From Streptomyces sp. CA-278952 (GTDB lineage Bacteria; Actinomycetota; Actinomycetes; Streptomycetales; Streptomycetaceae), in assembly GCF_028747205.1 (NCBI RefSeq), contig NZ_CP112880.1, positions 1-64,000 on the forward strand: a stretch of DNA of 64,000 nucleotides. The letters are read 5' to 3'. The notes under the pieces were generated by a model. That model was not told the DNA's origin. It saw nothing but the letters and a program-made list of their open reading frames with translations, and ran no database searches. Positions 1-64,000 of this stretch are shown one piece after another. A program made the translations under genes and the position numbers. Each line of letters starts with the position of its first letter. The first letter of the stretch is position 1.

Positions 1-483
1 AAAGGTGCCTTCGACTGCGGCGTGGTCGGCAAGCCCTTGCGAGGCACTCATCCTGCCGAGGGCAAGACCGCTGTAGCAGCAGTCGAGGAGGACGATGTGC
101 CGCTGCGCTCGTGAGTTCAGGAGGATTTGGCGCAGCCAGTCGTAGTTCAGGCTGGTTTCGATCCGGTCCGGCTGTGTGTGTGGCATGGCCAGTGTGAGGG
201 CGTCGTGGGGGTCGATGAGGCCGTGGCCTGCGTAGTAGACGATCAGGGTGTCGGTGGCCTCCGCCGCCGCCTGGCGCAGTGGATTCATCACGGTCGCGGG
301 GTCGGGCGGGTTCTCTACAACGGTTACGTGCGGGGCGGGCATGCGCAGGGACAGCGGGCCGCTCAGGAGCTCGGCGAGGGCGGTCAGGTTGTTCGAGGCG
401 GCCGGTAGCTGTTCGAGGTAGTCGTAGCGGCTCGTGCCGATGATGACTGCCCTTGACGCCCCGGGGTCAGGCAGGACGCTCAC
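1..483 (-). CDS. caspase-like (peptidase C14) protein, 3' end outside window
   Basis: The visible 160 residues form the N-terminal part of a caspase/metacaspase-fold domain. The first strand reads AVIIGTSRYDYLEQLPA. The catalytic His lies in VYYAGHGL and the catalytic Cys in IVLLDCCYSG; order and spacing fit family C14. The start is a GTG at 483-481 that overlaps the stop of the upstream gene (GTGA), so the two are translationally coupled. In actinobacteria such caspases act as effectors in NTP-dependent conflict systems, usually beside an EACC1 gene as here. The C-terminus, which would show any fused sensor or STAND module, lies beyond the left edge. The protease fold is clear from the motifs; a role in cell suicide or defence is inferred from the family. 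Confidence 0.88.
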   Translation of the reverse strand, partial: MSVLPDPGASRAVIIGTSRYDYLEQLPAASNNLTALAELLSGPLSLRMPAPHVTVVENPPDPATVMNPLRQAAAEATDTLIVYYAGHGLIDPHDALTLAMPHTQPDRIETSLNYDWLRQILLNSRAQRHIVLLDCCYSGLALGRMSASQGLADHAAVEGTF

Positions 484-836
484 GCGTCAGGGTCCTCGCC
501 GGCTGCGGCGTTCAGCGCTGTGGTCGCCCGTTCGATCTCCTCGGGCGAGCAGTCGGTGAGGATGATGACCGTGTCACCGTGGCGGATCTCCACCCGCGGT
601 CGCTGCGGCCGGGTCTGCCGCCACGCAGCCAACGCCAGTACGAACGATGCCGCGCTCCACCCATTGCCCGTCACCAACTGCAGCACGTCGAGTGCCGTGC
701 CCATCTCCCCCGGCTGCGGCGTGCTCCCCCGCACCTCAGTCTCCGCGGACCTGCGCACATCCGGATCCGAGCGCAGCCATCCCTGCAACGACCGCAGCTC
801 CCCCGCACCCGACTCCAAGCGCACCTCTAACCGCAT
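480..836 (-). CDS. EACC1 (effector-associated constant component 1) protein
   Basis: This 118-aa protein carries the recognisable EACC1 pattern: an N-terminal strand MRLEVRLESG, then LRSLQGWLRSDPDVR, the motif PGEMGTALDVLQLV, a hydrophobic helix (GWSAASFVLALAAWRQ), and a C-terminal strand VEIRHGDTVIIL. EACC1 is known from comparative genomics as a small constant partner of variable effectors such as caspases and trypsins in actinobacterial conflict systems; its biochemical role is unknown. The ATG at 836 is the first start that keeps only the conserved domain; upstream in-frame codons offer no better start. It is the first gene of an operon with the caspase gene, overlapping it by 4 bases, and is divergent from the nuclease-like gene at 1120. 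Confidence 0.85.
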   Translation of the reverse strand: MRLEVRLESGAGELRSLQGWLRSDPDVRRSAETEVRGSTPQPGEMGTALDVLQLVTGNGWSAASFVLALAAWRQTRPQRPRVEIRHGDTVIILTDCSPEEIERATTALNAAAGEDPDA

Positions 837-1119
837 CCAGATCTCCTCGCTTACGGGCGTAGTCGCCTCCGTCGACGACTGCCGATGGCTATCGTCCCCC
901 ACCAGCCGGGCGCTTGAGGCAAACCCGGCAACATCACATGGTGCGCGCGCATCAGCCGACAATAGGGCTGTGGCGTTGTGGTGTCCCGGGGGCTTGGGTA
1001 TGACGGTCACTCGCGATCGTTGCACTGTCCTTCGGGCCCGAAGTGACATCTCACTACCATTCGATCAGATCAGACACAAACTACTCGCCACTCGATCGCG
1101 ACTTGTGGTGAGGTCGAAC

Positions 1120-3582
1120 ATGGCTTCCCGATCAAAGCGCCGTGATGCGCGAAATAAGAGACAGCGCCGCTCCAGTCCGGAGGCGCCTTCGTTCGATCCA
1201 CATACACAAGTGCTCGTGGAGTCCCTGGACGGGCTGACCACGCTCATGGCCAAGTTTGACGGGGATAACCCGGCAGCAGCGATAGATGAGGCGTTCGAGG
1301 CAGCTGTCGATGCCTTCGTGGCGGAGTTGGGGCGGTTCGACGCGATCCGGCTTATCGAGGTCGCTCGTCAGCGGTTCTTACCCCTAGTTCCAGAAGGCCA
1401 GGCTGTCGTGAGCGCCGAAGCAGGAGCCGCGTACCTGGAGCTTCTGGCTCTGGTTGCCCTGGCTGCGCGTCAGGAAGCGGCGGTCGCTGAGGCTCTTGAC
1501 GTCCAGGAACAGGAGATGAGCGGCTTCGTTGAAGGGGTGAAGGGGGTACTCGACGAGATCCTTCACCTCTCCCAGCTACGTTCCTTCGCAGCAGTTGAGC
1601 CGACCGACAAGCTTGCTCTCGTGTCCTTGCTCATTCGGGGCGCGGAAGTATGGATGCGCAATCAGTCCTACCCGGAGATGGCTGAGAGGACCAATCTGGC
1701 CCTCCTCGACGGAAACGCCGATGTCCGCGCGGCCTTGCAGGCACAGCTCGGCTTCGATGCGACCGATGCGCTGGCTGTGCTCAACGCTTGTCATCGTCTG
1801 CAGGAAGACGGCCTGAACAGACGTCTGCAGGCAATGGGCGGAGCAATACAGGTCGCGATGGACTCGACGGCCGAAGGCCAGAGAGACGATCGACTGCTGG
1901 AGCAAGCCAGGACCAGTCTGACGGCCATGTTCGAGCCCGATGCCCACCAGTCCACGGTCGGGATTGCCGAGGTTGTCGCGCACACAGGCATCACTGCGGA
2001 ACGCGTCCGGGCTGTAGTTGAGCGGTTCCGCCTGGATCTCCAGGAAGCCTCACCTGCAGACGTCATCGACGCGTTCACCACAGGTAAGAACCCGATGCGC
2101 GCACGGCCGCTCATTGTCTGTGAAGGCGAGCGCCTCATGCTGCCGCATCCGGCACTGAACGTGCTCGCCGTGCGGGAGAACCTCGAAGAACACCTCAAGA
2201 CTTCTCGCCCGGCGTGGGACCGGTACGCGAAGCACCGTGGGGACCTTCTCGAGTCACGCACGCGTGAAGCGCTCGCCCGTGTACTTCCGGGTGCCGAGTT
2301 TCGGGACGCCTTCGAGTACTACCTGCCGGCTAACGACGCCGAAGCCAGGACCGCTGACCCGGCGAAGTACACCAAGCGCGTCGAGGGCGACCACCTCGTC
2401 GTCGTCGATGACGTCGCCATCATCGTGGAAGACAAGGCAGTCGCATTGAGCGCCCTGTCCCGCGGAGGCAAGGCAACCAGAATCCGCTCGGATCTGACCG
2501 GCATCATCACAAAGGCAGCTGAGCAGTCCGGTCGTATGCGGGATGCAATCGAGCGGGACGGCGGCCTGCGCATCAAGGGCGAAGGCTGGGTCGATCTGAG
2601 TCTCGTCCGCGAGATCCACACCATCGCTGTCAGTCTCGACGACCTCTCAACGGTCTTGACCTCCACCGCCGAGCTGGTGCGCGCCGGCCTGCTCACCCCG
2701 GACAACATCCCCTGGACGGTGTCTCTGCACGACCTTGAGCTGATCTCTGAACTCGTCGCACGTCCCGCTGAATTTCTCCTCTACCTACGGCGCCGCCGTG
2801 ACCCGGACGTCACCGTCATGTTCTACGCACCGGACGAGCTGGACCTGTTCCTGTACTTCTTCGAGGCGGGTCTCTGGGTCGAGCCCGATCCAGCGCAGGT
2901 GCGGGCCGCATACCCTTTCCTGCCGGAGCCGAGTACAGCCGAGCTCCGCCGCTACAAAGCACGTGAGCGCATGATCCTGACAAGCCGAACCGACGCGCTC
3001 GACAGTTGGTGGCATTCCAGAGGACGGGACGACGAGAGCCTCGTGTCCGCGCCCAAGCCGACGATGGTGCCTTCGCCCCTCGGGCCCCTCATCGACGAAC
3101 TGCGGTCACGGAACGTAGCTGGATGGCTCAGTGCCGGTGCGACGCTGCTGTCGCTGGCTTCAGCAGCTCAGCACAAAATGGCCCGCAATGGTGACACTCT
3201 CCTCGACCACCCGCTCCCGCACGGTAGAGGCCGCAGTTTGACGGTGCCGGTCACAGGCGGCGTGGACCCCGCAGAGGGTTGGATGTTCGTATGGGCCACT
3301 CGCCCAGCGGGACACGACCCTGACTCCACGGAGAAGAGGCTCCGTGACTATCTGCGAGTCAAGAAGCATCAGCTGGGCCTGCCGCGAGGCGTCGTCTTCC
3401 TGTACGACGAGGCGACCCGAAATCTCGTCGAAGTGTTCTATGACGGACACGTTGGACCGCTCGACGCAGCTCTGGTGCCCAACTTGCAGACCTTGCGTCC
3501 CGCGTCGGACCTTGACCGCTCATTCCACATGACCGCTAAGCGGCCGCTAGGGGAAAAGAAGGGCACCTCGAGGAAGCGGTAA
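1120..3582 (+). CDS. large hypothetical protein with PD-(D/E)XK-like nuclease core
   Basis: An 820-aa protein starting at ATG 1120 with a basic N-terminus (MASRSKRRDARNKRQRRS); GTG codons at 1105 and 1108 are alternatives. The first 350 residues are helical with no family I recognise. Around residues 370-480 comes a pattern typical of PD-(D/E)XK/NERD-like nucleases: an acidic helix GDLLESRTREAL, then a strand with Asp (HLVVVDDVA), then IIVEDKAV, which supplies the E-x-K signature. The C-terminal 350 residues (FYAPDELDLFLYFFEAGLW onward) are unassigned. Standing divergent from the caspase/EACC1 operon, it may be a defence or DNA-processing protein. The nuclease call rests on motif reading and needs a profile search. 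Confidence 0.7.
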   Translation: MASRSKRRDARNKRQRRSSPEAPSFDPHTQVLVESLDGLTTLMAKFDGDNPAAAIDEAFEAAVDAFVAELGRFDAIRLIEVARQRFLPLVPEGQAVVSAEAGAAYLELLALVALAARQEAAVAEALDVQEQEMSGFVEGVKGVLDEILHLSQLRSFAAVEPTDKLALVSLLIRGAEVWMRNQSYPEMAERTNLALLDGNADVRAALQAQLGFDATDALAVLNACHRLQEDGLNRRLQAMGGAIQVAMDSTAEGQRDDRLLEQARTSLTAMFEPDAHQSTVGIAEVVAHTGITAERVRAVVERFRLDLQEASPADVIDAFTTGKNPMRARPLIVCEGERLMLPHPALNVLAVRENLEEHLKTSRPAWDRYAKHRGDLLESRTREALARVLPGAEFRDAFEYYLPANDAEARTADPAKYTKRVEGDHLVVVDDVAIIVEDKAVALSALSRGGKATRIRSDLTGIITKAAEQSGRMRDAIERDGGLRIKGEGWVDLSLVREIHTIAVSLDDLSTVLTSTAELVRAGLLTPDNIPWTVSLHDLELISELVARPAEFLLYLRRRRDPDVTVMFYAPDELDLFLYFFEAGLWVEPDPAQVRAAYPFLPEPSTAELRRYKARERMILTSRTDALDSWWHSRGRDDESLVSAPKPTMVPSPLGPLIDELRSRNVAGWLSAGATLLSLASAAQHKMARNGDTLLDHPLPHGRGRSLTVPVTGGVDPAEGWMFVWATRPAGHDPDSTEKRLRDYLRVKKHQLGLPRGVVFLYDEATRNLVEVFYDGHVGPLDAALVPNLQTLRPASDLDRSFHMTAKRPLGEKKGTSRKR

Positions 3583-3628
3583 CTCCCTTTCCTCTCGGCT
3601 GCGCGAGAGAACTTCTCCCGACCCAACG

Positions 3629-3695
3629 GGAGGCCGCCGCGTGCGGTGTGAGCCGGTCCACGATCCGCCGTCGCCGTGAAGCGGGGAACCTGTCA
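3629..3695 (+). pseudogene. remnant of helix-turn-helix gene start (copy 1)
   Basis: About 65 bp match almost base for base the start of the HTH gene at 5999-6066, including the codons for GVSRSTIRRRREAG. Here it is cut from its own start codon and runs into the pentapeptide-like fragment. It is a duplicated, recombined scrap, not a gene. Confidence 0.6.
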
Positions 3696-4017
3696 GCGGG
3701 TCTCGAACGAGCCCCGGGGCGATTCATGCGCCCCGGGTCTCACCAGCGGGCGGATCGAGTTCGCCGCCGCGGAGCTCAGCGGCGGCACGGTCGACTTCAG
3801 CATCGTGGCGTTCTCCGGCGGTACGGTCGACTTCCGCGGCGCGGAGCTCACCGGGAGCACGATCGACTTCAGCATCGTGGCGTTCTCCGGCGGTACGGTC
3901 GACTTCCGCGGCGCGGAGCTCACCGGGAGCACGATCGACTTCGACAACGTCTTCATCCGTGCCACTTGCACCATCGCCTGGGGCCCTCTTCCAGAGATCC
4001 CCGTGAACCAGCCCTAG
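3676..4017 (+). pseudogene. pentapeptide-repeat-like protein, N-terminally truncated
   Basis: From about residue 25 the frame encodes repeated units such as SGGTVDFSIVAF, SGGTVDFRGAEL and TGSTIDF, the A(D/N)LXX-like right-handed beta-helix pattern common in Streptomyces pentapeptide-repeat proteins. The first 25 codons are unrelated and come from the fused HTH scrap, so the true N-terminus is lost. The frame ends at a normal stop after a non-repetitive tail (TIAWGPLPEIPVNQP). Whether the ATG at 3676 is used is doubtful. Function unknown; likely a decayed gene. Confidence 0.5.
3793..3936 (+). repeat. two exact 72-bp tandem repeats
   Basis: Bases 3793-3864 and 3865-3936 are identical. Each encodes 24 residues (DFSIVAFSGG, TVDFRGAELT, GSTI) of the pentapeptide-like helix. 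Perfect identity shows a recent duplication or ongoing homogenisation. Confidence 0.9.
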
Positions 4018-4158
4018 GCAGGTGCGAGAACGGCGTCGTCGGCCAAGACCGCCGGAATCGGCATAACCATCGGCTGAGGGGCATCACCTGGCGCCCCGGG
4101 TGCCCGTCGGCGTCTGTCTCCGCTCCCGCCTCTGGCCGACATGGGGCGCCTGACGGTA

Positions 4159-4195
4159 CTGGTGGAGGGTACCGGCCGTACCCTCCACCAGTTTT
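4159..4195 (+). terminator. hairpin plus T run, factor-independent terminator
   Basis: A perfect 13-bp stem, CTGGTGGAGGGTA at 4159-4171 and its complement at 4179-4191, with a 7-base loop, is followed by TTTT. It sits between the pentapeptide remnant (+) and the convergent small membrane gene (-). The T run suits transcription on the plus strand. Confidence 0.65.
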
Positions 4196-4197
4196 CG

Positions 4198-4359
4198 CTA
4201 TGCCATGAGCTGGTGCAGGGCCAGCACCGTCGCGCCAGCGGCGCCGAGCCCGGGCAGTGGGCCTGCCAGGCTTAGGACGAGGACGCCCGCCAGGCCGCCG
4301 GCGAGCAGGATGATCGCCCAGCGCTGAGGCAGGAGCTGGGGGTCATTGGAATTGGCCAC
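4198..4359 (-). CDS. small two-helix membrane protein
   Basis: A 53-aa protein. The start is GTG 4359, chosen because AAGGAG lies 8 bases upstream; the longer frame above it has no such site. The sequence has a polar N-terminus (VANSNDPQLLPQRW), a hydrophobic segment (AIILLAGGLAGVLVLSLAG), a short turn and a second weak hydrophobic segment (LGAAGATVLALHQL). No family is recognised. Small membrane proteins of this kind (Spd type) often accompany Streptomyces plasmid transfer genes, which would fit the replicon, but the link here is only contextual. Confidence 0.7.
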   Translation of the reverse strand: MANSNDPQLLPQRWAIILLAGGLAGVLVLSLAGPLPGLGAAGATVLALHQLMA

Positions 4360-4517
4360 GTACTGTTCTCCTTGAAGAGCTCCTCGAGCAGGCGGCCCCG
4401 GATGGACCCCGGGGCCGTTCGCGTCTATACGAACGACATGGCCGCCGAGCCTGCGTTGAGCGGGCCTGAAGTCCATGGTGAGGCGTCTGAAAGTGTGCTC
4501 ATCAAGGACGTGATCAA

Positions 4518-4581
4518 CGTTTTGATCCGGGTTAAGAAGCTTAGAGTTCTTAACCCGGATCAAAACGACGGGATCAAAACG
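4518..4581. promoter_or_regulatory. 21-bp palindrome plus third half-site, probable operator or iteron
   Basis: Two perfect 21-bp arms lie at 4518-4538 (beginning CGTTTTGATCCGG) and 4547-4567, separated by 8 bases. A third, shorter half-site (GGATCAAAACG) follows at 4571-4581. The array ends 13 bases before the GTG of the winged-helix gene at 4595. This suggests autoregulation or, less likely, a replication iteron. Confidence 0.75.
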
Positions 4582-4594
4582 CTAATCTTCCTTC

Positions 4595-5731
4595 GTGGCT
4601 GACGCACGGGAGACGAACGAGCGCAGACTGCGTCGGCTGCAGCAGATGCGGAGGGCCGACTCGGTCGCGAAGGCGTCTGAGGCCCTGGACAAGATATGGA
4701 AGGCCGGGAAGGAACCGGATTCGATCGTCCTGCGCAGCGTTTTGCTGCGGGCCGACGGGGAGCGGTCGAGACTCACCAAGCTAGTCCTTCCTCGGGGGTT
4801 GGCGCTGCGCTTCTACCTGTTGGCGGTCTTCGAGGCGCAGTGCCGACTGGACACAGGAGACCTCTGGCAGAACGGTCGCCCTCTCAAGGGAGCCGACTCG
4901 TGGTCCACCCTCGTTGCCATCGACGGTGCGTACGACACAGCGTCGGGGGCGTATGACGCCGCGTTGGAGAGCATGCCTCCGGAGCTCCGTGGTAGTGCGC
5001 GCGCGGAGGAGCGGTGGCGCACGAGGAAGTTGGAGGATCTGGAGCTTCGGCAGGTTAAAGGAGCTTTGAGAACTCTGGAGGAACTCGGCCAGGAAGACTC
5101 CTTGGTCTCTATTCCTCGGGGCGTGCGTGGACAGCGGTTGTACGAGGACTTCTCGCTCATGGGGGAAGGCGGGCGGGGCGATATGCCAACCCCGGACGTC
5201 TACTCCGTCCCCGTCCGTAGCTGGACAACGGCCAAGACGATCACGCTCCCCAAGGATTTCTTCCTGAAGGGCTGGATCCAGGTGCTCAATCCTTCCGAGG
5301 TCGCCACGTGGCTCATCCTGAGGATGCTGAGCCAGTGGGCGCCCAGGAAGCACAGCGTGTCGGGCGTCTTCCTCACCACGCGGCCCCGCATGCAGGGCTT
5401 CGGCCTGCGTGACGACGCCTGGGAGGACGGCTGTCGGCGCCTTCTCGAATTCGGCCTCATCCGCCACGCCCAACTGCCCGAGGGACTAGCAGCTTCCTTG
5501 GAAGCGCTCGGCGATCCCGCGATAACGGCGCTCTTCCCCCAGCCGACTCGCGTCCGCCGGCCTTACGAGCCGCACTTTTGGCAAATGACCGATAATGGGC
5601 TCACCAAGAACGCCCTGCAGACGCTCGACCGGGAACTCACCCATCGTCGAGAGGCACTCGCCGATGCCGCCACAAGGCGCGCGCAGCACGATCCCGAACA
5701 CCGCACCAGCCACGCATCGGCCGACGAGTGA
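4595..5731 (+). CDS. probable winged-helix DNA-binding protein, possible replication or regulatory protein
   Basis: A 378-aa protein starting at GTG 4595 with no Shine-Dalgarno, so possibly leaderless from a promoter within the palindrome region. Residues 1-90 are charged and helical. Around residues 215-300 is a stretch that looks like a winged helix: NPSEVATWLILRMLSQW, a segment ending SGVFLTTRPRM, a recognition-helix-like GLRDDAWEDGCRRLLEFGLI, then the wing. This resembles the fold of plasmid initiators and transcription regulators, without clear membership in either. The long palindrome directly upstream makes DNA binding at its own promoter plausible. The C-terminus is polar (RAQHDPEHRTSHASADE). 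Confidence 0.65.
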   Translation: MADARETNERRLRRLQQMRRADSVAKASEALDKIWKAGKEPDSIVLRSVLLRADGERSRLTKLVLPRGLALRFYLLAVFEAQCRLDTGDLWQNGRPLKGADSWSTLVAIDGAYDTASGAYDAALESMPPELRGSARAEERWRTRKLEDLELRQVKGALRTLEELGQEDSLVSIPRGVRGQRLYEDFSLMGEGGRGDMPTPDVYSVPVRSWTTAKTITLPKDFFLKGWIQVLNPSEVATWLILRMLSQWAPRKHSVSGVFLTTRPRMQGFGLRDDAWEDGCRRLLEFGLIRHAQLPEGLAASLEALGDPAITALFPQPTRVRRPYEPHFWQMTDNGLTKNALQTLDRELTHRREALADAATRRAQHDPEHRTSHASADE

Positions 5732-5973
5732 GGCGCGCACCACACGCCGCTGCCCTGGGCCCAGCACGCTTTGTCGAGGGGGATCCTCGTACCACCGAGC
5801 GTCCGCAGCGACCTCTGAACTCATCGGTAGTGATTAAACGGCAGAGCTTCTCGCCGTGAATCCTGATCGTTGATGGGCGCTTCCCGTCCTCGTGTACAGA
5901 GCCAGCTGGGGGTCACCCGACCGGACCGGCAGGCGCGGCGGGCGGTGCAGGTCGGGGCGTGGAGGATAGGGGG

Positions 5974-6066
5974 ATGAAGCGTCCGATGCTGACTCAGCGG
6001 GAGGCTGCCGCCGCGTGCGGTGTGAGCCGGTCCACGATCCGCCGTCGCCGTGAGGCGGGGGACCTG
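5974..6066 (+). pseudogene. truncated helix-turn-helix gene (copy 2)
   Basis: A good ribosome site (GGAGG) precedes ATG 5974. The first 31 codons encode MKRPMLTQREAAAACGVSRS then TIRRRREAGDLP, a standard excisionase/replication-type HTH. After about base 6066 the frame runs antisense through another gene remnant, so the rest of the gene is lost. The same segment recurs at 3629-3695. Confidence 0.65.
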
Positions 6067-6240
6067 CCTGGTGCGGTCGCCGTGGCGGTCGGTGCCGCCG
6101 GTGATGATGGCGGTGCCGTGGTAGAGCTGGTGGGGCGGCCGGTGGGCGGCGTAGAGGGCCGTGGCCCCCACGTTGACCGGCGAGCCGTTGACGTGCCGTC
6201 GGCGTAGAGGGCCAGGGCGAAGCGCTGAGCGTCGGTCACT
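6067..6240 (-). pseudogene. frameshifted gene remnant downstream of duplicated promoter
   Basis: Reading from GTG 6240, the frame gives VTDAQRFALALYADG. The sense then continues in another frame as HVNGSPVNVGATALYAAHRP and HQLYHGTAIITGG until the junction with the HTH scrap. It lies behind the same promoter motif and leader as dnaN (6306-6323). No family is recognised; it is frameshifted and cut at its 3' end. Confidence 0.5.
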
Positions 6241-6305
6241 TTGGGTGCCTTTCGGGCTGATTGGGCTTGGGTTGCTGACCGGCTGCTACTGCCGACCAAC
6301 AAGAC

Positions 6306-6323
6306 AACGGTACTGCACTTGCA
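6306..6323 (-). promoter_or_regulatory. shared 18-bp promoter motif, copy upstream of 6240 remnant
   Basis: Plus-strand AACGGTACTGCACTTGCA. On the minus strand this gives GTACCGTT, matching the motif upstream of dnaN, tap and the gene at 12123. The following leader is also nearly identical to that of dnaN. Confidence 0.55.
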
Positions 6324-6360
6324 TGCCGTACCGGGTGATTTCGAGGGCGTTTCCCCAGGT

Positions 6361-6800
6361 CAACCCATATGGAGACGCCGGGACGGGGTGTTGTCGTGTC
6401 GCCGCTGTCCCCGGAGCGGAGCGGCGGGGACGCCGTCCGGCAGCGCGGAGCGCTCGGGGCGGCGCGCAGCGCTGTCCCGCTTGGCCGGACGGCACCGCCG
6501 TGGGGCGCGGAGCGCACCCGGCGGCCGGTGGGGCGGGGTCGAGAGCGCGGAGCGCGCGGCCGGGGAGCGGAGCGGACCGGCGGCCCCGCCCCACCGTTGG
6601 CGTGAGAGCGCGGAGCGCTCGGTCCGGGGAGCGCAGCGGACCGGCACGCCGTGGGGGGTGAGGAGCGCAGCGGATCACCCCCCACGCGGCGGCACGTCAA
6701 CACCCCGCCCCGGCGACTCCAGAGAACGCGGGCCGTCAGGCCCGGCCGTGCTGTGCTGCGCCTCTCGTGCCTTGCTGCGCCCCGTACTTCGCTGCGCCCC
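6361..6800. repeat. intergenic hairpin module, copy 1
   Basis: About 440 bp are duplicated at 8185-8660. It is an array of short hairpins whose loops contain a GAGCG(G/C)AGCG core. Examples are GAGCGC/GCGCTC at 6606-6620, GGTCCG/CGGACC at 6621-6642, GTCCCCG/CGGGGAC at 6407-6431, and a perfect 11-bp stem at 6651-6661/6675-6685 with loop GGAGCGCAGCGGA. It also has TGCTGCGCCCC repeats near 6755-6805. It fills the space after dnaN and before the promoter of the 6240 remnant. I see no gene in it. Confidence 0.8.
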
Positions 6801-6808
6801 CGGGGTGG

Positions 6809-8062
6809 CTAGGCGTCCTGGCCGAGCCGGACGGGCATCAGCAGATGCCGGTAGTCCTCTTCGGTGATGTCGGGTCCTGCGGTGAGCAGTACGGGCTTGA
6901 GCGGCTTGCCCGCTTCCTCGTCGCGGAGGTGCAGGGTGATCGTCTCGCCGTCGAACGCGGTCAGGGCGTCGGCGAGGAACTTCGGGTTGAGGGACACTGC
7001 CCGGTCGCGGGGGGTGGTTCCGGCGGTGGTGGTGGATGCGAGCGCCATGCCCTTGGTCCGGTCCCGGTCCTCGGTCGTGCCGAGGATGGGGGCGAGCGTG
7101 AGGCTGCCATCCGCCGCCCACATGAGGCTCACGGGCGCTTGGGTCTCCCCCAGGGCCTTGATCAGGGCGTGGCACTTCTTCAGGGCCCGCTGGGTGGGGG
7201 TCCGGGGCAGGGCGATGGAGCAGTCGGTGGTCTTCGGGAAGAGGGCGCTGTGCCTGATCTGGGCGCCCTCCAGCTGTCGGATCGTGATGGTGGTGGTGCC
7301 CGTGGTCAGGGTGATTCGGGGTGTGCCGTGCGCGCTGATACCGATGCGGGCGCGTCCCTGGTGGTCCTTGAGGCGCTTGGCCAGTCGGGCGAGAACCGTG
7401 GCAGGGATCAGGGCGGAGTTCGCCTCCTGCGGCGGGGTGGTGTCGACGACGGCGGGCACATCGGCCACGGCGAAGCGGTAGCGGTCGGTGGCCGAGAGTG
7501 TGACGCTCTGGCAGTCGACGGTGATGCGGACGCCGGTAAGTGCGGGGAGGGTGTCGTCGGTGCCAGCGGCCGGCAGAACTCGCAGGGCCTGGTCGAGGAA
7601 CTGACGGACGTCCACGGTGGCGACGGTGGGCGCGGGGTGCGGCGGGTCGATGAACTCGTCGCGGTCGAGTGCGGGGACCGGGAGGCTGAGGTGCGGGGTG
7701 GCCAGGAGGTCACCGGTGAGAGAGACGGCAGTCCGGGCCGCTGCCGCCTTGCTCTCCCCCGTGACCATGGCGGCCAGTGCCTTCTTCAACTGGCTGTGTT
7801 GCAGGAGCGATGAGCCCGTGGCCGTGGTGTCCACGGGGAGCGTCACCGTGACGGCGGTCTCGGTGTCGTGCGTGGTCAAGGTCAGGATGCGGCGGGCTGT
7901 GGTGAGCAGGACACCGCATTGGGCGGGGGACGATCCCGTACCGGCCTGGACTCCGAGTTCGGTGATGGCGAGTGCGTCCGCGACCGGGCCGTACGGCGCG
8001 GTGAACTGTGCGGTGTGTGCGGCTTCCTGGCGGGTGGGCTGGGTGGTGGGCTGCTCGGACAT
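6809..8062 (-). CDS. dnaN: DNA polymerase III beta subunit (sliding clamp) paralogue
   Basis: A 417-aa protein, slightly longer than usual clamps (about 370-380 aa). Clamp landmarks are present: LPALTGVRI...LSATDRYRFAVADVPA in the middle domain and the C-terminal YRHLLMPVRL, the end of the third clamp domain. The clamp encircles DNA and tethers the replicative polymerase. ATG 8062 has GGGAGAAG just upstream. It is a second, probably replicon-borne copy rather than the chromosomal dnaN, since the neighbours are a DNA ligase, intergenic repeats and plasmid-type genes instead of dnaA/recF. It shares a promoter motif with the tap gene. It could support replication of the linear element or mobile-element synthesis. 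Confidence 0.87.
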   Translation of the reverse strand: MSEQPTTQPTRQEAAHTAQFTAPYGPVADALAITELGVQAGTGSSPAQCGVLLTTARRILTLTTHDTETAVTVTLPVDTTATGSSLLQHSQLKKALAAMVTGESKAAAARTAVSLTGDLLATPHLSLPVPALDRDEFIDPPHPAPTVATVDVRQFLDQALRVLPAAGTDDTLPALTGVRITVDCQSVTLSATDRYRFAVADVPAVVDTTPPQEANSALIPATVLARLAKRLKDHQGRARIGISAHGTPRITLTTGTTTITIRQLEGAQIRHSALFPKTTDCSIALPRTPTQRALKKCHALIKALGETQAPVSLMWAADGSLTLAPILGTTEDRDRTKGMALASTTTAGTTPRDRAVSLNPKFLADALTAFDGETITLHLRDEEAGKPLKPVLLTAGPDITEEDYRHLLMPVRLGQDA

Positions 8063-8127
8063 GCTTCTCCCTTGGGTTGGGTTGCGCTTGGGTTCGTTGG
8101 GCGGCTGCTACTGCCGACCAACAAGAC

Positions 8128-8145
8128 AACCTTACATCACTTACA
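8128..8145 (-). promoter_or_regulatory. shared 18-bp promoter motif upstream of dnaN
   Basis: Plus-strand AACCTTACATCACTTACA, 66 bases upstream of the dnaN ATG. It matches the tap promoter motif at 12-13 of 18 positions. Confidence 0.55.
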
Positions 8146-8184
8146 TGCCGCGCGAGGGTGGTTCTGAGGACGTTTCCGCAGGTC

Positions 8185-8660
8185 AACCCATATGGAGACA
8201 CCGGCGGCGGGTGTTGTCGTGTCGCCGCTGTCCCCGGAGCGGAGCGGCGGGGACGCCGTCCGGCAGCGCGCAGCGCTCGGGGCGGCGCGCAGCGCTGTCC
8301 CGCTTGGCCGGACGGCACCGCCGTGGGGCGCGGAGCGCACCCAGCGGCCGGTGGGGCGGGGTCGAGAGCGCGGAGCGCGCGGCCGGGGAGCGGAGCGGAC
8401 CGGCGGCCCCGGCATCCTCGGGCGTGAGAGCGCGGAGCGCTCGGTCCGAGGAGCGCAGCGGACCGGCACGCCCTGTGGGGGTGAGGAGCGCAGCGGATCA
8501 CCCCCACAGGCGGCGGCACGTCAACACCCGCCGCCGGTGACTCCACAGAGGTTCGGGCCGTCAGGCGCGGCGCGCCCGGGCCGTCAGGCTCCCGCCCCCT
8601 TTGTGCCTTGCTGCGCCCCGTTCGGCCACGACGCCGCCGCGCTCTTCGTACCTTGCTGCG
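8185..8660. repeat. intergenic hairpin module, copy 2
   Basis: The second copy of the 6361-6800 module, lying between the ligase gene and dnaN. The hairpin with loop GGAGCGCAGCGGA has here a 12-bp perfect stem (CTGTGGGGGTGA at 8473-8484, partner at 8498-8509). Its sequence differs from copy 1 on both sides, so pairing is kept by compensatory change. CCTTGCTGCGCCCCGT occurs twice, near 8604 and 8652. No gene is seen. Confidence 0.8.
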
Positions 8661-8670
8661 CCCCGTCCTG

Positions 8671-9498
8671 TCAGCGGATGCGGGCGACGGTGAGTGTGCC
8701 GTGGCGGCCGGACCCGGCGAGCACTTCCAGCACCAGCTCGGTGCTGAGTGCCGTGTACGTCTCGTCGCCCGCGCGGTGCTCCCCCGTGGCGGGTGCGCCG
8801 GCGAGTGCGGATCCGATGCGTGCGGCGAGCGCGGGGGCCAGGCGCGCGGAGAGGCGGGGCCGGGTCGATCCGGGCAGGAGGAGCGCGAGCGCGCGGGGCC
8901 GGCCGCGGGGGCCGGTGGCGCCGACCACGCGGGCGTCGACCGTGTCCGCGTGCCGGATCTTCACCCATGCCGTGCGGCGGCCGAACGGGTACGGGGAGCG
9001 GGCGGGCTTGGCCACGATCCCTTCCACGCCCTGCGCCCGGAGGACGTCGTACGACTGAAGGGCGAGTGTCCGGCTGTCCGTGGTCGGGGTGGCCTGGACC
9101 GGGGGGCCGACGTCCTTGAGGAGGTCGGCCAGGAGGGCGCGGCGGACGGTGTAGGGGCGGGCGGCGACGGGGCCGTGGTCGGGGTGCTCCAGGACGTCGA
9201 ACGCGGCGTAGGAGGCCGGGTGACGGGCGGCCAGGGCGCGGGCCCGGTCCAGCGAGGACGCGGCGCGGGCCTGGACCGCCCCGAAATCGATCCGGCCCCC
9301 GTGCCAGATGACCGCCTCCCCGGACAGCACGGTTCCCGGGGGCAACGCCATGGCAGGGACGGCGAGGTCCATCCAGTGCGAGGTGACGACCCGGCCCGTG
9401 CGGGAGTAGCAGATCACCCCGTCCCCGGTGCGCCGGAGCATCATCCGGTGCCCATCGACCTTGACCTCGAAATGCCACCCGGGGCCGGTCGGCAGCAT
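8671..9498 (-). CDS. ATP-dependent DNA ligase, probably frameshifted near its N-terminus
   Basis: The nucleotidyltransferase core is intact: motif I EVKVDGHR with the adenylated Lys, motif III GEAVIW, motif IV EGIVAKP and motif V WVKIR, followed by a short OB-like C-terminal part. At 275 aa from ATG 9498 it is a minimal LigD-type ligase that seals nicks using ATP. Upstream, a different frame starting at GTG 9538 encodes VEYPIRPALARGTD, the usual N-terminal lead (the P-x-LA segment) of this family. The frames join if two bases are missing near 9495-9500. Either the gene uses ATG 9498 or it is frameshifted. It lies upstream of dnaN on the same strand. Confidence 0.8.
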   Translation of the reverse strand: MLPTGPGWHFEVKVDGHRMMLRRTGDGVICYSRTGRVVTSHWMDLAVPAMALPPGTVLSGEAVIWHGGRIDFGAVQARAASSLDRARALAARHPASYAAFDVLEHPDHGPVAARPYTVRRALLADLLKDVGPPVQATPTTDSRTLALQSYDVLRAQGVEGIVAKPARSPYPFGRRTAWVKIRHADTVDARVVGATGPRGRPRALALLLPGSTRPRLSARLAPALAARIGSALAGAPATGEHRAGDETYTALSTELVLEVLAGSGRHGTLTVARIR

Positions 9499-9740
9499 CG
9501 GTACCGCGCGCCAGTGCGGGCCGGATCGGGTACTCCACACCCCGACCCTGCCCCGTCCCGGCCCGCACCGCACCTCGGGTTCCGGGGCCCGGCCGGGGCC
9601 ACCGCGGGCGCATGGGCGACTGGTCCAGGACACGGCGTTTGGATGACCTAAAGTCCGGATGGGGCACCGCTGTGGAAACTCAGTACAGCCGATGGGGAGT
9701 CAACTAATCTTCATGGTCAGCGGGAGACCGGGGGAAGAAC

Positions 9741-10328
9741 ATGATGTCTTTGGCCGAGCACCAGCGGTTGCACCTGATGTTCGAGGGTCGGTGCGCCGCC
9801 CGTGAACCCTCAAAGCCGAAGCTGGCCCCTGCGGATGCGTCAGTTACCCTTAGTGATGACTCCCGCCTCTATGTCTATAGCCGCACCCAGAACACAGGCG
9901 TCAATGTTCCAGAGGTTCTCGCGGTTGTCGCCGTCGCACCGTTCGTTACTGCGGTTGCGACGTCGTTGGGCACCGTGATGGGCGAGCGTATTGACCGGGC
10001 TCTTCACCTCCTCCTGCAAAAGCTGCCGAGGATGGCCATCTTGGTGAGCCGGGGAACGGGTGTTCAGCCTCCTTCAGGGCTACCAACCAATCCCAGCCCC
10101 GCGACCCTCTCCTTGATTGAGGGTCCGAAGATCCACATCGGTTCGGGGACCCCAACCGACGCGCTGAGTCTTCTGCCCACAATGGACTTTTCCGACTTGG
10201 CGAACATGGGCGACTACCCGCAGATCGTGCGTTGGATGGATGGCAGGTGGCACGCCCTGGCGATCAAGGACGAGCAGATCATCGACCTTGTCTGGGATGA
10301 TGAAGCGCGTCAATGGGTGCTCTTCTGA
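9741..10328 (+). CDS. hypothetical protein
   Basis: A 195-aa protein; ATG 9741 follows GGGGGAAG. Residues 60-95 form a hydrophobic/amphipathic helix pair (VLAVVAVAPFVTAVATSLG then RIDRALHLLLQK). The C-terminal part is acidic with tryptophans (IVRWMDGRWHALAIKDE, LVWDDEARQWVLF). No family is recognised. It is alone between convergent or divergent minus-strand genes. Its codon usage looks less GC-biased than its neighbours, which may indicate transfer. Confidence 0.65.
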   Translation: MMSLAEHQRLHLMFEGRCAAREPSKPKLAPADASVTLSDDSRLYVYSRTQNTGVNVPEVLAVVAVAPFVTAVATSLGTVMGERIDRALHLLLQKLPRMAILVSRGTGVQPPSGLPTNPSPATLSLIEGPKIHIGSGTPTDALSLLPTMDFSDLANMGDYPQIVRWMDGRWHALAIKDEQIIDLVWDDEARQWVLF

Positions 10329-10473
10329 ACCTCTGAGCTTGACCCCGTTGGGAAACCCTTCTCTCCTGGGGCCGGCGGCTCGATGTGGTCGTTACGGCAC
10401 CGGCTTCCCCACCGCCGATGGCGAATCACCAGGTGAGCGGTCAACGGGGGCCTGGCCGCTCCGGGCTGCCGAG

Positions 10474-10545
10474 TCAGAGGGTGAGGGCGGCGATGACGTC
10501 GTCGGGCAGTGGCGTGATGCCGTCGGCCAGGTAGCGGACATCACC
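10474..10545 (-). pseudogene. C-terminal scrap of a second DUF6292-like gene
   Basis: The minus strand reads VRYLADGITPLPDDVIAALT and then Leu and a stop, closely matching the C-terminus of the gene at 10746 (IRYLAGGITPPPGALIAALT). The rest of this paralogue is missing and abuts a transposase fragment. Confidence 0.6.
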
Positions 10546-10694
10546 GTGCCGTCCAGCAGAACGACCGCCCTACCCTTCTTGGCGATCTTCTTCAGGGCAC
10601 GTTCCAGACGCGGGGCACGGGCGGCCAGCAGCCGCAGGACTTCCTGCACCCACCGGCGCAGGGCGGAGGCGGGGATCCGGTTGCCGTCGGCCAT
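10546..10694 (-). pseudogene. transposase remnant (IS5/IS4-type DDE)
   Basis: It encodes ALRRWVQEVLRLLAARAPRL followed by ERALKKIAKKGRAVVLLDGT, the region leading to the first catalytic Asp of many Streptomyces IS5/IS4-type transposases. It stops at that point, joined to the DUF6292-like scrap. Only a scar of the element remains. Confidence 0.6.
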
Positions 10695-10745
10695 ATGAGC
10701 CGGATCCGTACCGGGAGGCCTCAGGTCAGCGCCGAACGTGGACGG

Positions 10746-11771
10746 TCAGCGAGTGAGAGCGGCAATCAGGGCGCCGGGTGGCGGGGTGATACCCCCGGCG
10801 AGGTACCGGATGCCGTCGCCCTCCGGCGGAAGGACCGCGCCCTTGGTGAGCGGGTGCCGGCGGGAGGCTGCGGTGCGCCACCCGTACCGCTCGTCCCAGA
10901 CCAGGGCGGGGGCCGGGGCCTGGTCGCCGTCGAGCACGAGCGCGGCAACGACCCTGTCGTCGCCGGGGAACTGGACGTCGGGTGCGGCCTCGGTGTTGGT
11001 CCAGCCGGCGCGGTGCAGGGCGGTGGTGACACCGGCCAGGTATGGGGCGGCCCGGCGGGCGCGCAGGACGGTGTCGGCGCGTGCGGTGGCGCGGCGGACC
11101 TGTCCGGCCGGGTAGCCGAGTGCCACCGCGGCTTGATCGGGGGTCAGGGACGGGTCGGTGTGCATGAGGTCGGCCATGCGGTCGGCGCGGAGCCGGGTGA
11201 GGGCTTCCTGTGCGGTGTCGCGGTGGATGCCGAGTGCCTCGGTCACCCCGGCAGAACTGATGGTGGGGTCGGCGTCGAGGAGTTCGGCGGTGAGGGCGGG
11301 GAGCTGGTCGCGGGGGACCTGGTCCCCGGTGCCCTCCGGGCGTCCGGTCACGGTCGGCTTGCCCGGCCGGCTGGTCTGGTACTGCCGGACGATGCCGCGG
11401 GGCCAGTGCTCCACCCCGCCGACGTCGGTGACGTGCTCGGTCAGGAGCGGGTGGCGCTTGTAGCCGTCCCAGGTGCGGGGGGTGACGCCGATCGCAGCTG
11501 CGCACTCCTGGCGGTCCAAGAGGTCATCGTCGCCGTCCTGGTCCGGAAGCGGCGGCACGGGCTTGCCCAGGAGGTAGGCGTCGACCTGTTCGCCGTCGTA
11601 GAGGCGTGTGCGGGCCTTGGGTGAGCTGACCGGCGGCGGGAACCCGGGGGCCTCGTACGGCTTGAGCTTGAGGTACCTCTCCGTGCGCAGTCCCTGCTGT
11701 GCGGCGAGGTCCGCCAGGGTGCGTACGAGGTGGCGGCGTCCTGCTCTGATCACGGGTGCTCCCCAACTCAC
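10746..11771 (-). CDS. DUF6292-like protein with N-terminal helix-turn-helix
   Basis: A 341-aa protein starting at GTG 11771. Residues 85-115 look like a helix-turn-helix (DRQECAAAIGVTPRTWDGYK), and a second HTH-like stretch lies near 180-230 (SSAGVTEALGIHRDTAQEAL). The C-terminal 100 residues (YLAGVTTALHRAGWTN, ALVWDERYGWRTA, YLAGGITPPP) resemble the actinobacterial DUF6292 family, common on Streptomyces plasmids; function unknown. No Shine-Dalgarno is seen, but TATAGA lies just upstream of the GTG, suggesting a leaderless transcript. A paralogue remnant lies just downstream. Confidence 0.7.
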   Translation of the reverse strand: MSWGAPVIRAGRRHLVRTLADLAAQQGLRTERYLKLKPYEAPGFPPPVSSPKARTRLYDGEQVDAYLLGKPVPPLPDQDGDDDLLDRQECAAAIGVTPRTWDGYKRHPLLTEHVTDVGGVEHWPRGIVRQYQTSRPGKPTVTGRPEGTGDQVPRDQLPALTAELLDADPTISSAGVTEALGIHRDTAQEALTRLRADRMADLMHTDPSLTPDQAAVALGYPAGQVRRATARADTVLRARRAAPYLAGVTTALHRAGWTNTEAAPDVQFPGDDRVVAALVLDGDQAPAPALVWDERYGWRTAASRRHPLTKGAVLPPEGDGIRYLAGGITPPPGALIAALTR

Positions 11772-11810
11772 CGTCTATAAAACGGTACCGGTGTCTGTGT
11801 CCTGGCCCAG

Positions 11811-11833
11811 CGTACGGGTACGCTGCCCGTACG
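11811..11833. promoter_or_regulatory. dyad symmetry upstream of the DUF6292-like gene
   Basis: CGTACGGG (11811-11818) and CCCGTACG (11826-11833) form an 8-bp dyad with a 7-base spacer, 40 bp upstream of the GTG at 11771. Its position suits an operator. Confidence 0.45.
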
Positions 11834-11961
11834 AGGGCGTGACCTTACGGGTTGTGCGCTTGGGTTGGCCGGTGCCCGTGCTACCCGCTCCTGTGAGCGG
11901 ACTGAGGGCGCCGGCCTTTTCGCGTTCACGCCCTGGTGGTTCTTCCCGGCGGCGGGGGCTG

Positions 11962-12065
11962 GTGCCGGTGACAGGCCGCCACCGGCACCGTGCGGTCCTG
12001 GCCGTACTCCGGTGACCGGACCTGACCCGCACACCCATACGGCACGGACTGGCCCGACCCTATCC
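11962..12065. repeat. hairpin plus conserved 65-bp element, copy A
   Basis: A 10-bp stem hairpin (GGTGCCGGTG at 11962-11971, partner 11981-11990) is followed, after 10 bases, by a 65-bp block 12001-12065 that recurs at 21706-21772 with few changes. The core is CACCCATACGGCACGG. No gene is seen in the 11,772-12,122 gap apart from this and the dyad. Confidence 0.7.
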
Positions 12066-12122
12066 AGCACCACGGCCCGGCGACGTGCCCGCACCGAGGT
12101 GCGGGCACGTGGAGCCGGGACG

Positions 12123-12479
12123 CTACAGCCAGTCAAATGTGCGCCGGATGTCGGTCGCCGCGCCCGAGAGGTTGTCCACGTCGAGCCGGACGTCGATGTC
12201 GTACGGGTCGTCGGCGGCCTCCATGACCCGCTCGGAAGCGGCGTCGAAGACCCGGGCGAACGCCTCGTCGACACGGGCGTCCTTCAGGGCCTGGACGATG
12301 CCATCCTGGTCCGCGCGGCCGCGCCGGACGGCGTCGGCGAGGAGGTTTAGGGCGGCGGCTGCAGCCGGGGCGAGCACGGCCAGCTCCTCCCCCGCGCCGG
12401 CGGCGGCGCCGGTCCGTTCGGCCGACGTCTCCACGTTGCTGAGCCGGGCGAGGGCAGCGCTCTGGCGGCCCGTCCTGAT
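12123..12479 (-). CDS. small hypothetical protein, possible ATC start
   Basis: An acidic, helical protein ending DVRLDVDNLSGAATDIRRTF then DWL. No family is recognised. The first conventional start is GTG 12434 (103 aa), but it has no ribosome site. An in-frame ATC at 12479 is preceded by AGGAGG with 6-base spacing and no stop between, giving 118 aa (TIRTGRQSAALARLSNVETS at the start). The end at 12479 is annotated on that basis; 12434 is the conservative alternative. The shared promoter motif lies upstream at 12556-12573. Confidence 0.55.
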   Translation of the reverse strand: MRTGRQSAALARLSNVETSAERTGAAAGAGEELAVLAPAAAAALNLLADAVRRGRADQDGIVQALKDARVDEAFARVFDAASERVMEAADDPYDIDVRLDVDNLSGAATDIRRTFDWL

Positions 12480-12555
12480 GGTGGCCTCCTGTCTCGTCGT
12501 GCGGGGTGGGAGAGGGGCGGCGCGCTCTGGCAGTGGACACCCACAGCGCCGAGAA

Positions 12556-12573
12556 AACTGTACCTTACTTTAA
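12556..12573 (-). promoter_or_regulatory. shared 18-bp promoter motif upstream of the 12123 gene
   Basis: Plus-strand AACTGTACCTTACTTTAA; on the minus strand the -10-like TACAGT is the same as in the tap promoter. Confidence 0.5.
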
Positions 12574-12630
12574 AGCACCATGATCGAACGGCGAGCGCGA
12601 ACCACGCCCCTGCGGGCCGGCGCTCTTGGG

Positions 12631-13203
12631 ATGATGTCGGGCATGACAAGCGAAGTGGCGACCATCGTCGCAGCGGTGATTGCCGGAGCGGTGGTGTTGG
12701 CCAGCGGGTTCTTTCTCGGCCGGAGGCAGGTCAGGGATCAAGCTGCGGTCGAGCATGGCCAGTGGCTCCGTGGACAGCGTCAGGACGCGTACATTGCGCT
12801 CCTCGATGCCTGGGATACCGCAGTGAAGGGACTTCAAAGGGAGATCGACCCGGGAGAGCACTTCGAGGAAGTAGCGGCGCATGTGGAATCGCAGAGCGGC
12901 CCCAGCTTTTGGGAGGACCACGAGGCGAGTACGGCGACCCAGGTGGATCGAATCTCTGAAGGCGTGCAGCGCCCCCTGGAGCGGGTGTTGCTTCTCGGCC
13001 CGGAAGCTGTGGACAGAGCGTGCATCAACCTTGCCGAAGCGCTGGAGGTCCTGGGATCGTCGGTGCGCTCGAACTCCGGAACCCCGGACTGGCCCAACTA
13101 CAACATGTACCAAGACATGTGCAGGAATGCAGAGGAGGCGCGGAGGGCATTCCTGGACGCGTCACGCGAATCCATGCGCGCAGCACCACGCCCCGGCCAC
13201 TGA
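12631..13203 (+). CDS. membrane-anchored hypothetical protein
   Basis: A 190-aa protein with an N-terminal transmembrane helix (EVATIVAAVIAGAVVLASGF) and a basic flank (LGRRQVRDQ), then a helical cytosolic part (residues 35-190). ATG codons at 12631, 12634 and 12643 are all possible; none has a strong ribosome site. It resembles in layout the protein at 21797 (TM helix, coiled region, many His/Trp) but the sequences are not obviously homologous. Function unknown. It ends just before the long inverted repeat at 13228. Confidence 0.6.
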   Translation: MMSGMTSEVATIVAAVIAGAVVLASGFFLGRRQVRDQAAVEHGQWLRGQRQDAYIALLDAWDTAVKGLQREIDPGEHFEEVAAHVESQSGPSFWEDHEASTATQVDRISEGVQRPLERVLLLGPEAVDRACINLAEALEVLGSSVRSNSGTPDWPNYNMYQDMCRNAEEARRAFLDASRESMRAAPRPGH

Positions 13204-13227
13204 GCGGTGCTACCACTCACATCCATA

Positions 13228-13424
13228 TTGGGGCCCTGGCTTTGTCCACGAGAACCGGCTCTGGCTCAACTTCTGTGGTGCTGGTCGGCGGTCAGCGAAT
13301 CTGGTCGGCGCTCCAGGGAAAGCGGCAGGTCAGAAGAGCGGTCCGGCGTGGGGACGGAGCGCAAGGAGCAGGACCACAGAAGTTGAGCCAGAGCCGGTTC
13401 TCGTGCACAAAGCCAGGGCCCCAA
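13228..13424. mobile_element. 197-bp MITE-like element with 51-bp terminal inverted repeats
   Basis: Bases 13228-13278 and 13374-13424 are inverted copies differing at one position (core GGCCCTGGCTTTGT). The 95-bp centre has no gene. It sits between two convergent genes. I see no target duplication. It could be a non-autonomous transposon, a pair of IS ends, or a very long terminator hairpin. Confidence 0.65.
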
Positions 13425-13488
13425 CGACGTACCGGATGGCGGTCAGAGGCGAGCTGAGGCTCTAAAGCCAGGCCGTGGAACTCGGGCT

Positions 13489-14382
13489 TCAGGTGCCGCT
13501 GGCGGTGCCACTCAGCAGAGGGTCGACGAAGGCGGCAGCGAGAGCAGCTGCCTCGGAGAGCGTCGCGCAGCCGTTCAGTCCCACGACCAGTTTGGCCTGT
13601 TTGGGGTAGCCCTCGTGCCAGTTGGATCCGGGTATCTGGAAGGTGTCGGGGAGGGGCAGGTGCGTGCCGCAGTCGCGGCGTCTGTCGGCTTCGCGTTGCA
13701 GAGCTTGGAGCGCAGCTTGGCTGGGGACCGTCTCCTGTTGGCCGATGAGGAGAAGGTCCGCGAGGTCGCGGTAGCGGTTGGATCCGTGCTGGCCGCTTGC
13801 GCCATGTCGTTCGTACATGGCGCAGATCTTGTCGGCGACGTGGTCGACGACCGGGTACAGGCGAACCTCGGGCCAGTCGACGGGCCATTCGAGGTCGACG
13901 GCAGACTTGAGCGTGCGTACTTCGACAGTCCCTGTGAGCGGGCGGCCGACGACGAGGTCGACCTTGATGGTCATCACTTCGGCGGATCCGAGGTAGACCT
14001 TGAAGTACTGGGCTCCGCCGCGTCCGTCCTCTGCGGCGCCGCTGTATTTGGTGGGTGCGTAGCGAAGAAAGTCGTCGAGGTCGAAGGCGGCTGCGTCGAT
14101 GACCAGTTGCCGGACTTCACTAGCCGTGAGGTCGAGGTTCGTGCTCTGAAGGTCGATGTCCTGGCTGAGACGGGCGGCGCCTCGGTAGCGGACGAGGAGG
14201 GCTTGTCCGCCTTTGATGAGCCAGCCGTCCGGGTCCTTGGTGAACACGCGGGCGGCTAGCCGGTTGAAGTAGAAGATCTTCATGAGGTCGGTGACGCTCA
14301 TGCCTGTCTTCAGGGACATCTTGCGTGCCGAATTTCCCAGAGCCGTTTGGAAGGCTCTAGGGGTGGCGTAGGTCTTCTGCAA
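13489..14382 (-). CDS. abiEii: AbiEii toxin, nucleotidyltransferase (type IV toxin-antitoxin)
   Basis: A 297-aa protein. The nucleotidyltransferase signature is WLIKGGQALLVRY followed by RLSQDIDL (GG...DxD). Downstream are DHVADKICAMYERHG and NRYRDLADLLLI, which match the conserved K and R-DLxD motifs of the AbiEii/Cap17 family. Such toxins transfer nucleotides (to tRNA in the mycobacterial homologue MenT3) and stop growth; they protect against phage by abortive infection. The antitoxin gene lies upstream on the same strand (28 bases between), antitoxin first as usual. All core residues appear intact. Confidence 0.88.
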   Translation of the reverse strand: MQKTYATPRAFQTALGNSARKMSLKTGMSVTDLMKIFYFNRLAARVFTKDPDGWLIKGGQALLVRYRGAARLSQDIDLQSTNLDLTASEVRQLVIDAAAFDLDDFLRYAPTKYSGAAEDGRGGAQYFKVYLGSAEVMTIKVDLVVGRPLTGTVEVRTLKSAVDLEWPVDWPEVRLYPVVDHVADKICAMYERHGASGQHGSNRYRDLADLLLIGQQETVPSQAALQALQREADRRRDCGTHLPLPDTFQIPGSNWHEGYPKQAKLVVGLNGCATLSEAAALAAAFVDPLLSGTASGT

Positions 14383-14409
14383 GTGGACATCCCCGGGCAG
14401 TCAGTTGGA

Positions 14410-15765
14410 TCACTGATCGTACTCGGAGTCCGGTTTGCCGCCCGCGCTTTTTTGAACATCGTCCGTGACCTGGTGCTGGACTGTGTGCTCGGTAGAGGTC
14501 TCGTGAGCTGCCCGGCCGCTTGATGAGTCTTGTTGCTCGATCGCAGGACGGCTTTCGACAGTTGCGGCGCCGCTTCCTTGTTCGAGAGCTCGGGGATTCG
14601 CGGTCTGCTCGTGTATCCGCCGCATGGCCTGCAGAGGAGCGTTCGTCGCCGCACTCATCTCAGCAATCCGCCGCAAGGTCTCCTGCAGAGCGCTGTCCGG
14701 CAACGCCATCTGCTCATTCATCCGCCGCATGGTTTCCTGCAGAGGAGCACTCGTCGCCGCAAGCTGCTCACCAATCCGCCGCATGGCCTCCTGCAGAGGA
14801 GCGTTCGTCGCCGCACTCATCTCAGCAATCCGCCGCAAGGTCTCCTGCAGAGCGCTGTCCGGCAACGCCATCTGCTCATTCATCCGCCGCATGGTTTCCT
14901 GCAGAGGAGCACTCGTCGCCGCAAGCTGCTCACCAATCCGCCGCACACTCTCCTGCAGAGCGCTGTTCGGCAGAACCGTCTGCTCGTGCATCCGCTGGAT
15001 GGCCTGGATTGACTGGCGGATGGCAGGGCTAGGTTGGTAGGCCTCTCGAGTCATTAGTTCGAGGGCAGTGGCGAAGCCTTCTGTGCTGGCTCTGGCGACT
15101 TCTTGGGATCTCAGGTGCTTGCCGGCTTGGTCGACCAGGTGCTCGATGAGTTCCTGCCCTGTGGCCTGGGCGGGAAGGCCGTAGGTGCGGGTAAAGGGCT
15201 GGGCGGATTCCTGGAGGTCTTGGATCTCGATGAGGTCGAGACGTTCCGCGTCGGCGATGACTCCGCCGAGGTGGCCGCCGTCGGTTTTGCTGCGGAGCAG
15301 GTCGAGAATGGTGCGGCGGGCTGTAGTGACGGGCAGCCCTTGAACGAGCGTGATGTCGTCCGGCTCCAGTTGCACAGTGCGCAGGTGGACGAATGGCTCG
15401 GTGGTCGTCCGTCGTCGGGGCACGCTGATCTCGGTCTTCGGAGCGGGAATGTCTCCCAAACCGTGGAGCTGGCACGCGGAGGCGTGGGAGACGACACCGG
15501 AGTCCTTGCCCCCCAGCGGGCGCTCCGAGGCGAAGACCGCGGGTTGCAGGCGCAGCCAGGCAACCTTGAGCTCCAGGTGCAAGGGGAAGCCCGCCGCTTG
15601 AAGGAGATAGACGCCTCTGCCAACGTTCTCGATCAGTCCTGCTTCGGCTAGCCGAAGGATCTGCACGGCGGTCAGGCCGATCCGCTTCGCTTGGGCAGCG
15701 GTTACAAGTCCCCATTGGTCGGAGGCGTGCTCGGCGACGCGCCTCAGCTGCTCTCCACGGTCCAT
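14410..15765 (-). CDS. abiEi: AbiEi antitoxin and repressor with tandem-repeat C-terminus
   Basis: The N-terminal 200 residues match AbiEi: a winged helix (DQWGLVTAAQAKRIGL, ILRLAEAGLIENVGRGVYLL) followed by the antitoxin domain (SACQLHGLGDIPAPKTEISV, LPVTTARRTILDLLRS). ATG 15765 is chosen because the winged helix begins soon after; ATG 15783 is possible. At 451 aa it is unusually long, because residues 270-400 are tandem 54-aa repeats of amphipathic helix (LQETMRRMNEQ, LQETLRRIAEM, MRRIGEQLAAT) predicting a coiled coil. AbiEi neutralises AbiEii and represses its own promoter; matching operator repeats lie at 15796-15868. Confidence 0.85.
   Translation of the reverse strand: MDRGEQLRRVAEHASDQWGLVTAAQAKRIGLTAVQILRLAEAGLIENVGRGVYLLQAAGFPLHLELKVAWLRLQPAVFASERPLGGKDSGVVSHASACQLHGLGDIPAPKTEISVPRRRTTTEPFVHLRTVQLEPDDITLVQGLPVTTARRTILDLLRSKTDGGHLGGVIADAERLDLIEIQDLQESAQPFTRTYGLPAQATGQELIEHLVDQAGKHLRSQEVARASTEGFATALELMTREAYQPSPAIRQSIQAIQRMHEQTVLPNSALQESVRRIGEQLAATSAPLQETMRRMNEQMALPDSALQETLRRIAEMSAATNAPLQEAMRRIGEQLAATSAPLQETMRRMNEQMALPDSALQETLRRIAEMSAATNAPLQAMRRIHEQTANPRALEQGSGAATVESRPAIEQQDSSSGRAAHETSTEHTVQHQVTDDVQKSAGGKPDSEYDQ
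14625..14950 (-). repeat. two tandem 162-bp repeats inside abiEi
   Basis: Two near-identical 162-bp (54-codon) units in tandem, approximate edges given. Each is itself built from three roughly 18-residue helices beginning PLQE or ALQE. Further partial units flank them. Confidence 0.8.
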
Positions 15766-15795
15766 GCAGCCATAGTTACACATGATTCTAGAATC

Positions 15796-15868
15796 TTGCA
15801 GAGTTAGTTACGCCTGGGTGTAACTAACTCTGCAAGACCGCCCCGGCTAGGCGTAACTAACTCTGCAA
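15796..15868. promoter_or_regulatory. AbiEi operator: inverted repeat plus extra half-site
   Basis: TTGCAGAGTTAGTTA (15796-15810) and its inverse (15821-15835) form a dyad; the inverse recurs at 15854-15868. The array starts 31 bases upstream of abiEi ATG 15765. AbiEi proteins are known to bind inverted repeats in their own promoter, so this is probably its operator. Confidence 0.8.
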
Positions 15869-15910
15869 AAAATCATTCGAGAGCCGATTCAGTTCGCCCC
15901 GCCGGCCCGG

Positions 15911-16486
15911 TCAGGCGGCCCAGCCGATCGAGGACACGTAGCTGTACCCGTCGTAGTCCGAGCCGATCAGGTCCAGGACCTCATCCCAGACCGCGTCCAG
16001 CTCGTCCAGGTCGTCGTCCATCCACGCGTCCACGGCACGGTCCCAGACCCCCCGGACGTTGATGCTGCGGGGGGCCAGGTCCCGCCGGTACCTGTCGTCC
16101 ACCCCGGTCTGGTTGACCGGGTTGATCTCCACCCGGGTCCCCCGGCCCCCGTTGTTGAGCCGGTGCTTGAGGTCGGTGGCGACGTTGCGGCGGCGCAAGT
16201 CCCAGTACGCCGCGTCCAGGCGGGCGAGGTTCGCTTTGTTCGGGGTGCGCTCCTCGGCGAGCCACGCCATCAGGGTGCGCGGGGAGACGTGGACGCCGGC
16301 GCGGTCCATCGCCTCGTATCCGGCGTCGGACTTGGTGAGGTAGTTCAGGCGGGCGGCGAGGCCGCGGTCGCTGTCGACCGGTGAGGCGACACCGCGCACC
16401 ATCCCCTCCATGGCGATGCCGAGGGCTTCGGCCCCGGGCGCGCCGTCCGCGCCGTACTTGCCGAAGTCCTTCCAGCGTCCGGCCAT
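15911..16486 (-). CDS. tpg: Tpg-like telomere terminal protein
   Basis: A 191-aa protein, close to the 184-185 aa of Streptomyces Tpg. The layout matches: ARLNYLTKSD, an HTH-like stretch (GVHVSPRTLMAWLAEERTPN), a basic linker, a strand segment RVEINPVNQTG, then DDRYRRDLAPRSIN and a long acidic helix (VWDRAVDAWMDDDLDELDAV). Sequence identity to classical Tpg appears low. Tpg is covalently attached to 5' telomere ends and primes end patching. The call depends strongly on the upstream tap-like gene: start ATG overlaps the tap stop (TGATG), as in tap-tpg operons. The acceptor residue cannot be assigned here. Confidence 0.65.
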   Translation of the reverse strand: MAGRWKDFGKYGADGAPGAEALGIAMEGMVRGVASPVDSDRGLAARLNYLTKSDAGYEAMDRAGVHVSPRTLMAWLAEERTPNKANLARLDAAYWDLRRRNVATDLKHRLNNGGRGTRVEINPVNQTGVDDRYRRDLAPRSINVRGVWDRAVDAWMDDDLDELDAVWDEVLDLIGSDYDGYSYVSSIGWAA

Positions 16487-18102
16487 CAGCCGCCCACCTT
16501 CCCGACCAGGTACTCACCGGAAGCCTTGCCGTCACCGGTCTTGATCTTCAGTTCGGCCACGCCCCGGCCCTCGGTGAACACCTGCCGCCAGTCCCCGATC
16601 ACGTGGAGTTCGTCGGTGTGCTTGAGCGCGACGACGTCCAGTCCGGCCTGGTGGGCCTTGTAGGCGCGGCCGCAGTGCAGGGCGTACGCCTGGCTGTGGA
16701 TGTTGTGCATCCAGTCGGGGCGGACCATCTCGCGGTTGTGGATCGACTCCCCCATGGTGCTGACGAACTTGCTGTACATCGCTTTGACGTACTCGATCAT
16801 CAGCGTGTCTCCGGCGGTGATCGCCTCCGAACGGGCGGACGTCAGGAGCTTGCGCAGGGCGTCGAGGAAGTTCTCGGTCGCGCCGGACGTCCAGGACTCG
16901 TGGACGGTCGGGGCTCCGGTCAGGCCCCACTTCGGGCCGGACAGGCGCAGCAGGAGGCGCAGGGTGGCGTCGGTGATCCAGAGGGCGCCGGGTTCGTCGC
17001 GGTCCCCGAGCGGGTTGGGCAGGTGGGGGTGGGTCCACTCGGCGGGGGTGATCAGGTGGACGCCGGAGCGCTTCGGGCCGACGCCGTCCGTGCCGGTGGT
17101 GTGCTCCAGCTTCCCGATCGGGAGCCACACCTTCAGCGCGGACAGGTAGGCGGCGTTGACGTCCAGGGCGGTCACCCGCAGGTCCGCGTGGGGGGCGCGG
17201 AGGGAGTAGGCGGGGTTGTTGTAGGCGGGCCGGGCCTCCCAGATCTGATCCGGCTCCTTCTTCGACGGCTTGTGCAGGATGTCCGGCAGCGCCGGATAGG
17301 CGGTGTACTCGTAACGGGCCGTGGCCCGGGTCTCGTTGAAGAGGTGCATGACGTCCGGGATCGCCCTGTTGATCAGCGCCTTGAGCGCGGCGTCCTCGTC
17401 CCCGCCGGCGCGCTCCGCCTCCTGCTCGACCGCACCCCGGATCAGCGCCATCAGATCCGCCTCGGCGCGCTCGGCGGACTTCGACCGGCGCTGCGGGCGG
17501 GTCGGCACCGGGGCCGGGACCGGCGAGACCGGAGCCGGTGCGGGTGCGGCCGGTGCGGGCGCGGTGGCGGTCGGGGCCGGGGCCGGGGCGGTGGTGGTGA
17601 CGGCCGGGGCCGGGGCGGTGGTGGTGGGCTGGCACAGGGCGCCGGAGTGGAGCGGGCGGCCGTCGGTGGACTGGTAGGTCGTCTCGACACCGCACCGGAC
17701 ACAGGGGCCCGGGTCGCCCTCGATCGCGCGGCCGTCCGGGCCTCGCAGGGTTTCCAGGCCGGTGAACGCCGCAGGCACCGGGGCAGAGGCCATCGAGGCC
17801 GGGGCGGGCTCCTCGGTGAACAGCGCGGCGACCGGGTCCGGGGACGACGGGGTGGGGGTGGGGTGGATTTCGGCGAGGCCCTTCAGCAGGCGCAGGTAGG
17901 GCAGGCGGGCGGGCGGGACGGGGCTGGAGGCTCCGGTCTCCCAGTTCGCGACGGTGCCGCGCTGGACCCCGACCGCCGCGGCGACCTGGGCGCGGGAGAG
18001 GCCGGCTGCCTCGCGGAGCCGCAGGCGCTCCTCCGGCGGGGGGATCGCGGCGTTCAGCCGGGCCTCTTCGAGCAGCGCTTCCACGCTGGTTCCTTCACTC
18101 AT
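16486..18102 (-). CDS. tap: Tap-like telomere-associated protein, short form
   Basis: A 538-aa protein. The N-terminus (PPPEERLRLREAAGLSRAQV, then AVGVQRGTVANWETGASSPV) is the XRE-type domain characteristic of Tap. A long Ala/Pro/Thr linker follows (residues 150-205). The C-terminal 300 residues hold VTALDVNAAYLSALKVW, KAMYSKFVSTMG and ALKHTDELHVIG, which align in order with motifs A, B and C of family B-like polymerase palms and with the DIN-type motif of classical Tap. Tap binds telomeric overhangs and recruits Tpg. Classical Tap is about 740 aa, so this one lacks a middle region. ATG 18102 lies 7 bases after the promoter motif, so the mRNA is probably leaderless. Confidence 0.7.
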   Translation of the reverse strand: MSEGTSVEALLEEARLNAAIPPPEERLRLREAAGLSRAQVAAAVGVQRGTVANWETGASSPVPPARLPYLRLLKGLAEIHPTPTPSSPDPVAALFTEEPAPASMASAPVPAAFTGLETLRGPDGRAIEGDPGPCVRCGVETTYQSTDGRPLHSGALCQPTTTAPAPAVTTTAPAPAPTATAPAPAAPAPAPVSPVPAPVPTRPQRRSKSAERAEADLMALIRGAVEQEAERAGGDEDAALKALINRAIPDVMHLFNETRATARYEYTAYPALPDILHKPSKKEPDQIWEARPAYNNPAYSLRAPHADLRVTALDVNAAYLSALKVWLPIGKLEHTTGTDGVGPKRSGVHLITPAEWTHPHLPNPLGDRDEPGALWITDATLRLLLRLSGPKWGLTGAPTVHESWTSGATENFLDALRKLLTSARSEAITAGDTLMIEYVKAMYSKFVSTMGESIHNREMVRPDWMHNIHSQAYALHCGRAYKAHQAGLDVVALKHTDELHVIGDWRQVFTEGRGVAELKIKTGDGKASGEYLVGKVGG

Positions 18103-18107
18103 ACGAG

Positions 18108-18125
18108 AACTGTACCGCACTTACA
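18108..18125 (-). promoter_or_regulatory. tap promoter with shared 18-bp motif
   Basis: Plus-strand AACTGTACCGCACTTACA; on the minus strand TACAGT serves as -10, ending 7 bases before the tap ATG. The divergent gene at 18191 starts 65 bases away, so the region is bidirectional. Confidence 0.6.
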
Positions 18126-18190
18126 CAACTATTAGTGCTAGATTGCGCAGCAGTTGTACGTGTGTTGGCGATGGCAGGGTGAGGAGCACG

Positions 18191-18751
18191 ATGATCTGGA
18201 CTCCGGAGGACGTGGCACGTGATCAGGTGCGCCGTCAGGCGGCGGGCATGACCGGGGCGCAGGTGGACCAGGCCGTGGACACGGCCGTGGTGCGGGTGCG
18301 CGAGACCCGCCAGGAGCTGCGCTCCCCGGTGGCGGTCCGGGAGTTCGCGGCGGATCCGCAGGAGCTGGCCGACCGGTGGGCGGCCCTGCTCACCGAATGG
18401 CAGCGGGTCGCCGCCCACCTCGCCGCATCCGGTGCCGGCGTCTACGACGGCGACCTGGACGAGAAGGGCAGCGCCTGGGCGCGGGAGCGGGAGGAGCGGC
18501 GCACCACGGCGCTGCGGACCCATGCCGCGTGGACGGAGCAGCAGCGGGAGAAGCGGGACGAGCTGTGTGCCGAGGTGTGGCTGGGCGCGGCTGCCGGGCG
18601 GCGGGTCCGTGCGGTGGCGGCGCGGGCCGGGCTGACCCCGAACGAGGTACTGGTCCAGCTCGTCGAGCGGGTGAGCGTCGATGATGACGGGGTGGTGTCC
18701 GTCGCCCCGTTCACCCCGGGCCGGACCGCCGGGCTGAGTGAGGAGCGATGA
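18191..18751 (+). CDS. hypothetical protein in helicase operon
   Basis: A 186-aa helical, charged protein; ATG 18191 follows GAGGAG. It contains EREERRTTALRTHAAWTEQQ followed by REKRDELCAEVW and ends with a possible HTH (RVRAVAARAGLTPNEVLVQLV). No family is recognised. Its stop overlaps the helicase start (ATGA), so both are made from one message. Being divergent from tap and paired with a helicase, it may help in replication or end processing; that is inference from position only. Confidence 0.7.
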   Translation: MIWTPEDVARDQVRRQAAGMTGAQVDQAVDTAVVRVRETRQELRSPVAVREFAADPQELADRWAALLTEWQRVAAHLAASGAGVYDGDLDEKGSAWAREREERRTTALRTHAAWTEQQREKRDELCAEVWLGAAAGRRVRAVAARAGLTPNEVLVQLVERVSVDDDGVVSVAPFTPGRTAGLSEER

Positions 18752-21519
18752 GCATGCAGGGGATCACGCTGCGGCCGCATCAGGTTGAGGCGGTTGACGC
18801 GATCGTGCGCGGCCTGTCCCTCCCGGCCGACAGGACGCTGCCCGTGGGCGGGCTGCGCGGCCAGGTCCACATGGCCACCGGCACCGGCAAGACCGTCACC
18901 GCGGCGATGGCCGCGCTCAAGCTGTGCCCGAACGGAGTGATCGGCGTCCTGGTCCCGACCCTGGATCTGCTGACGCAGACGATCGAGGCATGGCGCCGGG
19001 CCGGGCACACCGGCCCGGCGGTCGCGGTGTGCTCCCTCGGGGCGGACCCGCTGCTGGAAGCCCTCGGGGTGCGGTGCACGACCAACCCGACCCAACTCGC
19101 CCTGTGGGCAAGCGACGGGCCGGTGCTGGTGTTCGCGACGTACGCCTCCCTCGCCCCGCAGGGCCTGGCCGACGACCAGAACGACGACGCCCCGGACACC
19201 GCCGCCCCCGGCGTCCTGGAACAGGCGCTGCGCGGCTCCTACGGGCAGAAAATGGCGCCCTTCGACCTATTGGTCGTGGACGAGGCCCATCGCTCGTCCG
19301 GCAGCGCCGCGAAGGCCTGGGCGTGCGTGCACGACCAGACCCGCATCCCGGCGATGCGGCGCCTGTACATGACGGCGACCCCGCGCCTGTGGGAAGCGGG
19401 ACCCGCTGCGGCGGACGTCGCGGAGAAGGAGGACGTCGACGCCGACCCGGAGATGTCCGCCCCGGCCGGGACCGTCCCGCAGAACGGCGGTGAGGCGCTG
19501 GGCGGACGGCTCGTCGCCTCGATGGACGACACCGAGCTGTACGGGCCGGTCCTCCACGAGACCGGCCTCATGGAGAGTGTGGAGCGCGGCGTCCTCGCCC
19601 GGTTCGAGATCGACGTCCTGGAGATCCGCGACCCCTCACCCCTCGCCGACGACGCGTCACTGGAGGAACGGCGCGGCCGGCGGCTCGCCGCCCTACAGGC
19701 CGCGCTCCTCAAGCACGCCGACGAGACCGGCGTCCGCTCCTACATGACGTTCCACTCCCGCACCCTGGACGCGATGAGCTTCGCCCGTGCGATGCCGGAG
19801 ACCGCCGCCCGCCTCCACCACGCCGACCCCGCCGCCTACCCGGGCCGGGTCGGCGCGGACTGGCTGTCCGGCGAACACCCCGCCACCCACCGGCGCGACG
19901 TCCTCGCCCGGTACGCGGACGGCCTCGACGCGGATGGATGGGTCTGCGAGCTGTCGTTCCTGGCCAGTTGCCGGGTCCTCGGGGAAGGCGTCGACATCAG
20001 GGGCAAGCGGGGAGTGCAGGCGGTCGTCTTCGCCGACACCCGCAGCAGCCCGGTCGAGGTCGTGCAGATCATCGGGCGGGCGCTGCGCCAAGAGCCCGGC
20101 GACGGCAAGGTCAGCAGGATCATCGTCCCGGTCTTCCTTCAGCCCGGGGAGGACCCCGGCGACATGATGGCCTCCCCCAGCTATACCGGGCTTGTCGCGA
20201 TCCTCCAGGGCCTGCGTGCACACGATGACCGGGTCATCGAGCGCATGGCGCTGCCCACCACCACCGCACGCGGACAGATCACCTCCGTCCTCGCCCTCGA
20301 CCCGCAGGAAGCCACGGCCGACGAGAACGGCGACCAGGGCGAGGGCCAGGAGGACGTCCCCGACGAAAGCGTGGCCGCCGGCCCCGGCGACGACGACCAG
20401 GACGACGCCGACACCGACGAGCACCAGGACGACGAGGGCGAGGGCGGCGAGGAGACCGGCGCGGCCCCGGGCATCGCGGGCACCAGCACGCCGCTGCTGC
20501 GGTTCTCCCTCCCCCGCGACCCGCAGTCCATTGCCCTGTTCCTCCGAACCCGCGTCCTGCGGCCCGACTCCGAGGTCTGGCTCACCGGGTACAGCGCCCT
20601 GCGCGCCTTCGTCGACGAGCACGGGCACGCGCAGGTCCCCAGCGAGACCACCGTCGAGCTGGGCGACGACGGCGGCACGTACGGGCTGGGCAGCTGGGTC
20701 ACCGAGCAGCGCCGCGCGTTCCGCGCCGGGACCCTCAAGGCGTGGCGCACCGACCTGCTGAACGAGGTGGGCATGGTCTGGTCGGTCGGCGACGCGGCGT
20801 TCTGGAAGAACCTCGGTGCGGCCCGCGCCTACTACGCCGTCCACTCCACTCTGGCCTGCCCGAGGAGCGCGGTGATGGACGGGGTCGCGGTGGGCCAGTG
20901 GGTCGCCAATCTCCGCAAGCCGGGCGGACTCGGCAGCGACCCGGTACGGGCCGACGAACGACGCCGGGCACTGGAAGCGATCGACCCGGACTGGAACCCG
21001 CAGTGGCCCGTCGAATGGCAGCGCCACTACGCCGCCGCCCGCATCCTCCTCGGCGAGGAACAGGGCCCGGCCGATGTCCTGCCCGGCGTCACCGTGAACG
21101 GCATCGACGTCGGCACCTGGATCGCCAAGCAGACCGACCCCTCCATCTGGAACACCCTGCTGCCCGAACAGTCCGAGCGCCTGGAAGCACTCGGCCTCAC
21201 CCCCCGGGCCACCCCGGCCGGGAAAGAGAGGGGGGCCGGGGCGTTCGAGCGAGGCATCGTCGCGCTCACCCAGTACACGGCGCGGGAAGGGCGGGTCGTC
21301 GTACCGAGGACCCACATCGAGGAGACACCCCACGGAGCGGTCCGGCTGGGCACCTGGATCAGCAACACCCGCACCCGGCGGGACAAGCTGAGCACCGAGC
21401 AGCGCGAGCAGCTCGCCACGCTCGGCATCGACTGGGCGCAGGAGGCCACCGCACGAGCAGTGAGGAGCGGATCGCAGCGATTCTGTCGGACCCGAAGGTG
21501 CAGCGGATCGGGGCGCTGA
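18748..21519 (+). CDS. DEAD/DEAH-box helicase with helicase-associated repeats
   Basis: A 923-aa superfamily 2 helicase. Motif I is HMATGTGKTVTAAM, motif II LLVVDEAHRSSG, motif III YMTATPRL, and motifs V-VI GEGVDIRGKRG...VEVVQIIGRALRQ. An acidic linker (residues 515-570) follows. The C-terminal third carries helicase-associated repeats with conserved tryptophans (YGLGSWVTEQRRAFRAGTL, VNGIDVGTWIAKQ, RLGTWISNTRTRRDKLS). Large helicases of this type are frequent near Streptomyces telomeres and on linear plasmids (compare ttrA); equivalence is unproven. The last 20 residues after IDWAQ look random and basic, so the true C-terminus may have been replaced. Confidence 0.85.
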   Translation: MSMQGITLRPHQVEAVDAIVRGLSLPADRTLPVGGLRGQVHMATGTGKTVTAAMAALKLCPNGVIGVLVPTLDLLTQTIEAWRRAGHTGPAVAVCSLGADPLLEALGVRCTTNPTQLALWASDGPVLVFATYASLAPQGLADDQNDDAPDTAAPGVLEQALRGSYGQKMAPFDLLVVDEAHRSSGSAAKAWACVHDQTRIPAMRRLYMTATPRLWEAGPAAADVAEKEDVDADPEMSAPAGTVPQNGGEALGGRLVASMDDTELYGPVLHETGLMESVERGVLARFEIDVLEIRDPSPLADDASLEERRGRRLAALQAALLKHADETGVRSYMTFHSRTLDAMSFARAMPETAARLHHADPAAYPGRVGADWLSGEHPATHRRDVLARYADGLDADGWVCELSFLASCRVLGEGVDIRGKRGVQAVVFADTRSSPVEVVQIIGRALRQEPGDGKVSRIIVPVFLQPGEDPGDMMASPSYTGLVAILQGLRAHDDRVIERMALPTTTARGQITSVLALDPQEATADENGDQGEGQEDVPDESVAAGPGDDDQDDADTDEHQDDEGEGGEETGAAPGIAGTSTPLLRFSLPRDPQSIALFLRTRVLRPDSEVWLTGYSALRAFVDEHGHAQVPSETTVELGDDGGTYGLGSWVTEQRRAFRAGTLKAWRTDLLNEVGMVWSVGDAAFWKNLGAARAYYAVHSTLACPRSAVMDGVAVGQWVANLRKPGGLGSDPVRADERRRALEAIDPDWNPQWPVEWQRHYAAARILLGEEQGPADVLPGVTVNGIDVGTWIAKQTDPSIWNTLLPEQSERLEALGLTPRATPAGKERGAGAFERGIVALTQYTAREGRVVVPRTHIEETPHGAVRLGTWISNTRTRRDKLSTEQREQLATLGIDWAQEATARAVRSGSQRFCRTRRCSGSGR

Positions 21520-21660
21520 TCCGGAAAGAGGAGTCCCGGGGCGGGCGGGAGCTCCGGGACGACTTCAGGTGTTCCAGGACCGGTACGAGATCGCCGTACG
21601 CACGGGGGACATCGTCATACTCGCCCAGGTGTGCGCGGGCAAGCACGGCGGGGGCCCTGG
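21459..21660 (+). pseudogene. frameshifted small gene remnant after helicase
   Basis: In a different frame from the helicase tail, the sequence reads SSEERIAAILSDPKVQRIGA then LIRKEESRGGRELRDDF. After one apparent missing base near 21567 it continues QVFQDRYEIAVRTGDIVILA. This looks like one protein broken by a single-base deletion. Family not recognised. Confidence 0.4.
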
Positions 21661-21662
21661 GC

Positions 21663-21772
21663 CTGGTGCCGGCGGCAAGGGCCGCCACCGGCACCAGGGG
21701 TCCAAGCCGTACTCCAGGAGACCCGGACCTGTCCCGCGCACCCATACGGCACGGTCTGCTCCGACCCTATCC
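21663..21772. repeat. hairpin plus conserved 65-bp element, copy B
   Basis: The second copy of the 11962-12065 module: a GGTGCC/GGCACC hairpin at 21663-21697, then the conserved block 21706-21772 with CACCCATACGGCACGG. Confidence 0.7.
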
Positions 21773-21796
21773 CTGCGTGCGGAGAGCCCCGGCCGG

Positions 21797-22405
21797 TCAC
21801 TCCGAAGGACGCCCCAGGCTGGTTGCGGCCACCGCCGACCACTCGCTGATGCCCCCCTTCAGAGCGTTCAGTTCCCCTTGAATCGACTCGTAGTGCGGGG
21901 CAGGGTCCAGGTCCTCATTGATGGCGTCTTCGACTGCGTAGAACGTGTCGGCTGCTGATCTCACCAGCCGCATCAGACGCTCCGCCTTGTCCACGGTCGC
22001 GGTGTCGGCGTACAGACGCAGCGCGGACGGTCGGAACCAGAGGGCGTCAACGCTGTCTTCCAACCGAGCCTTCGCTGCCACCCACTCAGGACCAGGCGGG
22101 ACCGGCAGATGCGTTCTCCTGTGGTACTCAACGTCCGCGTATGCCGCCTTACTCACGTGCAGCGCCCGGTCGAGCGCCATACACGTCGCCTCGATCTGCC
22201 CCAGAAACTCGTGGTGCGCCGCGCGCTGCGCGGTCCTGATGGCAACCTTCTGTTCCTGGTCCGCCTGCTCACGCACCCCGGCAAGCGCCGCATCCACCTG
22301 AGCCTTCGCGGAGATCCGTGAACTGCGCCACCCCAAACCAGCCGTCAGCACCACCCCAGCCATGCCGATACCCGCAGCCCACAGCGTCGCTTCCTGCGCA
22401 TCCAT
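21797..22405 (-). CDS. membrane-anchored helical hypothetical protein
   Basis: A 202-aa protein with one N-terminal transmembrane helix ([20 protein letters not shown]), then a long helical cytosolic region rich in Ala and charged residues ([40 protein letters not shown]). No family is recognised. The C-terminus ends in [16 protein letters not shown]. The start ATG 22405 is the only one giving a complete TM segment. It lies after copy B of the repeated element and may be a monocistronic gene of the replicon backbone. Confidence 0.6.
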
Positions 22406-23243
22406 ACGCTAGTCGTCGTCGTCGAGACGGCCGAACGAGTCGTCTGCTGTCACTTGCACCTCTCTGTGGAACACGCTGGAGGGGCCCTGGTGCCATTGGC
22501 ACCAGGGCCCCGAAGGAACTGCTACACCATCGGCCGGCCGTGATCGGCTGCGCCGGCTCTGTGTTTCCGCATGCCCGCCCCGGGAGAGGTCGGGGGCTGC
22601 GGGGATCGCGGTTGCTTGACCGGAGACCACCTCACTATCGATGTCCTGCGGTACCCGGGCCCACGTCCTGCACCCGGGCGATCCTGATGGCGACCAACTC
22701 CTCCGTTCTTCCCTCTTCGTCAACTGCTTGCGTACTGCTGGTGACCTGAACAAGCGTCACTCTTCGGCAGCCAGCCCCGTCGCCCGTCCTGCATCTGCTC
22801 CGGCTTGGAACCTCGCTGCCGAACGTCCCGGTGCGCCCGCCCGCAGCCGACGCCTTCACCGAGGTACCGCTCCTGCTTCACTGCTGGGTACCACCACTGC
22901 GTTTACTGCGGTACTTCTCGCGGCGGCCCCTGATCACGGCGGGCCACCCGGTCCGGTCGTCAGTCCCGTCGCCTTCCTGCAACAGCCCTGGCTCCGGAAC
23001 TCCACCACCGCACCGTCGTGCGCTCTGCAACTGCGTGTACTGCTGCCCGCCAGTTCATTTCTGCCGGGCCCTGCTGATCTCGGCTACGAGAGAAACCATA
23101 GCCAGGCCCAAACCGAATGTCTACCTTGACCAGGATAGATTTTCAGCTATCCAGCAGGCGAGGTAATCGTGTACCGCCGGGTTGAGGCGGTCATGACGGG
23201 GCACAAGCGGCATCCAGGCAACGACGAGCTGAGGAGACCAGGG
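22406..23243. other. 838-bp region without a convincing gene
   Basis: Open frames on both strands here are short, have poor codon bias and no ribosome sites. The only clear structure is the hairpin at 22481-22511. Confidence 0.5.
22481..22511. terminator. 14-bp perfect stem hairpin with 3-base loop
   Basis: GGGGCCCTGGTGCC at 22481-22494 pairs perfectly with 22498-22511 around loop ATT. There is no T run. It may act as a terminator or attenuator upstream of the 22405 gene. Confidence 0.5.
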
Positions 23244-23642
23244 ATGAACCTGACGACCACGATGCGCGTCGATGCCACGGCCACCCGCCCCGCGCCCACC
23301 GCCGCCCACGCGCGCAACAGCGCCCGCGTCTTCCTCGAAGCCCTCCGGCCGGACGTCACCCCTGAGACAGCCGACACCGTGCTCCTGGTCGTCTCGGAAC
23401 TCGTGACGAACGCACTACGCCACGCAGGCGGCACCTACACCCTTCGCCTGACTGCCCACCCCGACCTCATCGAGGTGGCGGTGGATGACCCCAGCCCACA
23501 GGCCCCGCGCATGCGCACCCCCGACCTGACCGGCGCCACCGGCGGCTTCGGCTGGCGCATGGTCACCCACCTCGCCCGCACCACCGCAGTCACCCACCGG
23601 CCCACCGGCGGCAAAACCGTCAGCGCCTTCCTCGCCCGGTAA
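23244..23642 (+). CDS. anti-sigma-factor-like ATP-binding protein (HATPase)
   Basis: A 132-aa single-domain GHKL ATPase like the many small RsbW/SpoIIAB-type kinases of Streptomyces. The N box is VVSELVTNALRHAGG, followed by VAVDDPSP, the G2 region ATGGFGWRMV and a terminal GGKTVSAFL. Such proteins bind ATP and may phosphorylate or sequester partner-switching proteins or sigma factors; the partner is not in this window. ATG 23244 is preceded by GAGGAG and a short spacer; upstream GTG/ATG codons lack a site. It stands alone at the left edge of the transposon scar region. Confidence 0.8.
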   Translation: MNLTTTMRVDATATRPAPTAAHARNSARVFLEALRPDVTPETADTVLLVVSELVTNALRHAGGTYTLRLTAHPDLIEVAVDDPSPQAPRMRTPDLTGATGGFGWRMVTHLARTTAVTHRPTGGKTVSAFLAR

Positions 23643-23694
23643 GGCTTGTCCGGCGGAATCGAGGCCGTGTCGGCCGTACTCGCCAGGGGACCTG

Positions 23695-24027
23695 GTGGCC
23701 ACGCTGAAGACGCCGGAGGGCAAGCGGTATTCGGAGCTGGAGCGGATGCGCCGGCCGCCGACGCGGACCACGGGCACGGCGATGCTCACCGCGGTGATGC
23801 GCGACCTGGAGGCCAAGGCGATCGACGACACCCTGGACCTGTTCGAGATCCTGATGGCCACCCGGTTGATCAGTGCCGCGAAGCGGTCCACGGACAAGCA
23901 GCGCTTGTCGACACTGCCGCAGTTGGAGAGGGCATCGCGGCTGGTGGCGCGGGCGGCGACGGTTGTTCCGTCTCAGATGATCTGGCCCGAGGCCGTAGTC
24001 ATGACCTGCGACGACCAGATTATTTGA
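23695..24027 (+). pseudogene. Tn3-family transposase fragment
   Basis: The frame includes PEGKRYSELERMRRPPTRTT and then DDTLDLFEILMATRLISAAK RSTDKQRLSTLPQLERASRL, typical of the N-terminal half of Tn3-family TnpA (DUF4158-type region) with an internal deletion. The catalytic DDE half is absent. Confidence 0.7.
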
Positions 24028-24152
24028 GACGAGTGGCGAGCCGAAATCTCAACTGATCCAGCCCGTGGCGTGTGAATGTCGCCCTCAGTCTCAATCCATC
24101 TGGTCCGCCGTGGCGGAACCCGAGAGAGCGACAGCTGGCACACTTGCGCGAC

Positions 24153-24634
24153 ATGAGCGAATGGTACGAGCAGTTGGAGCTGGGCAGTGATCTGGTTCGG
24201 ATCTCGGAACCCCGCGTCGGCCCGCTGCTGTCAGCAAAGCTGTGGTGGCTGCGTGGAACCGACCGCGACATCGTCGTTGATGCCGGGCTTGGCGTCGTTG
24301 CCCTGCGTGGGGAGATCCTACGCATGTTCGAACGTGACCCGCTGGTAGTTCTCACCCATGCGCACCTGGACCACGTAGGCGGGGCTCACGAGTTCCGTGA
24401 GCGGGCCGGCCACCCTGCCGAAGCCGCAACCCTGGCCGAGGGTGTCCCTGCCAGTCTGTACGGTGCCGAGCTCTACGCGAAGCTGGGCATTGACGCGGGG
24501 GATGAGCCTGTCCCGGACCTGCTGATCAAGAGTCTTCCCTATCCCGAGTACGACCCGCGGACATATCGGGTTCAAGCGGTGACACTGAGCCGCCAGCTCG
24601 ACGACGGGGACCGAATCGACCTGGGCAGCGGGGC
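24153..24634 (+). pseudogene. metallo-beta-lactamase-fold hydrolase, C-terminally truncated
   Basis: From ATG 24153 about 160 residues of an MBL-fold hydrolase are present: the first strand region DIVVDAGLGVVALRGEIL and the zinc motif LTHAHLDHVGG (HxHxDH). The fold should continue for another 90-100 residues with further metal ligands. Instead, the sequence runs antisense into another truncated gene near 24634, after DDGDRIDLG. The enzyme is therefore probably inactive. No Shine-Dalgarno is visible. Confidence 0.7.
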
Positions 24635-24919
24635 GAAGTCGCCGGGGATCACATCCAGCAGCCTCAGCACACGGTCTCCCGTACACAGAGTGATCAGCAG
24701 TTCCCACCGCACGTGACGTGGTACGTCCGGGCGGTGGGACAAGGTGTGCCACAGGGCCGGCCACAGATAGTAGGTGCCGTCAGGCGCCGCATTCACGCGC
24801 ACCCACGCCGGGTCCAACCATTGACTCAGACCGAGGTCAGACGCCCGCTCCTCCAGCCTGAACAGCGAGGCCGAATCGACAGCCTTCAGCTCGCGAGGCA
24901 ACGGCTGTTCGAAGTCCAT
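24634..24919 (-). pseudogene. hypothetical gene, 3' truncated
   Basis: From ATG 24919 the minus strand gives a Trp-rich protein (LSQWLDPAWVRVNAAPDGTY, YLWPALWHTLSHRPDVPRHV, RLLDVIPGDFAPLP) with good codon usage up to about 24634, where it collides tail to tail with the MBL fragment. Family not recognised. Confidence 0.5.
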
Positions 24920-25060
24920 CGCCCCATGCTGCCCGACGGCATCCCACGACGAGGAGCCGTCCCCAAAGTGTCATTCCGTTAGGAGTTCTAACTGATCGTT
25001 TCAGAATGAGATCGGTGTGGTGGCTTGGCAGTTGGGAGTTGGGTCGGCAGGATCTGTTGG

Positions 25061-25465
25061 GTGTCTGCTGATCTTGTGCCTGATGACCTGTGGGAACGCA
25101 TAGCCCCGCTGCTGCCGGTTCGACCGCCTCGACGACACCGGTATCCCGGGCGGCTGCCGGCCGATGACCGTGCTGCTCTGCGGGGCATCGTCTACGTGCT
25201 GCGCAAGAGTGTGAGCTGGCGCGACGTTCCCGCAGAGCTGGTGGGCTGCAGCGGCGTGACAGCCTGGCGGCGCCTGCGGGACTGGACCGAGGCCGGAGTG
25301 TGGCCCCGCCTGCATGAGGTTCTTCTGGCGGAACTGCGTAAAGAGGGCCTGCTGGAGATGGACGACGCCGCGATCGACGGCTCGCACGTCAGGGCTCTCA
25401 AAGGGGGGCTCACACCGGACCTTCGCCGGTCGACCGGGCCCGGCCCGGCAGCAAGCACCACCTGA
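25061..25465 (+). CDS. IS5-family transposase, first frame
   Basis: A 134-aa N-terminal part of the transposase from GTG 25061: VPDDLWERIAPLLPVRPPRR, GIVYVLRKSVSWRDVPAEL and DDAAIDGSHVRALKGG with the first catalytic Asp. The intact enzyme needs a -1 frameshift at the slippery run of three A and six G near 25399-25408 to join the second frame. Confidence 0.85.
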   Translation: MSADLVPDDLWERIAPLLPVRPPRRHRYPGRLPADDRAALRGIVYVLRKSVSWRDVPAELVGCSGVTAWRRLRDWTEAGVWPRLHEVLLAELRKEGLLEMDDAAIDGSHVRALKGGLTPDLRRSTGPGPAASTT

Positions 25466-25869
25466 TCGTCGACCGGCACGGAACCCCGCTCGCCGTTTCT
25501 CTGACCAGCGGAAACCGTCACGATGTTACCCAGCTCATGCCTCTGCTGGACGCCATACCCCGCATCCGCGGCCTGCGGGGCCGGCCACGCCAGCGGCCCC
25601 GGCGACTGTTCGCCGACCGCGGGTACGACTACGACAAGTACCGGCGTCTCGTCCGCGCCCGTGGGATCACACCCAAGATCGCCCGACGCGGCACCCCGCA
25701 CGGCTCGGGACTGGGCAAGACACGCTGGGTCGTCGAGCGGACCTTCGCCTGGCTCCACCAGTTCAAACGACTGCGCATCCGCTACGAGATACGAGCCGAC
25801 CTCCACCTCGCACTACTCCAACTCGCCTGCAGCATCATCTGCTTGAGACGACTCCGTACCTCATTCTGA
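25400..25869 (+). CDS. IS5-family transposase, second frame (catalytic)
   Basis: The -1 frame supplies KHHLIVDRHGTPLAVSLTSG, the second catalytic Asp in FADRGYDYDKYR and the catalytic Glu in VVERTFAWLHQFKRLRIRYE, ending at the right inverted repeat. It is translated by frameshifting from the first frame rather than from its own start. Confidence 0.82.
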
Positions 25870-25879
25870 AACGATCAGT

Positions 25880-26130
25880 AAGAGCGCGGCCATCGAGGCG
25901 CGGTTCACGGTCTTCCAGGCCCTGGCCGTCGTCGGGATCGGAAACGAGGAGGCCGACGACATCGTGTCGAAGCTGGAGGCCGGGGCGGTGGCCGGCGCTC
26001 ACACCTGGATCTCCGAGAGCAGTGGCCCGCACGGGTCCGGGCAGCGCTTCGAGGACGGCTGGCACGCCGGAGTCCGCGACGTCGCCAGCTGCCTGCTGCG
26101 CATCGCAGACACCACCGCCACCACGGGGTG
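25880..26130 (+). pseudogene. gene fragment interrupted by the IS element
   Basis: Just right of the insertion sequence a frame reads AAIEARFTVFQALAVVGIGN, EEADDIVSKLEAGAVAGAHT and RDVASCLLRIADTTAT, with normal codon bias. No start is present on either side of the insertion. Similar small proteins occur in Streptomyces phage-like regions; function unknown. Confidence 0.45.
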
Positions 26131-26376
26131 TGCGTGTAGGAACTGGGACTTCGGGGCGCTCCTCCGGCGAACTATGTGGTGGCCGATCGGGTTCGGGGAG
26201 GCGGTCCAGCCGCGCATAGACGGCCCAAGAGGTGGGCGCGAGCGCGCGGTGCGCTCCAGCGGTGCGGATAGGCGGCATCGGCTTCGCGGAAGATGGCTTC
26301 GGCGACGTCGCCCCGGCCGTTGCTCGTGGGCAGGATCGAGCCGCTCGGTGTCGGTAGCTGGCGCTACGGTCTAGGG

Positions 26377-26530
26377 ATGACGACATCACCGCGGCAGCCG
26401 CTCTCCGCCCGCGAGGCCGGCCTACCCGTCGACCGGACAGTCCATGAAGGAGTTCCCGAGCACCTGGAACCGGGACTGCGGTCGTGGATCCGGGATTCGG
26501 TGGTGACGGAATCGCTCGTCCACCGCGGCC
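26377..26530 (+). pseudogene. N-terminal gene fragment
   Basis: ATG 26377 opens a frame MTTSPRQPLSAREAGLPVDR then EHLEPGLRSWIRDSVVTESL, with good coding character for about 50 codons. It then runs antisense into the truncated end of the giant gene near 26530, marking a deletion junction. Family not recognised. Confidence 0.4.
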
Positions 26531-27230
26531 GCTGGTGGCCCAGGTCGTGCGGCCGGTCCGGTCGGCGACCGCGCGAGGCAGATCCAGGCCCCGTGCACCC
26601 GCCTCCGGGACCAGCAGGACCACGGGGGTGCCGTCCGGCAGACCGGCCAGCAACGGGTCCAGGGCGAGCAGTTCGGCGAACACCTCCGTGGTCACGCGGT
26701 GCGGGGTGCCGTCACCGTCCAGCACCACGACGTGGTCGTGGCCGCCTTCGGCCGCCAGGACGACGTACGGCGCCGGGTCTGCCTCACCGAGCGGGGGCAC
26801 CCCGTACGGCTGCTGGGCCACCCCGACCGCCTGTGACGTGTCCAGTTCCCTGATCCTGCCGCCCGTCCAGTTCCTGCCCCGGCTGCCACCGGTCCGGGGC
26901 AGTGTGCGGGCGACGGAGAACACCCCGTCGAGCACGAGTCGGAACGCGGCGAGGCCGGCGAGGCTCCGGGCCCCTTCCACGTTCTCGTCGAGTGCCACCC
27001 GGAACAGCTCGCCTCGCTGCACCTTGGTCACGGCCTCCCGCTCACCCAGACCGAGGACGTACCGGGTGACCGCGTCCAGGTCGAACGGGCCCTCACGCAG
27101 AGGCGATCCGGTCACGGCCCGGCGCAGCGCGTCCAGCCGCACCAGGGTCTCGCGCAGTGCCGGATAGAGCGGGGCCTCGCCGATCCCGGGACCGTAGAGG
27201 TCCTCCAGGATCCCGGTGGTGGTCCGGCTC
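26530..27230 (-). pseudogene. detached C-terminal region of the giant toxin-like gene
   Basis: After the stop of the giant frame at 27272, two further frames continue the sense: SADSLDMIMDWEDGDEDSRS (27190-27300) and then GILEDLYGPGIGEAPLYPAL, FDLDAVTRYVLGLGERE, PYVVLAAEGGHDHVVVLDG and PDGTPVVLLVPEAGARGLDL. The last part resembles the unit annotated as the lonely Cys domain in giant Streptomyces proteins, though the expected Cys is replaced (VVLLVPEAG). Two frameshifts separate it from the main frame, and it is cut at about 26530. Confidence 0.5.
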
Positions 27231-27271
27231 GGCGGACCGGCTGTCCTCGTCGCCGTCCTCCCAGTCCATGA

Positions 27272-30200
27272 TCATGTCGAGGGAGTCGGCGCTGCTCCCG
27301 GGGACGAGGGTTCCGGCAAGTCGAGCAGCAGCCGCGTGGGCGCCGAGGTATCGGGCTCTCCCCGCTGCACCCGGATGAGCCTGTGCTGCTCGGGCGTCAG
27401 CCCCAGTTCCTCCACGGGCAGTTTGTCGCGCAGGAGCGCCGCCTGTGTGGACTGCGCCAACGACAGCGTCATGCCGATCGCTTCGAGTTCCGCGACCGAC
27501 ACCATCCCCTTCAACGGCACCACCGGCGGTGGAACGACGGGGGCGGGAGGCTGACCGGACGGCGCCGCCGTAGCGGTCATGACCTGTTCGGGAACGACCC
27601 GCACGCCGAGCCGTTCCGTCAAGAGCTCCGCCACCTCCCGCAGCCGGCCCGCCGCGACGTCCGGGCCGAGGCCGGGCCGGACGGATTCGCTCCTGTAGCG
27701 GCTCAACTTGTCGTTTACCGTCCACCGCTTCAGCTCCGGGCTCCACCGGACCTCGCCGGACCCCCGGCTCATCCCGGGCTCCGACCGTCCGGACTCCCCG
27801 AACCGGGCCGCGATGCCCGTGTGCCCCAGCCCGTCCAGGTCCTTCCGCAGACCGTCCGCCGTCAGGTCCGGAGCCACGCTCCGCACGCCAGCGAGCAGCG
27901 CGTCGAACTGCTCCGGCGTGATGATCCCGCTCGGCTGCTCGCTGCCCAGCAGGATCTGTCCGTCCTCGGTCACCGTGTAGATCCACACGGTGTCCGGGTT
28001 CGCCGTAACCAGCAGATCGGGATCGACATCGTCCAGGGGGGTCCACAGCGGATTCACCCGTACGTCGCCCTCACCGTCACGCTCCTCGGGCTTGACGCGC
28101 TTGGGGGCCACGCTGTCGCCGTAGACGAGCAGGTCATGCGCTTCGGCGCTGCTCCCGTTGTAGTGGTCCACGCCGTTGTAGTGCACCTCGATCACACGGG
28201 ATGCACCGCTGGGGCCGGCCCGGCGGGTGTCGGCCAGACGACCGTCCCAGGCCACCTCGACCCGGGCCCCGAAGGTGTGGGCGAGCAGGGGCAGGAAGAT
28301 CTCGCCCACGTCGGTGATGTAATCCTCCTCCCAGCGGGCGACAGCGCGCATGACCGTATGCATCTCCGCGTCGTCCAGTGGAGCCGCGCTCGTCGGGTAC
28401 AGAACGGCCAACTCCGCGCGCAGTCCCGCCTCCGAGCGGTCGATCAGCATGTCTGCGTCCACACTGTGGTGCGCGAGCAGCGAGACGAGCCCCGCCCGGT
28501 GCAGTCCCGCGATCCGGGCCCCGAACTCCGTCGTCGTCGACAGGCGCAACTGCCCGATGACGGATCGGGGCAGACGGTCTCCGCTCCCGGTCACATGGGC
28601 CTCGACGGCCTTGCGCATCGCGCTCACGACGGCGGTCTCCGGGCCGCCCGGGTAGTGCCCGGTGGTGGACTGGACGACCGCTCTGCCGCTGAGCCCCCCG
28701 CGTACGGCGTCGGCGTCTCCGAGCCAGGCGTACGCGGCGGGGTCGGACTCCGCCAGAGCGGGCAGCCGGCTGCGTACATATCCGGGGTCGCTCGCGATGA
28801 ATGAGTGGAAGAGACACTCCCCGGTGACCGGAACCCGAACGGGCCGCCCCCTGGCCGCACCGTCCGGAGGCAGGGCAGACGAGGGCTGCACCGGCTTCGG
28901 CTCCGGCTGAGTCCTGGCCTCCGTCTTGCCCCCGGCCTTCGGCTCCGGCTTCGCGTCCGTCACCGCCCCCTCCCGTACCGCCAGTCGGTAATGGCGGTCC
29001 GCCAGGCTGAGCACCACGTGCGGCCGCGGGCCGCCGGGCGGCAGGCCCAGGGTCCCCGCCAGGTGGCCCGTGGGATCGGACGGTCCCGGGCCGAAGTCCT
29101 GGAAGCGCCCCGTGTCGTCCACGACGGTGATGTCCACCCCGAACGTCCGGGCGGCCAGCACCGGCAGCAGGTCGGCCGCCCCGTGGTTCCAGCCCGCCTC
29201 GCCCTCCGTGTTCCCCGGGCGCATCAGCTGGGTGACGGCCAGCGCGGCCCGGGCCGCCGGGTCCGGGGTCACGGAGTGCGGCATCAGTCCGCCCAGCCCG
29301 TCGAACTCGCGGCCTCCAGGAGTGTCCGCCGCCAGCGGCCCGGCCCCCCGCAACCCCGCCCCGGTGACTTCGGCGTCGCTGAAGGCATCCATGACATCGG
29401 GGGCGACGGCTTCGAGCAGGTCCGCGTCCGAGGGGTCCATGAGCCTGGCGGTGAGCATCCGCAGCACCGCGTCGGCCGCCGCACGCCGGTCGCCGAGGTC
29501 CACCCCCTGATCGGTGAGCAGGCCGGGCGCGCTCCTGCTCAGCCCCTCCAGCAGCGCGTGCAGGAAGGCGCCCCCGTCCTCCGGCACCTCGTGCAGGGCG
29601 TACGTGACCTCGTCGGGCGAGGTCAGCCGGGCGTCCGGACCGGTGCCGGTCCTCGTGTACGCCGGAAGCGCGGGCGGTACCGGGGGCGCCGGCACCGCGG
29701 GCTTCAGGTATGTGACGGCCGGGGGCTCGGTCCTGCCCTCCAGGCGCTTCCGGCTCTCGACGGTGGCCGCTTCCTGGTGCCACCGGGTGAGCTGGTCCGT
29801 CCCCGCCCTCACCCGGTGGTACTCGGCCGCAGCGTCCTCCGCCGTCGTCCTCAGTGTGCCGAGCAGCGTGCGCCGGTTACCGAAGGCGGTGACGGCGGCG
29901 TCGTGCCGCCGGGTGGCCGCCCCGACCCGGCGGTCCGCGGTGGCAAGCGCCCTTCCGGCCGTGTTCACCCGCCGGTCGGCCGCCGCCTTACGCTCCCGCA
30001 GGGCGGCGATGTGGGCCTCGGCGGGCGAAAGCCGTTCCCGGGAGGTTTGTTCGGCGGCCGCCAGGGCCGCACGCGCCTCCGCCATCTCCTCGCGTGCCAG
30101 CTCCGCCCAACCATCGTGGGCGGCCTCACCGGTGTCCGAGGCCTCGGCGGCTTCGAGGGCTTCGCGGGCCTCGCGTATCGACTGCTGACCGGCGCTCCGT

Positions 30201-33200
30201 ATCCGGTCCATGCGTTCCTCCGCGGCCTCCACGGCGTTGTGGGCCGCCTCGGCCACGTCGTACGACTGGGCCAGCCCTCGGCGGGCCGCCCCGGCGGCGG
30301 TCTCCGCGTCGTCGAGCGCGATCCGCGCCGCGTCCCGCTCCTCCCTCCGGCCGATCGCCGAACGGCGCTTCTTCCAGTACGCCTTGTCGGCGTCGACCCA
30401 CGCCTTGCTCGCCTCGCCCACCGCGTCCCACGCGGCACCCACCCGGGCGGGGAAGTTCGTGTCGTCGATCAGGCCGAGTTCCCTGGCGACATCGTCCCTG
30501 ACCCAGGTCAGGGAGTACGCCTCCGAGCCGACCGCCTTCGGGCCGGGCCTGACATGGCCGAAGGTGCCTCCGACGAAGCGTCCGACTCGGGTGTCCTTGA
30601 TGCCCCGACGCACATCGGCGACGCTCAGCCACGAGGTGGGGACGGCGAACAGGAACACCCGGCCCGTCTTGGGTTTCGTGTTGATGGAGGTCAGCTGGTC
30701 CGCCGAGGTGGGCAGGCTGTCGCCTTCAGCGGCGTACGGCCCGGTGCCCGACCCGCCCATCTGGTGCATGCCCGTCTTGTCGGAGCTGATCAGCACGCCC
30801 GCCCCGAGCGCGGAGTCCTGGACGTTCTCCCGTCCCACGGACGACGCCGCGCCGGCGCCGGTCCGCCGGAGCATCTCCATCTTCTGGCCGTCGGCGACGG
30901 TCAGCAGCCGGGCGCGGCTGAAGTCGGGCTTGGCGTACAGCTCGAGCTGAGCGCTCTCGGTGCTGACGATGTTCTTCTCGGTCAGCCCGGGGACGGCGTA
31001 TCCCTGGGGCGTCACCGCACGGTGGTAGTAGGCCGTGAGCGCGGCGTTGCCGGTCCCGTCCTCCAGCGCCTGGGCCGAGCCGGTGCCCAGCCGGGTCAGC
31101 CCGGTGTCCCTGGCCCGGCGTGCGGCATCGGGTCCGTCCACGGAGAACCCCGCGTCGTACGACAGGGCCAGCGCGTAGGTGTTCGCCACCTGGATGTCCG
31201 CGAGGCCGACGATCCGGCGCACGTCGAAGCCGGTGGCGGGGAAACGGAACGGCTTGAGGGTGCCGTCACCGTGCAGGGTGTCGGGCCCCAGCACGTACGG
31301 CGGGACGCCCTGCCTCGGTGCGGCGAGCCCGGTCAGGTCCGGGGGCGGCAGCAGATCGGCGTCCGGCTCCCCGTCGGGGGCCATCAGGCTCAGGGGGACG
31401 TGCTCGCGCAGGGTCCCGGCGGGGTGCGCCACGCTGATGACCTGCTTGCCGCGGAACCGGTCGAACCCGGTGCGTACGGGCCCCCGTCGCCCCGGTGCCG
31501 GGTCGTCCGCCTCCAGCGTGATCCGGAGCGTGTAGGGCGTGGCGATCTCCGCGTACGGTTCCGTCGAGGCCGCCCGGAACACGGTCAGGGTGGATTCCGT
31601 ACGGCTCTCGCCGCTGGACTTCCGGTCGGACCCGGTCTCCGTGAACGTCGGTCCCGCCGCCACGGCCCCCGTGGGGTTCTCCGTGTGGACGGCCTCCCCG
31701 ACGAGGTAGCCGAAGTCGGCACCCTTCGTGGACTCGGCACCTTCGGTGACCGTCTCGATGGCCCGCCGGTTCTCCTCCATCTCCACGCTGTGGTCCAGCA
31801 TCTCGAACGTCGGCGTACCGGGTTCGAGCTGGACCCTGATCCGGATCTGCCGCTTGCCGATCCGGACGCTGTGCCAGCCCCACGCTCCGGTGCGGGCCGG
31901 GACCGAGGAGCCGCCGCCCGTGGTCTCCTTGTCCAGGGATCGCAGGACCCGGGACGAGACCAGGGTGCGGACGCGCTCCCGGCCGGCGTCGTCCAGCCCG
32001 AGCTGGGCCACCTGCTGTTCGAAGGCGGCGAGCGCCGCGGTCGGGTCCAGCGCGTTGACGGCGTACGTACCGAAGTGGTCGTCCCGCAGCCATGGTTGCG
32101 GGGACCAGCTGTGGCGGGTGTAGCGCGGCACCTCGCCCATGCCGTCGTCGATCAGCCCAACGAGGTGGGCGCTCTTCTCCGGCACATGGGCCAGCCAGCC
32201 GCCGGGCACGGTCGTCATCCGCCCGGCCGCCGCGGCGATCCAGTCGGGAACGAGCGGCCTGCCCGCAGCACCGGAGCCGAGCAGGCTCGCCGTCAGGGCC
32301 AGCCAGTGCTCGGCGGCGCCCGACACGAGGACCTGGTGGCCGAAGCCCTTGCGGTTCATGTCGTGGACGAAGGAGCGGGTCACGGTCCTGCTCGACTGGT
32401 CCGCCGTCGACCAGGGGCTGGCGACCAGGCCGTAGGTGCCGAGCAGTCCGGGCCCTGCCGCGTGGGAGCGCGCGTAGACGAGCTGCCCGCCGACGAAGAA
32501 GGTGCGGGTCTTCGTCAGCTTACCCGCCGTCTGGCCGGTGCCGCCCAGCACCATTTCCGTGTCCATCGGCACCGACCCGGTCAGCGCCTGGATGCCGTCC
32601 ACCGCCGTCAGATGCCGGAAGGTGGCCCAGAGCGTGGCGTACGGGCCCTTCCCCATCAGCCCTGAGGCACTCCAGCCCAGTGGCCCGGAGCTCTGGTCGA
32701 AGTTGGCCGTCAGGTACTGCGGCTGGAAGGCACGGAGTACGGCCTCGCGGGTCGGCGCACCCTCCTCGGTGAGCTGCCAAGCGCCGCCTGACCCGGCGGC
32801 CATGGCCTGCCCGAGTGCCGAGACCAGGGCCGGTGACGGCATCACGCCGATGGTCAGGAACGGATGGTTCTGCAGGTCCCGGAACATCTGCGAGCCCCGG
32901 CCGTCCGGTGTCACCGGGCCCGGGTCCCCCACCAGGTCGGAGGCGCGCACCAGGCTGCCCGGCCTGGACAGGTCGCCGAGGGCGAGTGCCCGCGCCCGGT
33001 CGGGCCGCAGGGTGCGTACCGGCTGGAGGGCGACGCTCGCGTAGGGGTTGGCAGCAGCCCGGCGGTGCGGGTCCACGGCCGGCGCGTGCGTGCCGGGGAT
33101 GCTGATGAGCACCTGCCCGGTCCGGGGCCCGCCGCCCACCTGACGGCCGCCGGGGGCCGTACCGATGAGCAGGTCCTGCGACTGCCGGAAGACGAACGGC

Positions 33201-36200
33201 TGAGTGCCGAGCAGCCCCAGCGTCGCTGTTCCGCGCAGCAGGCCCCGGAACCGCCAGTACCCGCCGCGGTCCACGGTGATCGAGAGGTCGTAGCGGTAGA
33301 GGTGCGACGGACCGGCACTCACCGTCATCGGCTCGTACGTGGCCGTCGCGCCGAAGCTGGTCTCCTCGTCGGCCTGCCAACCCCAGCGCACGCCGGCGCT
33401 CGGCCCGCCCGCGTTGTTCGGTGCGCCGATGTCGTCCGTCATGGGGTCACGGAAGGCGATCAGCCCCTCGGCGCCCGCCTCCCCGATGCGCTTGGCACTC
33501 TTCTGGCCGTCCACCCGCTCCACACCGACCGAGCTGTAGCGCAGCTTGAAGTCGTCCTGCACGCCCTCGAAACGGCGGTTGGTTAGCTCCCCGTGCAGCC
33601 AGATGTAGCGGTGGCCCTGTCCGATCCGGCCCGGCTCGTTGAACCGGATCCGGATGCCGGTCGTGGTCAGCGCCTCCAGGTTTCCCGCCATGCTCCGGTA
33701 CGACAGGGCGCTGAGGACCTCCAGGGTGTTGGCGAGGGCCGTGCGGTACTCGTCGTCGTTCTTCCACCGCGTCGTCGGCGCGGGGCGTGCGCCGGCGGAC
33801 GGACCGGGCGGGCCCAGAACTGCGTTCGCCCGCTCCCACCAGGTTCTGTGCTCCGGCGGCGCCAGCTGGTCGAGCCGTGCGACCAGCCCGGGATAGGCCG
33901 CCGCGAGAGCCGTCAGCACCTCGTCGGCGAGGGTGTCCAGGAGGGTGCGCTCCCGTCCCGTGGCTCCGGTCGGCCCGGTCTTCGTACCGTCGCCGAAGGC
34001 GAACTCCTCCACCCGGTGCATGCCCAGGGTGGGCGGCCTGTCCGGGGTCAGGTACGCGGGGGCGAACGGTTCTGGTACTCCCGCGCGCAGCGCACGCCGC
34101 AGGCCGTCGTCCCAGCCCGCCAGCCGACGCGCCTCCGTACGGGTCATCCGGTCCACGCTCCAGGTGTGGAACTGCTGCGGCCGGGAGCCGCTGCCGCTGC
34201 GCTGGGCGTACACCGTCTTCCGGACCAGGTAGAGACCCGTCGCATCGCCCTTGACCTGGCCTGCCGTCTTGATCGCCCCGGAACCGCCGAGGCCGGCGGT
34301 GCGCGACACGGAGAAGAGGTAACGGAACGCCGCGCCGAACTGGAGCCGGAGATCGAGGGCGCCGTTCCCCAGGTCGAAGAAGTTGAAGGCCGGGCCCGCG
34401 ACGCCGTCGATTCCGAAGGCCGCCGTCTTCTGGACACTCCGGTCGTTGCGTACGGCCAGGGTGTTGATGTCGCGCATCTCCGCGTCGGGCGTCTCCGTGA
34501 TCAGCGTCGCCCGGCCCGGCACCACATCGACCACGAAGACGCCCAGCGGCGTACGGGTCCTGTCGTCGGCGAAGAGAGGCACGGTGGTGACCCGTCCCCT
34601 GGACAGTGCGGGGCTCTGCCGCTGGAAGCTCAACGAGGAGAAGAAGGAGTTCAGTTCACCGTAGGCGGTACTGCCCGGTGCCACGCCGATCTCCTGGGCC
34701 GCCCAGTCCCGCATCCGGGAGACGGGGCCGAACCCCTCCGTCCGGACCAGCCGGTAGGCCGACTGCCGGCCGAGCTCCATGGAGCGGGGGATGCGCCCGG
34801 GGGCGGCGGTCGCACTCATCACGCTGTCCGGCAGCCGTACGGACAGCCCGTCCCTCACCGCGAACCCGAAGACCGCGGGCTCGGGACCGTTCACGATCCT
34901 TCCGTCCGCATCGGTGACCCGCAGGTCGTAGTAGACGTGGTCCAGATACACCCGCGAGCCGTCGAGCGCGCGGGTCTCCGTCTGGCTCGTCCCCTGTTCG
35001 GTCTGTCCGTATCCCACCCGGTCGGTGAAACCGAGCCGCAGACCGAGCCGGCCGAGACCGCTGAATGCGGCCGCGCCCACGGGCCCGATGGGTCCGCCGA
35101 GCGCGATCTGGAACGCCGACTGCATGGTCTTGCTCTGCCCGGCGGTGAAGACCGAGCGGTGCATCCCGTCCACCTTCACGGGGCTGCCGTAGGTGTCGGT
35201 GAACTGCTCCCAGTCGCCGTAGTGGCGCGCGACGACCGACAGCTTCCGCGCACTGCCGTCCTGCGCCGTGTACGGGAAGACGCGCCCGTCCCCGGCCAGT
35301 GTCTTGGGCTCCTGGGTGAAGGCGTACGTGACGTCGGCCATCAGGTTCGAACCGGCCGGGCGGCCGTTCTTCGGCTGCTCGGGCCGCACCCCGTCGGACC
35401 CTGTGGACAGCAGGCGGCCGATCTCGGCCAGCGCCTCGCCGGTGCCGCGCAGGACGACGTCGCTGTGCCCGAAGGTCATGCCGCCGGAGACCAGTTCGAG
35501 GAGGACCTCCGGAGGGGCGTCCTGCACGAGCTCCTGCACGTCGTCGATGTACGCGGGCATCCGGGAGCCGTTACCGAAGTCGGTCCGGTCCCGCCGCCCG
35601 CCGAGCGGCCGGGGCAGGTCCCGGTCCAGCACAGGGGGCCGGGTGCTGGGGAGCACGGGCGCGTACGGCTCGGCACCAGGGGCACTGCTGGTGGTGGCCG
35701 GACGGCGGACGGGCGGCGAGGAGGCCACGGTCGCCGTCGCGGACACGGTTGCCGTCGCGGTCGTGCGCGCGGATGCGGATGTGGGTGTCCTGGTGGGTGT
35801 GGGCGTGAGGTCCCCGATGAGTGTGCTGATCAGCTGCAGATGGCGGCCGCGCAGCCCGCCCTGGGCTAGCCCCTCGGGGGCCGGGCGCCGGTAGTCCCCC
35901 AGGAGGCTCCCCTCCACGTCCGGGCGTTGAGGTGCGACCGCGTGCCGGGACTCGTCGCGGAGGCCGAGCATGTGCGTGATCTCGTGCGCGTAGTCGACGG
36001 GGTCGGCATCCGCCCACCAGGCGGACCGGGTCATCTGCTGGTCGCGGCCGACGAATTCGACGTTGAGCCCGTTGGGGTGCGGGTCGCTCTCGACGCGCAC
36101 CAGCGTCACATGCAGGAGGTCACCGTTCGGCAGCCGGTGACCCGGTGCGTTGATCGCGGTATCGACGCCGTTGAGCACCCTCGCCCAGACGCCGTCGGGC

Positions 36201-39103
36201 ATCCGGTCCGGGCTGCCGACACCGACCTCGACGGTGAGGTCGGTGACATGGTCGCCGCCCACCCCGAAGCGGCGTACTTCGAACTTCGACCTCACCACGA
36301 ACTGAGTTGTCCGACCCTGCTGTTGCGGATCCGGTGGCGTCGACACCGGGTCGACCCAGGTGTGCGAGCGCGGCACCGGTTCCACCCCGGCGCGCGCCGC
36401 CTCCCAGGCGGGCGACCCGGGGGCGGCGTCGGCGGTGGTCCCTGAGGCGGGGCCGGACGCCCCTACCGCCTCGGCCCCGTCCGGGGCCAGGTCGGCATCC
36501 GGGCCGGAGAGTCCGGGCAGGTCCCCCTGCTGGGGCCCTGCCCCCGGAGCGGGCAAGGACGACGAAGAAGTCGGCAGGGCGGTAGGCGGGGAAGGGGAAA
36601 GGGGCGGGGAGGACGACGGTGAGGACATGCCGGGGAAGCTCGACGACGTAGCGGACCGGCCGTCGGACGCCTGGGCCGACGAGGTGTCCGGCGACACGGC
36701 CGGTGCTTCCGGCGCCGTTGTCGGCACCGCCGGTGCGTCGTGGGTCCCGGCCCGCCGTTGCTCGGGGCGCACCGGATCGGCGATGGGCAGGGAGGGCTCC
36801 GGCGTCGGCCCGGTGAGCGCGTCCGCGCCTGTTTCGGCGTCCGTGCCGGTGTGCTCGGCCGGGGATTCGCCGGTCAGCGGTGCCGCGTCCGGTTGCGGTG
36901 CTTCGGAGGAGGTACGCAGCCCTGTAGGGGGCGCCGGGTCGCCTTCGGGCACGGTCGTGTTCGTGGTCATGTTCGTGTCACGGGGTGCCGGGGTGAGCGA
37001 CTGGTCCGTACCGTCGGACAGGTACTCCTGACCGTTTCGGTCGGCCTGCTGGTCAGGCAGGCCGGTCACATCGTCGTCTGTCAGGCCTGTCGCGTCGGCC
37101 CCGTCTGTCAGGTCGGTCCGGGAGGACTGCTGTGACTGGCTTCCCGGCGTACCGGGCGATGCGCTGTGAGCTCCGGGGGCGGATGCGGGTGCTGTCGTGT
37201 TCGGGCCGGCCGAGGTGCCCAGGGGCGTCGGCGCTGTGACGGTGTCGGATTCGGCGTCGGTTGCCGGTGGGGCGCCGTTCACCTGCTGGTGTGTGCCGTG
37301 TTCCGTGCCCGGCTGGGCGCCGGTGTTCCGGGCGGGCTGTCCTTGCCCGGGCAGGTCCTGCCCGGTGGTGTCGTGAGGGACGTCCCGTGTCCCGTCCTGG
37401 CCGAACGGTGCGTCGCCCGGGTCGGTATCCACGTGCGTGGCGTCCATACCGCCCGGGGTGTTCGAGTCCGGTGCGATGGAGGAGCCCTCCGGCGTGGTGA
37501 GCCCCTGGGGGAGGTCACTTGTCGATCGTGGCACGTTCGAAGGCACGTCCGGCGTGAGGCCGTCGGTGAGGTCCTGCGGCGTGAGGTCCCGTGTCGTGAG
37601 GTCGGCGTTCGAGACGGACGACGGCCCGGAGGTGCGCCCGGACGGCAGCGTGGACGGGGTGAAGGCCGACGAGGTGGACGGCGGCACGTAGGGGGCCGGT
37701 GACCCGCTCGGGTCGCTGAAGCTGTTACTGCCGTTGAAGCCGTTGCCGCTGTTGAAGCCGTAGCCGCCGAGGTTGTTCGTGTCGTTCGGGCTGTTCGAGT
37801 CCCGGGTGGTGAGGTCGAAGGGTCCGGACAGTACGTCGCGGCCACCGGTGGGCAGGATGTTCAGCGCGGACGGCGACGTGTACGGCGGCGGGGACGTGTA
37901 CGTGGGCGGCGGGATGCTGAGACCGCTGCCGATCCCGCTCGGGAGTTCGGTCGAGACGGTGTTCGGGAAAGGCACCGCGGGACCCGGGGTGAACAGGTTG
38001 CTCTCCACCGTCGACGGGCTCTTGACATCCGGGCCCACATCCGGCTTCCCGGACCCCGAACCGCCTCCCAAGCGGCTGTCAGGGCCGGGCAGTTCGTTGA
38101 CGTCGGTGAACCGGTCGTTGTTGAAGTAGTTGTTGTACAGGGAGAAAGCCCCGGCGCCGACGGCCAGCCCCGCGCCCATGTCGAACACGGTGCTGGTGCC
38201 GGAGCCGACGAAGGTCTCCCACTTGAACTCCCACTTGTCGTAGAAGGCCCCGTTGACGATGACCTCGGCGGTGCTCTCGGCTGCACCGCCGACCACGAAG
38301 GTGGTGACCACGACCGGCGGACCGTTCACGATCCCCTTGAACACCAGGCCGTCCGGGTCGATCTGGAACTTGCTGAAGACGTCCCCGAAGAGGTCCTTGA
38401 AGAAGTTCTCGAGTGGCTTCAGGAACTTGTCGAAGATCTCCATGAAGCCGGCGGTGAGCGCACCGAAGGCGCCGGCGACGGCGACGTCCTTCCAGTCCAC
38501 TCCCCCGGGCTTCCGGCCCCCGGTGTTCAGCCCGATCTGCGCCAGCCGGACCGCCAGCGTCTGGATGGCCTCCTGGATGGCCTGCCCCAGGGTCGGCGCG
38601 ATGTGCGACATCCGCAGCAGACGGTCGATGATGATGAGGATCGCGAGCTTGCTCCGGGCCCGCGCCAGGAACATCTGCGAGACCGACGCGCCGCCGGTGA
38701 ACGCGATCAGAGCAGCCAGGATCGCCAGTTCGGCGATCAGCATGATGATCTCGGCGATGATCTCCCACTTGGACGCCTGGATCTTCTGCGAGTAGTCCAC
38801 CTGGCCGTTGGCCAGTTCGTCGAGCTGGAGCAGCAACGCCTGGATGGGATCGGTGCCGTTGGGTTCGTCGGTGAGCATCCGCACACTCTCGATGTACGGC
38901 TTGGCCACCTCCGGCGGCAACGCCGCCTCCACCATCTGGATCGTCTCCCGCGAGGCGGTGCGGAGATCGATCAGGCCCTTCTGGAGGGCCAGGTAGAGCT
39001 CACGACTTTCCCACGCCAGATTCTCCCTGGCCTGCAGGGGCATTTCGCCCAGCAGGATCCAGAGCATCGTCCTGACGTCCGGCGGAAAGTCGATCTCCTC
39101 CAC
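27272..39103 (-). CDS. giant polymorphic-toxin-like protein with HExxH motif and tandem OTU-like domains
   Basis: A 3,943-aa protein from GTG 39103. Residues 1-330 are helical with hydrophobic segments (IIAEIIMLIAELAILAALIA), a delivery-type N-terminus. Residues 340-950 are a Pro/Ser/Thr/Gly-rich linker. Near residue 1040 is YAHEITHMLGLRDE, a metzincin-like zinc protease motif. Residues 1200-2850 are unassigned, beta-rich. A coiled coil spans about 2895-3115. At about 3170-3370 is an OTU-like domain whose Cys is replaced (EDGGAFLHALLEG; His in DRHYRLA). At 3425-3640 is a second, complete one (VTGECLFHSF; His in GVDHYNG). Giant proteins of this kind are common in Streptomyces and are thought to be secreted toxins or processing factors. 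The start abuts the upstream stop (TGAGTG). Confidence 0.75.
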   Translation of the reverse strand: MEEIDFPPDVRTMLWILLGEMPLQARENLAWESRELYLALQKGLIDLRTASRETIQMVEAALPPEVAKPYIESVRMLTDEPNGTDPIQALLLQLDELANGQVDYSQKIQASKWEIIAEIIMLIAELAILAALIAFTGGASVSQMFLARARSKLAILIIIDRLLRMSHIAPTLGQAIQEAIQTLAVRLAQIGLNTGGRKPGGVDWKDVAVAGAFGALTAGFMEIFDKFLKPLENFFKDLFGDVFSKFQIDPDGLVFKGIVNGPPVVVTTFVVGGAAESTAEVIVNGAFYDKWEFKWETFVGSGTSTVFDMGAGLAVGAGAFSLYNNYFNNDRFTDVNELPGPDSRLGGGSGSGKPDVGPDVKSPSTVESNLFTPGPAVPFPNTVSTELPSGIGSGLSIPPPTYTSPPPYTSPSALNILPTGGRDVLSGPFDLTTRDSNSPNDTNNLGGYGFNSGNGFNGSNSFSDPSGSPAPYVPPSTSSAFTPSTLPSGRTSGPSSVSNADLTTRDLTPQDLTDGLTPDVPSNVPRSTSDLPQGLTTPEGSSIAPDSNTPGGMDATHVDTDPGDAPFGQDGTRDVPHDTTGQDLPGQGQPARNTGAQPGTEHGTHQQVNGAPPATDAESDTVTAPTPLGTSAGPNTTAPASAPGAHSASPGTPGSQSQQSSRTDLTDGADATGLTDDDVTGLPDQQADRNGQEYLSDGTDQSLTPAPRDTNMTTNTTVPEGDPAPPTGLRTSSEAPQPDAAPLTGESPAEHTGTDAETGADALTGPTPEPSLPIADPVRPEQRRAGTHDAPAVPTTAPEAPAVSPDTSSAQASDGRSATSSSFPGMSSPSSSPPLSPSPPTALPTSSSSLPAPGAGPQQGDLPGLSGPDADLAPDGAEAVGASGPASGTTADAAPGSPAWEAARAGVEPVPRSHTWVDPVSTPPDPQQQGRTTQFVVRSKFEVRRFGVGGDHVTDLTVEVGVGSPDRMPDGVWARVLNGVDTAINAPGHRLPNGDLLHVTLVRVESDPHPNGLNVEFVGRDQQMTRSAWWADADPVDYAHEITHMLGLRDESRHAVAPQRPDVEGSLLGDYRRPAPEGLAQGGLRGRHLQLISTLIGDLTPTPTRTPTSASARTTATATVSATATVASSPPVRRPATTSSAPGAEPYAPVLPSTRPPVLDRDLPRPLGGRRDRTDFGNGSRMPAYIDDVQELVQDAPPEVLLELVSGGMTFGHSDVVLRGTGEALAEIGRLLSTGSDGVRPEQPKNGRPAGSNLMADVTYAFTQEPKTLAGDGRVFPYTAQDGSARKLSVVARHYGDWEQFTDTYGSPVKVDGMHRSVFTAGQSKTMQSAFQIALGGPIGPVGAAAFSGLGRLGLRLGFTDRVGYGQTEQGTSQTETRALDGSRVYLDHVYYDLRVTDADGRIVNGPEPAVFGFAVRDGLSVRLPDSVMSATAAPGRIPRSMELGRQSAYRLVRTEGFGPVSRMRDWAAQEIGVAPGSTAYGELNSFFSSLSFQRQSPALSRGRVTTVPLFADDRTRTPLGVFVVDVVPGRATLITETPDAEMRDINTLAVRNDRSVQKTAAFGIDGVAGPAFNFFDLGNGALDLRLQFGAAFRYLFSVSRTAGLGGSGAIKTAGQVKGDATGLYLVRKTVYAQRSGSGSRPQQFHTWSVDRMTRTEARRLAGWDDGLRRALRAGVPEPFAPAYLTPDRPPTLGMHRVEEFAFGDGTKTGPTGATGRERTLLDTLADEVLTALAAAYPGLVARLDQLAPPEHRTWWERANAVLGPPGPSAGARPAPTTRWKNDDEYRTALANTLEVLSALSYRSMAGNLEALTTTGIRIRFNEPGRIGQGHRYIWLHGELTNRRFEGVQDDFKLRYSSVGVERVDGQKSAKRIGEAGAEGLIAFRDPMTDDIGAPNNAGGPSAGVRWGWQADEETSFGATATYEPMTVSAGPSHLYRYDLSITVDRGGYWRFRGLLRGTATLGLLGTQPFVFRQSQDLLIGTAPGGRQVGGGPRTGQVLISIPGTHAPAVDPHRRAAANPYASVALQPVRTLRPDRARALALGDLSRPGSLVRASDLVGDPGPVTPDGRGSQMFRDLQNHPFLTIGVMPSPALVSALGQAMAAGSGGAWQLTEEGAPTREAVLRAFQPQYLTANFDQSSGPLGWSASGLMGKGPYATLWATFRHLTAVDGIQALTGSVPMDTEMVLGGTGQTAGKLTKTRTFFVGGQLVYARSHAAGPGLLGTYGLVASPWSTADQSSRTVTRSFVHDMNRKGFGHQVLVSGAAEHWLALTASLLGSGAAGRPLVPDWIAAAAGRMTTVPGGWLAHVPEKSAHLVGLIDDGMGEVPRYTRHSWSPQPWLRDDHFGTYAVNALDPTAALAAFEQQVAQLGLDDAGRERVRTLVSSRVLRSLDKETTGGGSSVPARTGAWGWHSVRIGKRQIRIRVQLEPGTPTFEMLDHSVEMEENRRAIETVTEGAESTKGADFGYLVGEAVHTENPTGAVAAGPTFTETGSDRKSSGESRTESTLTVFRAASTEPYAEIATPYTLRITLEADDPAPGRRGPVRTGFDRFRGKQVISVAHPAGTLREHVPLSLMAPDGEPDADLLPPPDLTGLAAPRQGVPPYVLGPDTLHGDGTLKPFRFPATGFDVRRIVGLADIQVANTYALALSYDAGFSVDGPDAARRARDTGLTRLGTGSAQALEDGTGNAALTAYYHRAVTPQGYAVPGLTEKNIVSTESAQLELYAKPDFSRARLLTVADGQKMEMLRRTGAGAASSVGRENVQDSALGAGVLISSDKTGMHQMGGSGTGPYAAEGDSLPTSADQLTSINTKPKTGRVFLFAVPTSWLSVADVRRGIKDTRVGRFVGGTFGHVRPGPKAVGSEAYSLTWVRDDVARELGLIDDTNFPARVGAAWDAVGEASKAWVDADKAYWKKRRSAIGRREERDAARIALDDAETAAGAARRGLAQSYDVAEAAHNAVEAAEERMDRIRSAGQQSIREAREALEAAEASDTGEAAHDGWAELAREEMAEARAALAAAEQTSRERLSPAEAHIAALRERKAAADRRVNTAGRALATADRRVGAATRRHDAAVTAFGNRRTLLGTLRTTAEDAAAEYHRVRAGTDQLTRWHQEAATVESRKRLEGRTEPPAVTYLKPAVPAPPVPPALPAYTRTGTGPDARLTSPDEVTYALHEVPEDGGAFLHALLEGLSRSAPGLLTDQGVDLGDRRAAADAVLRMLTARLMDPSDADLLEAVAPDVMDAFSDAEVTGAGLRGAGPLAADTPGGREFDGLGGLMPHSVTPDPAARAALAVTQLMRPGNTEGEAGWNHGAADLLPVLAARTFGVDITVVDDTGRFQDFGPGPSDPTGHLAGTLGLPPGGPRPHVVLSLADRHYRLAVREGAVTDAKPEPKAGGKTEARTQPEPKPVQPSSALPPDGAARGRPVRVPVTGECLFHSFIASDPGYVRSRLPALAESDPAAYAWLGDADAVRGGLSGRAVVQSTTGHYPGGPETAVVSAMRKAVEAHVTGSGDRLPRSVIGQLRLSTTTEFGARIAGLHRAGLVSLLAHHSVDADMLIDRSEAGLRAELAVLYPTSAAPLDDAEMHTVMRAVARWEEDYITDVGEIFLPLLAHTFGARVEVAWDGRLADTRRAGPSGASRVIEVHYNGVDHYNGSSAEAHDLLVYGDSVAPKRVKPEERDGEGDVRVNPLWTPLDDVDPDLLVTANPDTVWIYTVTEDGQILLGSEQPSGIITPEQFDALLAGVRSVAPDLTADGLRKDLDGLGHTGIAARFGESGRSEPGMSRGSGEVRWSPELKRWTVNDKLSRYRSESVRPGLGPDVAAGRLREVAELLTERLGVRVVPEQVMTATAAPSGQPPAPVVPPPVVPLKGMVSVAELEAIGMTLSLAQSTQAALLRDKLPVEELGLTPEQHRLIRVQRGEPDTSAPTRLLLDLPEPSSPGAAPTPST

Positions 39104-39577
39104 TCAGCGTCTCACCTGCCCACCGGCGCAGTGAAGTGCCTCGTCCGTCTTCCGACCGTGAGACCGGATCCGATCGACGGCGTCGGTGCGGGTGCTCTCG
39201 ACGTACTCCAGATCGGTGAGTGCCGCCGGGACCAGCGTGTGCAGTGCCCCGTACAGCCCCTGGGTGACGTCGGCGCACAGGACCTCTTGTCCGCCCGGCA
39301 CTTCGGACGCACCTGCCGGGCGAAGTCGTCCGCCCAGCCTGTCCACGCCCTTGGTCAGCGGAGCCCGCACCGTCCGCAGCTCCGCCTCGGCACTCCGGGC
39401 GGACGCGGCCACGCGCTCTTCGCCCGGCGCCACAGAGGCCGACAGGACGGGGAGTTCGACGGAGTCCGCGCCAACGGCGGGCGTGACAGGGATCGTCACC
39501 TCTGCCGTCACAAGGGCGGCGAGAACTGCCGTCGATCCCGTTCCGGCCAATGCACGCGGGCAGCAAGCTCGTCGCAT
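39104..39577 (-). CDS. small secreted protein coupled to the giant gene
   Basis: A 157-aa protein with an N-terminal export signal: basic MRRACCPRAL, hydrophobic GSTAVLAALVTAEVTIPV, then a likely cleavage region after AVGA. The mature part is helical and has two cysteines (VLCADVTQGLYG and LHCAGG) that could pair. ATG 39577 is chosen because it puts the signal peptide at the N-terminus; the longer frame does not. The stop directly abuts the GTG of the giant gene, so the two are co-translated. It may be a chaperone, partner or secretion factor for the giant protein; the family is not recognised. Confidence 0.65.
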   Translation of the reverse strand: MRRACCPRALAGTGSTAVLAALVTAEVTIPVTPAVGADSVELPVLSASVAPGEERVAASARSAEAELRTVRAPLTKGVDRLGGRLRPAGASEVPGGQEVLCADVTQGLYGALHTLVPAALTDLEYVESTRTDAVDRIRSHGRKTDEALHCAGGQVRR

Positions 39578-39654
39578 GGTGCACACGCTAGGTACGTCAG
39601 ATGACGCCGGGGCGACACGCGGTAGCCGTGGGGGTGTCCGGTCGTTGAAGGGGT

Positions 39655-40152
39655 GTGAGTCTCCCTGAGCAGGTCGCATCTCTGTCGGACGCCGCCACCG
39701 AGGTCTGGGACACGGCTTCGGCCGACGGCTGGAGCCCTTCGGCGGCGCTGGACACGCTGGGGTCGATCGAGGTGCTGCTGGACGCGCTCAACCGGCTCGG
39801 GCCCCCGGTGCGGGACGCGCTGGCACCGGCGCTGGCCGCGACCACGGCGGTCCGCGCTCTCATCGCAGCATCACTGCTACGAGAGGATCACCTCGCTTCC
39901 CGGGCACCCGTACGCCAGCCGAGGCCGCAGGGTCAGCACCGCCAGCCCGAGTACTGGGTCCACCGCGACATGCGAGTGGCGGAAACGCTCTGGATGAACG
40001 CCCAGGAAGGCCGGGGCGGCGAGCTGGCGGGCATGTTCGCGGCCCCGCCTCCCCAGGCGATGATCGAGGCGATGAACCGCCGCGGCCTGCCCCAGCACTG
40101 GCGTCCGCTGCTGGAAGAGCTGACCCGCCGCTACGGAGCTCAGACGCCCTGA
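39655..40152 (+). CDS. hypothetical protein divergent from the giant operon
   Basis: A 165-aa protein from GTG 39655. The N-terminal half is helical (EQVASLSDAATEVWDTASAD, LGSIEVLLDALNRLGPPVRD); the C-terminal half has YWVHRDMRVAETLWMNAQEG and a terminal LPQHWRPLLEELTRRYG. No family is recognised. It is divergently transcribed from the secreted-protein/giant operon with about 80 bp between starts, so a shared control region or an immunity/regulatory role is possible but unproven. Confidence 0.6.
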   Translation: MSLPEQVASLSDAATEVWDTASADGWSPSAALDTLGSIEVLLDALNRLGPPVRDALAPALAATTAVRALIAASLLREDHLASRAPVRQPRPQGQHRQPEYWVHRDMRVAETLWMNAQEGRGGELAGMFAAPPPQAMIEAMNRRGLPQHWRPLLEELTRRYGAQTP

Positions 40153-40351
40153 CCGGCCCAGGTGCTCCGACACTGGGCGGAGCTTCCGGCCGCTCACGGC
40201 GGAGCACGTAACGCCGGCCGCTCCCGCCTCGCGCTGCCCCTGCTGGCGGGCGTATCGCTTCCGCTCCACCCGGGCCGCGGGGGTGCGGCCGGGCGGGGTG
40301 GACCAGAACGGATGCCAATGGATCCGACAGGAGAAGATTGGCCGCCGCAGG

Positions 40352-40564
40352 TCAGTCGTCCAGGGTGCCCGTCAGGTAGTAGCCGGTGATCCGGCGCTTG
40401 CCCGCCTTGGTAGTAGCGGTGGCGTGGAAGTAGGACGCAGGGATGGCGTACCGGCCACCGGCGCCATGCATGCCGATCACCTCAGCGGTCCGGGTGCCGG
40501 CCTCGTAGGACTGCACGACCACGGTCTCGGGGTAGTGAGAGGTAGCCCCACCTCTGCACGTCAT
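40352..40564 (-). CDS. short hypothetical frame, possibly a gene end
   Basis: A 70-aa frame ending YAIPASYFHATATTKAGKRR then ITGYYLTGTLDD, beta-strand-like. No ribosome site at the ATG. It may be the 3' part of a lost gene or a small gene; weak evidence. Confidence 0.3.
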   Translation of the reverse strand: MTCRGGATSHYPETVVVQSYEAGTRTAEVIGMHGAGGRYAIPASYFHATATTKAGKRRITGYYLTGTLDD

Positions 40565-41261
40565 TTAGATCTGGCGGGCCTCGATACGGTGCATGAGCCC
40601 TCCCGGCTCCGATGGCAGGGCTATCGACGGTAGCGCCTTCCCTGATGCCATCAGTCAGGTTCTGGCATCCAGTACGGGGCAATATGGCAGCAGCAGAGCC
40701 ACGAGTTCCCCAGAACGCGAATGGGCCCTCGTGATCCGTCACGGTTTAGATCGACGCAGGCACGAACCATGTGCGGTACCCCGAACTTCTTCCAGGACTC
40801 CTCCTTGAACAAGCTTCGCAAGTGATCCGCTGGCACGTGGTACACACACCGGTTTGCCTGCTTCTCCACCGGATGGACGATGGGCTGATACCGCCATTGG
40901 CGGGGCTCGGAGCGTTGGGGGCCAGGGGGTTCCTCCCGTGAAGTTGTTGGGCCCGCTCGGGTACGGCAGCCACTCTGAGGGAGGGCCACACCCTCGCGCA
41001 AACCTCATTTGCACAGGTCAGAGGCCTTTGAGGGCCGTTCTATACCGTCTCGTGTACGTGCGCAGCGCATGCCCTGGAGGGGCAACACGAGACGGTATAG
41101 GACGGCCCTCCACTCAGTCCGGCGAACGCTCTTTGTGTGGAAGGCGTCACACACCGTCGACCCTGGTTTCGTTCTCACACCGTCCCTGACACGTTCGACG
41201 TGTCTTCCCACTTCACGGCGACGCGATCAGAACAGCGATCGGTAAAGCCGACTTCGACCAC
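40565..41261. other. 697-bp region without a convincing gene
   Basis: A minus-strand frame at 40651-41001 contains QANRCVYHVPADHLRSLFKE, which looks mildly protein-like, but it has no start site and GC bias is weak. The clear feature is the inverted repeat at 41030-41110. Confidence 0.4.
41030..41110. repeat. 26-bp inverted repeat with 29-base spacer
   Basis: Arms 41030-41055 and 41085-41110 are complementary with one mismatch (core CTATACCGTCTCGTGT). Possible operator, IS end pair or terminator. Confidence 0.7.
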
Positions 41262-41474
41262 ATGGTCCGGCTCGGCTGGTTCCGCTCCCCGCAGGGGATC
41301 GAGGTCCGCTTCGGCACCAGCCGCGCCGGAGCCGTCGACGTCCGGCTCTACACCACCACCTCCGTCGACGCGGTCATCCCCGCCCACCCCGACGTCGACT
41401 GGGAGCAGCTGCGCACGGTGGAGAAAGGCCGGCGCTCCCCGTTGGCGTCGCTTCGCCTGGACCCGGCGATCTGA
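41262..41474 (+). pseudogene. C-terminal fragment of a DNA-binding-type protein
   Basis: The frame, open back to 41190 without a start, reads AIRTAIGKADFDHMVRLGWF then RSPQGIEVRFGTSRAGAVDV and RLYTTTSVDAVIPAHPDVDW. It looks like the last 80 residues of an HTH protein. The only start is ATG 41262 inside the helix, so the gene is probably 5'-truncated. Confidence 0.4.
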
Positions 41475-41676
41475 AACACGGGAGTGAAACGCGCCCGGCC
41501 CACCCCCCGGCATCAAGTCCGCGGCAGCGCTCCCTGCTCCGGTCCGGCAGCGTTGCCGGGCGGTCGCGGAGCGCGTGACGCCGGGGCCGCTCCATCGTTG
41601 GACAGCGCGAACCCATACCGGGCCTCGGGGATGTCATGGCTGATCCCCCGGGGCCCGTGGTGTGTCGGCCGTTCAG

Positions 41677-42478
41677 TCAGGCCGTGGGGTCGTCCGGGTC
41701 GGTGAGCCAGGTGACGACGTCGGCGTCGGTCATCTGGATCGCCTGCGTCTCGTCGACCTCGCCGTGCTGGATGACGTGGAAGTGACCCCGCTGCGGGTGG
41801 CGCTGCTTGGGGCCGGCGGCCGGGGCGAGGACCTGCCAGGTGTCGGCCGTGAACCGCGCCAGGATCACCGTGGCGAACAGCTCGCGGGCCGCTCCTCCGA
41901 GGACTGTGGACTGGGGGCGTCCGTCGAAGACGTGGACGCGAGCCGCGCGCCCGACCCAGAGCGCTTCCTCGAGGGCGGCGATGGCCGGTGACGTCTTCGG
42001 GTCGTCCTTCTGCCGGAAGGTCTCCCAGTAGCGGGCGAGGCGGCGCAGCGTGGCGTTGGCTTTGTCGACCGCGACGATCAGGCGGGGCACGGTGTCCAGG
42101 TTGCCGTCGAGGTCGAGGCGGCGCTCCAGCTCGGTGGCGAGGTGGACCAGGGCGTCGTGGATGCCGGCGATGTTGCCGCGGTGGGTGACCGTGGGCACGG
42201 CCTGCGCCCACAGGTGGGAGATCCGCTTGGGATCCAGGACCAGGGCGTGGGCGCCCTGGTGGAGGAACTGGGCGGTCAGGGAGCGCAGCATGGTGGTGCT
42301 GCCGCCGCCGCTGGCGGTGCAGACCAGGACGTACGGGGATTCGCCGTCCAGGTCGACGGCGATGGCCTGTCCGGTGGTGCTGATGCCTGAGGGCGGTCCC
42401 CTCGGGCATGGCCTCTATCTGCGCGCGCAGGTCCGGGTCGGCGAAGCTGAGGATCGTGAGGAGCGCGGTCTTCTTCAT
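41677..42478 (-). pseudogene. FtsK/TraB-like ATPase, frameshifted, Walker A Lys lost
   Basis: From ATG 42478: MKKTALLTILSFADPDLRAQ then IEAMPEG, followed by an apparent one-base deletion in a G run near 42400. The sense resumes as PPSGISTTGQAIAVDLDGES, VLVCTASGGGSTTMLRSL, ALVLDPKRISHLWAQ and continues to the stop at 41677. It parallels the neighbouring FtsK-type gene over its whole length, but the P-loop reads SGGGSTT instead of TGGGKSV, so the ATP-binding lysine is Ser. Even without the frameshift it could not hydrolyse ATP normally. It is a decayed paralogue or regulatory pseudo-ATPase of a plasmid transfer system. Confidence 0.65.
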
Positions 42479-42586
42479 GGCGGGGGTGTTCCTGTTCTGT
42501 GTGGTGCCGGGTGTTCTTCTGGTTGCGGGGGATCGTGTCGGTGAAGGCGGACAGGTCCGGATTTCTGACCCGCCGGGGTCCGGGGT

Positions 42587-44438
42587 TCAGTCGAGGTCGG
42601 TGGTGCCGGTGGGGGCGCGGGGCCGGTTGCGGGCCCACTTCTTGAGGTCGTGGACGCTGTAGAGGAGTTCGGTGCCGCGCTTGGCGACCGAGGTGGGGAA
42701 GGTCGGGTCGTTGGCGCGGGCGAAGCGCAGCGCGTCCAGGGTGATGGCGGGCAGGTGGTGCTCGGCGGCCTGGCGCAGTCCCACCGCCGGGTCGTCGTCA
42801 CCGGGTGCCGGGTCCGGTGGCGACGTCGCCGGGGCGGCGGGCCCGCCGGCGGCCGGGGTGGCGGCCGTGGTCTGGGGCGGGAGCGACGAGGCATCGGCGA
42901 GGACGTCGGCGGCCGGTGCCGGGTCGGGAGTGGTGGGCGGCAGGGCCGGGTCGTTCCAGGCGTCGGCCGGAGAGTTGGCGGGCTTGTGCAACAGCGCCGG
43001 GCCCGGTTGTTCGGGGAGGGCCGTGTGTTGCGGTTCGGTGGCGGCCAAGCCGGTGCTGGCCCACTTGTGGGCTTCGGGCTCGGTGAAGAACAGGACCTGC
43101 GTCCGCCAGGCGTTGACGCTGTAGCGGGCGAGGATGCGGGTGGAGAACTGCTCGCGGACCTCCGGGCACCCCAGGGCGCGGGCGGTGGCGGACCGCGCGA
43201 CCAGGAGGACGTGCATGCGCAGCTGGCGGCCCATGTAGAGGATCTCGTTGAGGGCGTCGATGGCCGGGGAGACTTTCGGGTCGCCGGACTCGCGGGTCTT
43301 CTCCCAGTAGCGGGCCAGTTGCTTCATCGTCGCGTTGACCTCTTCGAGGAGGATCAACAGCCGGGGCCCGATGGCCTTCGGGTCGGCGCCGATGCCGAGG
43401 GCGTTGGCGACCTGGGTGCGGCGCCGGCCTTCCCTGCCGAGGGCGATGAGCTGGTCGTGGATGTCGGCGACGTCGGCGCAGTAGGTGACGCCGGGCAGGC
43501 CGCGCGCCCAGAGGTGGGAGATCCGCTTGGTGTCCCGGACGAAGACCCGGCTGCCGTGGTGGAGCATCTGGCAGGCGATGCACCGCAGGGTCACCGACTT
43601 GCCGCCACCCGTACTGGCGTTGACGAGGATGTGCGGGGATTCTGCGTCCAGGTCGACGGAGACGATCCGCCCGCCGGCCCCGAACCCGATGATCGGGGCG
43701 GCCTCCTTGGCCTTGGCGACCAGGTCCCGCATCTTGGGGTCCTTGAAGAGGGCCGTGGCTGGGGGCTTGCGGGTCTTCTTCACCAGCACGTACGGCTTGC
43801 GGCCCTCGGGGTGCCAGGAGAACGTGACGCCCTGGAGGGCGAGTTTCTGGGTGATGAGGTCGGCCACCACGTCGCGGGAGAACCCGAGCCGGGTGGGCAG
43901 GTCGACACGGATCTGTGCGTCGTCGTCGGAGAAGTTCTTCGGGATGTGGAGGTAGCAGCGCGGGTCGGTCTGCTCCGCCAGACCCAGCGGCTGGTGCAGG
44001 GCCTCGTGCAGCGGGCCCACCCACTCGCGCATCAGCTCCCGGCGCTCACGGGTCAGGACCATGTACGTCGCGGTGCCCACCGTGAGGACGGAGGCCGCGG
44101 CAATCCCGCCGGGCTCCAGCGTCGCGAGCGCCGTCTCCCGGTTCTCCCACAGCTACGTCAGGGTCTCGCGGGTGGCGTCCAGGTCCCGGGTGGTCAGGTA
44201 GCCGCTCTCCGCGACACCGCCACCGAGAGCGAAACCGAAGGACAACCGGCGCCACCCGGGCTTGTAGGAGCGGCGGCGGACCTTGCCCTCCACCTTCGGC
44301 AGGACCCGGGTACCCGCACGCCAGAACGTCGCATCGGCGGACCCCGTCCAGGTCCCGGCCGGCCAGCACCCGGGCGATCCCGCGCGCGAGGGAATCGACG
44401 GACTCATCCACCTGCTTGTCGAACTTCGTCCGTGCCAT
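42587..44438 (-). pseudogene. FtsK/SpoIIIE (TraB-type) DNA translocase, disrupted N-terminus
   Basis: The ATPase part is open from GTG 44080 (497 aa): Walker A NASTGGGKSVTLR, RVFVRDTKRISHLWA, Walker B-like RLLILLEEVNAT, and a Pro/Ala-rich linker ending in a C-terminal HTH-like segment (TSVAKRGTELLYSVHDLKKW). The original start appears to be ATG 44438 (MARTKFDKQVDESVDSLARG). Between them there is a frameshift near 44345 and an in-frame TAG at 44155-44153 within RETLT-stop-LWENRETALATLEPGG. TraB-like ATPases pump double-stranded DNA between Streptomyces mycelia. A shortened protein from 44080 might still be made, lacking the N-terminal membrane/assembly part. Confidence 0.75.
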
Positions 44439-44611
44439 GGCCGTGCCCTTTCGATCTGCGTCCCGGCACCTCAAACCCGGAAGCGGACACCGAACTTATG
44501 AGCGTTCGCCTGTGGACAGAGTCTGGCGGTTTCAGGCCTGGAGCAGCGATCTGTGGACACCAGCCCGTGTCTGCGCGGTTCGGGGCCAAGATTCCCGGGG
44601 ATGGCAGCGTT

Positions 44612-45491
44612 ATGACGGGCAATCAGAATGGATCGCAGAGGGCTGGCTCCGGGACCGGGCAGTCGGCTGGAGTGGGCGGTTCGCCAGGAAGTTCGGAGCG
44701 CCCCTTCCTGCAACGTCCACAAGGCGTTCTCGCGGTTGCCGGCGGCGCTGTAGGCATTGTCGCGGGCGTCCTGGGGGTGGTGTTCTTGCTGTTCCCGGAC
44801 CTTCAGCCGGAGCCCGCACCGGATCCGGAGCCTGGGGTGGAGTTGGTCGATTTCGATCTTGAGAAGGAAGAAGAGATCCAGGCGGACTGGACTGACGGCG
44901 GAGTCGAGGCGGGGGGTGATGAAGGACTGGAAGGCATCGCTGGTCACCGTGATCCTCAGAAACAACGGCGACAACCCATCCTTGGTGTCACAGGCGGAGT
45001 TCCACTTCAGTTCAGTCACCGAGGTGGGGTGTCCCTACGGGGCGGGGGGCACCGAGGTGAAGGCCCGGTACGACGTCAAAGTTCCACTAGAAGCTCGAGC
45101 ACCTTTCAAGCAGGTCCGCCAGATGAAGTACGGCCTGCCGCCCCACGAGCAGGAGCGCGTGGCCTTTACTGTCGGACCGAAATCGGTCTTCGATGGCCAA
45201 CTGCCCCGGGCCTACACCTTCGCGATCACTCTTCACCTCGACGATAAAACTCGCGTCAAGGTCCCGGAGATGACGTACATGGACCCCTCCAGCATCAAAA
45301 GTGTGCTCTGGTCTGCAGAACGAGCGGTCGAGGACGGCGAAAGGTTCGGCTTCACCACCGTGTCCTGTATCAAGGAACAGGAACGCAAGGCGCGGAAAAT
45401 CATCAAACAGGCCAAAAATGTCTCCCCCGAACTGCAGCGCTACAGCGCGGAGCTCACCAGGCTCGCCGGGCTTGCCTCGAAAACCACCTGA
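44612..45491 (+). pseudogene. membrane-anchored hypothetical protein with frameshift
   Basis: ATG 44612 opens MTGNQNGSQRAGSGTGQSAG, a transmembrane helix GVLAVAGGAVGIVAGVLGVV and an acidic stretch VELVDFDLEKEEEIQADW. At a run of six G near 44911-44917 the sense shifts frame and continues VMKDWKASLVTVILRNNGDN, AFTVGPKSVFDGQLPRAYTF to the stop at 45491. The two halves look like one extracellular or periplasmic domain protein behind one TM helix. Either a real frameshift or a sequencing error. Family not recognised. Confidence 0.5.
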
Positions 45492-45705
45492 CGCCTCGCT
45501 CACCATGGCACGACCGCGGACCTACCTGACGCGGCACCTGGCCGCCACTTCTGCGCAGCTGTTGACCAAGCCGTAGGGGGCGGCGTGGGCGTGAGGAATA
45601 GGGCGTAGCTGCGGTCGGCGCCTACCAGAGGGCCGGGGAAGGCGGGTGGCAAGGACGGTGCCCCCGGCAAGGTCATGTCAGTGGCGCGCCCTACGGTGCG
45701 TGCCC

Positions 45706-45972
45706 ATGACACGCCGCACCCGTTTCCTGGTCAACGAGCACCCGGTCATCGCCGCGCAATGGCATCCGGAACTGAACACCGAACTGAACTTGACCCTGAT
45801 CGGTCCTGGCTCCCACAAGTCGGCGTTCTGGCAGTGCGACGAGGGGCACGTGTGGCAGGCCCAGATCCATTCCCTCGTCGCTGGAACCGGCTGCCCCCAG
45901 TGCGCGGGGTACGTGCCGCGCGGCCGGGCCATGCGGTCCCAGCAGCCGTCTATGCGGGATGGTTGCCGGTAG
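45706..45972 (+). CDS. treble-clef zinc-ribbon protein (DUF4379-like), single repeat
   Basis: An 88-aa protein from ATG 45706. It holds one copy of the pattern HPVIAAQWHPELN...FWQCDEGHVWQAQI...GTGCPQC, with C-x-x-x-GH and C-x-x-C zinc ligands, as in the DUF4379 treble-clef repeats. Family members usually carry several repeats and are linked to nuclease-type proteins. After the single repeat, the tail (RGRAMRSQQPSMRDGCR) looks random, so the gene may be truncated. Confidence 0.6.
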   Translation: MTRRTRFLVNEHPVIAAQWHPELNTELNLTLIGPGSHKSAFWQCDEGHVWQAQIHSLVAGTGCPQCAGYVPRGRAMRSQQPSMRDGCR

Positions 45973-47321
45973 CGCCTGAGGTGGTGTTTCAGCGCGGTTG
46001 TGCTGTGGCGTCCTCAAGGGGCCTCGGACGGGGAGCGGGCTCTCTTCAGCTCCCCAGCTGCCAATTGACTTCTTCGTCCTGCTGCGGCCTCAAACGCACC
46101 TGACGTTGGCGTACTGGGAAATCCGCACCAGCAGGCCTGTGAGGAAAACAGCACGCCAGAGCCGTGAGCACGGGGCGGGCGGCCGGCATGGCCCCGGTAC
46201 CGAACGACCGTGCAGTTCAGTGCGTCCCGAGCGCAGTCTCCGTTGCCGCCGTCACGGCCGCTACGCGCCCACGGGCAGCACTAGTGAAAGCGCATGACGC
46301 CCACAGTGCACAACAGACGACGCCCATCACCCTGGACTCACCGGCCCGACGCTGGGAAGAGGCGGGCGGGTCGGTCGCGGCCGGAAGCCGGCGGAGTGCG
46401 GAGCGGGCACGCATGCGCCGTGGATGGTGGACCCGGCCACACCACAAGCAGGGTGGGCCGGGCGGCGTCCAGAGCGCTGGCCGCCGCCCGGCCCACAACC
46501 TTTCTCGGGGCCGGCGACCACCGGACGATAGCCCCCGCCCCACAATTGGGAGTGAGCAGAACAGGGGCAGCCGGGACTGGTGAGTCCCCGGTTGTTCACA
46601 CTCGGCCGTTGGGGAGTACAGAATCGTTCCCTTGCGTGTCTCGGCTCGCGTCGTGTGCTGAGAAAGCTTGTTGCGATGGGTGAACGCGGTAGCGATGGAC
46701 CATGACAGATCCTTTCGCACTGTGTCCCCTTCCGGTGCCTTGCGAATCGCCGTTGGTTTCGCTTACTCCGGCCGCTCCCCCTCCCGGCGAGGCGTGGGAA
46801 ACAGCCGCCGATGATGCGCAGCTCTGCCAGGAGCCGGCACAGGAGGGACTGGTGACAGGCTCAAACTGATTTTGCAGCTGTTCCGGCTGGCCGGTTCCTT
46901 CAAGGGTGAGGTGTCGGTTACGGCCGATCGAAGAGGCTGCGCGTCTCTTGATCGGCCGTTGCGGCCGTGCCCCCGCCCCTGCTTCGTATGGCCACGCAGT
47001 CGAAAAACGGGCTGTCTCGCTTCGGAAGTGCTCATTCCTATTACCTCCCGATCACACGCTGCCAGCGACTTTCAGGCGCCACTCCAAGGCCCGCCAGAGG
47101 TATTGCGGCCCACTTGGAGAAGAACCCGTCGGGTGCCCGAGCGCGCTGAATTCGGAGACGGCCGGAAGATGGCCTAAAAGGTCCCGCTTGAACTGCGCAG
47201 ATGTCCGGAACTTACGGGGACGTGGATCCACGGCGGTCTTAAAGTGGATGTTCCCAGCATCGTGGCGACTGTTCTCTTAAATCTGCCAGGACCGTGCTGG
47301 GGCCGGGGAGCGGGGGAAGGT
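45973..47321. other. 1.35-kb region without a convincing gene
   Basis: All frames are short and lack coding bias or ribosome sites. It contains the hairpin at 46453-46496. It separates the plasmid-type genes from the biosynthetic genes and presumably holds the promoter of the 47322 regulator. Confidence 0.5.
46453..46496. terminator. 14-bp perfect stem hairpin
   Basis: GTGGGCCGGGCGGC at 46453-46466 pairs with 46483-46496 around a 16-base loop. No T run; possible bidirectional terminator. Confidence 0.45.
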
Positions 47322-48593
47322 GTGCCTAAAGGGACGCGAAATACTCGCTTGGCTGCTCTTCAGCAGGAGGCAGGGTGGACCAACGGGGATTTGGCCCGGG
47401 AAGTCAACCGGCTCGGTACTCTTCACGGCCTGCGCCTGACCTACGACCGGACAGCGGTCGCGCACTGGCTGTCCGGGTCCCGCCCGCGCCCTCCCGTGCC
47501 CGCCCTGGTGGCCGAGGTCCTCAGCCGCCGCCTGGGCCGACTGGTGACCCCCGAATGGACGGGGCTGGCATCCCCGCAACAGGCGGCATCTTCCTCCACC
47601 GCGCACCCGATCCTCGCACTCGCCGAATTCGCCGTCACCGACGCCGACTCCGACCGACGAGGCCGGCCTGCGCGCCTCTTCTCCGTCCAGGAGATCGAAG
47701 CCGAACTCAGCGGAGCAGCAATCCGGCTGCAAAATTCTGACAGCCGCCGCTCATCCACCGCACAGCGCCTCGAACACCTCAGCAGTTTTTTCTTCGAACA
47801 CGTCCAGCGCTACGGGGGGCTGACGCTCGGCAGCACCTTGTCACGCTACATAGCCGATGAGACACCGCGCCTCCTGGTCATGCGCAGCGCCGAGACCGAC
47901 CGGCCGGAAGTCCTTACCGCCCTTGCCCGGCTCAGCTACGTCCAAGCCGCTATAGCGGCCGACAGCGGCCGTCCAGGGCTTGCCCAGGGCTACTACCAGC
48001 ACGCGCTGAGACTCGCCCGGCGGGCCGGCGCCCGACCCGACTACGCCATCACGCTGCGCGCCCTGGCCACCTTGGCGGACAGCCTTGGCGAGAAAGCGCT
48101 CAGTGGGAAACTCACGGGCCACGCCATCGAGATCGCAGGCCCGAACGCGGCACCTGCGCTCCGGAGCTTCCTCTACTCCGGTCATGCCCTCACTCTGGCC
48201 CGGACCGGCGACCGCCCCGCTGCGCTCCGTGCCCTCGCAACCGCCTTGCGGATACACCAGGAGGACCTCCAAGCAACAAGTCCCTTCGAGACCTACACGG
48301 AAGCGTCGCTCCAGTACCAGCGCGCTCTCGTACTCAAGGCTTTGGGAGCAGGTCCTGACCACCTCCAGGCCCTCCTGGACTCCCTGAGGACAAGACCCGT
48401 CGACCACCACAAGGCCCTGGCCATCACCCACAGCCAGATCGCGCTCGCCCTTCTTCACACAGGGCAGTGGGACCAGGCGCTCCCGCACGCCCAGAAGGCA
48501 TTCGCCAGCGCCCGGACAGTCTCCTCCATGCCCGCCCGCACGAACGTGGCAGAACTACGCCAGTCCATGGCAGCCTTCCGCCGCCGCATATAG
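47322..48593 (+). CDS. helix-turn-helix/TPR transcriptional regulator
   Basis: A 423-aa protein from GTG 47322, which is preceded by GGGGGAAGG. The N-terminus is an XRE-type HTH (TRLAALQQEAGWTNGDLARE; TAVAHWLSGSRPRPPVPALV). The rest is a TPR-like alpha solenoid (ALARLSYVQAAIAADSGRPG, YYQHALRLARRAGARPDYAI, QIALALLHTGQWDQALPHAQ). This is a common Streptomyces regulator design. It is convergent with the P450-CDPS-methyltransferase operon and may control it; no operator is evident. The last codons and stop form one unit of a 21-bp duplication. Confidence 0.8.
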   Translation: MPKGTRNTRLAALQQEAGWTNGDLAREVNRLGTLHGLRLTYDRTAVAHWLSGSRPRPPVPALVAEVLSRRLGRLVTPEWTGLASPQQAASSSTAHPILALAEFAVTDADSDRRGRPARLFSVQEIEAELSGAAIRLQNSDSRRSSTAQRLEHLSSFFFEHVQRYGGLTLGSTLSRYIADETPRLLVMRSAETDRPEVLTALARLSYVQAAIAADSGRPGLAQGYYQHALRLARRAGARPDYAITLRALATLADSLGEKALSGKLTGHAIEIAGPNAAPALRSFLYSGHALTLARTGDRPAALRALATALRIHQEDLQATSPFETYTEASLQYQRALVLKALGAGPDHLQALLDSLRTRPVDHHKALAITHSQIALALLHTGQWDQALPHAQKAFASARTVSSMPARTNVAELRQSMAAFRRRI

Positions 48594-48619
48594 ACCTGCC
48601 GCCGCCGCATATAGACCTG
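48578..48619 (+). repeat. two 21-bp tandem repeats at regulator stop
   Basis: Bases 48578-48598 and 48599-48619 are identical (core GCATATAGACCTG). The first copy encodes the C-terminal Arg-Arg-Ile and the stop. Confidence 0.85.
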
Positions 48620-48769
48620 CCCTCCAGGCCGACCGTGCCGAGCCCCTTCGGGGGACGGTAGCCGACGCCCGAGAGTGGTCCGTGCCTCGCCCCGTAGCAG
48701 AGTCTGCTCATGTGCGGAGGCAGGGAACATCTGAGGCGGCAGAGTGCGGGGTGTTGAGGCCCACACACC

Positions 48770-49999
48770 TCAGGACCAGGTGACGGGCAGTTCCGTCGGC
48801 CGGGTGAAGAGGTAGGTGTCCGGTTCCCAGGCGATGTCCTCGTGCTTGGCCGCCAGGGCCAGGTCCGGCAGTTGTGTGAAGAGGGTCGAGAGCGCGGTCT
48901 GCAGGTAAAGGCGGGCGATGTTGACGCCGAGGCAGAAGTGGGGGCCGGTGCCGAAGGTGATGGTCGGGTCCTCCCGTGTGCTGCGGTCGAGGCGGAATCG
49001 CTCCGGTTGTTTGTAGTGCTCGGGGTCCCAGGTCGCGGCGACCCAGGGGGTGACGACGGCGTCGCCGGCCCGGATGCGGACTCCGTGCAGTTCTGTGTCG
49101 GCCAGGGCGAGGCGGGGCATCGAGGTCATGCCGTTGTGGTGCAGGCGCAGGAGCTCGGCCACCGCTGTGGGCCACAGACCGGGGTCACGCAGGATGCGGG
49201 CGAGCTGATCGCCGTGCCGCAGCAGAGTGTAGACACCGGTCGTGACCGGCCCGGTGACCGGTTCGGCAGAGGTGACGAACAGATACATCACCGTGGCGTG
49301 CAGATGCTCCGCGGTGATGGCCCCGTGCTGGTGAGCGCGGATCAGCGCCTCGACCGGGTCACGCGGCTCGCATCCGTCGTCGTAGTCGGCCCTCTTGGCG
49401 TCGATCACTTCGGTCGCGAAGTCGAGCATCCACCGGGTGGAGGTGTCGATCTTGGCGGCCGGTGTCGTGTAGTCGACCTGCGAGCGCAGCCGGGGCACGA
49501 TCTTGCGGCGCTGACGTGGGGCCACCCGCATGAGGTCACAGGCCAGGGTCGCCGCGAGCGGATGTGCGTAAGCGCGGTGCAGGTCCGCGGGGTTGGGGCC
49601 CTCGCGCAGGGCTATCGCGAGGTCGGAGGCGGCCAGAGCGATGGCGGGCTGGATTGCCGCCGCGGCGGCCGGGTTGAAGAACGGCTGGACCACGCGTCGT
49701 ACGGTGGTGTGCTCGGGCGGGTCGAGGTTGAAGATGCCGCCGGGCACGCTGTTGAAGTCGTCTCCGGCGATGCGCTGCCCGCCGGGGCAGGTGAGGTTGC
49801 GGGAGAAGTTGCGGCTGGATCCGATCGCGGTGATGTCGGTGCGGCGGGTGACCAGCCAGGCGCGGTGGCCGGAGGGGAAAGTCACCGGCGCTATCGGCCG
49901 TTCGCGTCGCAGGATGTCGAACATCTCGGGCGGTAGGCCGTGGCCGCGGGTGGGGAAGGAGTCGGGCCAGGTCAGTTCATCGGGGATCGTTGTTGCCAC
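48770..49999 (-). CDS. cytochrome P450, cyclodipeptide-tailoring candidate
   Basis: A 409-aa class I bacterial P450. The heme loop is FGTGPHFCLGVNIAR, the K-helix motif AVAELLRLHH, and the C-helix region NLDPPEHTTVRRVVQPFF. The I helix reads LFVTSAEPVTGPVTTG, with Ala-Glu-Pro in place of the usual Ala-Gly-x-x-Thr surroundings, which could alter oxygen activation. GTG 49999 is preferred because AAAGGA lies 7 bases upstream; ATG 50014 is the alternative. It overlaps the end of the cyclodipeptide synthase gene by 23 bases, so it is translationally coupled. It probably oxidises the diketopiperazine product. Confidence 0.87.
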   Translation of the reverse strand: MATTIPDELTWPDSFPTRGHGLPPEMFDILRRERPIAPVTFPSGHRAWLVTRRTDITAIGSSRNFSRNLTCPGGQRIAGDDFNSVPGGIFNLDPPEHTTVRRVVQPFFNPAAAAAIQPAIALAASDLAIALREGPNPADLHRAYAHPLAATLACDLMRVAPRQRRKIVPRLRSQVDYTTPAAKIDTSTRWMLDFATEVIDAKRADYDDGCEPRDPVEALIRAHQHGAITAEHLHATVMYLFVTSAEPVTGPVTTGVYTLLRHGDQLARILRDPGLWPTAVAELLRLHHNGMTSMPRLALADTELHGVRIRAGDAVVTPWVAATWDPEHYKQPERFRLDRSTREDPTITFGTGPHFCLGVNIARLYLQTALSTLFTQLPDLALAAKHEDIAWEPDTYLFTRPTELPVTWS

Positions 50000-50762
50000 G
50001 GTCGTTCCTTTCATCGGTGAGAACGGACAGGGTGTGGCCCGTTCCTACGGTGAGGCCGGGGACCTGGCCGGCGGCCACCACGTCGTAGAGGGGCACCCTG
50101 CGGTGGTAGACGAACAGGGCGCTGGGGCGTGCGAGCATGCCGGCGGCGTCCAGCAGGAGTGGGGCCTCGGCGAAGATGTAGCGGGTGTTGCTCTCGATCT
50201 GTGCCGGTGTGGGCTCGGAGTCGAGGGAGGTGGCCAGGGCGGTCCGGGTCATCGCGTGCACCGCTTCCCGCATCGGCCGTTGCGTGCGGTAGGCGCTCTC
50301 GATGCGGTCCCGGCTCTTCTGGTAGCGCGGGTGGGAGGCGAAGCGGGTCATCACATGCACCCGGGAGTCCGTGTCGGGCATCCCGCAGTCGGCCAGGGTG
50401 CGGCGTGCGACGTTGCGCATGTTGTGGATGACGCGCTTGGAGCGCTGAACCGCGTGCCGCGGCGCCTTGCCCGCGGAAATGTAGCGCAGCGCCGATTCAG
50501 GGGCCCCCGGCAGGACCACGTGCACGTCGGAGAACGACCTGGCCGCGCTCTGGCACAGGTCCGCTACGGTCTGCGTGGAGTAGAAGGAATTGAACGGCGA
50601 CAGCCCCAGCACCAGGGTGCCGTACCGCTCGCCCAGGCGCGGGTTGTGCAGGTCCAACCCCTCTACCCGGAACCCGCTGGGGCTCGGGGCGTCTTGTGCC
50701 GCGCTTTCCGGGGGTGCGTCGGTACCGGTGAGGGGCGGTGAAGCTGTACTGATTCGGCTCAT
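49977..50762 (-). CDS. tRNA-dependent cyclodipeptide synthase (NYH subfamily)
   Basis: A 261-aa protein with CDPS landmarks: LGLSPFNSFYS (nucleophilic Ser, and Asn three residues on, equivalent to AlbC Ser37 and Asn40), VHVVLPGAPESALRYISAGK, RYIFAEAPLLL (equivalent to Tyr178 and Glu182) and LFVYHRRVPLY (Tyr-His, equivalent to 202-203). The Asn and Tyr-His pair place it in the NYH subfamily. CDPSs join two aminoacyl groups from charged tRNAs into a cyclic dipeptide. It is the middle gene of a minus-strand operon, methyltransferase, CDPS, P450. The N-terminal 30 residues are a variable extension. Substrate amino acids cannot be read here. Confidence 0.88.
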   Translation of the reverse strand: MSRISTASPPLTGTDAPPESAAQDAPSPSGFRVEGLDLHNPRLGERYGTLVLGLSPFNSFYSTQTVADLCQSAARSFSDVHVVLPGAPESALRYISAGKAPRHAVQRSKRVIHNMRNVARRTLADCGMPDTDSRVHVMTRFASHPRYQKSRDRIESAYRTQRPMREAVHAMTRTALATSLDSEPTPAQIESNTRYIFAEAPLLLDAAGMLARPSALFVYHRRVPLYDVVAAGQVPGLTVGTGHTLSVLTDERNDRGNNDPR

Positions 50763-50825
50763 GGCAGTGGCCCTATTCCTCGGGTCGGTTGGGGTGGGTC
50801 GGTTGGGAGAGCTGTGGGGGACAGC

Positions 50826-51653
50826 TCACTGGTGCGGTGCCGCTGAGGTGTCTTCGGCCGTGCTGGCAGGGCTGTCGGGCACAGCCTCAGGGCTGGCGTG
50901 GGCGTCGATGATCAGGGCGTGAGGGCAGTCGAGGTAGTTCGCCCAGAACGCATCCCCATACCTCGCGCGTCCCTCGTCGGAGACGGTCGGGCGAATCCAC
51001 GAGACGCCGTCGAACCCGGCCGCCTCGAGAGCTTGCTCGTGTGCTGCCGTGGACCAGCGGAAGAAGTCCAGGTCCAGCACCTCCGGCCCGACCCAGGCCC
51101 GCAGGTGCCCCGGCGTGCCCTCCTCCGGGGACTCCTGCGAACTCAGGAGCATGCCGTAACCCCGGTACCACTGCGGATCCGTGGAGAACTCCGGGTTGAG
51201 GACCGCAGCCACGAACCGCCCGCCCGTCGCGCGCAGCGCCCGCCGCGCCGTCGCACAGAACCCCTGCAGCGCGTCCTGGCTGGGGGCGTAAGGCAGCACG
51301 TACACGGCCGTGACCACGTCGAACGAGCCGGCGATGTCCGGCAGTTCTCCCGCGGTTGGGTCGGCGGCGTTCGCTGCCAGGTACTCCACGCCCAGCCCCT
51401 CGCGCTCCTCGCGCCGACGGGCGTGCTCCACCATCGCGGCCGACTCGTCCATCCCCACCGCACGCGCCGCCCCGGCACGGCGCAACCGACGGGCATACAA
51501 CCCGCTGCCACACCCGAGGTCGAGCACATTCCGCCCAGCGACCTCACCGACCGCGTTCAGGAAGCTGTACGCCTCGACATGCTCCCGGAACGGCATCTCC
51601 TCCATGCTGCTTTCGTACGCCGCCACCGCTGTGTCGAACTGGGAATCCACCAT
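50826..51653 (-). CDS. class I SAM-dependent methyltransferase
   Basis: A 275-aa protein from ATG 51653, which follows GAGGAG. Motif I is NVLDLGCGSGLYARRL; the acidic residue for SAM ribose is in AVGMDESAAMVEHAR, and motif IV is SFDVVTAVYVLPYA. The C-terminal part (DLDFFRWSTAAHEQALEAAG) matches small-molecule methyltransferases. It is first in the operon with the CDPS (63 bases downstream) and the P450, so an N- or O-methylation of the cyclic dipeptide is likely. Upstream lie a short coupled reading frame and a truncated transporter end, then an insertion element. Confidence 0.85.
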   Translation of the reverse strand: MVDSQFDTAVAAYESSMEEMPFREHVEAYSFLNAVGEVAGRNVLDLGCGSGLYARRLRRAGAARAVGMDESAAMVEHARRREEREGLGVEYLAANAADPTAGELPDIAGSFDVVTAVYVLPYAPSQDALQGFCATARRALRATGGRFVAAVLNPEFSTDPQWYRGYGMLLSSQESPEEGTPGHLRAWVGPEVLDLDFFRWSTAAHEQALEAAGFDGVSWIRPTVSDEGRARYGDAFWANYLDCPHALIIDAHASPEAVPDSPASTAEDTSAAPHQ

Positions 51654-51733
51654 CGTCTCCTCGCGCTCAAGCGTCGACGTGCACGGCCCGTCCCGAAGGA
51701 CTCCCGGCAGTGCACGGGTTCGTTGTTCTTCAT
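51557..51733 (-). CDS. short frame with strong ribosome site, overlapping methyltransferase
   Basis: ATG 51733 is preceded by AAGGAG at good spacing and overlaps the stop of the transporter remnant (ATGA). It opens MKNNEPVHCRESFGTGRARR, 58 codons, ending inside the methyltransferase gene in another frame. The Arg-rich tail looks non-natural. It could be a leader peptide, a decayed gene start, or a coupling device for the methyltransferase. Confidence 0.35.
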   Translation of the reverse strand: MKNNEPVHCRESFGTGRARRRLSARRRWWIPSSTQRWRRTKAAWRRCRSGSMSRRTAS

Positions 51734-51860
51734 GTGCTGCTCCTTCGTATCGCCGCGATGCGGCGCGGTACGAGCCCGCGGGCTGCCAGAAGCGTGAACG
51801 CGTTGAACCCTGCTGTGATGGTGAGGAACCGCCAGTCCCGAAACCGAATCGGCCAGACCC
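51730..51860 (-). pseudogene. C-terminal scrap of a membrane transporter
   Basis: The last 40 residues of a minus frame (FRDWRFLTITAGFNAFTLLA then ARGLVPRRIAAIR) look like the final transmembrane helix and basic tail of an MFS-type transporter. The rest is absent, with the insertion element lying about 100 bp further upstream. Confidence 0.4.
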
Positions 51861-52005
51861 AGACACATAGACCCGCCGCACGCGTCCCCGGCTGGCGGCC
51901 TGCAGCACTCTCCCGGCGCGCCCGGGGCGGCCCGCCGCGAAACCGGCCCGACCCGTCCATTGGGTTCTGTCCGGCGGATCATGTGATCGCCTCGCGTGGG
52001 CCATC

Positions 52006-52896
52006 GTGGTGGTCGTGGGGCGGGGCGATCTTACGAACGACGAGTGGGTGCAACTTGCCCCACATCTGCCGAAGACCGGGCGCCGGGGTGGACGTTGGAT
52101 TGATCACCGGACGGTGATCAACGGGGTCCTGTTCCGCGTCCGCACAGGTGTCCCGTGGCGGAATCTGCCGGAGCGGTTCGGGAGCTGGAAAACCGTGTAC
52201 GAGCGCCACCGCCGGTGGTCGGCGGACGGCACCTGGGAAAGGATCCTCCAGGCCGTCCAGGCCGAGGCCGACTCTCAGGGGTGCATCGACTGGAGCATGG
52301 TGAGCGTGGACTCCACCTCGTGCCGGGCCCACCAGCACGCTGCCGGTGCACCACGCAGAACACCCCGTATACCGAAACGGAGATCAACGCCCCGGCAGCA
52401 CCGTCCCGACGAAGAACTCGGCCGGTCCCGGGGCGGTCTGACCTCCAAGATCCACCTGGCCGGGGAGGGCGGCCGCCGTCCACTGGCCTTCCTGATCACG
52501 CCGGGTCAGTGGGGCGACAGCCCGCAGCTGGTACCCGTCCTCGAACGGATCCGGATCAAGCGCCCCGGCGGTGGTCATCCGCGCACCCGCCCTGACCATG
52601 TGGGCGGCGATAAGGCGTACAGCTCTCGCCGCAATCGCCGCTACCTGCGCAGACGGCAGATCAAACACACCATCCCGGAACCGAAGGACCAGCGGGCCAA
52701 CCGTCGGCGACGCGGCAGCCGAGGAGGCCGACCCGCTGGCTTCGATGAAGAGATGTACAAGCGCAGGAACGAGGTCGAGCGCACGATCAACCGACTCAAG
52801 CACTTCCGGGCTGTGGCAACGCGGTACGACAAGCGCGCCTACGTCTTCCCTGGCACCGTCACGATTGCGTCGATCCGCCTTTGGCTCAGGCCGTGA
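52006..52896 (+). CDS. IS5-family DDE transposase
   Basis: A 296-aa single-frame transposase. It has the N-terminal DUF4096-type region (LTNDEWVQLAPHLPKTGRRG, GVLFRVRTGVPWRNLPERFG), the first Asp in WSMVSVDSTSCRAHQH, the second in HVGGDKAYSSRRNRRYL, and the Glu in RRNEVERTINRLKHFRAVAT. All catalytic residues are present and the frame is uninterrupted, so it is probably active. The start could be ATG 52006 or a nearby downstream codon; the left inverted repeat is 22 bases before it. Confidence 0.88.
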   Translation: MVVVGRGDLTNDEWVQLAPHLPKTGRRGGRWIDHRTVINGVLFRVRTGVPWRNLPERFGSWKTVYERHRRWSADGTWERILQAVQAEADSQGCIDWSMVSVDSTSCRAHQHAAGAPRRTPRIPKRRSTPRQHRPDEELGRSRGGLTSKIHLAGEGGRRPLAFLITPGQWGDSPQLVPVLERIRIKRPGGGHPRTRPDHVGGDKAYSSRRNRRYLRRRQIKHTIPEPKDQRANRRRRGSRGGRPAGFDEEMYKRRNEVERTINRLKHFRAVATRYDKRAYVFPGTVTIASIRLWLRP

Positions 52897-53241
52897 TCAG
52901 TCGGCTTCCAGAGCGCCGGCCCGCTTCTTGAGGTCCTCTGCAATGTGGTCCCAGTCCGGGCCGTGCATCCACAGATTCCCGGCAGCCTCCCGCAGCAGTG
53001 CCGGTTCGTCCGGCCGCTGCAAGAGCACCAGCCGATAGGCCAGATTTCGGATCCAAACAGGCAAGCAGCCGTCCACCACGTGCGGACAGAGTTCACGAAG
53101 CATGGCAAGGATCGAATCCGCGTCGGCGAACGTCAGCTCCTCGACGAAATGGTGCTCCCCGTGTTCGAGCCCGCACTCCGACGTGGGTCGGTACTCGTCT
53201 CCGTAGAGACATCTGGCGTGCTCCGTCAGGGTGCTGTGCAT
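52897..53241 (-). CDS. IS passenger protein, hypothetical
   Basis: A 114-aa acidic protein (HARCLYGDEYRPTSECGLEH; ELTFADADSILAMLRELCPH; PVWIRNLAYRLVLLQRPDEP). Its stop directly adjoins the transposase stop and it is fully within the inverted repeats. It resembles small Streptomyces hypothetical proteins but I recognise no family. It may be cargo acquired by the element or a gene trapped between two related IS ends. Confidence 0.65.
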   Translation of the reverse strand: MHSTLTEHARCLYGDEYRPTSECGLEHGEHHFVEELTFADADSILAMLRELCPHVVDGCLPVWIRNLAYRLVLLQRPDEPALLREAAGNLWMHGPDWDHIAEDLKKRAGALEAD

Positions 53242-53577
53242 GGCCTGAAGCCTATGCCGCCATGATCCGCCGGACAGAACCTACGTGGCCTCGGCAGCCG
53301 TCGGCTCAGCAGTGGCACCGAGACTGGAAGGAAGGGGCAGCAGGAACCCGGCCGCGACCCACTCAGCCCGCCGGCAGGTGGCACAGGGCTGCGGAACCCG
53401 GAGGCCGCCGACTTGAAGGACCGGGCTGTCATCGCCGCTGCACCTAATTGGCCGCCTCGCACCTCACCGAAGCCTCCCCACCAGCAACGACGGGCAGCAC
53501 ACATCTACCCGTTCGCATCCGCATGCGACCCCCGAGAACCATCCGCCTCGTCCCCCGCCCTCAGGGTGCTTTTCCTA

Positions 53578-53598
53578 GCGGGCCTTCATCTGGCCCGC
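53578..53598. terminator. short hairpin upstream of terpene cyclase
   Basis: GCGGGCC (53578-53584) and GGCCCGC (53592-53598) with a 7-base loop. Position suits termination of incoming transcription. The rest of 53,282-53,751 holds nothing else I can support. Confidence 0.35.
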
Positions 53599-53751
53599 CC
53601 CCTGGTTCGCCTGCACAGGACCGTTCAACAGGTTCACGCCCTTTTGGTTACTCAGACCTTCCCTTCCTGGGGTGGGACTGGCTCTCTTGAAAGGAAAGGA
53701 ACCGGCGGGCCGCTGCCCCGCCACTGTCAGGACAAGGACGAGGGAGTGATC

Positions 53752-54290
53752 ATGGATCTCGCAGTCCCTCACCTCCGCCTCGATCTGCCGGCCGGGCTCC
53801 ACCCCCACGAAGACCGCGCCCAGCAGCACACCCAGGCGTGGGTACAGGATATGGGCATGATCGCCAACAGCCCGAAAGCGCGGGAGTTCTGCGACTCGTT
53901 CCTGCTCGGAAGGCTGGCCGGCCGGGTCTACCCCCACGCTTCCGGCGGCCGTTTATACGTCCTGGCGGACTGGATGAGCGCCTACTTCGTCCTGGACGAC
54001 GTCCTGGCCGACATGGTGGAGGCCCGCGACCCGGAGGTGGCCACCGAGATCGCCGACCAGTTCATCGCCCCCTTCCTCGGCACCGCCCCGCGAACCGGGC
54101 CCCACCGGGTGGGCGACGTCCTCGCGGTGTCGAGGATCCGGGAAAAACTGGCCGACCTGTGGGCCCGCACCCGGCCACGCATGACCGCCGCGTGGACCAA
54201 CCGCCTCGTCCACGACATGACCGACTACCTCTACTCGCACGTCCGCCAGTCGGAGATCAACCTCCCCGGATCCGGCACCGGGATCTACCC
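53752..54290 (+). pseudogene. class I terpene cyclase, C-terminal half missing
   Basis: From ATG 53752 about 180 residues of a bacterial sesquiterpene-type cyclase are present, including the metal motif YFVLDDVLADM (DDxxD type) and the helix RMTAAWTNRLVHDMTDYLYS. A complete enzyme has about 330 residues with a second metal motif (NSE/DTE) and a terminal RY; both are absent. After SEINLPGSGTGIYP the frame becomes low-complexity Pro/Arg and runs through the P450 gene to 54777. The cyclase is therefore almost certainly inactive unless the missing half is elsewhere. It preceded the P450 in an operon. Confidence 0.75.
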
Positions 54291-54361
54291 GCAGCAACCG
54301 GCCCCGCGCCCCCCGCGTCCCCGCTTCATCCACCACACCGCCGACCGGAGAGTGGACAGCT

Positions 54362-55708
54362 ATGACAATGGACGTTCCGATCAGCCAGGCACCGGGAGCG
54401 CTGCCTCTCCTCGGGCACCTCCTGCCACTGGTACGCGACCCCCTGAAATTCCTCACCTCACTGCCCGCCCGCGGAGACCTGGTCCACATCCGAATCGGCC
54501 CCATGAAGGCCCTTCTGGTGTGCGACCCGGGGCTGACCCGCCACGTCCTGGTCAACGACCGCACCTTCGACAAAGGCGGCCCGGCATTCGACCAGGGCAG
54601 GGAAGTCCTGGGCAACGGCCTGCCCCTCTGCCCCCATACCGACCACCGCCGCCAGCGGCGGCTGGTCCAGCCCGCCTTCCACCCTGCCCGCCTGCCCGCG
54701 TACGCCCGCCTGATGACCGAACAGACCGACACCGCCACCGGCTCGTGGACCGACGGCCAGACCATCGACGCCTATAGGGAGATGCAGAACATCGTCGCCC
54801 AGGGCCTGGTGGCAACCATGTTCGCCGACACCCTCAGCCCCACCGCCATCACCGAGGTACTGGAGGACCTCGGCGCCATCACGGACGGCATCTTCCGGCG
54901 CATGATCACACCACCGCGCCTGAACACGCTCCCCACCCCCGGCAACCGCCGCTACTACCAGGCCCGATCCCGCCTGCGCCAGACCATGGCCCGCGCCACC
55001 GCAGACCGCCGCTCCGCCGCCACCGGCCACGACGACCTGCTGTCCGTACTCCTCGGCAGCCCCGATTCCCCCGAAGACGGCCATGACCAGAATCTTTCCG
55101 ACGCCGAGATCATCGACCAGCTGATGGCTTTCTTCTTCGCCGGCATCGAGACCGCGGCCGCCACCCTGGCATGGTCACTGCACGCACTGGCCCAGCATCC
55201 CCACATCGAAGAACAGCTCCACGCCGAGGCCGACAGCGTTCTCGCCGGCACCGCAGCCACACTCGACGACGTGCCCAGGCTGGAATACACACGCCGAGTC
55301 CTCATGGAATCCCTGCGACGCTATCCGCCGGCCTGGCTCGTCAGCCGCACCACCACCACCGACACACACCTCGGCTCGCACCCCGTCCGCGCCGGCACGG
55401 CCGTCTTCTTCAGCCCCTATCTCATCCACCACCGAACCGACCAGTACGACAACCCCGAGCAATTCGACCCCGACCGGTGGAGCAGCTCCCGCCACCTCAA
55501 CCCACCGGACGGCTCCTTCATCCCGTTCGGCGGAGGCGCCCGCAAGTGCATCGGCGACCAGTTCGGCATCACCGAAGCCGTCATCATCCTGGCCACGATC
55601 GCCGCACGATGGCGCCTGGAACCCCTGCCCGGCCGCCCCGTCCGCCCCGCCCTGGCCCTCACACTCAGCCCGCAACGGCTGCACATGCGCCTCAGGCCCC
55701 GCACATAG
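54362..55708 (+). CDS. cytochrome P450, terpene-type
   Basis: A 448-aa P450 from ATG 54362 (GGAGAG upstream). Features are the proline-rich start (PGALPLLGHLLPLVRDPLKF), the I helix FFAGIETAAATLAW with Glu-Thr, the ExxR motif MESLRRYPPAW, DPDRW, and the heme loop FGGGARKCIGDQFG. The length and class resemble terpene-oxidising P450s found beside terpene cyclases (for example CYP170 or CYP183 types), unlike the shorter P450 at 48770. It is intact although its partner cyclase is truncated. The product and electron donors are not evident. Confidence 0.87.
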   Translation: MTMDVPISQAPGALPLLGHLLPLVRDPLKFLTSLPARGDLVHIRIGPMKALLVCDPGLTRHVLVNDRTFDKGGPAFDQGREVLGNGLPLCPHTDHRRQRRLVQPAFHPARLPAYARLMTEQTDTATGSWTDGQTIDAYREMQNIVAQGLVATMFADTLSPTAITEVLEDLGAITDGIFRRMITPPRLNTLPTPGNRRYYQARSRLRQTMARATADRRSAATGHDDLLSVLLGSPDSPEDGHDQNLSDAEIIDQLMAFFFAGIETAAATLAWSLHALAQHPHIEEQLHAEADSVLAGTAATLDDVPRLEYTRRVLMESLRRYPPAWLVSRTTTTDTHLGSHPVRAGTAVFFSPYLIHHRTDQYDNPEQFDPDRWSSSRHLNPPDGSFIPFGGGARKCIGDQFGITEAVIILATIAARWRLEPLPGRPVRPALALTLSPQRLHMRLRPRT

Positions 55709-55970
55709 CACCGCCCGGGTCCCGAACCCTGCACACCCCGCGTCGGCTTCACTCAGCCCACAGAGGACGGAGGCCCACCCGCCTGGGCGGTGCGGCGTGC
55801 TCGGCCCGGCCAAGCACGCCGTCGGATCATCGCTGCCCCGACGACTCCAGCACTCAACGGCTACACACTCGTCCCCCCAAAAAAGGGTCATATCACCGTG
55901 CTGGCGCACCTGCTTAGCCGGGCCTTGACCCCTAATGTTGGACACACGAGACACTGGATCCTGAGGATCT

Positions 55971-56070
55971 GTGAACGGACATCTCGTGGTGATGAAGAAC
56001 TATCCGCCGCAGTTCAAGGCGGACGCGGTCGCGCTGTACGAGTCGCGGCCCGACGCGAGGCGCACGACAT
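55971..56070 (+). pseudogene. IS3-family transposase OrfA remnant
   Basis: GTG 55971 opens MNGHLVVMKNYPPQFKADAV ALYESRPDA, the N-terminal helix of IS3-type OrfA. The HTH that should follow is lost after about 30 codons. The upstream sequence GTTGGACACACGAGACACTG may be the IS end. Confidence 0.6.
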
Positions 56071-56344
56071 GCCCGAGGAGCTCACAGGCCCCGAGGGGGT
56101 CGATGTCAGCTTCTCCAGGCCCGGATGGACCCGGACCAGTACAGGGCTCTGGCCCAGGCGCTGCACGGTCCACGGTCCCGGTATCACCCGGAGCGGCGAT
56201 GTTGTCTCACTACACCCCCGTGTGGAAGCTCGTCTGACGGCCGTAGCGCATATCTCGATGGCCAACTGTCGTCCGATGACGGCACCCCGGTCAGCCAGGG
56301 CCTGCCCCAGGTCTCTTGGCAGGTCCCGGGTGATGGCCACTTAC

Positions 56345-56997
56345 CGGCTGCGTCTCGTACCGCAGACGTAGAGCCATCTTGTCGCCGGAGTCGTAGGCGG
56401 CCCATCCGGCGGAGGAGTGCAGGCCGCTGATCGCGCCGTGCAGGGCCTGCTCTACGCGGGGCCGTAGGTGCAGCCGTCGGCCGTTTCGCGCAGGTGGTCG
56501 ATGTAGGCGGTGGCGACGGTGAGGAGGGCGCCGCCGCCGATCGCGGTGAAGTGGGCGTCGAGTCGGCCGATGGTCGTGGCGATGCGGTCGACGTCCGTCA
56601 TGGTGAGGCGTCCGTGCACCGGGGTCTCCTCCAGGCGCAGCACGAGGGTGAGGGTCGCGGCGGTGGACGCGGTCAGGAATGCGCGGCGTTTCACGGGTTC
56701 CTCCTGCCCTGGCCGCACCGAGGAGGGTGGGGCGGGCAGGCGGCTGGTGCGGCCGCGCGGCACGAATCCCATGGCCTCGGGCGGCCGGTCGAAGATCTCG
56801 GCGAGAGGCAGAAGGTAGCGGTGAGTGGGCCACCGTACGGTGCCGGAGATCCACCGGCGTACGTCCCGGTCGGTGGCCGCCCCGGGGCGTCCGAAGATGC
56901 GTCCGGAGGCCTGGTTGACCTCGTCGGCCAGGGACCGGTGGGTGTAGCCGTACTCGCGCAGCAGCACGGTGAGGATGGTGTTGGTCGGTGTGTCCAT
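56345..56997 (-). pseudogene. helix-turn-helix regulator, frameshifted and 3' truncated
   Basis: ATG 56997 opens MDTPTNTILTVLLREYGYTH RSLADEVNQASGRI, an HTH region followed by RDVRRWISGTVRWPTHRYLL. A second, signal-like region follows (KRRAFLTASTAATLTLVL). At about 56459, one base seems missing, creating a stop after CTYGPA; the sense continues in another frame as RVEQALHGAISGLHSSAGWA AYDSGDKMALRLRYETQ until about 56345. Family members are about 400 residues with TPR-like ends, so the gene is broken twice. The 320 bp upstream (56,998-57,317) shows nothing clear. Confidence 0.6.
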
Positions 56998-57317
56998 CAG
57001 GCCCCCGGTGGCTGCTGTTCGAGACGGCGACGGTAGTCCAGGCATCTGGTCCGCGCAGGTAAAACTGTCCGCCTCCCAGCAGGTAACTGCCCGCGTTCTG
57101 CCCTGCTCCCACCCGTGCGTGAAGGCGTTGTCTAGGAGAGGGCCATCAGTCACCACACTGCGATCGGAAGAGCACCATGCCACCACCGAGCCGCCGCACC
57201 AGTTGGTTGCCGTCGCCGAACCTGCCGGGCGGAAGCCACCGCGACCCGGCGGCCGGGACAGCGCCGGTCGTCGGGCCGTGTCCTGCGGTCGCGCTGTACG
57301 CGGTGGCGCTGTAGGCG

Positions 57318-57653
57318 GTGGCGCCACTGCGGGGCGTCGAGCACCTGGTCCTCGATGACCTCGCCGCCTACGCGCAGGACCGGGGCTGGGTCGTCCCGGT
57401 CGGCTGTGCGGTCGCCGACAGCGGGCCCCTCGACCGGTCCCCCGCCATGCGGGCCGGGTGGCAGCGGGTACGAGCCGCAGCAGCCGGCCGCCTCGTCCAC
57501 GGAGTGGTGGTCCCGTCCTTCGCACACGTCGCCTACCGTGCGGCGGACTCGGACGGGGAGCGCGCCTGGCTGCTGGAGCAGGGGCTGTTCGTCGCCGCGA
57601 CCGACCCCGCCGAACTCCAGGCAGGCCTCGAACCGGCGGAGCTGAGGGCATGA
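57318..57653 (+). CDS. hypothetical protein, recombinase-like fold possible
   Basis: A 111-aa protein from GTG 57318. The pattern LDDLAAYAQDRGWVVPVG, GPLDRSPAMRAGWQRVRAAA, GRLVHGVVVPSFAHVA resembles the small N-terminal fold of serine recombinases, where a helix and strand order like this is seen, but the catalytic Ser is not evident. Related small proteins are common near Streptomyces regulators. Its stop overlaps the next start (ATGA), so it forms a two-gene operon. Confidence 0.6.
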   Translation: MAPLRGVEHLVLDDLAAYAQDRGWVVPVGCAVADSGPLDRSPAMRAGWQRVRAAAAGRLVHGVVVPSFAHVAYRAADSDGERAWLLEQGLFVAATDPAELQAGLEPAELRA

Positions 57654-58042
57654 GGGGCACCGTGGTGTACGACCCTTCGGGTGCGGTGACCGGCGGGCTG
57701 CCGCTGGACCGTGACCCGTACCTCGCGCTCGTCGCCGCCGTCCTGGCCTGGGGCCCGAACCCGGCAGGCGTACGGGCGGCGGACTGTGCGCAGATCGGCC
57801 TCCAGCTCACCGGCCACGCACACTGCGTGGCCGCCGACAGCCGGCAGCGCTTCGAGACCCTGTCGGCGGACAGCGAACTGCGCCCGCTGACCAGGGTCGT
57901 GCTGCGGGAGTCGGTGAACCGCCTCTCGACCGGCCCCGGCACCACCGCCGCAAAAGTGCAGAACCGGGCCCGGCTGATCCAAGCCCTGTACCGGGCACTC
58001 GACCGACTCGACACCGCACAGAACCCCACGCCGGCCCTCTGA
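57650..58042 (+). CDS. hypothetical protein, second gene of operon
   Basis: A 130-aa protein from ATG 57650, overlapping the upstream stop by 4 bases. It is helical, with DPYLALVAAVLAWGPNPAGV, LSADSELRPLTRVVLRESVN and KVQNRARLIQALYRALDRLD. I recognise no family. Close coupling suggests it works with the 57318 product. Confidence 0.65.
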   Translation: MRGTVVYDPSGAVTGGLPLDRDPYLALVAAVLAWGPNPAGVRAADCAQIGLQLTGHAHCVAADSRQRFETLSADSELRPLTRVVLRESVNRLSTGPGTTAAKVQNRARLIQALYRALDRLDTAQNPTPAL

Positions 58043-58110
58043 GCGCAGGCTCCGACGTCGCACGGCACGCCCTACCCACGGCCCTGTCCAGCGCGGCCGG
58101 GCGCGGGTGG

Positions 58111-58524
58111 TCACGGTTTGTTGAGCACGGTGTCCGGGCGGCACACCCCGCAGGCCCGGACACCGTCGGCCAGCTCGGCACGAGCACGCTCCGCACTGAC
58201 CGGCCGGAGCGCCTTGCCCCCGGCGAAGCAGTCCCCCCGGTGAATCTCAGTGACGGGCGCCCCGATACCGACAGAAGAGATGCCCCAGTCAGCGTGGTTG
58301 CACGAGGCGGCCCGGCAGACCGGGCAGCGGCGGCCGACGGCCACGGTGCGCGCTGGGGTTGCGCCTGCCGCACGACAGCGCCCGTGTCCGACCAGACCAT
58401 GACGGCCCGGCGAGGCATCTGCTCGGCCAGCGGGCGATATATGCGCCGCGACGAGATCGACCTCCGTCGGCGTCGGGATTTCATCTTGATCCGCTGCTGC
58501 CACACCTTGACGTGCGCCGGTCAT
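58111..58524 (-). CDS. DUF6233-like protein, N-terminus doubtful
   Basis: The C-terminal 60 residues, ADWGISSVGIGAPVTEIHRG then DCFAGGKALRPVSAERARAE and GVRACGVCRPDTVL, fit the DUF6233 family of small Streptomyces proteins (His-x-Gly-Asp-Cys and a terminal Cys-x-x-Cys-Arg-Pro). The preceding part in this frame does not look like the family; another frame with WQQRIKMKSRRRR may be the original N-terminus, implying a frameshift near 58370. Function unknown. Confidence 0.45.
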   Translation of the reverse strand: MTGARQGVAAADQDEIPTPTEVDLVAAHISPAGRADASPGRHGLVGHGRCRAAGATPARTVAVGRRCPVCRAASCNHADWGISSVGIGAPVTEIHRGDCFAGGKALRPVSAERARAELADGVRACGVCRPDTVLNKP

Positions 58525-58679
58525 CACCGCGGGGGTGCGGGATCGATCCCGCACCCCGTTCCGCGTTGCGCGACGCAGCGATATCCGGGCCGAGAGGGAA
58601 CCGAGAACGGACCGAGAGTGCATCACGAGTGGCACGGCGCACCGTATGAGGTGCAGGCACCCGAGCCCGAGGGAGAACC

Positions 58680-59267
58680 GTGATGCGGGAACGCAGACTG
58701 AACCTGGCCGTACTCATAGGCAGTACCCGCGCCGGCCGCTTCGGCCCCGTCCCCGCCCAGTGGATCGCCGCCGAGGCGGCCAAGCGCGACGACTTCGACG
58801 TCGATGTGATCGACCTGGCCCAGGTGTGGCTGCCCGACGTGCTGCCAGAGAGTCTCGACCGCCCGCTGCCGCAGGCCGTGATCGACCTCGCCCCCTGGCT
58901 GGACAGGGCGGACGCGTTCGTGATCGTCACACCGGAGTACAACCACAGCTTCCCCGCCTCCTTGAAGAACGCCATCGACTGGTACGTCGACGCGTGGAAG
59001 GCGAAGCCGGTCGCCTTCGTCTCCTACGGCGGCATGGCCGGCGGGCTGCGCGCGGTGGCCGACCTGCGGGGAATCTTTCCCGGGCTACACAGCGTCACCG
59101 TCCGGGACTCCGTCTGCTTCCCGAACTACCAGGAGCACTTCGACGCCGAGGGCCGGCCCGCGGACCCCGAGGGCTGTGCAGCGGCGGCCACGACCATGTT
59201 CGACCAACTCGCCTGGTGGGGCCACGTCCTGAGCGACGCCCGCGCCCGGCAGCCGTATCCGGGCTAG
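58680..59267 (+). CDS. NADPH-dependent FMN reductase family protein
   Basis: A 195-aa flavodoxin-like reductase. FMN-binding loops are LIGSTRAGRFGPVPAQW and VTPEYNHSFPASLKNAIDW; a third loop is FVSYGGMAGGLRA. It uses NAD(P)H to reduce flavin or quinone substrates. GTG 58680 (or ATG 58683) follows GAGGGAGAA. A strong hairpin (59267-59300) ends the transcript before the exporter gene. With the MFS exporter and SARP regulator it may form a small resistance or tailoring module. Confidence 0.87.
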   Translation: MMRERRLNLAVLIGSTRAGRFGPVPAQWIAAEAAKRDDFDVDVIDLAQVWLPDVLPESLDRPLPQAVIDLAPWLDRADAFVIVTPEYNHSFPASLKNAIDWYVDAWKAKPVAFVSYGGMAGGLRAVADLRGIFPGLHSVTVRDSVCFPNYQEHFDAEGRPADPEGCAAAATTMFDQLAWWGHVLSDARARQPYPG

Positions 59268-59300
59268 GGCGTGTCCGGTCCTGATCCGCCGGACACGCCC
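59267..59300 (+). terminator. 12-bp perfect stem terminator
   Basis: GGGCGTGTCCGG at 59267-59278 pairs with 59289-59300 around a 10-base loop, starting at the last base of the reductase stop codon. Confidence 0.7.
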
Positions 59301-59367
59301 TGGGCCCCGCGGCCATACGCGTACGCAACCACGCCTGATCACGTACCAGGCCCAAGAAAGGAAAGCC

Positions 59368-60954
59368 ATGTCATCGAATGCTCCCGAGGCCCCGGTCCGG
59401 AAGGCCGGGGCGCGGGAATGGGTGGGACTGGCGGCGCTGGCCCTGCCCACCCTGCTGATCTCCCTCGACCAGAGCGTGCTGTACCTGGCCCTGCCCCACC
59501 TCGCCGAGGGTCTGAACCCCACCGGTACCCAGACGCTGTGGATCATGGACATCTACGGCTTCCTGATCGCCGGCTTCCTGATCACCATGGGAACGCTGGG
59601 CGACCGGATCGGCCGCCGCAAGCTGCTGCTGATCGGTGCGACGGCCGTAGGCATCACCTCGATCGCCGCCGCCTACTCCACCAGCGCGGAAGGTCTGATC
59701 GCCACCCGCGCCCTGCTCGGCATCGCCGCCGCCACCCTGATGCCGTCCACCCTCGCCCTCATCAGCAACATGTTCGAGGACCCGTACCAGCGTGGCCGCG
59801 CCATCGCGGTGTGGGCCAGCTGCTTCATGGGCGGCACCGCACTCGGGCCGGTCGTCGGCGGCGCGATGCTGGAGTACTTCTGGTGGGGCTCGGTGTTCCT
59901 CATCGGGGTGCCCGTCATGGTGGTGCTGCTGATCGTCGCTCCCCTCGTCCTGCCGGAGTACAAGAACCCCAACGCCGGCAAGATCGACCTGCTCAGCGTC
60001 CTGCTGTCGCTGGTGTCGATCCTGGCGATCATCTACGGCCTGAAGGAGCTCGCGCGTTACGGATTCGAGCTGGTGCCGGTCCTCTCGATCGTCCTCGGCC
60101 TGGCGGTCGGCGCGGTGTTCCTGTCACGCCAGAACAAGCTCGACGATCCGCTGCTGGACCTGAAGCTCTTCAAGACCGGCGCGTTCACAGCCGCACTGCT
60201 GATCCTCATGGTCTCCATGCTGGGCACCGGCGGTGGGTACCTGTTCATCACCGGGTTCGTCCAGATGGTGGAGGGCTATTCGCCGCTGGAAGCGGGCCTG
60301 TGGATGGTGCCCGCGGCCATCGCGTCGATCCTCGCGGCGCAGCTGGCGCCGATCTTCGCCAAGCAGCACCCGCTCAGCACCGTCATCGGGGTGAGCCTGC
60401 TGATCGGCATGATCGGTTACGTGCTCCTCATCTTCGTCGGCCCGGTCGGCGGGATGCCGCTGCTGATCACCGGCTTCGTGATCACTTTCATCGGCGTCGG
60501 CACTTTCGGGGCGCTCGGCACCAACCTGGTCGTCGGGTCTGTCCCGCCGGAGCGTGGCGGCTCCGCGGCGGCGCTCTCCTCCATCAGTGGTGACCTGGGC
60601 ACCGCACTCGGCATCGCCACACTCGGCAGCCTGGGCACCGCCGTCTACCGCAACTCGCTCGACGCGCCCGACGGCACACCGTCCGGCGCGGCCGACTCCG
60701 CCGAGGGAAGCATGGAGGGCGCGCTCAAGGCCGCTCGCGAACTGCCGTCCGATGCCGCCGACAGCCTGCTGGCCGCCGCATCGGACGCCTACGCCAGCGG
60801 GCTGAACGCGATCGGCATCGCCTGCGCCGTCGTCACCGCGATCAGCGCGACCTTCGCGTTCACGCTGCTACGCGAGAGCCGCGGGGCCGTCCCGTCCGGC
60901 ACCGCTCCGAAGGAGCAGGAGGAAAAGGCCGAGGACTCGCTCTCGACCACCTGA
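59368..60954 (+). CDS. MFS drug exporter, DHA2/EmrB-QacA type
   Basis: A 528-aa transporter with about 14 hydrophobic segments. TM1 contains SLDQSVLYLALPHLAE (acidic residue in motif D1 position), followed by the loop motif GTLGDRIGRRKLLLIGA (motif A) and the motif C region FMGGTALGPVVGGAMLEYFW. Such proton antiporters export drugs and antibiotics. ATG 59368 has GGAAAG upstream. It lies downstream of the reductase terminator and upstream of the SARP regulator, so it may be under that regulator's control. The C-terminal tail is acidic and cytosolic. Confidence 0.88.
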   Translation: MSSNAPEAPVRKAGAREWVGLAALALPTLLISLDQSVLYLALPHLAEGLNPTGTQTLWIMDIYGFLIAGFLITMGTLGDRIGRRKLLLIGATAVGITSIAAAYSTSAEGLIATRALLGIAAATLMPSTLALISNMFEDPYQRGRAIAVWASCFMGGTALGPVVGGAMLEYFWWGSVFLIGVPVMVVLLIVAPLVLPEYKNPNAGKIDLLSVLLSLVSILAIIYGLKELARYGFELVPVLSIVLGLAVGAVFLSRQNKLDDPLLDLKLFKTGAFTAALLILMVSMLGTGGGYLFITGFVQMVEGYSPLEAGLWMVPAAIASILAAQLAPIFAKQHPLSTVIGVSLLIGMIGYVLLIFVGPVGGMPLLITGFVITFIGVGTFGALGTNLVVGSVPPERGGSAAALSSISGDLGTALGIATLGSLGTAVYRNSLDAPDGTPSGAADSAEGSMEGALKAARELPSDAADSLLAAASDAYASGLNAIGIACAVVTAISATFAFTLLRESRGAVPSGTAPKEQEEKAEDSLSTT

Positions 60955-61190
60955 GCCCTCCGGCGGGAACGGGAAACCAGGCACCGGGAACCAGAGGGAG
61001 GACGCCGGCCCATGACCGCACGGTCCGGCCGGAGTCCTCCCGTGCGTTCCGCGCGGTCCGCCGCGGGCTCGGGCCCCTCGCCAGCGGCACCCCGGCGGCG
61101 TGGGACGTCGGTGCTCACGGGCCGGTCCCGGCCGACCGCCGGACCAGGATCGTCCTGTTCTTGCCCGCTGCGCTGGGTTAGCGTGATCAC

Positions 61191-64000
61191 ATGTATTTCG
61201 GGGTTCTCGGTTCGTTGGCGGTGTGGACGGGGGACGGACGACCGGTCCGGATCCCGGAGCTCAAAGTCCGCGCTCTGCTGGCCTGCCTTCTGGCCCACCA
61301 GGGACGAACGGTCTCCGCGGACAGGCTGATCGACGACCTATGGCCCACGAGGCCGTCCAACAACCCGGCAGGCGTGCTCCAGAACAAGGTGTGGCAGCTG
61401 CGGCGGGCGCTTGAGGACGCCGAGCCGGGCGGCCGGGACCTCGTGGTGTCCCACTCGCCGGGATACCAGCTGCGAGCGGGCGCCGACGCGGTGGACGCAG
61501 ACCGGTTCCACGACCTGATGACACGGTCGCGGGCGGCCGAGGACTTCCGGGTGCGCGCCGCCCTGCTGGCGGACGCGCTGGCGTTGTGGCGGGGGCCCGC
61601 CTTCGCCGACTTCGCCGACGAGGAGTTCACCCGGCCCGCGCGGGACCGGCTGGAGGAACAGCGGCTGACCGCACTGGAGGAGCAGGCCGAGGCCCGGCTG
61701 AACCTCGGTGAACACGCGCTGGTGGCCGACGAACTCGGTGAGGTGGTGGACCTGCACCCCCTCAGGGAACGGCTGCGCGCCGCTCATGTGCGGGCGCTCT
61801 ACCGTGCGGGCCGGCAGAGTGCGGCCCTCAGCAGCTACGCCGACCTGCGTAAACACCTGGCCGAAACCCTGAGTCTTGACCCCAGCCCCGAGCTGGCGGC
61901 CCTGCACCAGTCGATCCTCACCCAGGACGCGGCGCTGACCGCCCCCGAACCCGACACTGCCGCGGCCAGCCCGCCGACGAACCTGCCGACCTCCCTCACC
62001 GGCCTGATCGGCAGGGCCGAGGCGCTCGGCGAGCTCCGGGAGGTGCTGGGCGCGAACAGGCTGGTCACGCTCATCGGTCCGGGCGGGGTGGGCAAGACAC
62101 AGCTGGCGCTATCGACCGCCGCGCAGGTCGGAGCCGAGTTCCCCGGCGGCGTACGGCTAGTCGAGTTCGGTGCGCTCGACCCCTCCCCGTCGAGCGCCGA
62201 CCGGGGGAAGGGTGCAGCCGCCGCGCAGGTCGCGGTGCACGAGTTGCTCGGGTCGGTTCTCCGGGTCCGGGACGACACGGCCTCGGGACCGGGGTCCGGG
62301 GGCGCGGCGCCCTCGATGACCATCCGGGTTGCCCAGGCGCTGGGCGAGCGGCCGGCGCTGCTGGTGTTCGACAACTGCGAGCATGTGGTCGGCCCGGTCG
62401 CCGAGCTGACCGACCAACTCCTCAAGGCCGTGCCTGCCTTGAGGATCATGGCCACCAGTCAGGTGCCCCTGGGTATCACCGGCGAATACCTCCAGGAGGT
62501 GCCGCCGCTGCGAGGGCCCGAGCCCACGGCGGAGCTCGACCCCGAGTCCGTACGCCGGTACAGCGCGGTGGAGCTGTTCGTGGCGCGGGCGACAGCGGCG
62601 GCCCCGAATTTCGTACTCGGCGCGGGCAACGTCGAGGCGGTCGTCTCGATCTGCCGGCGCCTCGACGGCATTCCGCTGGCCCTGGAGATGGCTGCCACCC
62701 GGGTGCGGGCGCTGGGGGTACGTGAGCTGGCGGCGCGCCTGGACGACCGGTTCCATCTGCTCGCGGTGGGCGCGCGCAGCGCCCCGGCGCGGCAGCGCAC
62801 CCTGAGGGCCGTGATCGACTGGAGCTGGGAGCTGCTCGGCGACCAGGAACGGGTGGTGCTCGGGCGGCTGGCCGTACACGCCGACGGCTGCACCCTTGAC
62901 GCCGCCGAGCAAATCTGCGCGGCGGAGGACCTGGACCGTACGGAGGTGCTCGACGTCGTCGCCCGGCTGGTGGACTGGTCACTGGTGGTCATGACCGACG
63001 GGACGGACGGGCCCCGGTACCAGCTGCTCGAATCGGTCACCGCATACTGCATCGAACGCCTCGTGGAGAAGGGCGAGTACGAGGACCTCCGGCGTAGGCA
63101 CTGCGACTACTACACCGGTCTGGCCGAGCGCGCCGAGCCGCATCTGCGGGGCCACGGCCAGCGGCAGTGGCTGCATCGCCTGGACGCCGAAACCGCGAAT
63201 CTGCGGACCGCGTTCGACTACGCGGCGCAGCTCGGCGACGCGGACTGCGCGCTGCGTCTCGCCAACGCCCTCAGCTGGTACTGGTACCTGCGCGGCCGGA
63301 GCAACGAGGCGAAGCGGTCTCTGACCGTGGCGCTGTCCCTCGGTGGGGCGGAGCCGGCCGCGGTGGCCAAGGCCACGGCCCTGCTGGGCGGCTTCAAGCT
63401 GGTGCTCGGCGGCGTCGGCGACCCGGTGGCGGAGTACCGCACGGCGCTGCGGCCGTACGAGGAGCTGGACGATCCGGGCGGGCGGGCGCGGGCCCAGTGG
63501 TTCCTCGGGTCCAGCCTCTACGGGATCGGCGACGTGGGGCCGAGCGAGGAGCTGGTCCACCGGGCGCTGGCCACCTTCCGGTCGCTCGGCGACCGCTGGG
63601 GTATGGCGGCGGCCCTGGGCAGCCGGACCTTCCACGCGAATCAGCGGGGCGACCTCAACGCGTTGCGGCGGGACGGCGAGCAGAGCCTCGCGCTCTTCCG
63701 TGAGCTGGGCGACCAGTGGGGGCAGCTCCAGGCATCGGTGCCGCTCGGGACGCTGGCCGAAACCGTGGGCGACTACCAGCGGGCCGGGCGGCTGTACCGG
63801 GAGGGCCTGCGGATGGCGGAGGACCTGGGGCTCTGGCCGCAGGCGTCTTTCCAGCTCTCAGGCCTCGGCCGGGTCTCGCTGCTGACCGGGGACCTGCCTC
63901 GGGCCGAGGAGTTCCATGAGCGCGCGGCACGGCTCGCTGCCGGGCAGTCGGACAGCTTCGGGGAGCAGTATGCCGAGATCGGCCTCGCCCTCGGGGCGCG
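61191..64000 (+). CDS. AfsR/SARP-family regulator with NB-ARC and TPR domains, runs off right edge
   Basis: The frame is open from ATG 61191 to the window end (936 codons). Residues 1-95 are an OmpR-type winged helix (FGVLGSLAVWTGDGRPVRIP; VLQNKVWQLRRALED). Residues 100-245 are the bacterial transcriptional activator domain (LWRGPAFADFADEEFTRPAR; LRAAHVRALYRAGRQSAALS). The NB-ARC ATPase follows with Walker A LIGPGGVGKTQLAL, Walker B ALLVFDNCEHVV and GIPLALEMAATRVRAL; TPR-like repeats follow from about residue 670. Such regulators activate secondary-metabolite genes in response to ligand or ATP. The C-terminal TPR part is incomplete here. Confidence 0.9.
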   Translation, partial: MYFGVLGSLAVWTGDGRPVRIPELKVRALLACLLAHQGRTVSADRLIDDLWPTRPSNNPAGVLQNKVWQLRRALEDAEPGGRDLVVSHSPGYQLRAGADAVDADRFHDLMTRSRAAEDFRVRAALLADALALWRGPAFADFADEEFTRPARDRLEEQRLTALEEQAEARLNLGEHALVADELGEVVDLHPLRERLRAAHVRALYRAGRQSAALSSYADLRKHLAETLSLDPSPELAALHQSILTQDAALTAPEPDTAAASPPTNLPTSLTGLIGRAEALGELREVLGANRLVTLIGPGGVGKTQLALSTAAQVGAEFPGGVRLVEFGALDPSPSSADRGKGAAAAQVAVHELLGSVLRVRDDTASGPGSGGAAPSMTIRVAQALGERPALLVFDNCEHVVGPVAELTDQLLKAVPALRIMATSQVPLGITGEYLQEVPPLRGPEPTAELDPESVRRYSAVELFVARATAAAPNFVLGAGNVEAVVSICRRLDGIPLALEMAATRVRALGVRELAARLDDRFHLLAVGARSAPARQRTLRAVIDWSWELLGDQERVVLGRLAVHADGCTLDAAEQICAAEDLDRTEVLDVVARLVDWSLVVMTDGTDGPRYQLLESVTAYCIERLVEKGEYEDLRRRHCDYYTGLAERAEPHLRGHGQRQWLHRLDAETANLRTAFDYAAQLGDADCALRLANALSWYWYLRGRSNEAKRSLTVALSLGGAEPAAVAKATALLGGFKLVLGGVGDPVAEYRTALRPYEELDDPGGRARAQWFLGSSLYGIGDVGPSEELVHRALATFRSLGDRWGMAAALGSRTFHANQRGDLNALRRDGEQSLALFRELGDQWGQLQASVPLGTLAETVGDYQRAGRLYREGLRMAEDLGLWPQASFQLSGLGRVSLLTGDLPRAEEFHERAARLAAGQSDSFGEQYAEIGLALGA

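Follow-up and report, generated by a model that had tools for sequence, protein, structure and literature searches.

How the ends of a linear chromosome are finished, and by which proteins, is the question raised by two overlapping genes near the left end of the Streptomyces sp. CA-278952 genome. The genome is a single contig of 8,211,675 bases, of which bases 1-64000 (64,000 nucleotides, hereafter the window) were analyzed. A first-pass annotation had read the genes as a divergent, short tap-tpg-like telomere pair with polymerase motifs in the Tap C terminus; a polymerase hidden in the longer protein, GtpB, would explain how such chromosome ends get finished. The locus and its surroundings are as follows.

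4417..21441, no strand: left copy of the terminal inverted repeat; the right contig end matches it in inverted orientation over 17,026 bp (99.994% identity)
16486..18120, (-): gtpB-like (Tap-like) gene, 544 aa counted from GTG
15911..16486, (-): gtpA-like gene for a candidate terminal protein, 191 aa
18121..18190, no strand: putative divergent promoter region, separating gtpB from the genes transcribed rightward, proposed from the sequence
18191..18751, (+): conserved neighbor, a 186-aa protein with no Pfam family
18748..21519, (+): helicase with four HA repeats (Pfam ResIII, DEAD, HA), which we take to be TtrA-like

Because the terminal inverted repeat is present at both contig ends, the chromosome is linear, and the circular replicon that would have told against the first-pass proposal is set aside. 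The left contig end falls within an open reading frame and the right one stops at the equivalent of left position 4417, leaving both telomeres unassembled. The inner border of the repeat (window 21441) lies inside the helicase gene, about 78 bp ahead of its stop. Also within the repeat are two copies of about 490 bp (window 6261-6746 and 8082-8571; 90.7% alike, 1.8 kb apart), a duplication inferred from cross-matches of the inverted-repeat alignment, and an AbiEii/AbiEi type IV toxin-antitoxin pair (window 13489-15783, (-); Pfam) that adjoins gtpA and whose AbiEi-like gene contains a repeat within itself, offset by about 159 bp. A further stretch, window 24988-25888, has an inverted copy in the right arm (902-bp alignment, 99.8% identity) and is perhaps a mobile element.

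Both open reading frames of the proposed pair are present and overlap by one base (TGATG); their outer border had been placed at 18125, five bases too far, as gtpB starts at 18120. Met7 (at 18102) is nearly invariant across 113 GtpB homologues and is the likelier real start than the GTG. Identical copies of the gtpB-like gene (8197972-8199603(+)) and the gtpA-like gene (8199606-8200178(+)) lie at the right end, where the pair spans 8197972-8200178(+). Because of this identical duplicate in the inverted repeat, and because of the many homologues, the pair is not a product of chance. Its nearest protein relatives are from Streptomyces of the griseus/anulatus group. All three linear plasmids inspected for it (our loci L117, L118 and L120) repeat the order gtpA-gtpB-helicase, each with a 'Helicase associated domain protein' at the equivalent position, and the 186-aa protein sits between gtpB and the helicase on two of them (84% identity on L120, 82% on L117). 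Among 29 loci (L022-L050) drawn from the 34 genome-collection loci with a GtpA relative, 24 have an open reading frame of at least 479 aa that stops at gtpA or no more than 200 bases before it; the other five have a shorter one, which in two begins no more than 100 bases from where the locus starts.

The pair was taken as being of the GtpB-GtpA kind of S. griseus. The link is transitive: P0329 of strain S1A1-8, a strain named in PMC7205883, is 46% identical to the window GtpB over 96% of GtpB, and chromosomal homologues with about 50% identity to the S. griseus proteins were reported in all eleven forest-soil strains (PMC7205883).

The relation of GtpB to classical Tap was examined separately for the two halves of the protein. 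Two elements were located in the N-terminal half.

17866..18042, (-): XRE-type helix-turn-helix (HTH) domain, about residues 27-85, common to classical Tap
17632..17703, (-): CxxC...H...C motif (C140, C143, H158, C163), all four residues invariant in 113 sequences

Against the Tap family NF047542, for which S. lavendulae Tap served as the positive control (1024.9 bits), GtpB scored 63.8 bits over residues 12-161 only, below the cut-off of 600; two of three scanned Tap-type proteins exceed this cut-off and the third, from Kitasatospora, falls below it (376.5 bits). Six Tap-type proteins (729-838 aa) exceed GtpB in length by 185-294 residues, which agrees with the roughly 200 residues first estimated. 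The HTH domain was found by Pfam (HTH_31, residues 34-71, 2.9e-8), by hhalign against one classical Tap (residues 7-88, probability 98.8) and by structure comparison of the GtpB model, which also returns HTH entries, while the CxxC...H...C motif is a putative zinc site. The N terminus otherwise consists of a mostly low-confidence linker, and a 3′-5′ exonuclease domain is absent both from the Pfam results and from the predicted model.

GtpA had been described as only distantly similar to Tpg, and it is. No NCBIfam match was obtained up to E 1, leaving the 90-bit cut-off of the Tpg family NF047541 (positive control, 300.1 bits) unreached, and no similarity was found between a single Tpg and either GtpA or the GtpA profile. 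The N-terminal HTH stretch of GtpA is linked to a seven-Tpg profile (score 30.7, reached by 0/40 shuffles, maximum 19.0), with an hhalign probability of only 32%. From this homology GtpA is probably a terminal protein, encoded next door to the polymerase-like protein with which its gene overlaps. A candidate for the DNA-linking residue was located.

16136..16138, (-): codon of Thr117, the sole invariant Ser/Thr in 42 GtpA-type proteins

Tpg joins DNA via Thr114 (PMC3572947), and Thr117 may play this part in GtpA; Tyr49, Tyr94 and Tyr181 are likewise invariant in the 42 proteins. A Pfam hit of GtpA to RAG1 (E 0.044, under the cut-off) was rejected as chance.

The C-terminal half of GtpB contains the three motifs of a polymerase palm, in the order A-B-C that the first-pass annotation had seen.

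16525..17475, (-): family B polymerase-like domain (palm and fingers), about residues 216-532 (AF2, Foldseek, VIA)
17140..17175, (-): motif A, VTALDVNAAYLS, Asp320 aligned with phi29 Asp249
16747..16791, (-): motif B, YVKAMYSKFVSTMGE, Lys446 aligned with phi29 Lys383
16597..16635, (-): motif C, VVALKHTDELHVI, Asp503 aligned with phi29 Asp458

The number given for phi29 Asp249 is 3 above that in the 572-aa phi29 sequence compared. Asp320, Lys446 and Asp503 are identical in 117/117 GtpB-type C-terminal domains and are also among the invariant positions of alignments with 113 and 118 rows. The motif A Asp, motif B Lys and second motif C Asp of protein-primed family B polymerases are thus present; the first Asp of motif C (DTD) is absent, its place being taken by His501 in the window protein and by Gly in the homologue consensus. 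In all six Taps the first two catalytic positions are Asp and Lys, and the uncut Tap alignment shows the motif C Asp as well (6/6); the gaps at motif C in two of the six in the merged alignment arise because its rows were cut at 310 residues. In relatives fused to a DnaB-like helicase, Thr occupies the Lys446 column and Lys lies one position earlier; motif B differs among GtpB, Tap and the DnaB-fused form.

Profile comparisons tied these three forms together. The GtpB domain matched the Tap domain with a score of 74.2 (E 8.5e-10; shuffle maxima 32.6 in 60 shuffles and 30.7 in 40), and GtpB matched the DnaB-fused form with a probability of 99. A merged GtpB/Tap/DnaB-fused profile (32 rows) matched 34 phage polymerases end to end with a score of 29.75 (E 0.0064), reached by 0/60 and 0/60 shuffles. 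This alignment puts Asp320, Lys446 and Asp503 on their phi29 counterparts, with an order and spacing of motifs that fit family B. Only the merged profile beats all shuffles, and the single profiles are not decisive: GtpB alone is borderline (21.9; reached by 1/60 and 1/40 shuffles), and neither the DnaB-fused form (19.6; 7/60 and 1/40) nor Tap (16.7; 11/60 and 23/40) is significant, the reversed Tap profile scoring higher (21.7). A tblastn search of phages with the last 304 residues (E up to 1) gave no match, Pfam and NCBIfam gave no polymerase family for GtpB or the three scanned Taps, and IMG/VR scans for Tap and for GtpB yielded no relative.

Structure prediction pointed the same way. The AF2 model of GtpB residues 212-544 (pTM 0.71, mean pLDDT 76.8) was the best of five domain models, the other four having mean pLDDT of 55-68, and was alone searched; the input alignments were shallow (Neff about 2). 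All of its matches listed are family B polymerases, the best being phi29 polymerase bound to its terminal protein (Foldseek, VIA), and the predicted model has the palm and fingers fold of that family. The first-pass expectation of an XRE domain joined to a polymerase fold is thereby borne out at the level of prediction. Two observations bear on a possible TPR1 insertion, which would contact the terminal protein: in the structure search phi29 scores far above the other family B entries, and in the sequence alignment the stretch EPGALWITDATLRLL, lying between motifs A and B, is paired with phi29. No counterpart of the phi29 exonuclease or thumb was found in GtpB, and the full-length model gave no Foldseek match at E up to 0.001 (PDB, BFVD). 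The C-terminal domain appears, from the model, to be a reduced DNA polymerase akin to the phage phi29 enzyme.

The reading that we consider highly probable is that GtpB and GtpA form an end-patching pair. GtpA would cap the 5′ chromosome ends as terminal protein. GtpB would hold the folded 3′ overhang through its HTH module, perhaps also through the zinc module, and its palm and fingers, having no exonuclease and apparently no thumb, would join the first nucleotide to GtpA, with Thr117 as the candidate acceptor. A short patch would then be laid, after which a host polymerase would extend it and complete the gap. Counted against this reading were the weak single profiles, the absence of a significant Foldseek match for the full-length model, the shallow AF2 alignments and the search of the best domain model alone, the missing motif C Asp, the Thr at the Lys446 column in the DnaB-fused relatives, the lack of an exonuclease or thumb counterpart, the failure to find the telomere sequence in this genome, the intact Tpg described below, the mismatches between telomere sequence and gene content on plasmids, and the ends of an S. 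mobaraensis plasmid.

The missing motif C Asp and the variation of motif B would also suit a degenerate family B scaffold that merely positions the terminal protein while a host polymerase such as DinB1 or DinB2 does all the synthesis, and linear replicons reportedly need DinB1 or DinB2 in vivo (PMC4513846). Against this stand the three catalytic residues, unchanged in all 117 GtpB-type domains, and the finding that Tap with Tpg alone, or Tac with Tpc alone, yields a terminal-protein-primed product in vitro (PMC4513846), and the scaffold alternative is judged unlikely.

Whether the end-patching pair serves this chromosome depends on what else the genome encodes. A classical Tpg is intact (8127721-8128263, 185 aa, 277.9 bits, above the cut-off), and beside it lies a 319-aa open reading frame with the Tap polymerase-like domain; this Tpg and cut-down Tap (8127721-8129289, (-)) lie 83 kb from the right contig end, and a lone polymerase-like Tap domain with a terminal protein might still function. 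GtpB-GtpA could accordingly be a passenger on a chromosome capped by this Tpg and the shortened Tap. What remains of classical Tap is, however, its C-terminal portion (8128321-8129289) and a smaller fragment; the open reading frame covers profile positions 393-695 only, and for positions of about 140-392 the genome search reported nothing. Because classical Tap is so reduced, no complete pair of these kinds was found here other than GtpB-GtpA, which is complete and identical at both ends. In 61 Streptomyces genomes a GtpA match was found in 26 and a Tpg match in 47 (1e-10), with GtpA more frequent in genomes that lack Tpg (12/14 genomes without Tpg vs 14/47 with Tpg; p 3.7e-4, or 2.2e-4 with a stricter cut), p values that treat the genomes as independent and leave shared ancestry uncorrected. 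This distribution is what one would see if one capping system had replaced another, and the passenger explanation is considered improbable.

As the contig breaks off within an open reading frame, only plasmids carrying the same pair give a basis for judging what type of end this chromosome has, and this part of the first-pass proposal, that the pair reveals the end type of the replicon, stands only to that extent. Three linear plasmids with GtpB-GtpA, whose GtpB is 71.6-76.4% identical to that of the window, share a terminal sequence of the GACGATAAAGCCC type at both ends, with hairpins of GTA and GGA loops. A 110-base telomere query against 72,556 plasmid records matched 35, in every one of which (35/35) the best place lay no more than 50 bases from the record end. 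Among 60 GtpA-match records listed (97 further ones include, by tally, two at 60% or above), the sequence occurs in 25/36 with GtpA of at least 60% identity and in 0/24 below (Fisher p 1.4e-8, which overstates the evidence because related strains are counted separately). The correspondence is incomplete in both directions, 11/36 records with GtpA of at least 60% having no telomere match and 10/35 telomere records having no such GtpA. A search of this genome, which has incomplete contig ends, gave no match to the sequence at telomere-like strength, nor did a search of this genome together with 20 relatives, an absence that is uninformative because the ends are draft. More distant pairs have other ends: that of the S. 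mobaraensis plasmid hardly folds (-5 kcal/mol), and that of NBC_01178 folds into many hairpins without the shared sequence. The Kitasatospora NBC_01519 end, also folded, begins within a gene. The telomere strings were unmatched in the literature searched. With a telomere sequence linked to GtpA, gene content could serve to predict end types, and assemblies could be finished.

Database names for the relatives are mostly of the 'helix-turn-helix ...' and 'transcriptional regulator' kind, and many plasmid records (221 and 157) carry relatives, as would be expected if the two were an XRE regulator and its partner from some unrelated pair for plasmid replication or maintenance; given the polymerase-like fold, the Tap homology, the location in the terminal repeat and the linkage to a telomere sequence, this is disfavored as very improbable. 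Least credible is a catalytic domain of the archaeo-eukaryotic primase type, which the title of Yang et al. 2017 might suggest by its mention of a primase (title alone), since the domain-model matches listed are family B polymerases and the motif order and spacing fit that family.

Returning to the end-patching reading, a 2015 study reported that Tap and Tpg suffice for terminal-protein-primed synthesis of 13 nt and that no polymerase motif is present (PMC4513846). The motifs described here, together with the predicted fold, may supply the polymerase active site for Tap-type proteins. Among the titles and abstracts listed in our searches, none names Tap as a family B polymerase; earlier naming is possible, foremost in Yang et al. 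2017, and also in Suzuki 2008 or Ohnishi 2008. We lean toward the view, with appreciable doubt, that the ancestor of all Tap-type telomere proteins on actinobacterial linear replicons (GtpB, Tap, the DnaB-fused form and perhaps also the 'telomere-binding protein' of Rhodococcus) was a protein-primed family B polymerase, from which the exonuclease and thumb were lost and to which an HTH or helicase module was added. On this view, what was put forward in 2015 as a 'new class of DNA polymerases' would be a minimal phi29-like enzyme, domesticated and dedicated to chromosome ends, and inherited together with its terminal-protein gene. Proteins on 26 Rhodococcus plasmid records match the polymerase-like domain weakly (E 1e-4 to 1e-2) and, among the matches listed, are annotated 'telomere-binding protein' and lie mostly near record ends, suggesting that the domain extends beyond Streptomycetaceae. 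Streptomyces end finishing has so far lacked an identified polymerase active site; Asp320, Lys446, Asp503 and their Tap counterparts make a point-mutation test direct, and the polymerase reading would tie bacterial chromosome telomeres to phage-type protein-primed replication.

Among known systems the pair is closest to GtpB-GtpA of S. griseus IFO 13350 (Suzuki et al. 2008, as cited in PMC7205883), an atypical pair whose GtpA is 18% identical to Tpg (PMC7205883). Like it, the window pair is a two-gene operon of a Tap-like and then a terminal-protein-like gene near the chromosome ends, and its terminal protein is likewise distant from Tpg. The first-pass interpretation is supported, with the qualification that the alternative capping system it envisaged is already in print as GtpB-GtpA. 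For genomes with the S. griseus 13350 class of ends, PMC8743542 reports no similarity to Tap, Tpg, Tac or Tpc. The telomere of plasmid pRLB1-9.2 was given GGA loops in PMC7205883, which appears to describe this plasmid (written pRLB1-9.1) as having no Tap and Tpg; pRLB1-9.2 (L060) carries a GtpB-like and a GtpA-like gene.

By family cut-offs the pair is not an archetypal Tap-Tpg. It shares with Tap-Tpg the gene order, the N-terminal HTH and, by profile comparison, the same C-terminal domain, but GtpB is shorter and below the NF047542 cut-off, and GtpA resembles Tpg only in the N-terminal HTH stretch. Tac-Tpc of SCP1 likewise combines a telomere-associated protein with a terminal protein and carries out terminal-protein-primed synthesis in vitro, but reportedly has no homology to Tap (PMC4513846). 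The DnaB-helicase-fused relatives on linear plasmids (L059, L063, L064) have the same C-terminal domain; unlike GtpB, those of L059 and L063 have a DnaB-like helicase domain and no HTH match. A GtpA-like gene lies downstream of the DnaB-fused gene in L059 and, by profile, in L063, and a DnaB-like helicase joined to the polymerase-like domain constitutes a third architecture on linear plasmids. With the polymerases of phi29, PRD1 and a Streptomyces tectivirus, GtpB shares the predicted palm and fingers, motifs A-B-C and a neighboring terminal-protein gene; unlike these protein-primed family B enzymes it has an HTH, no exonuclease and no thumb match, and it would serve to patch ends rather than to copy whole genomes.
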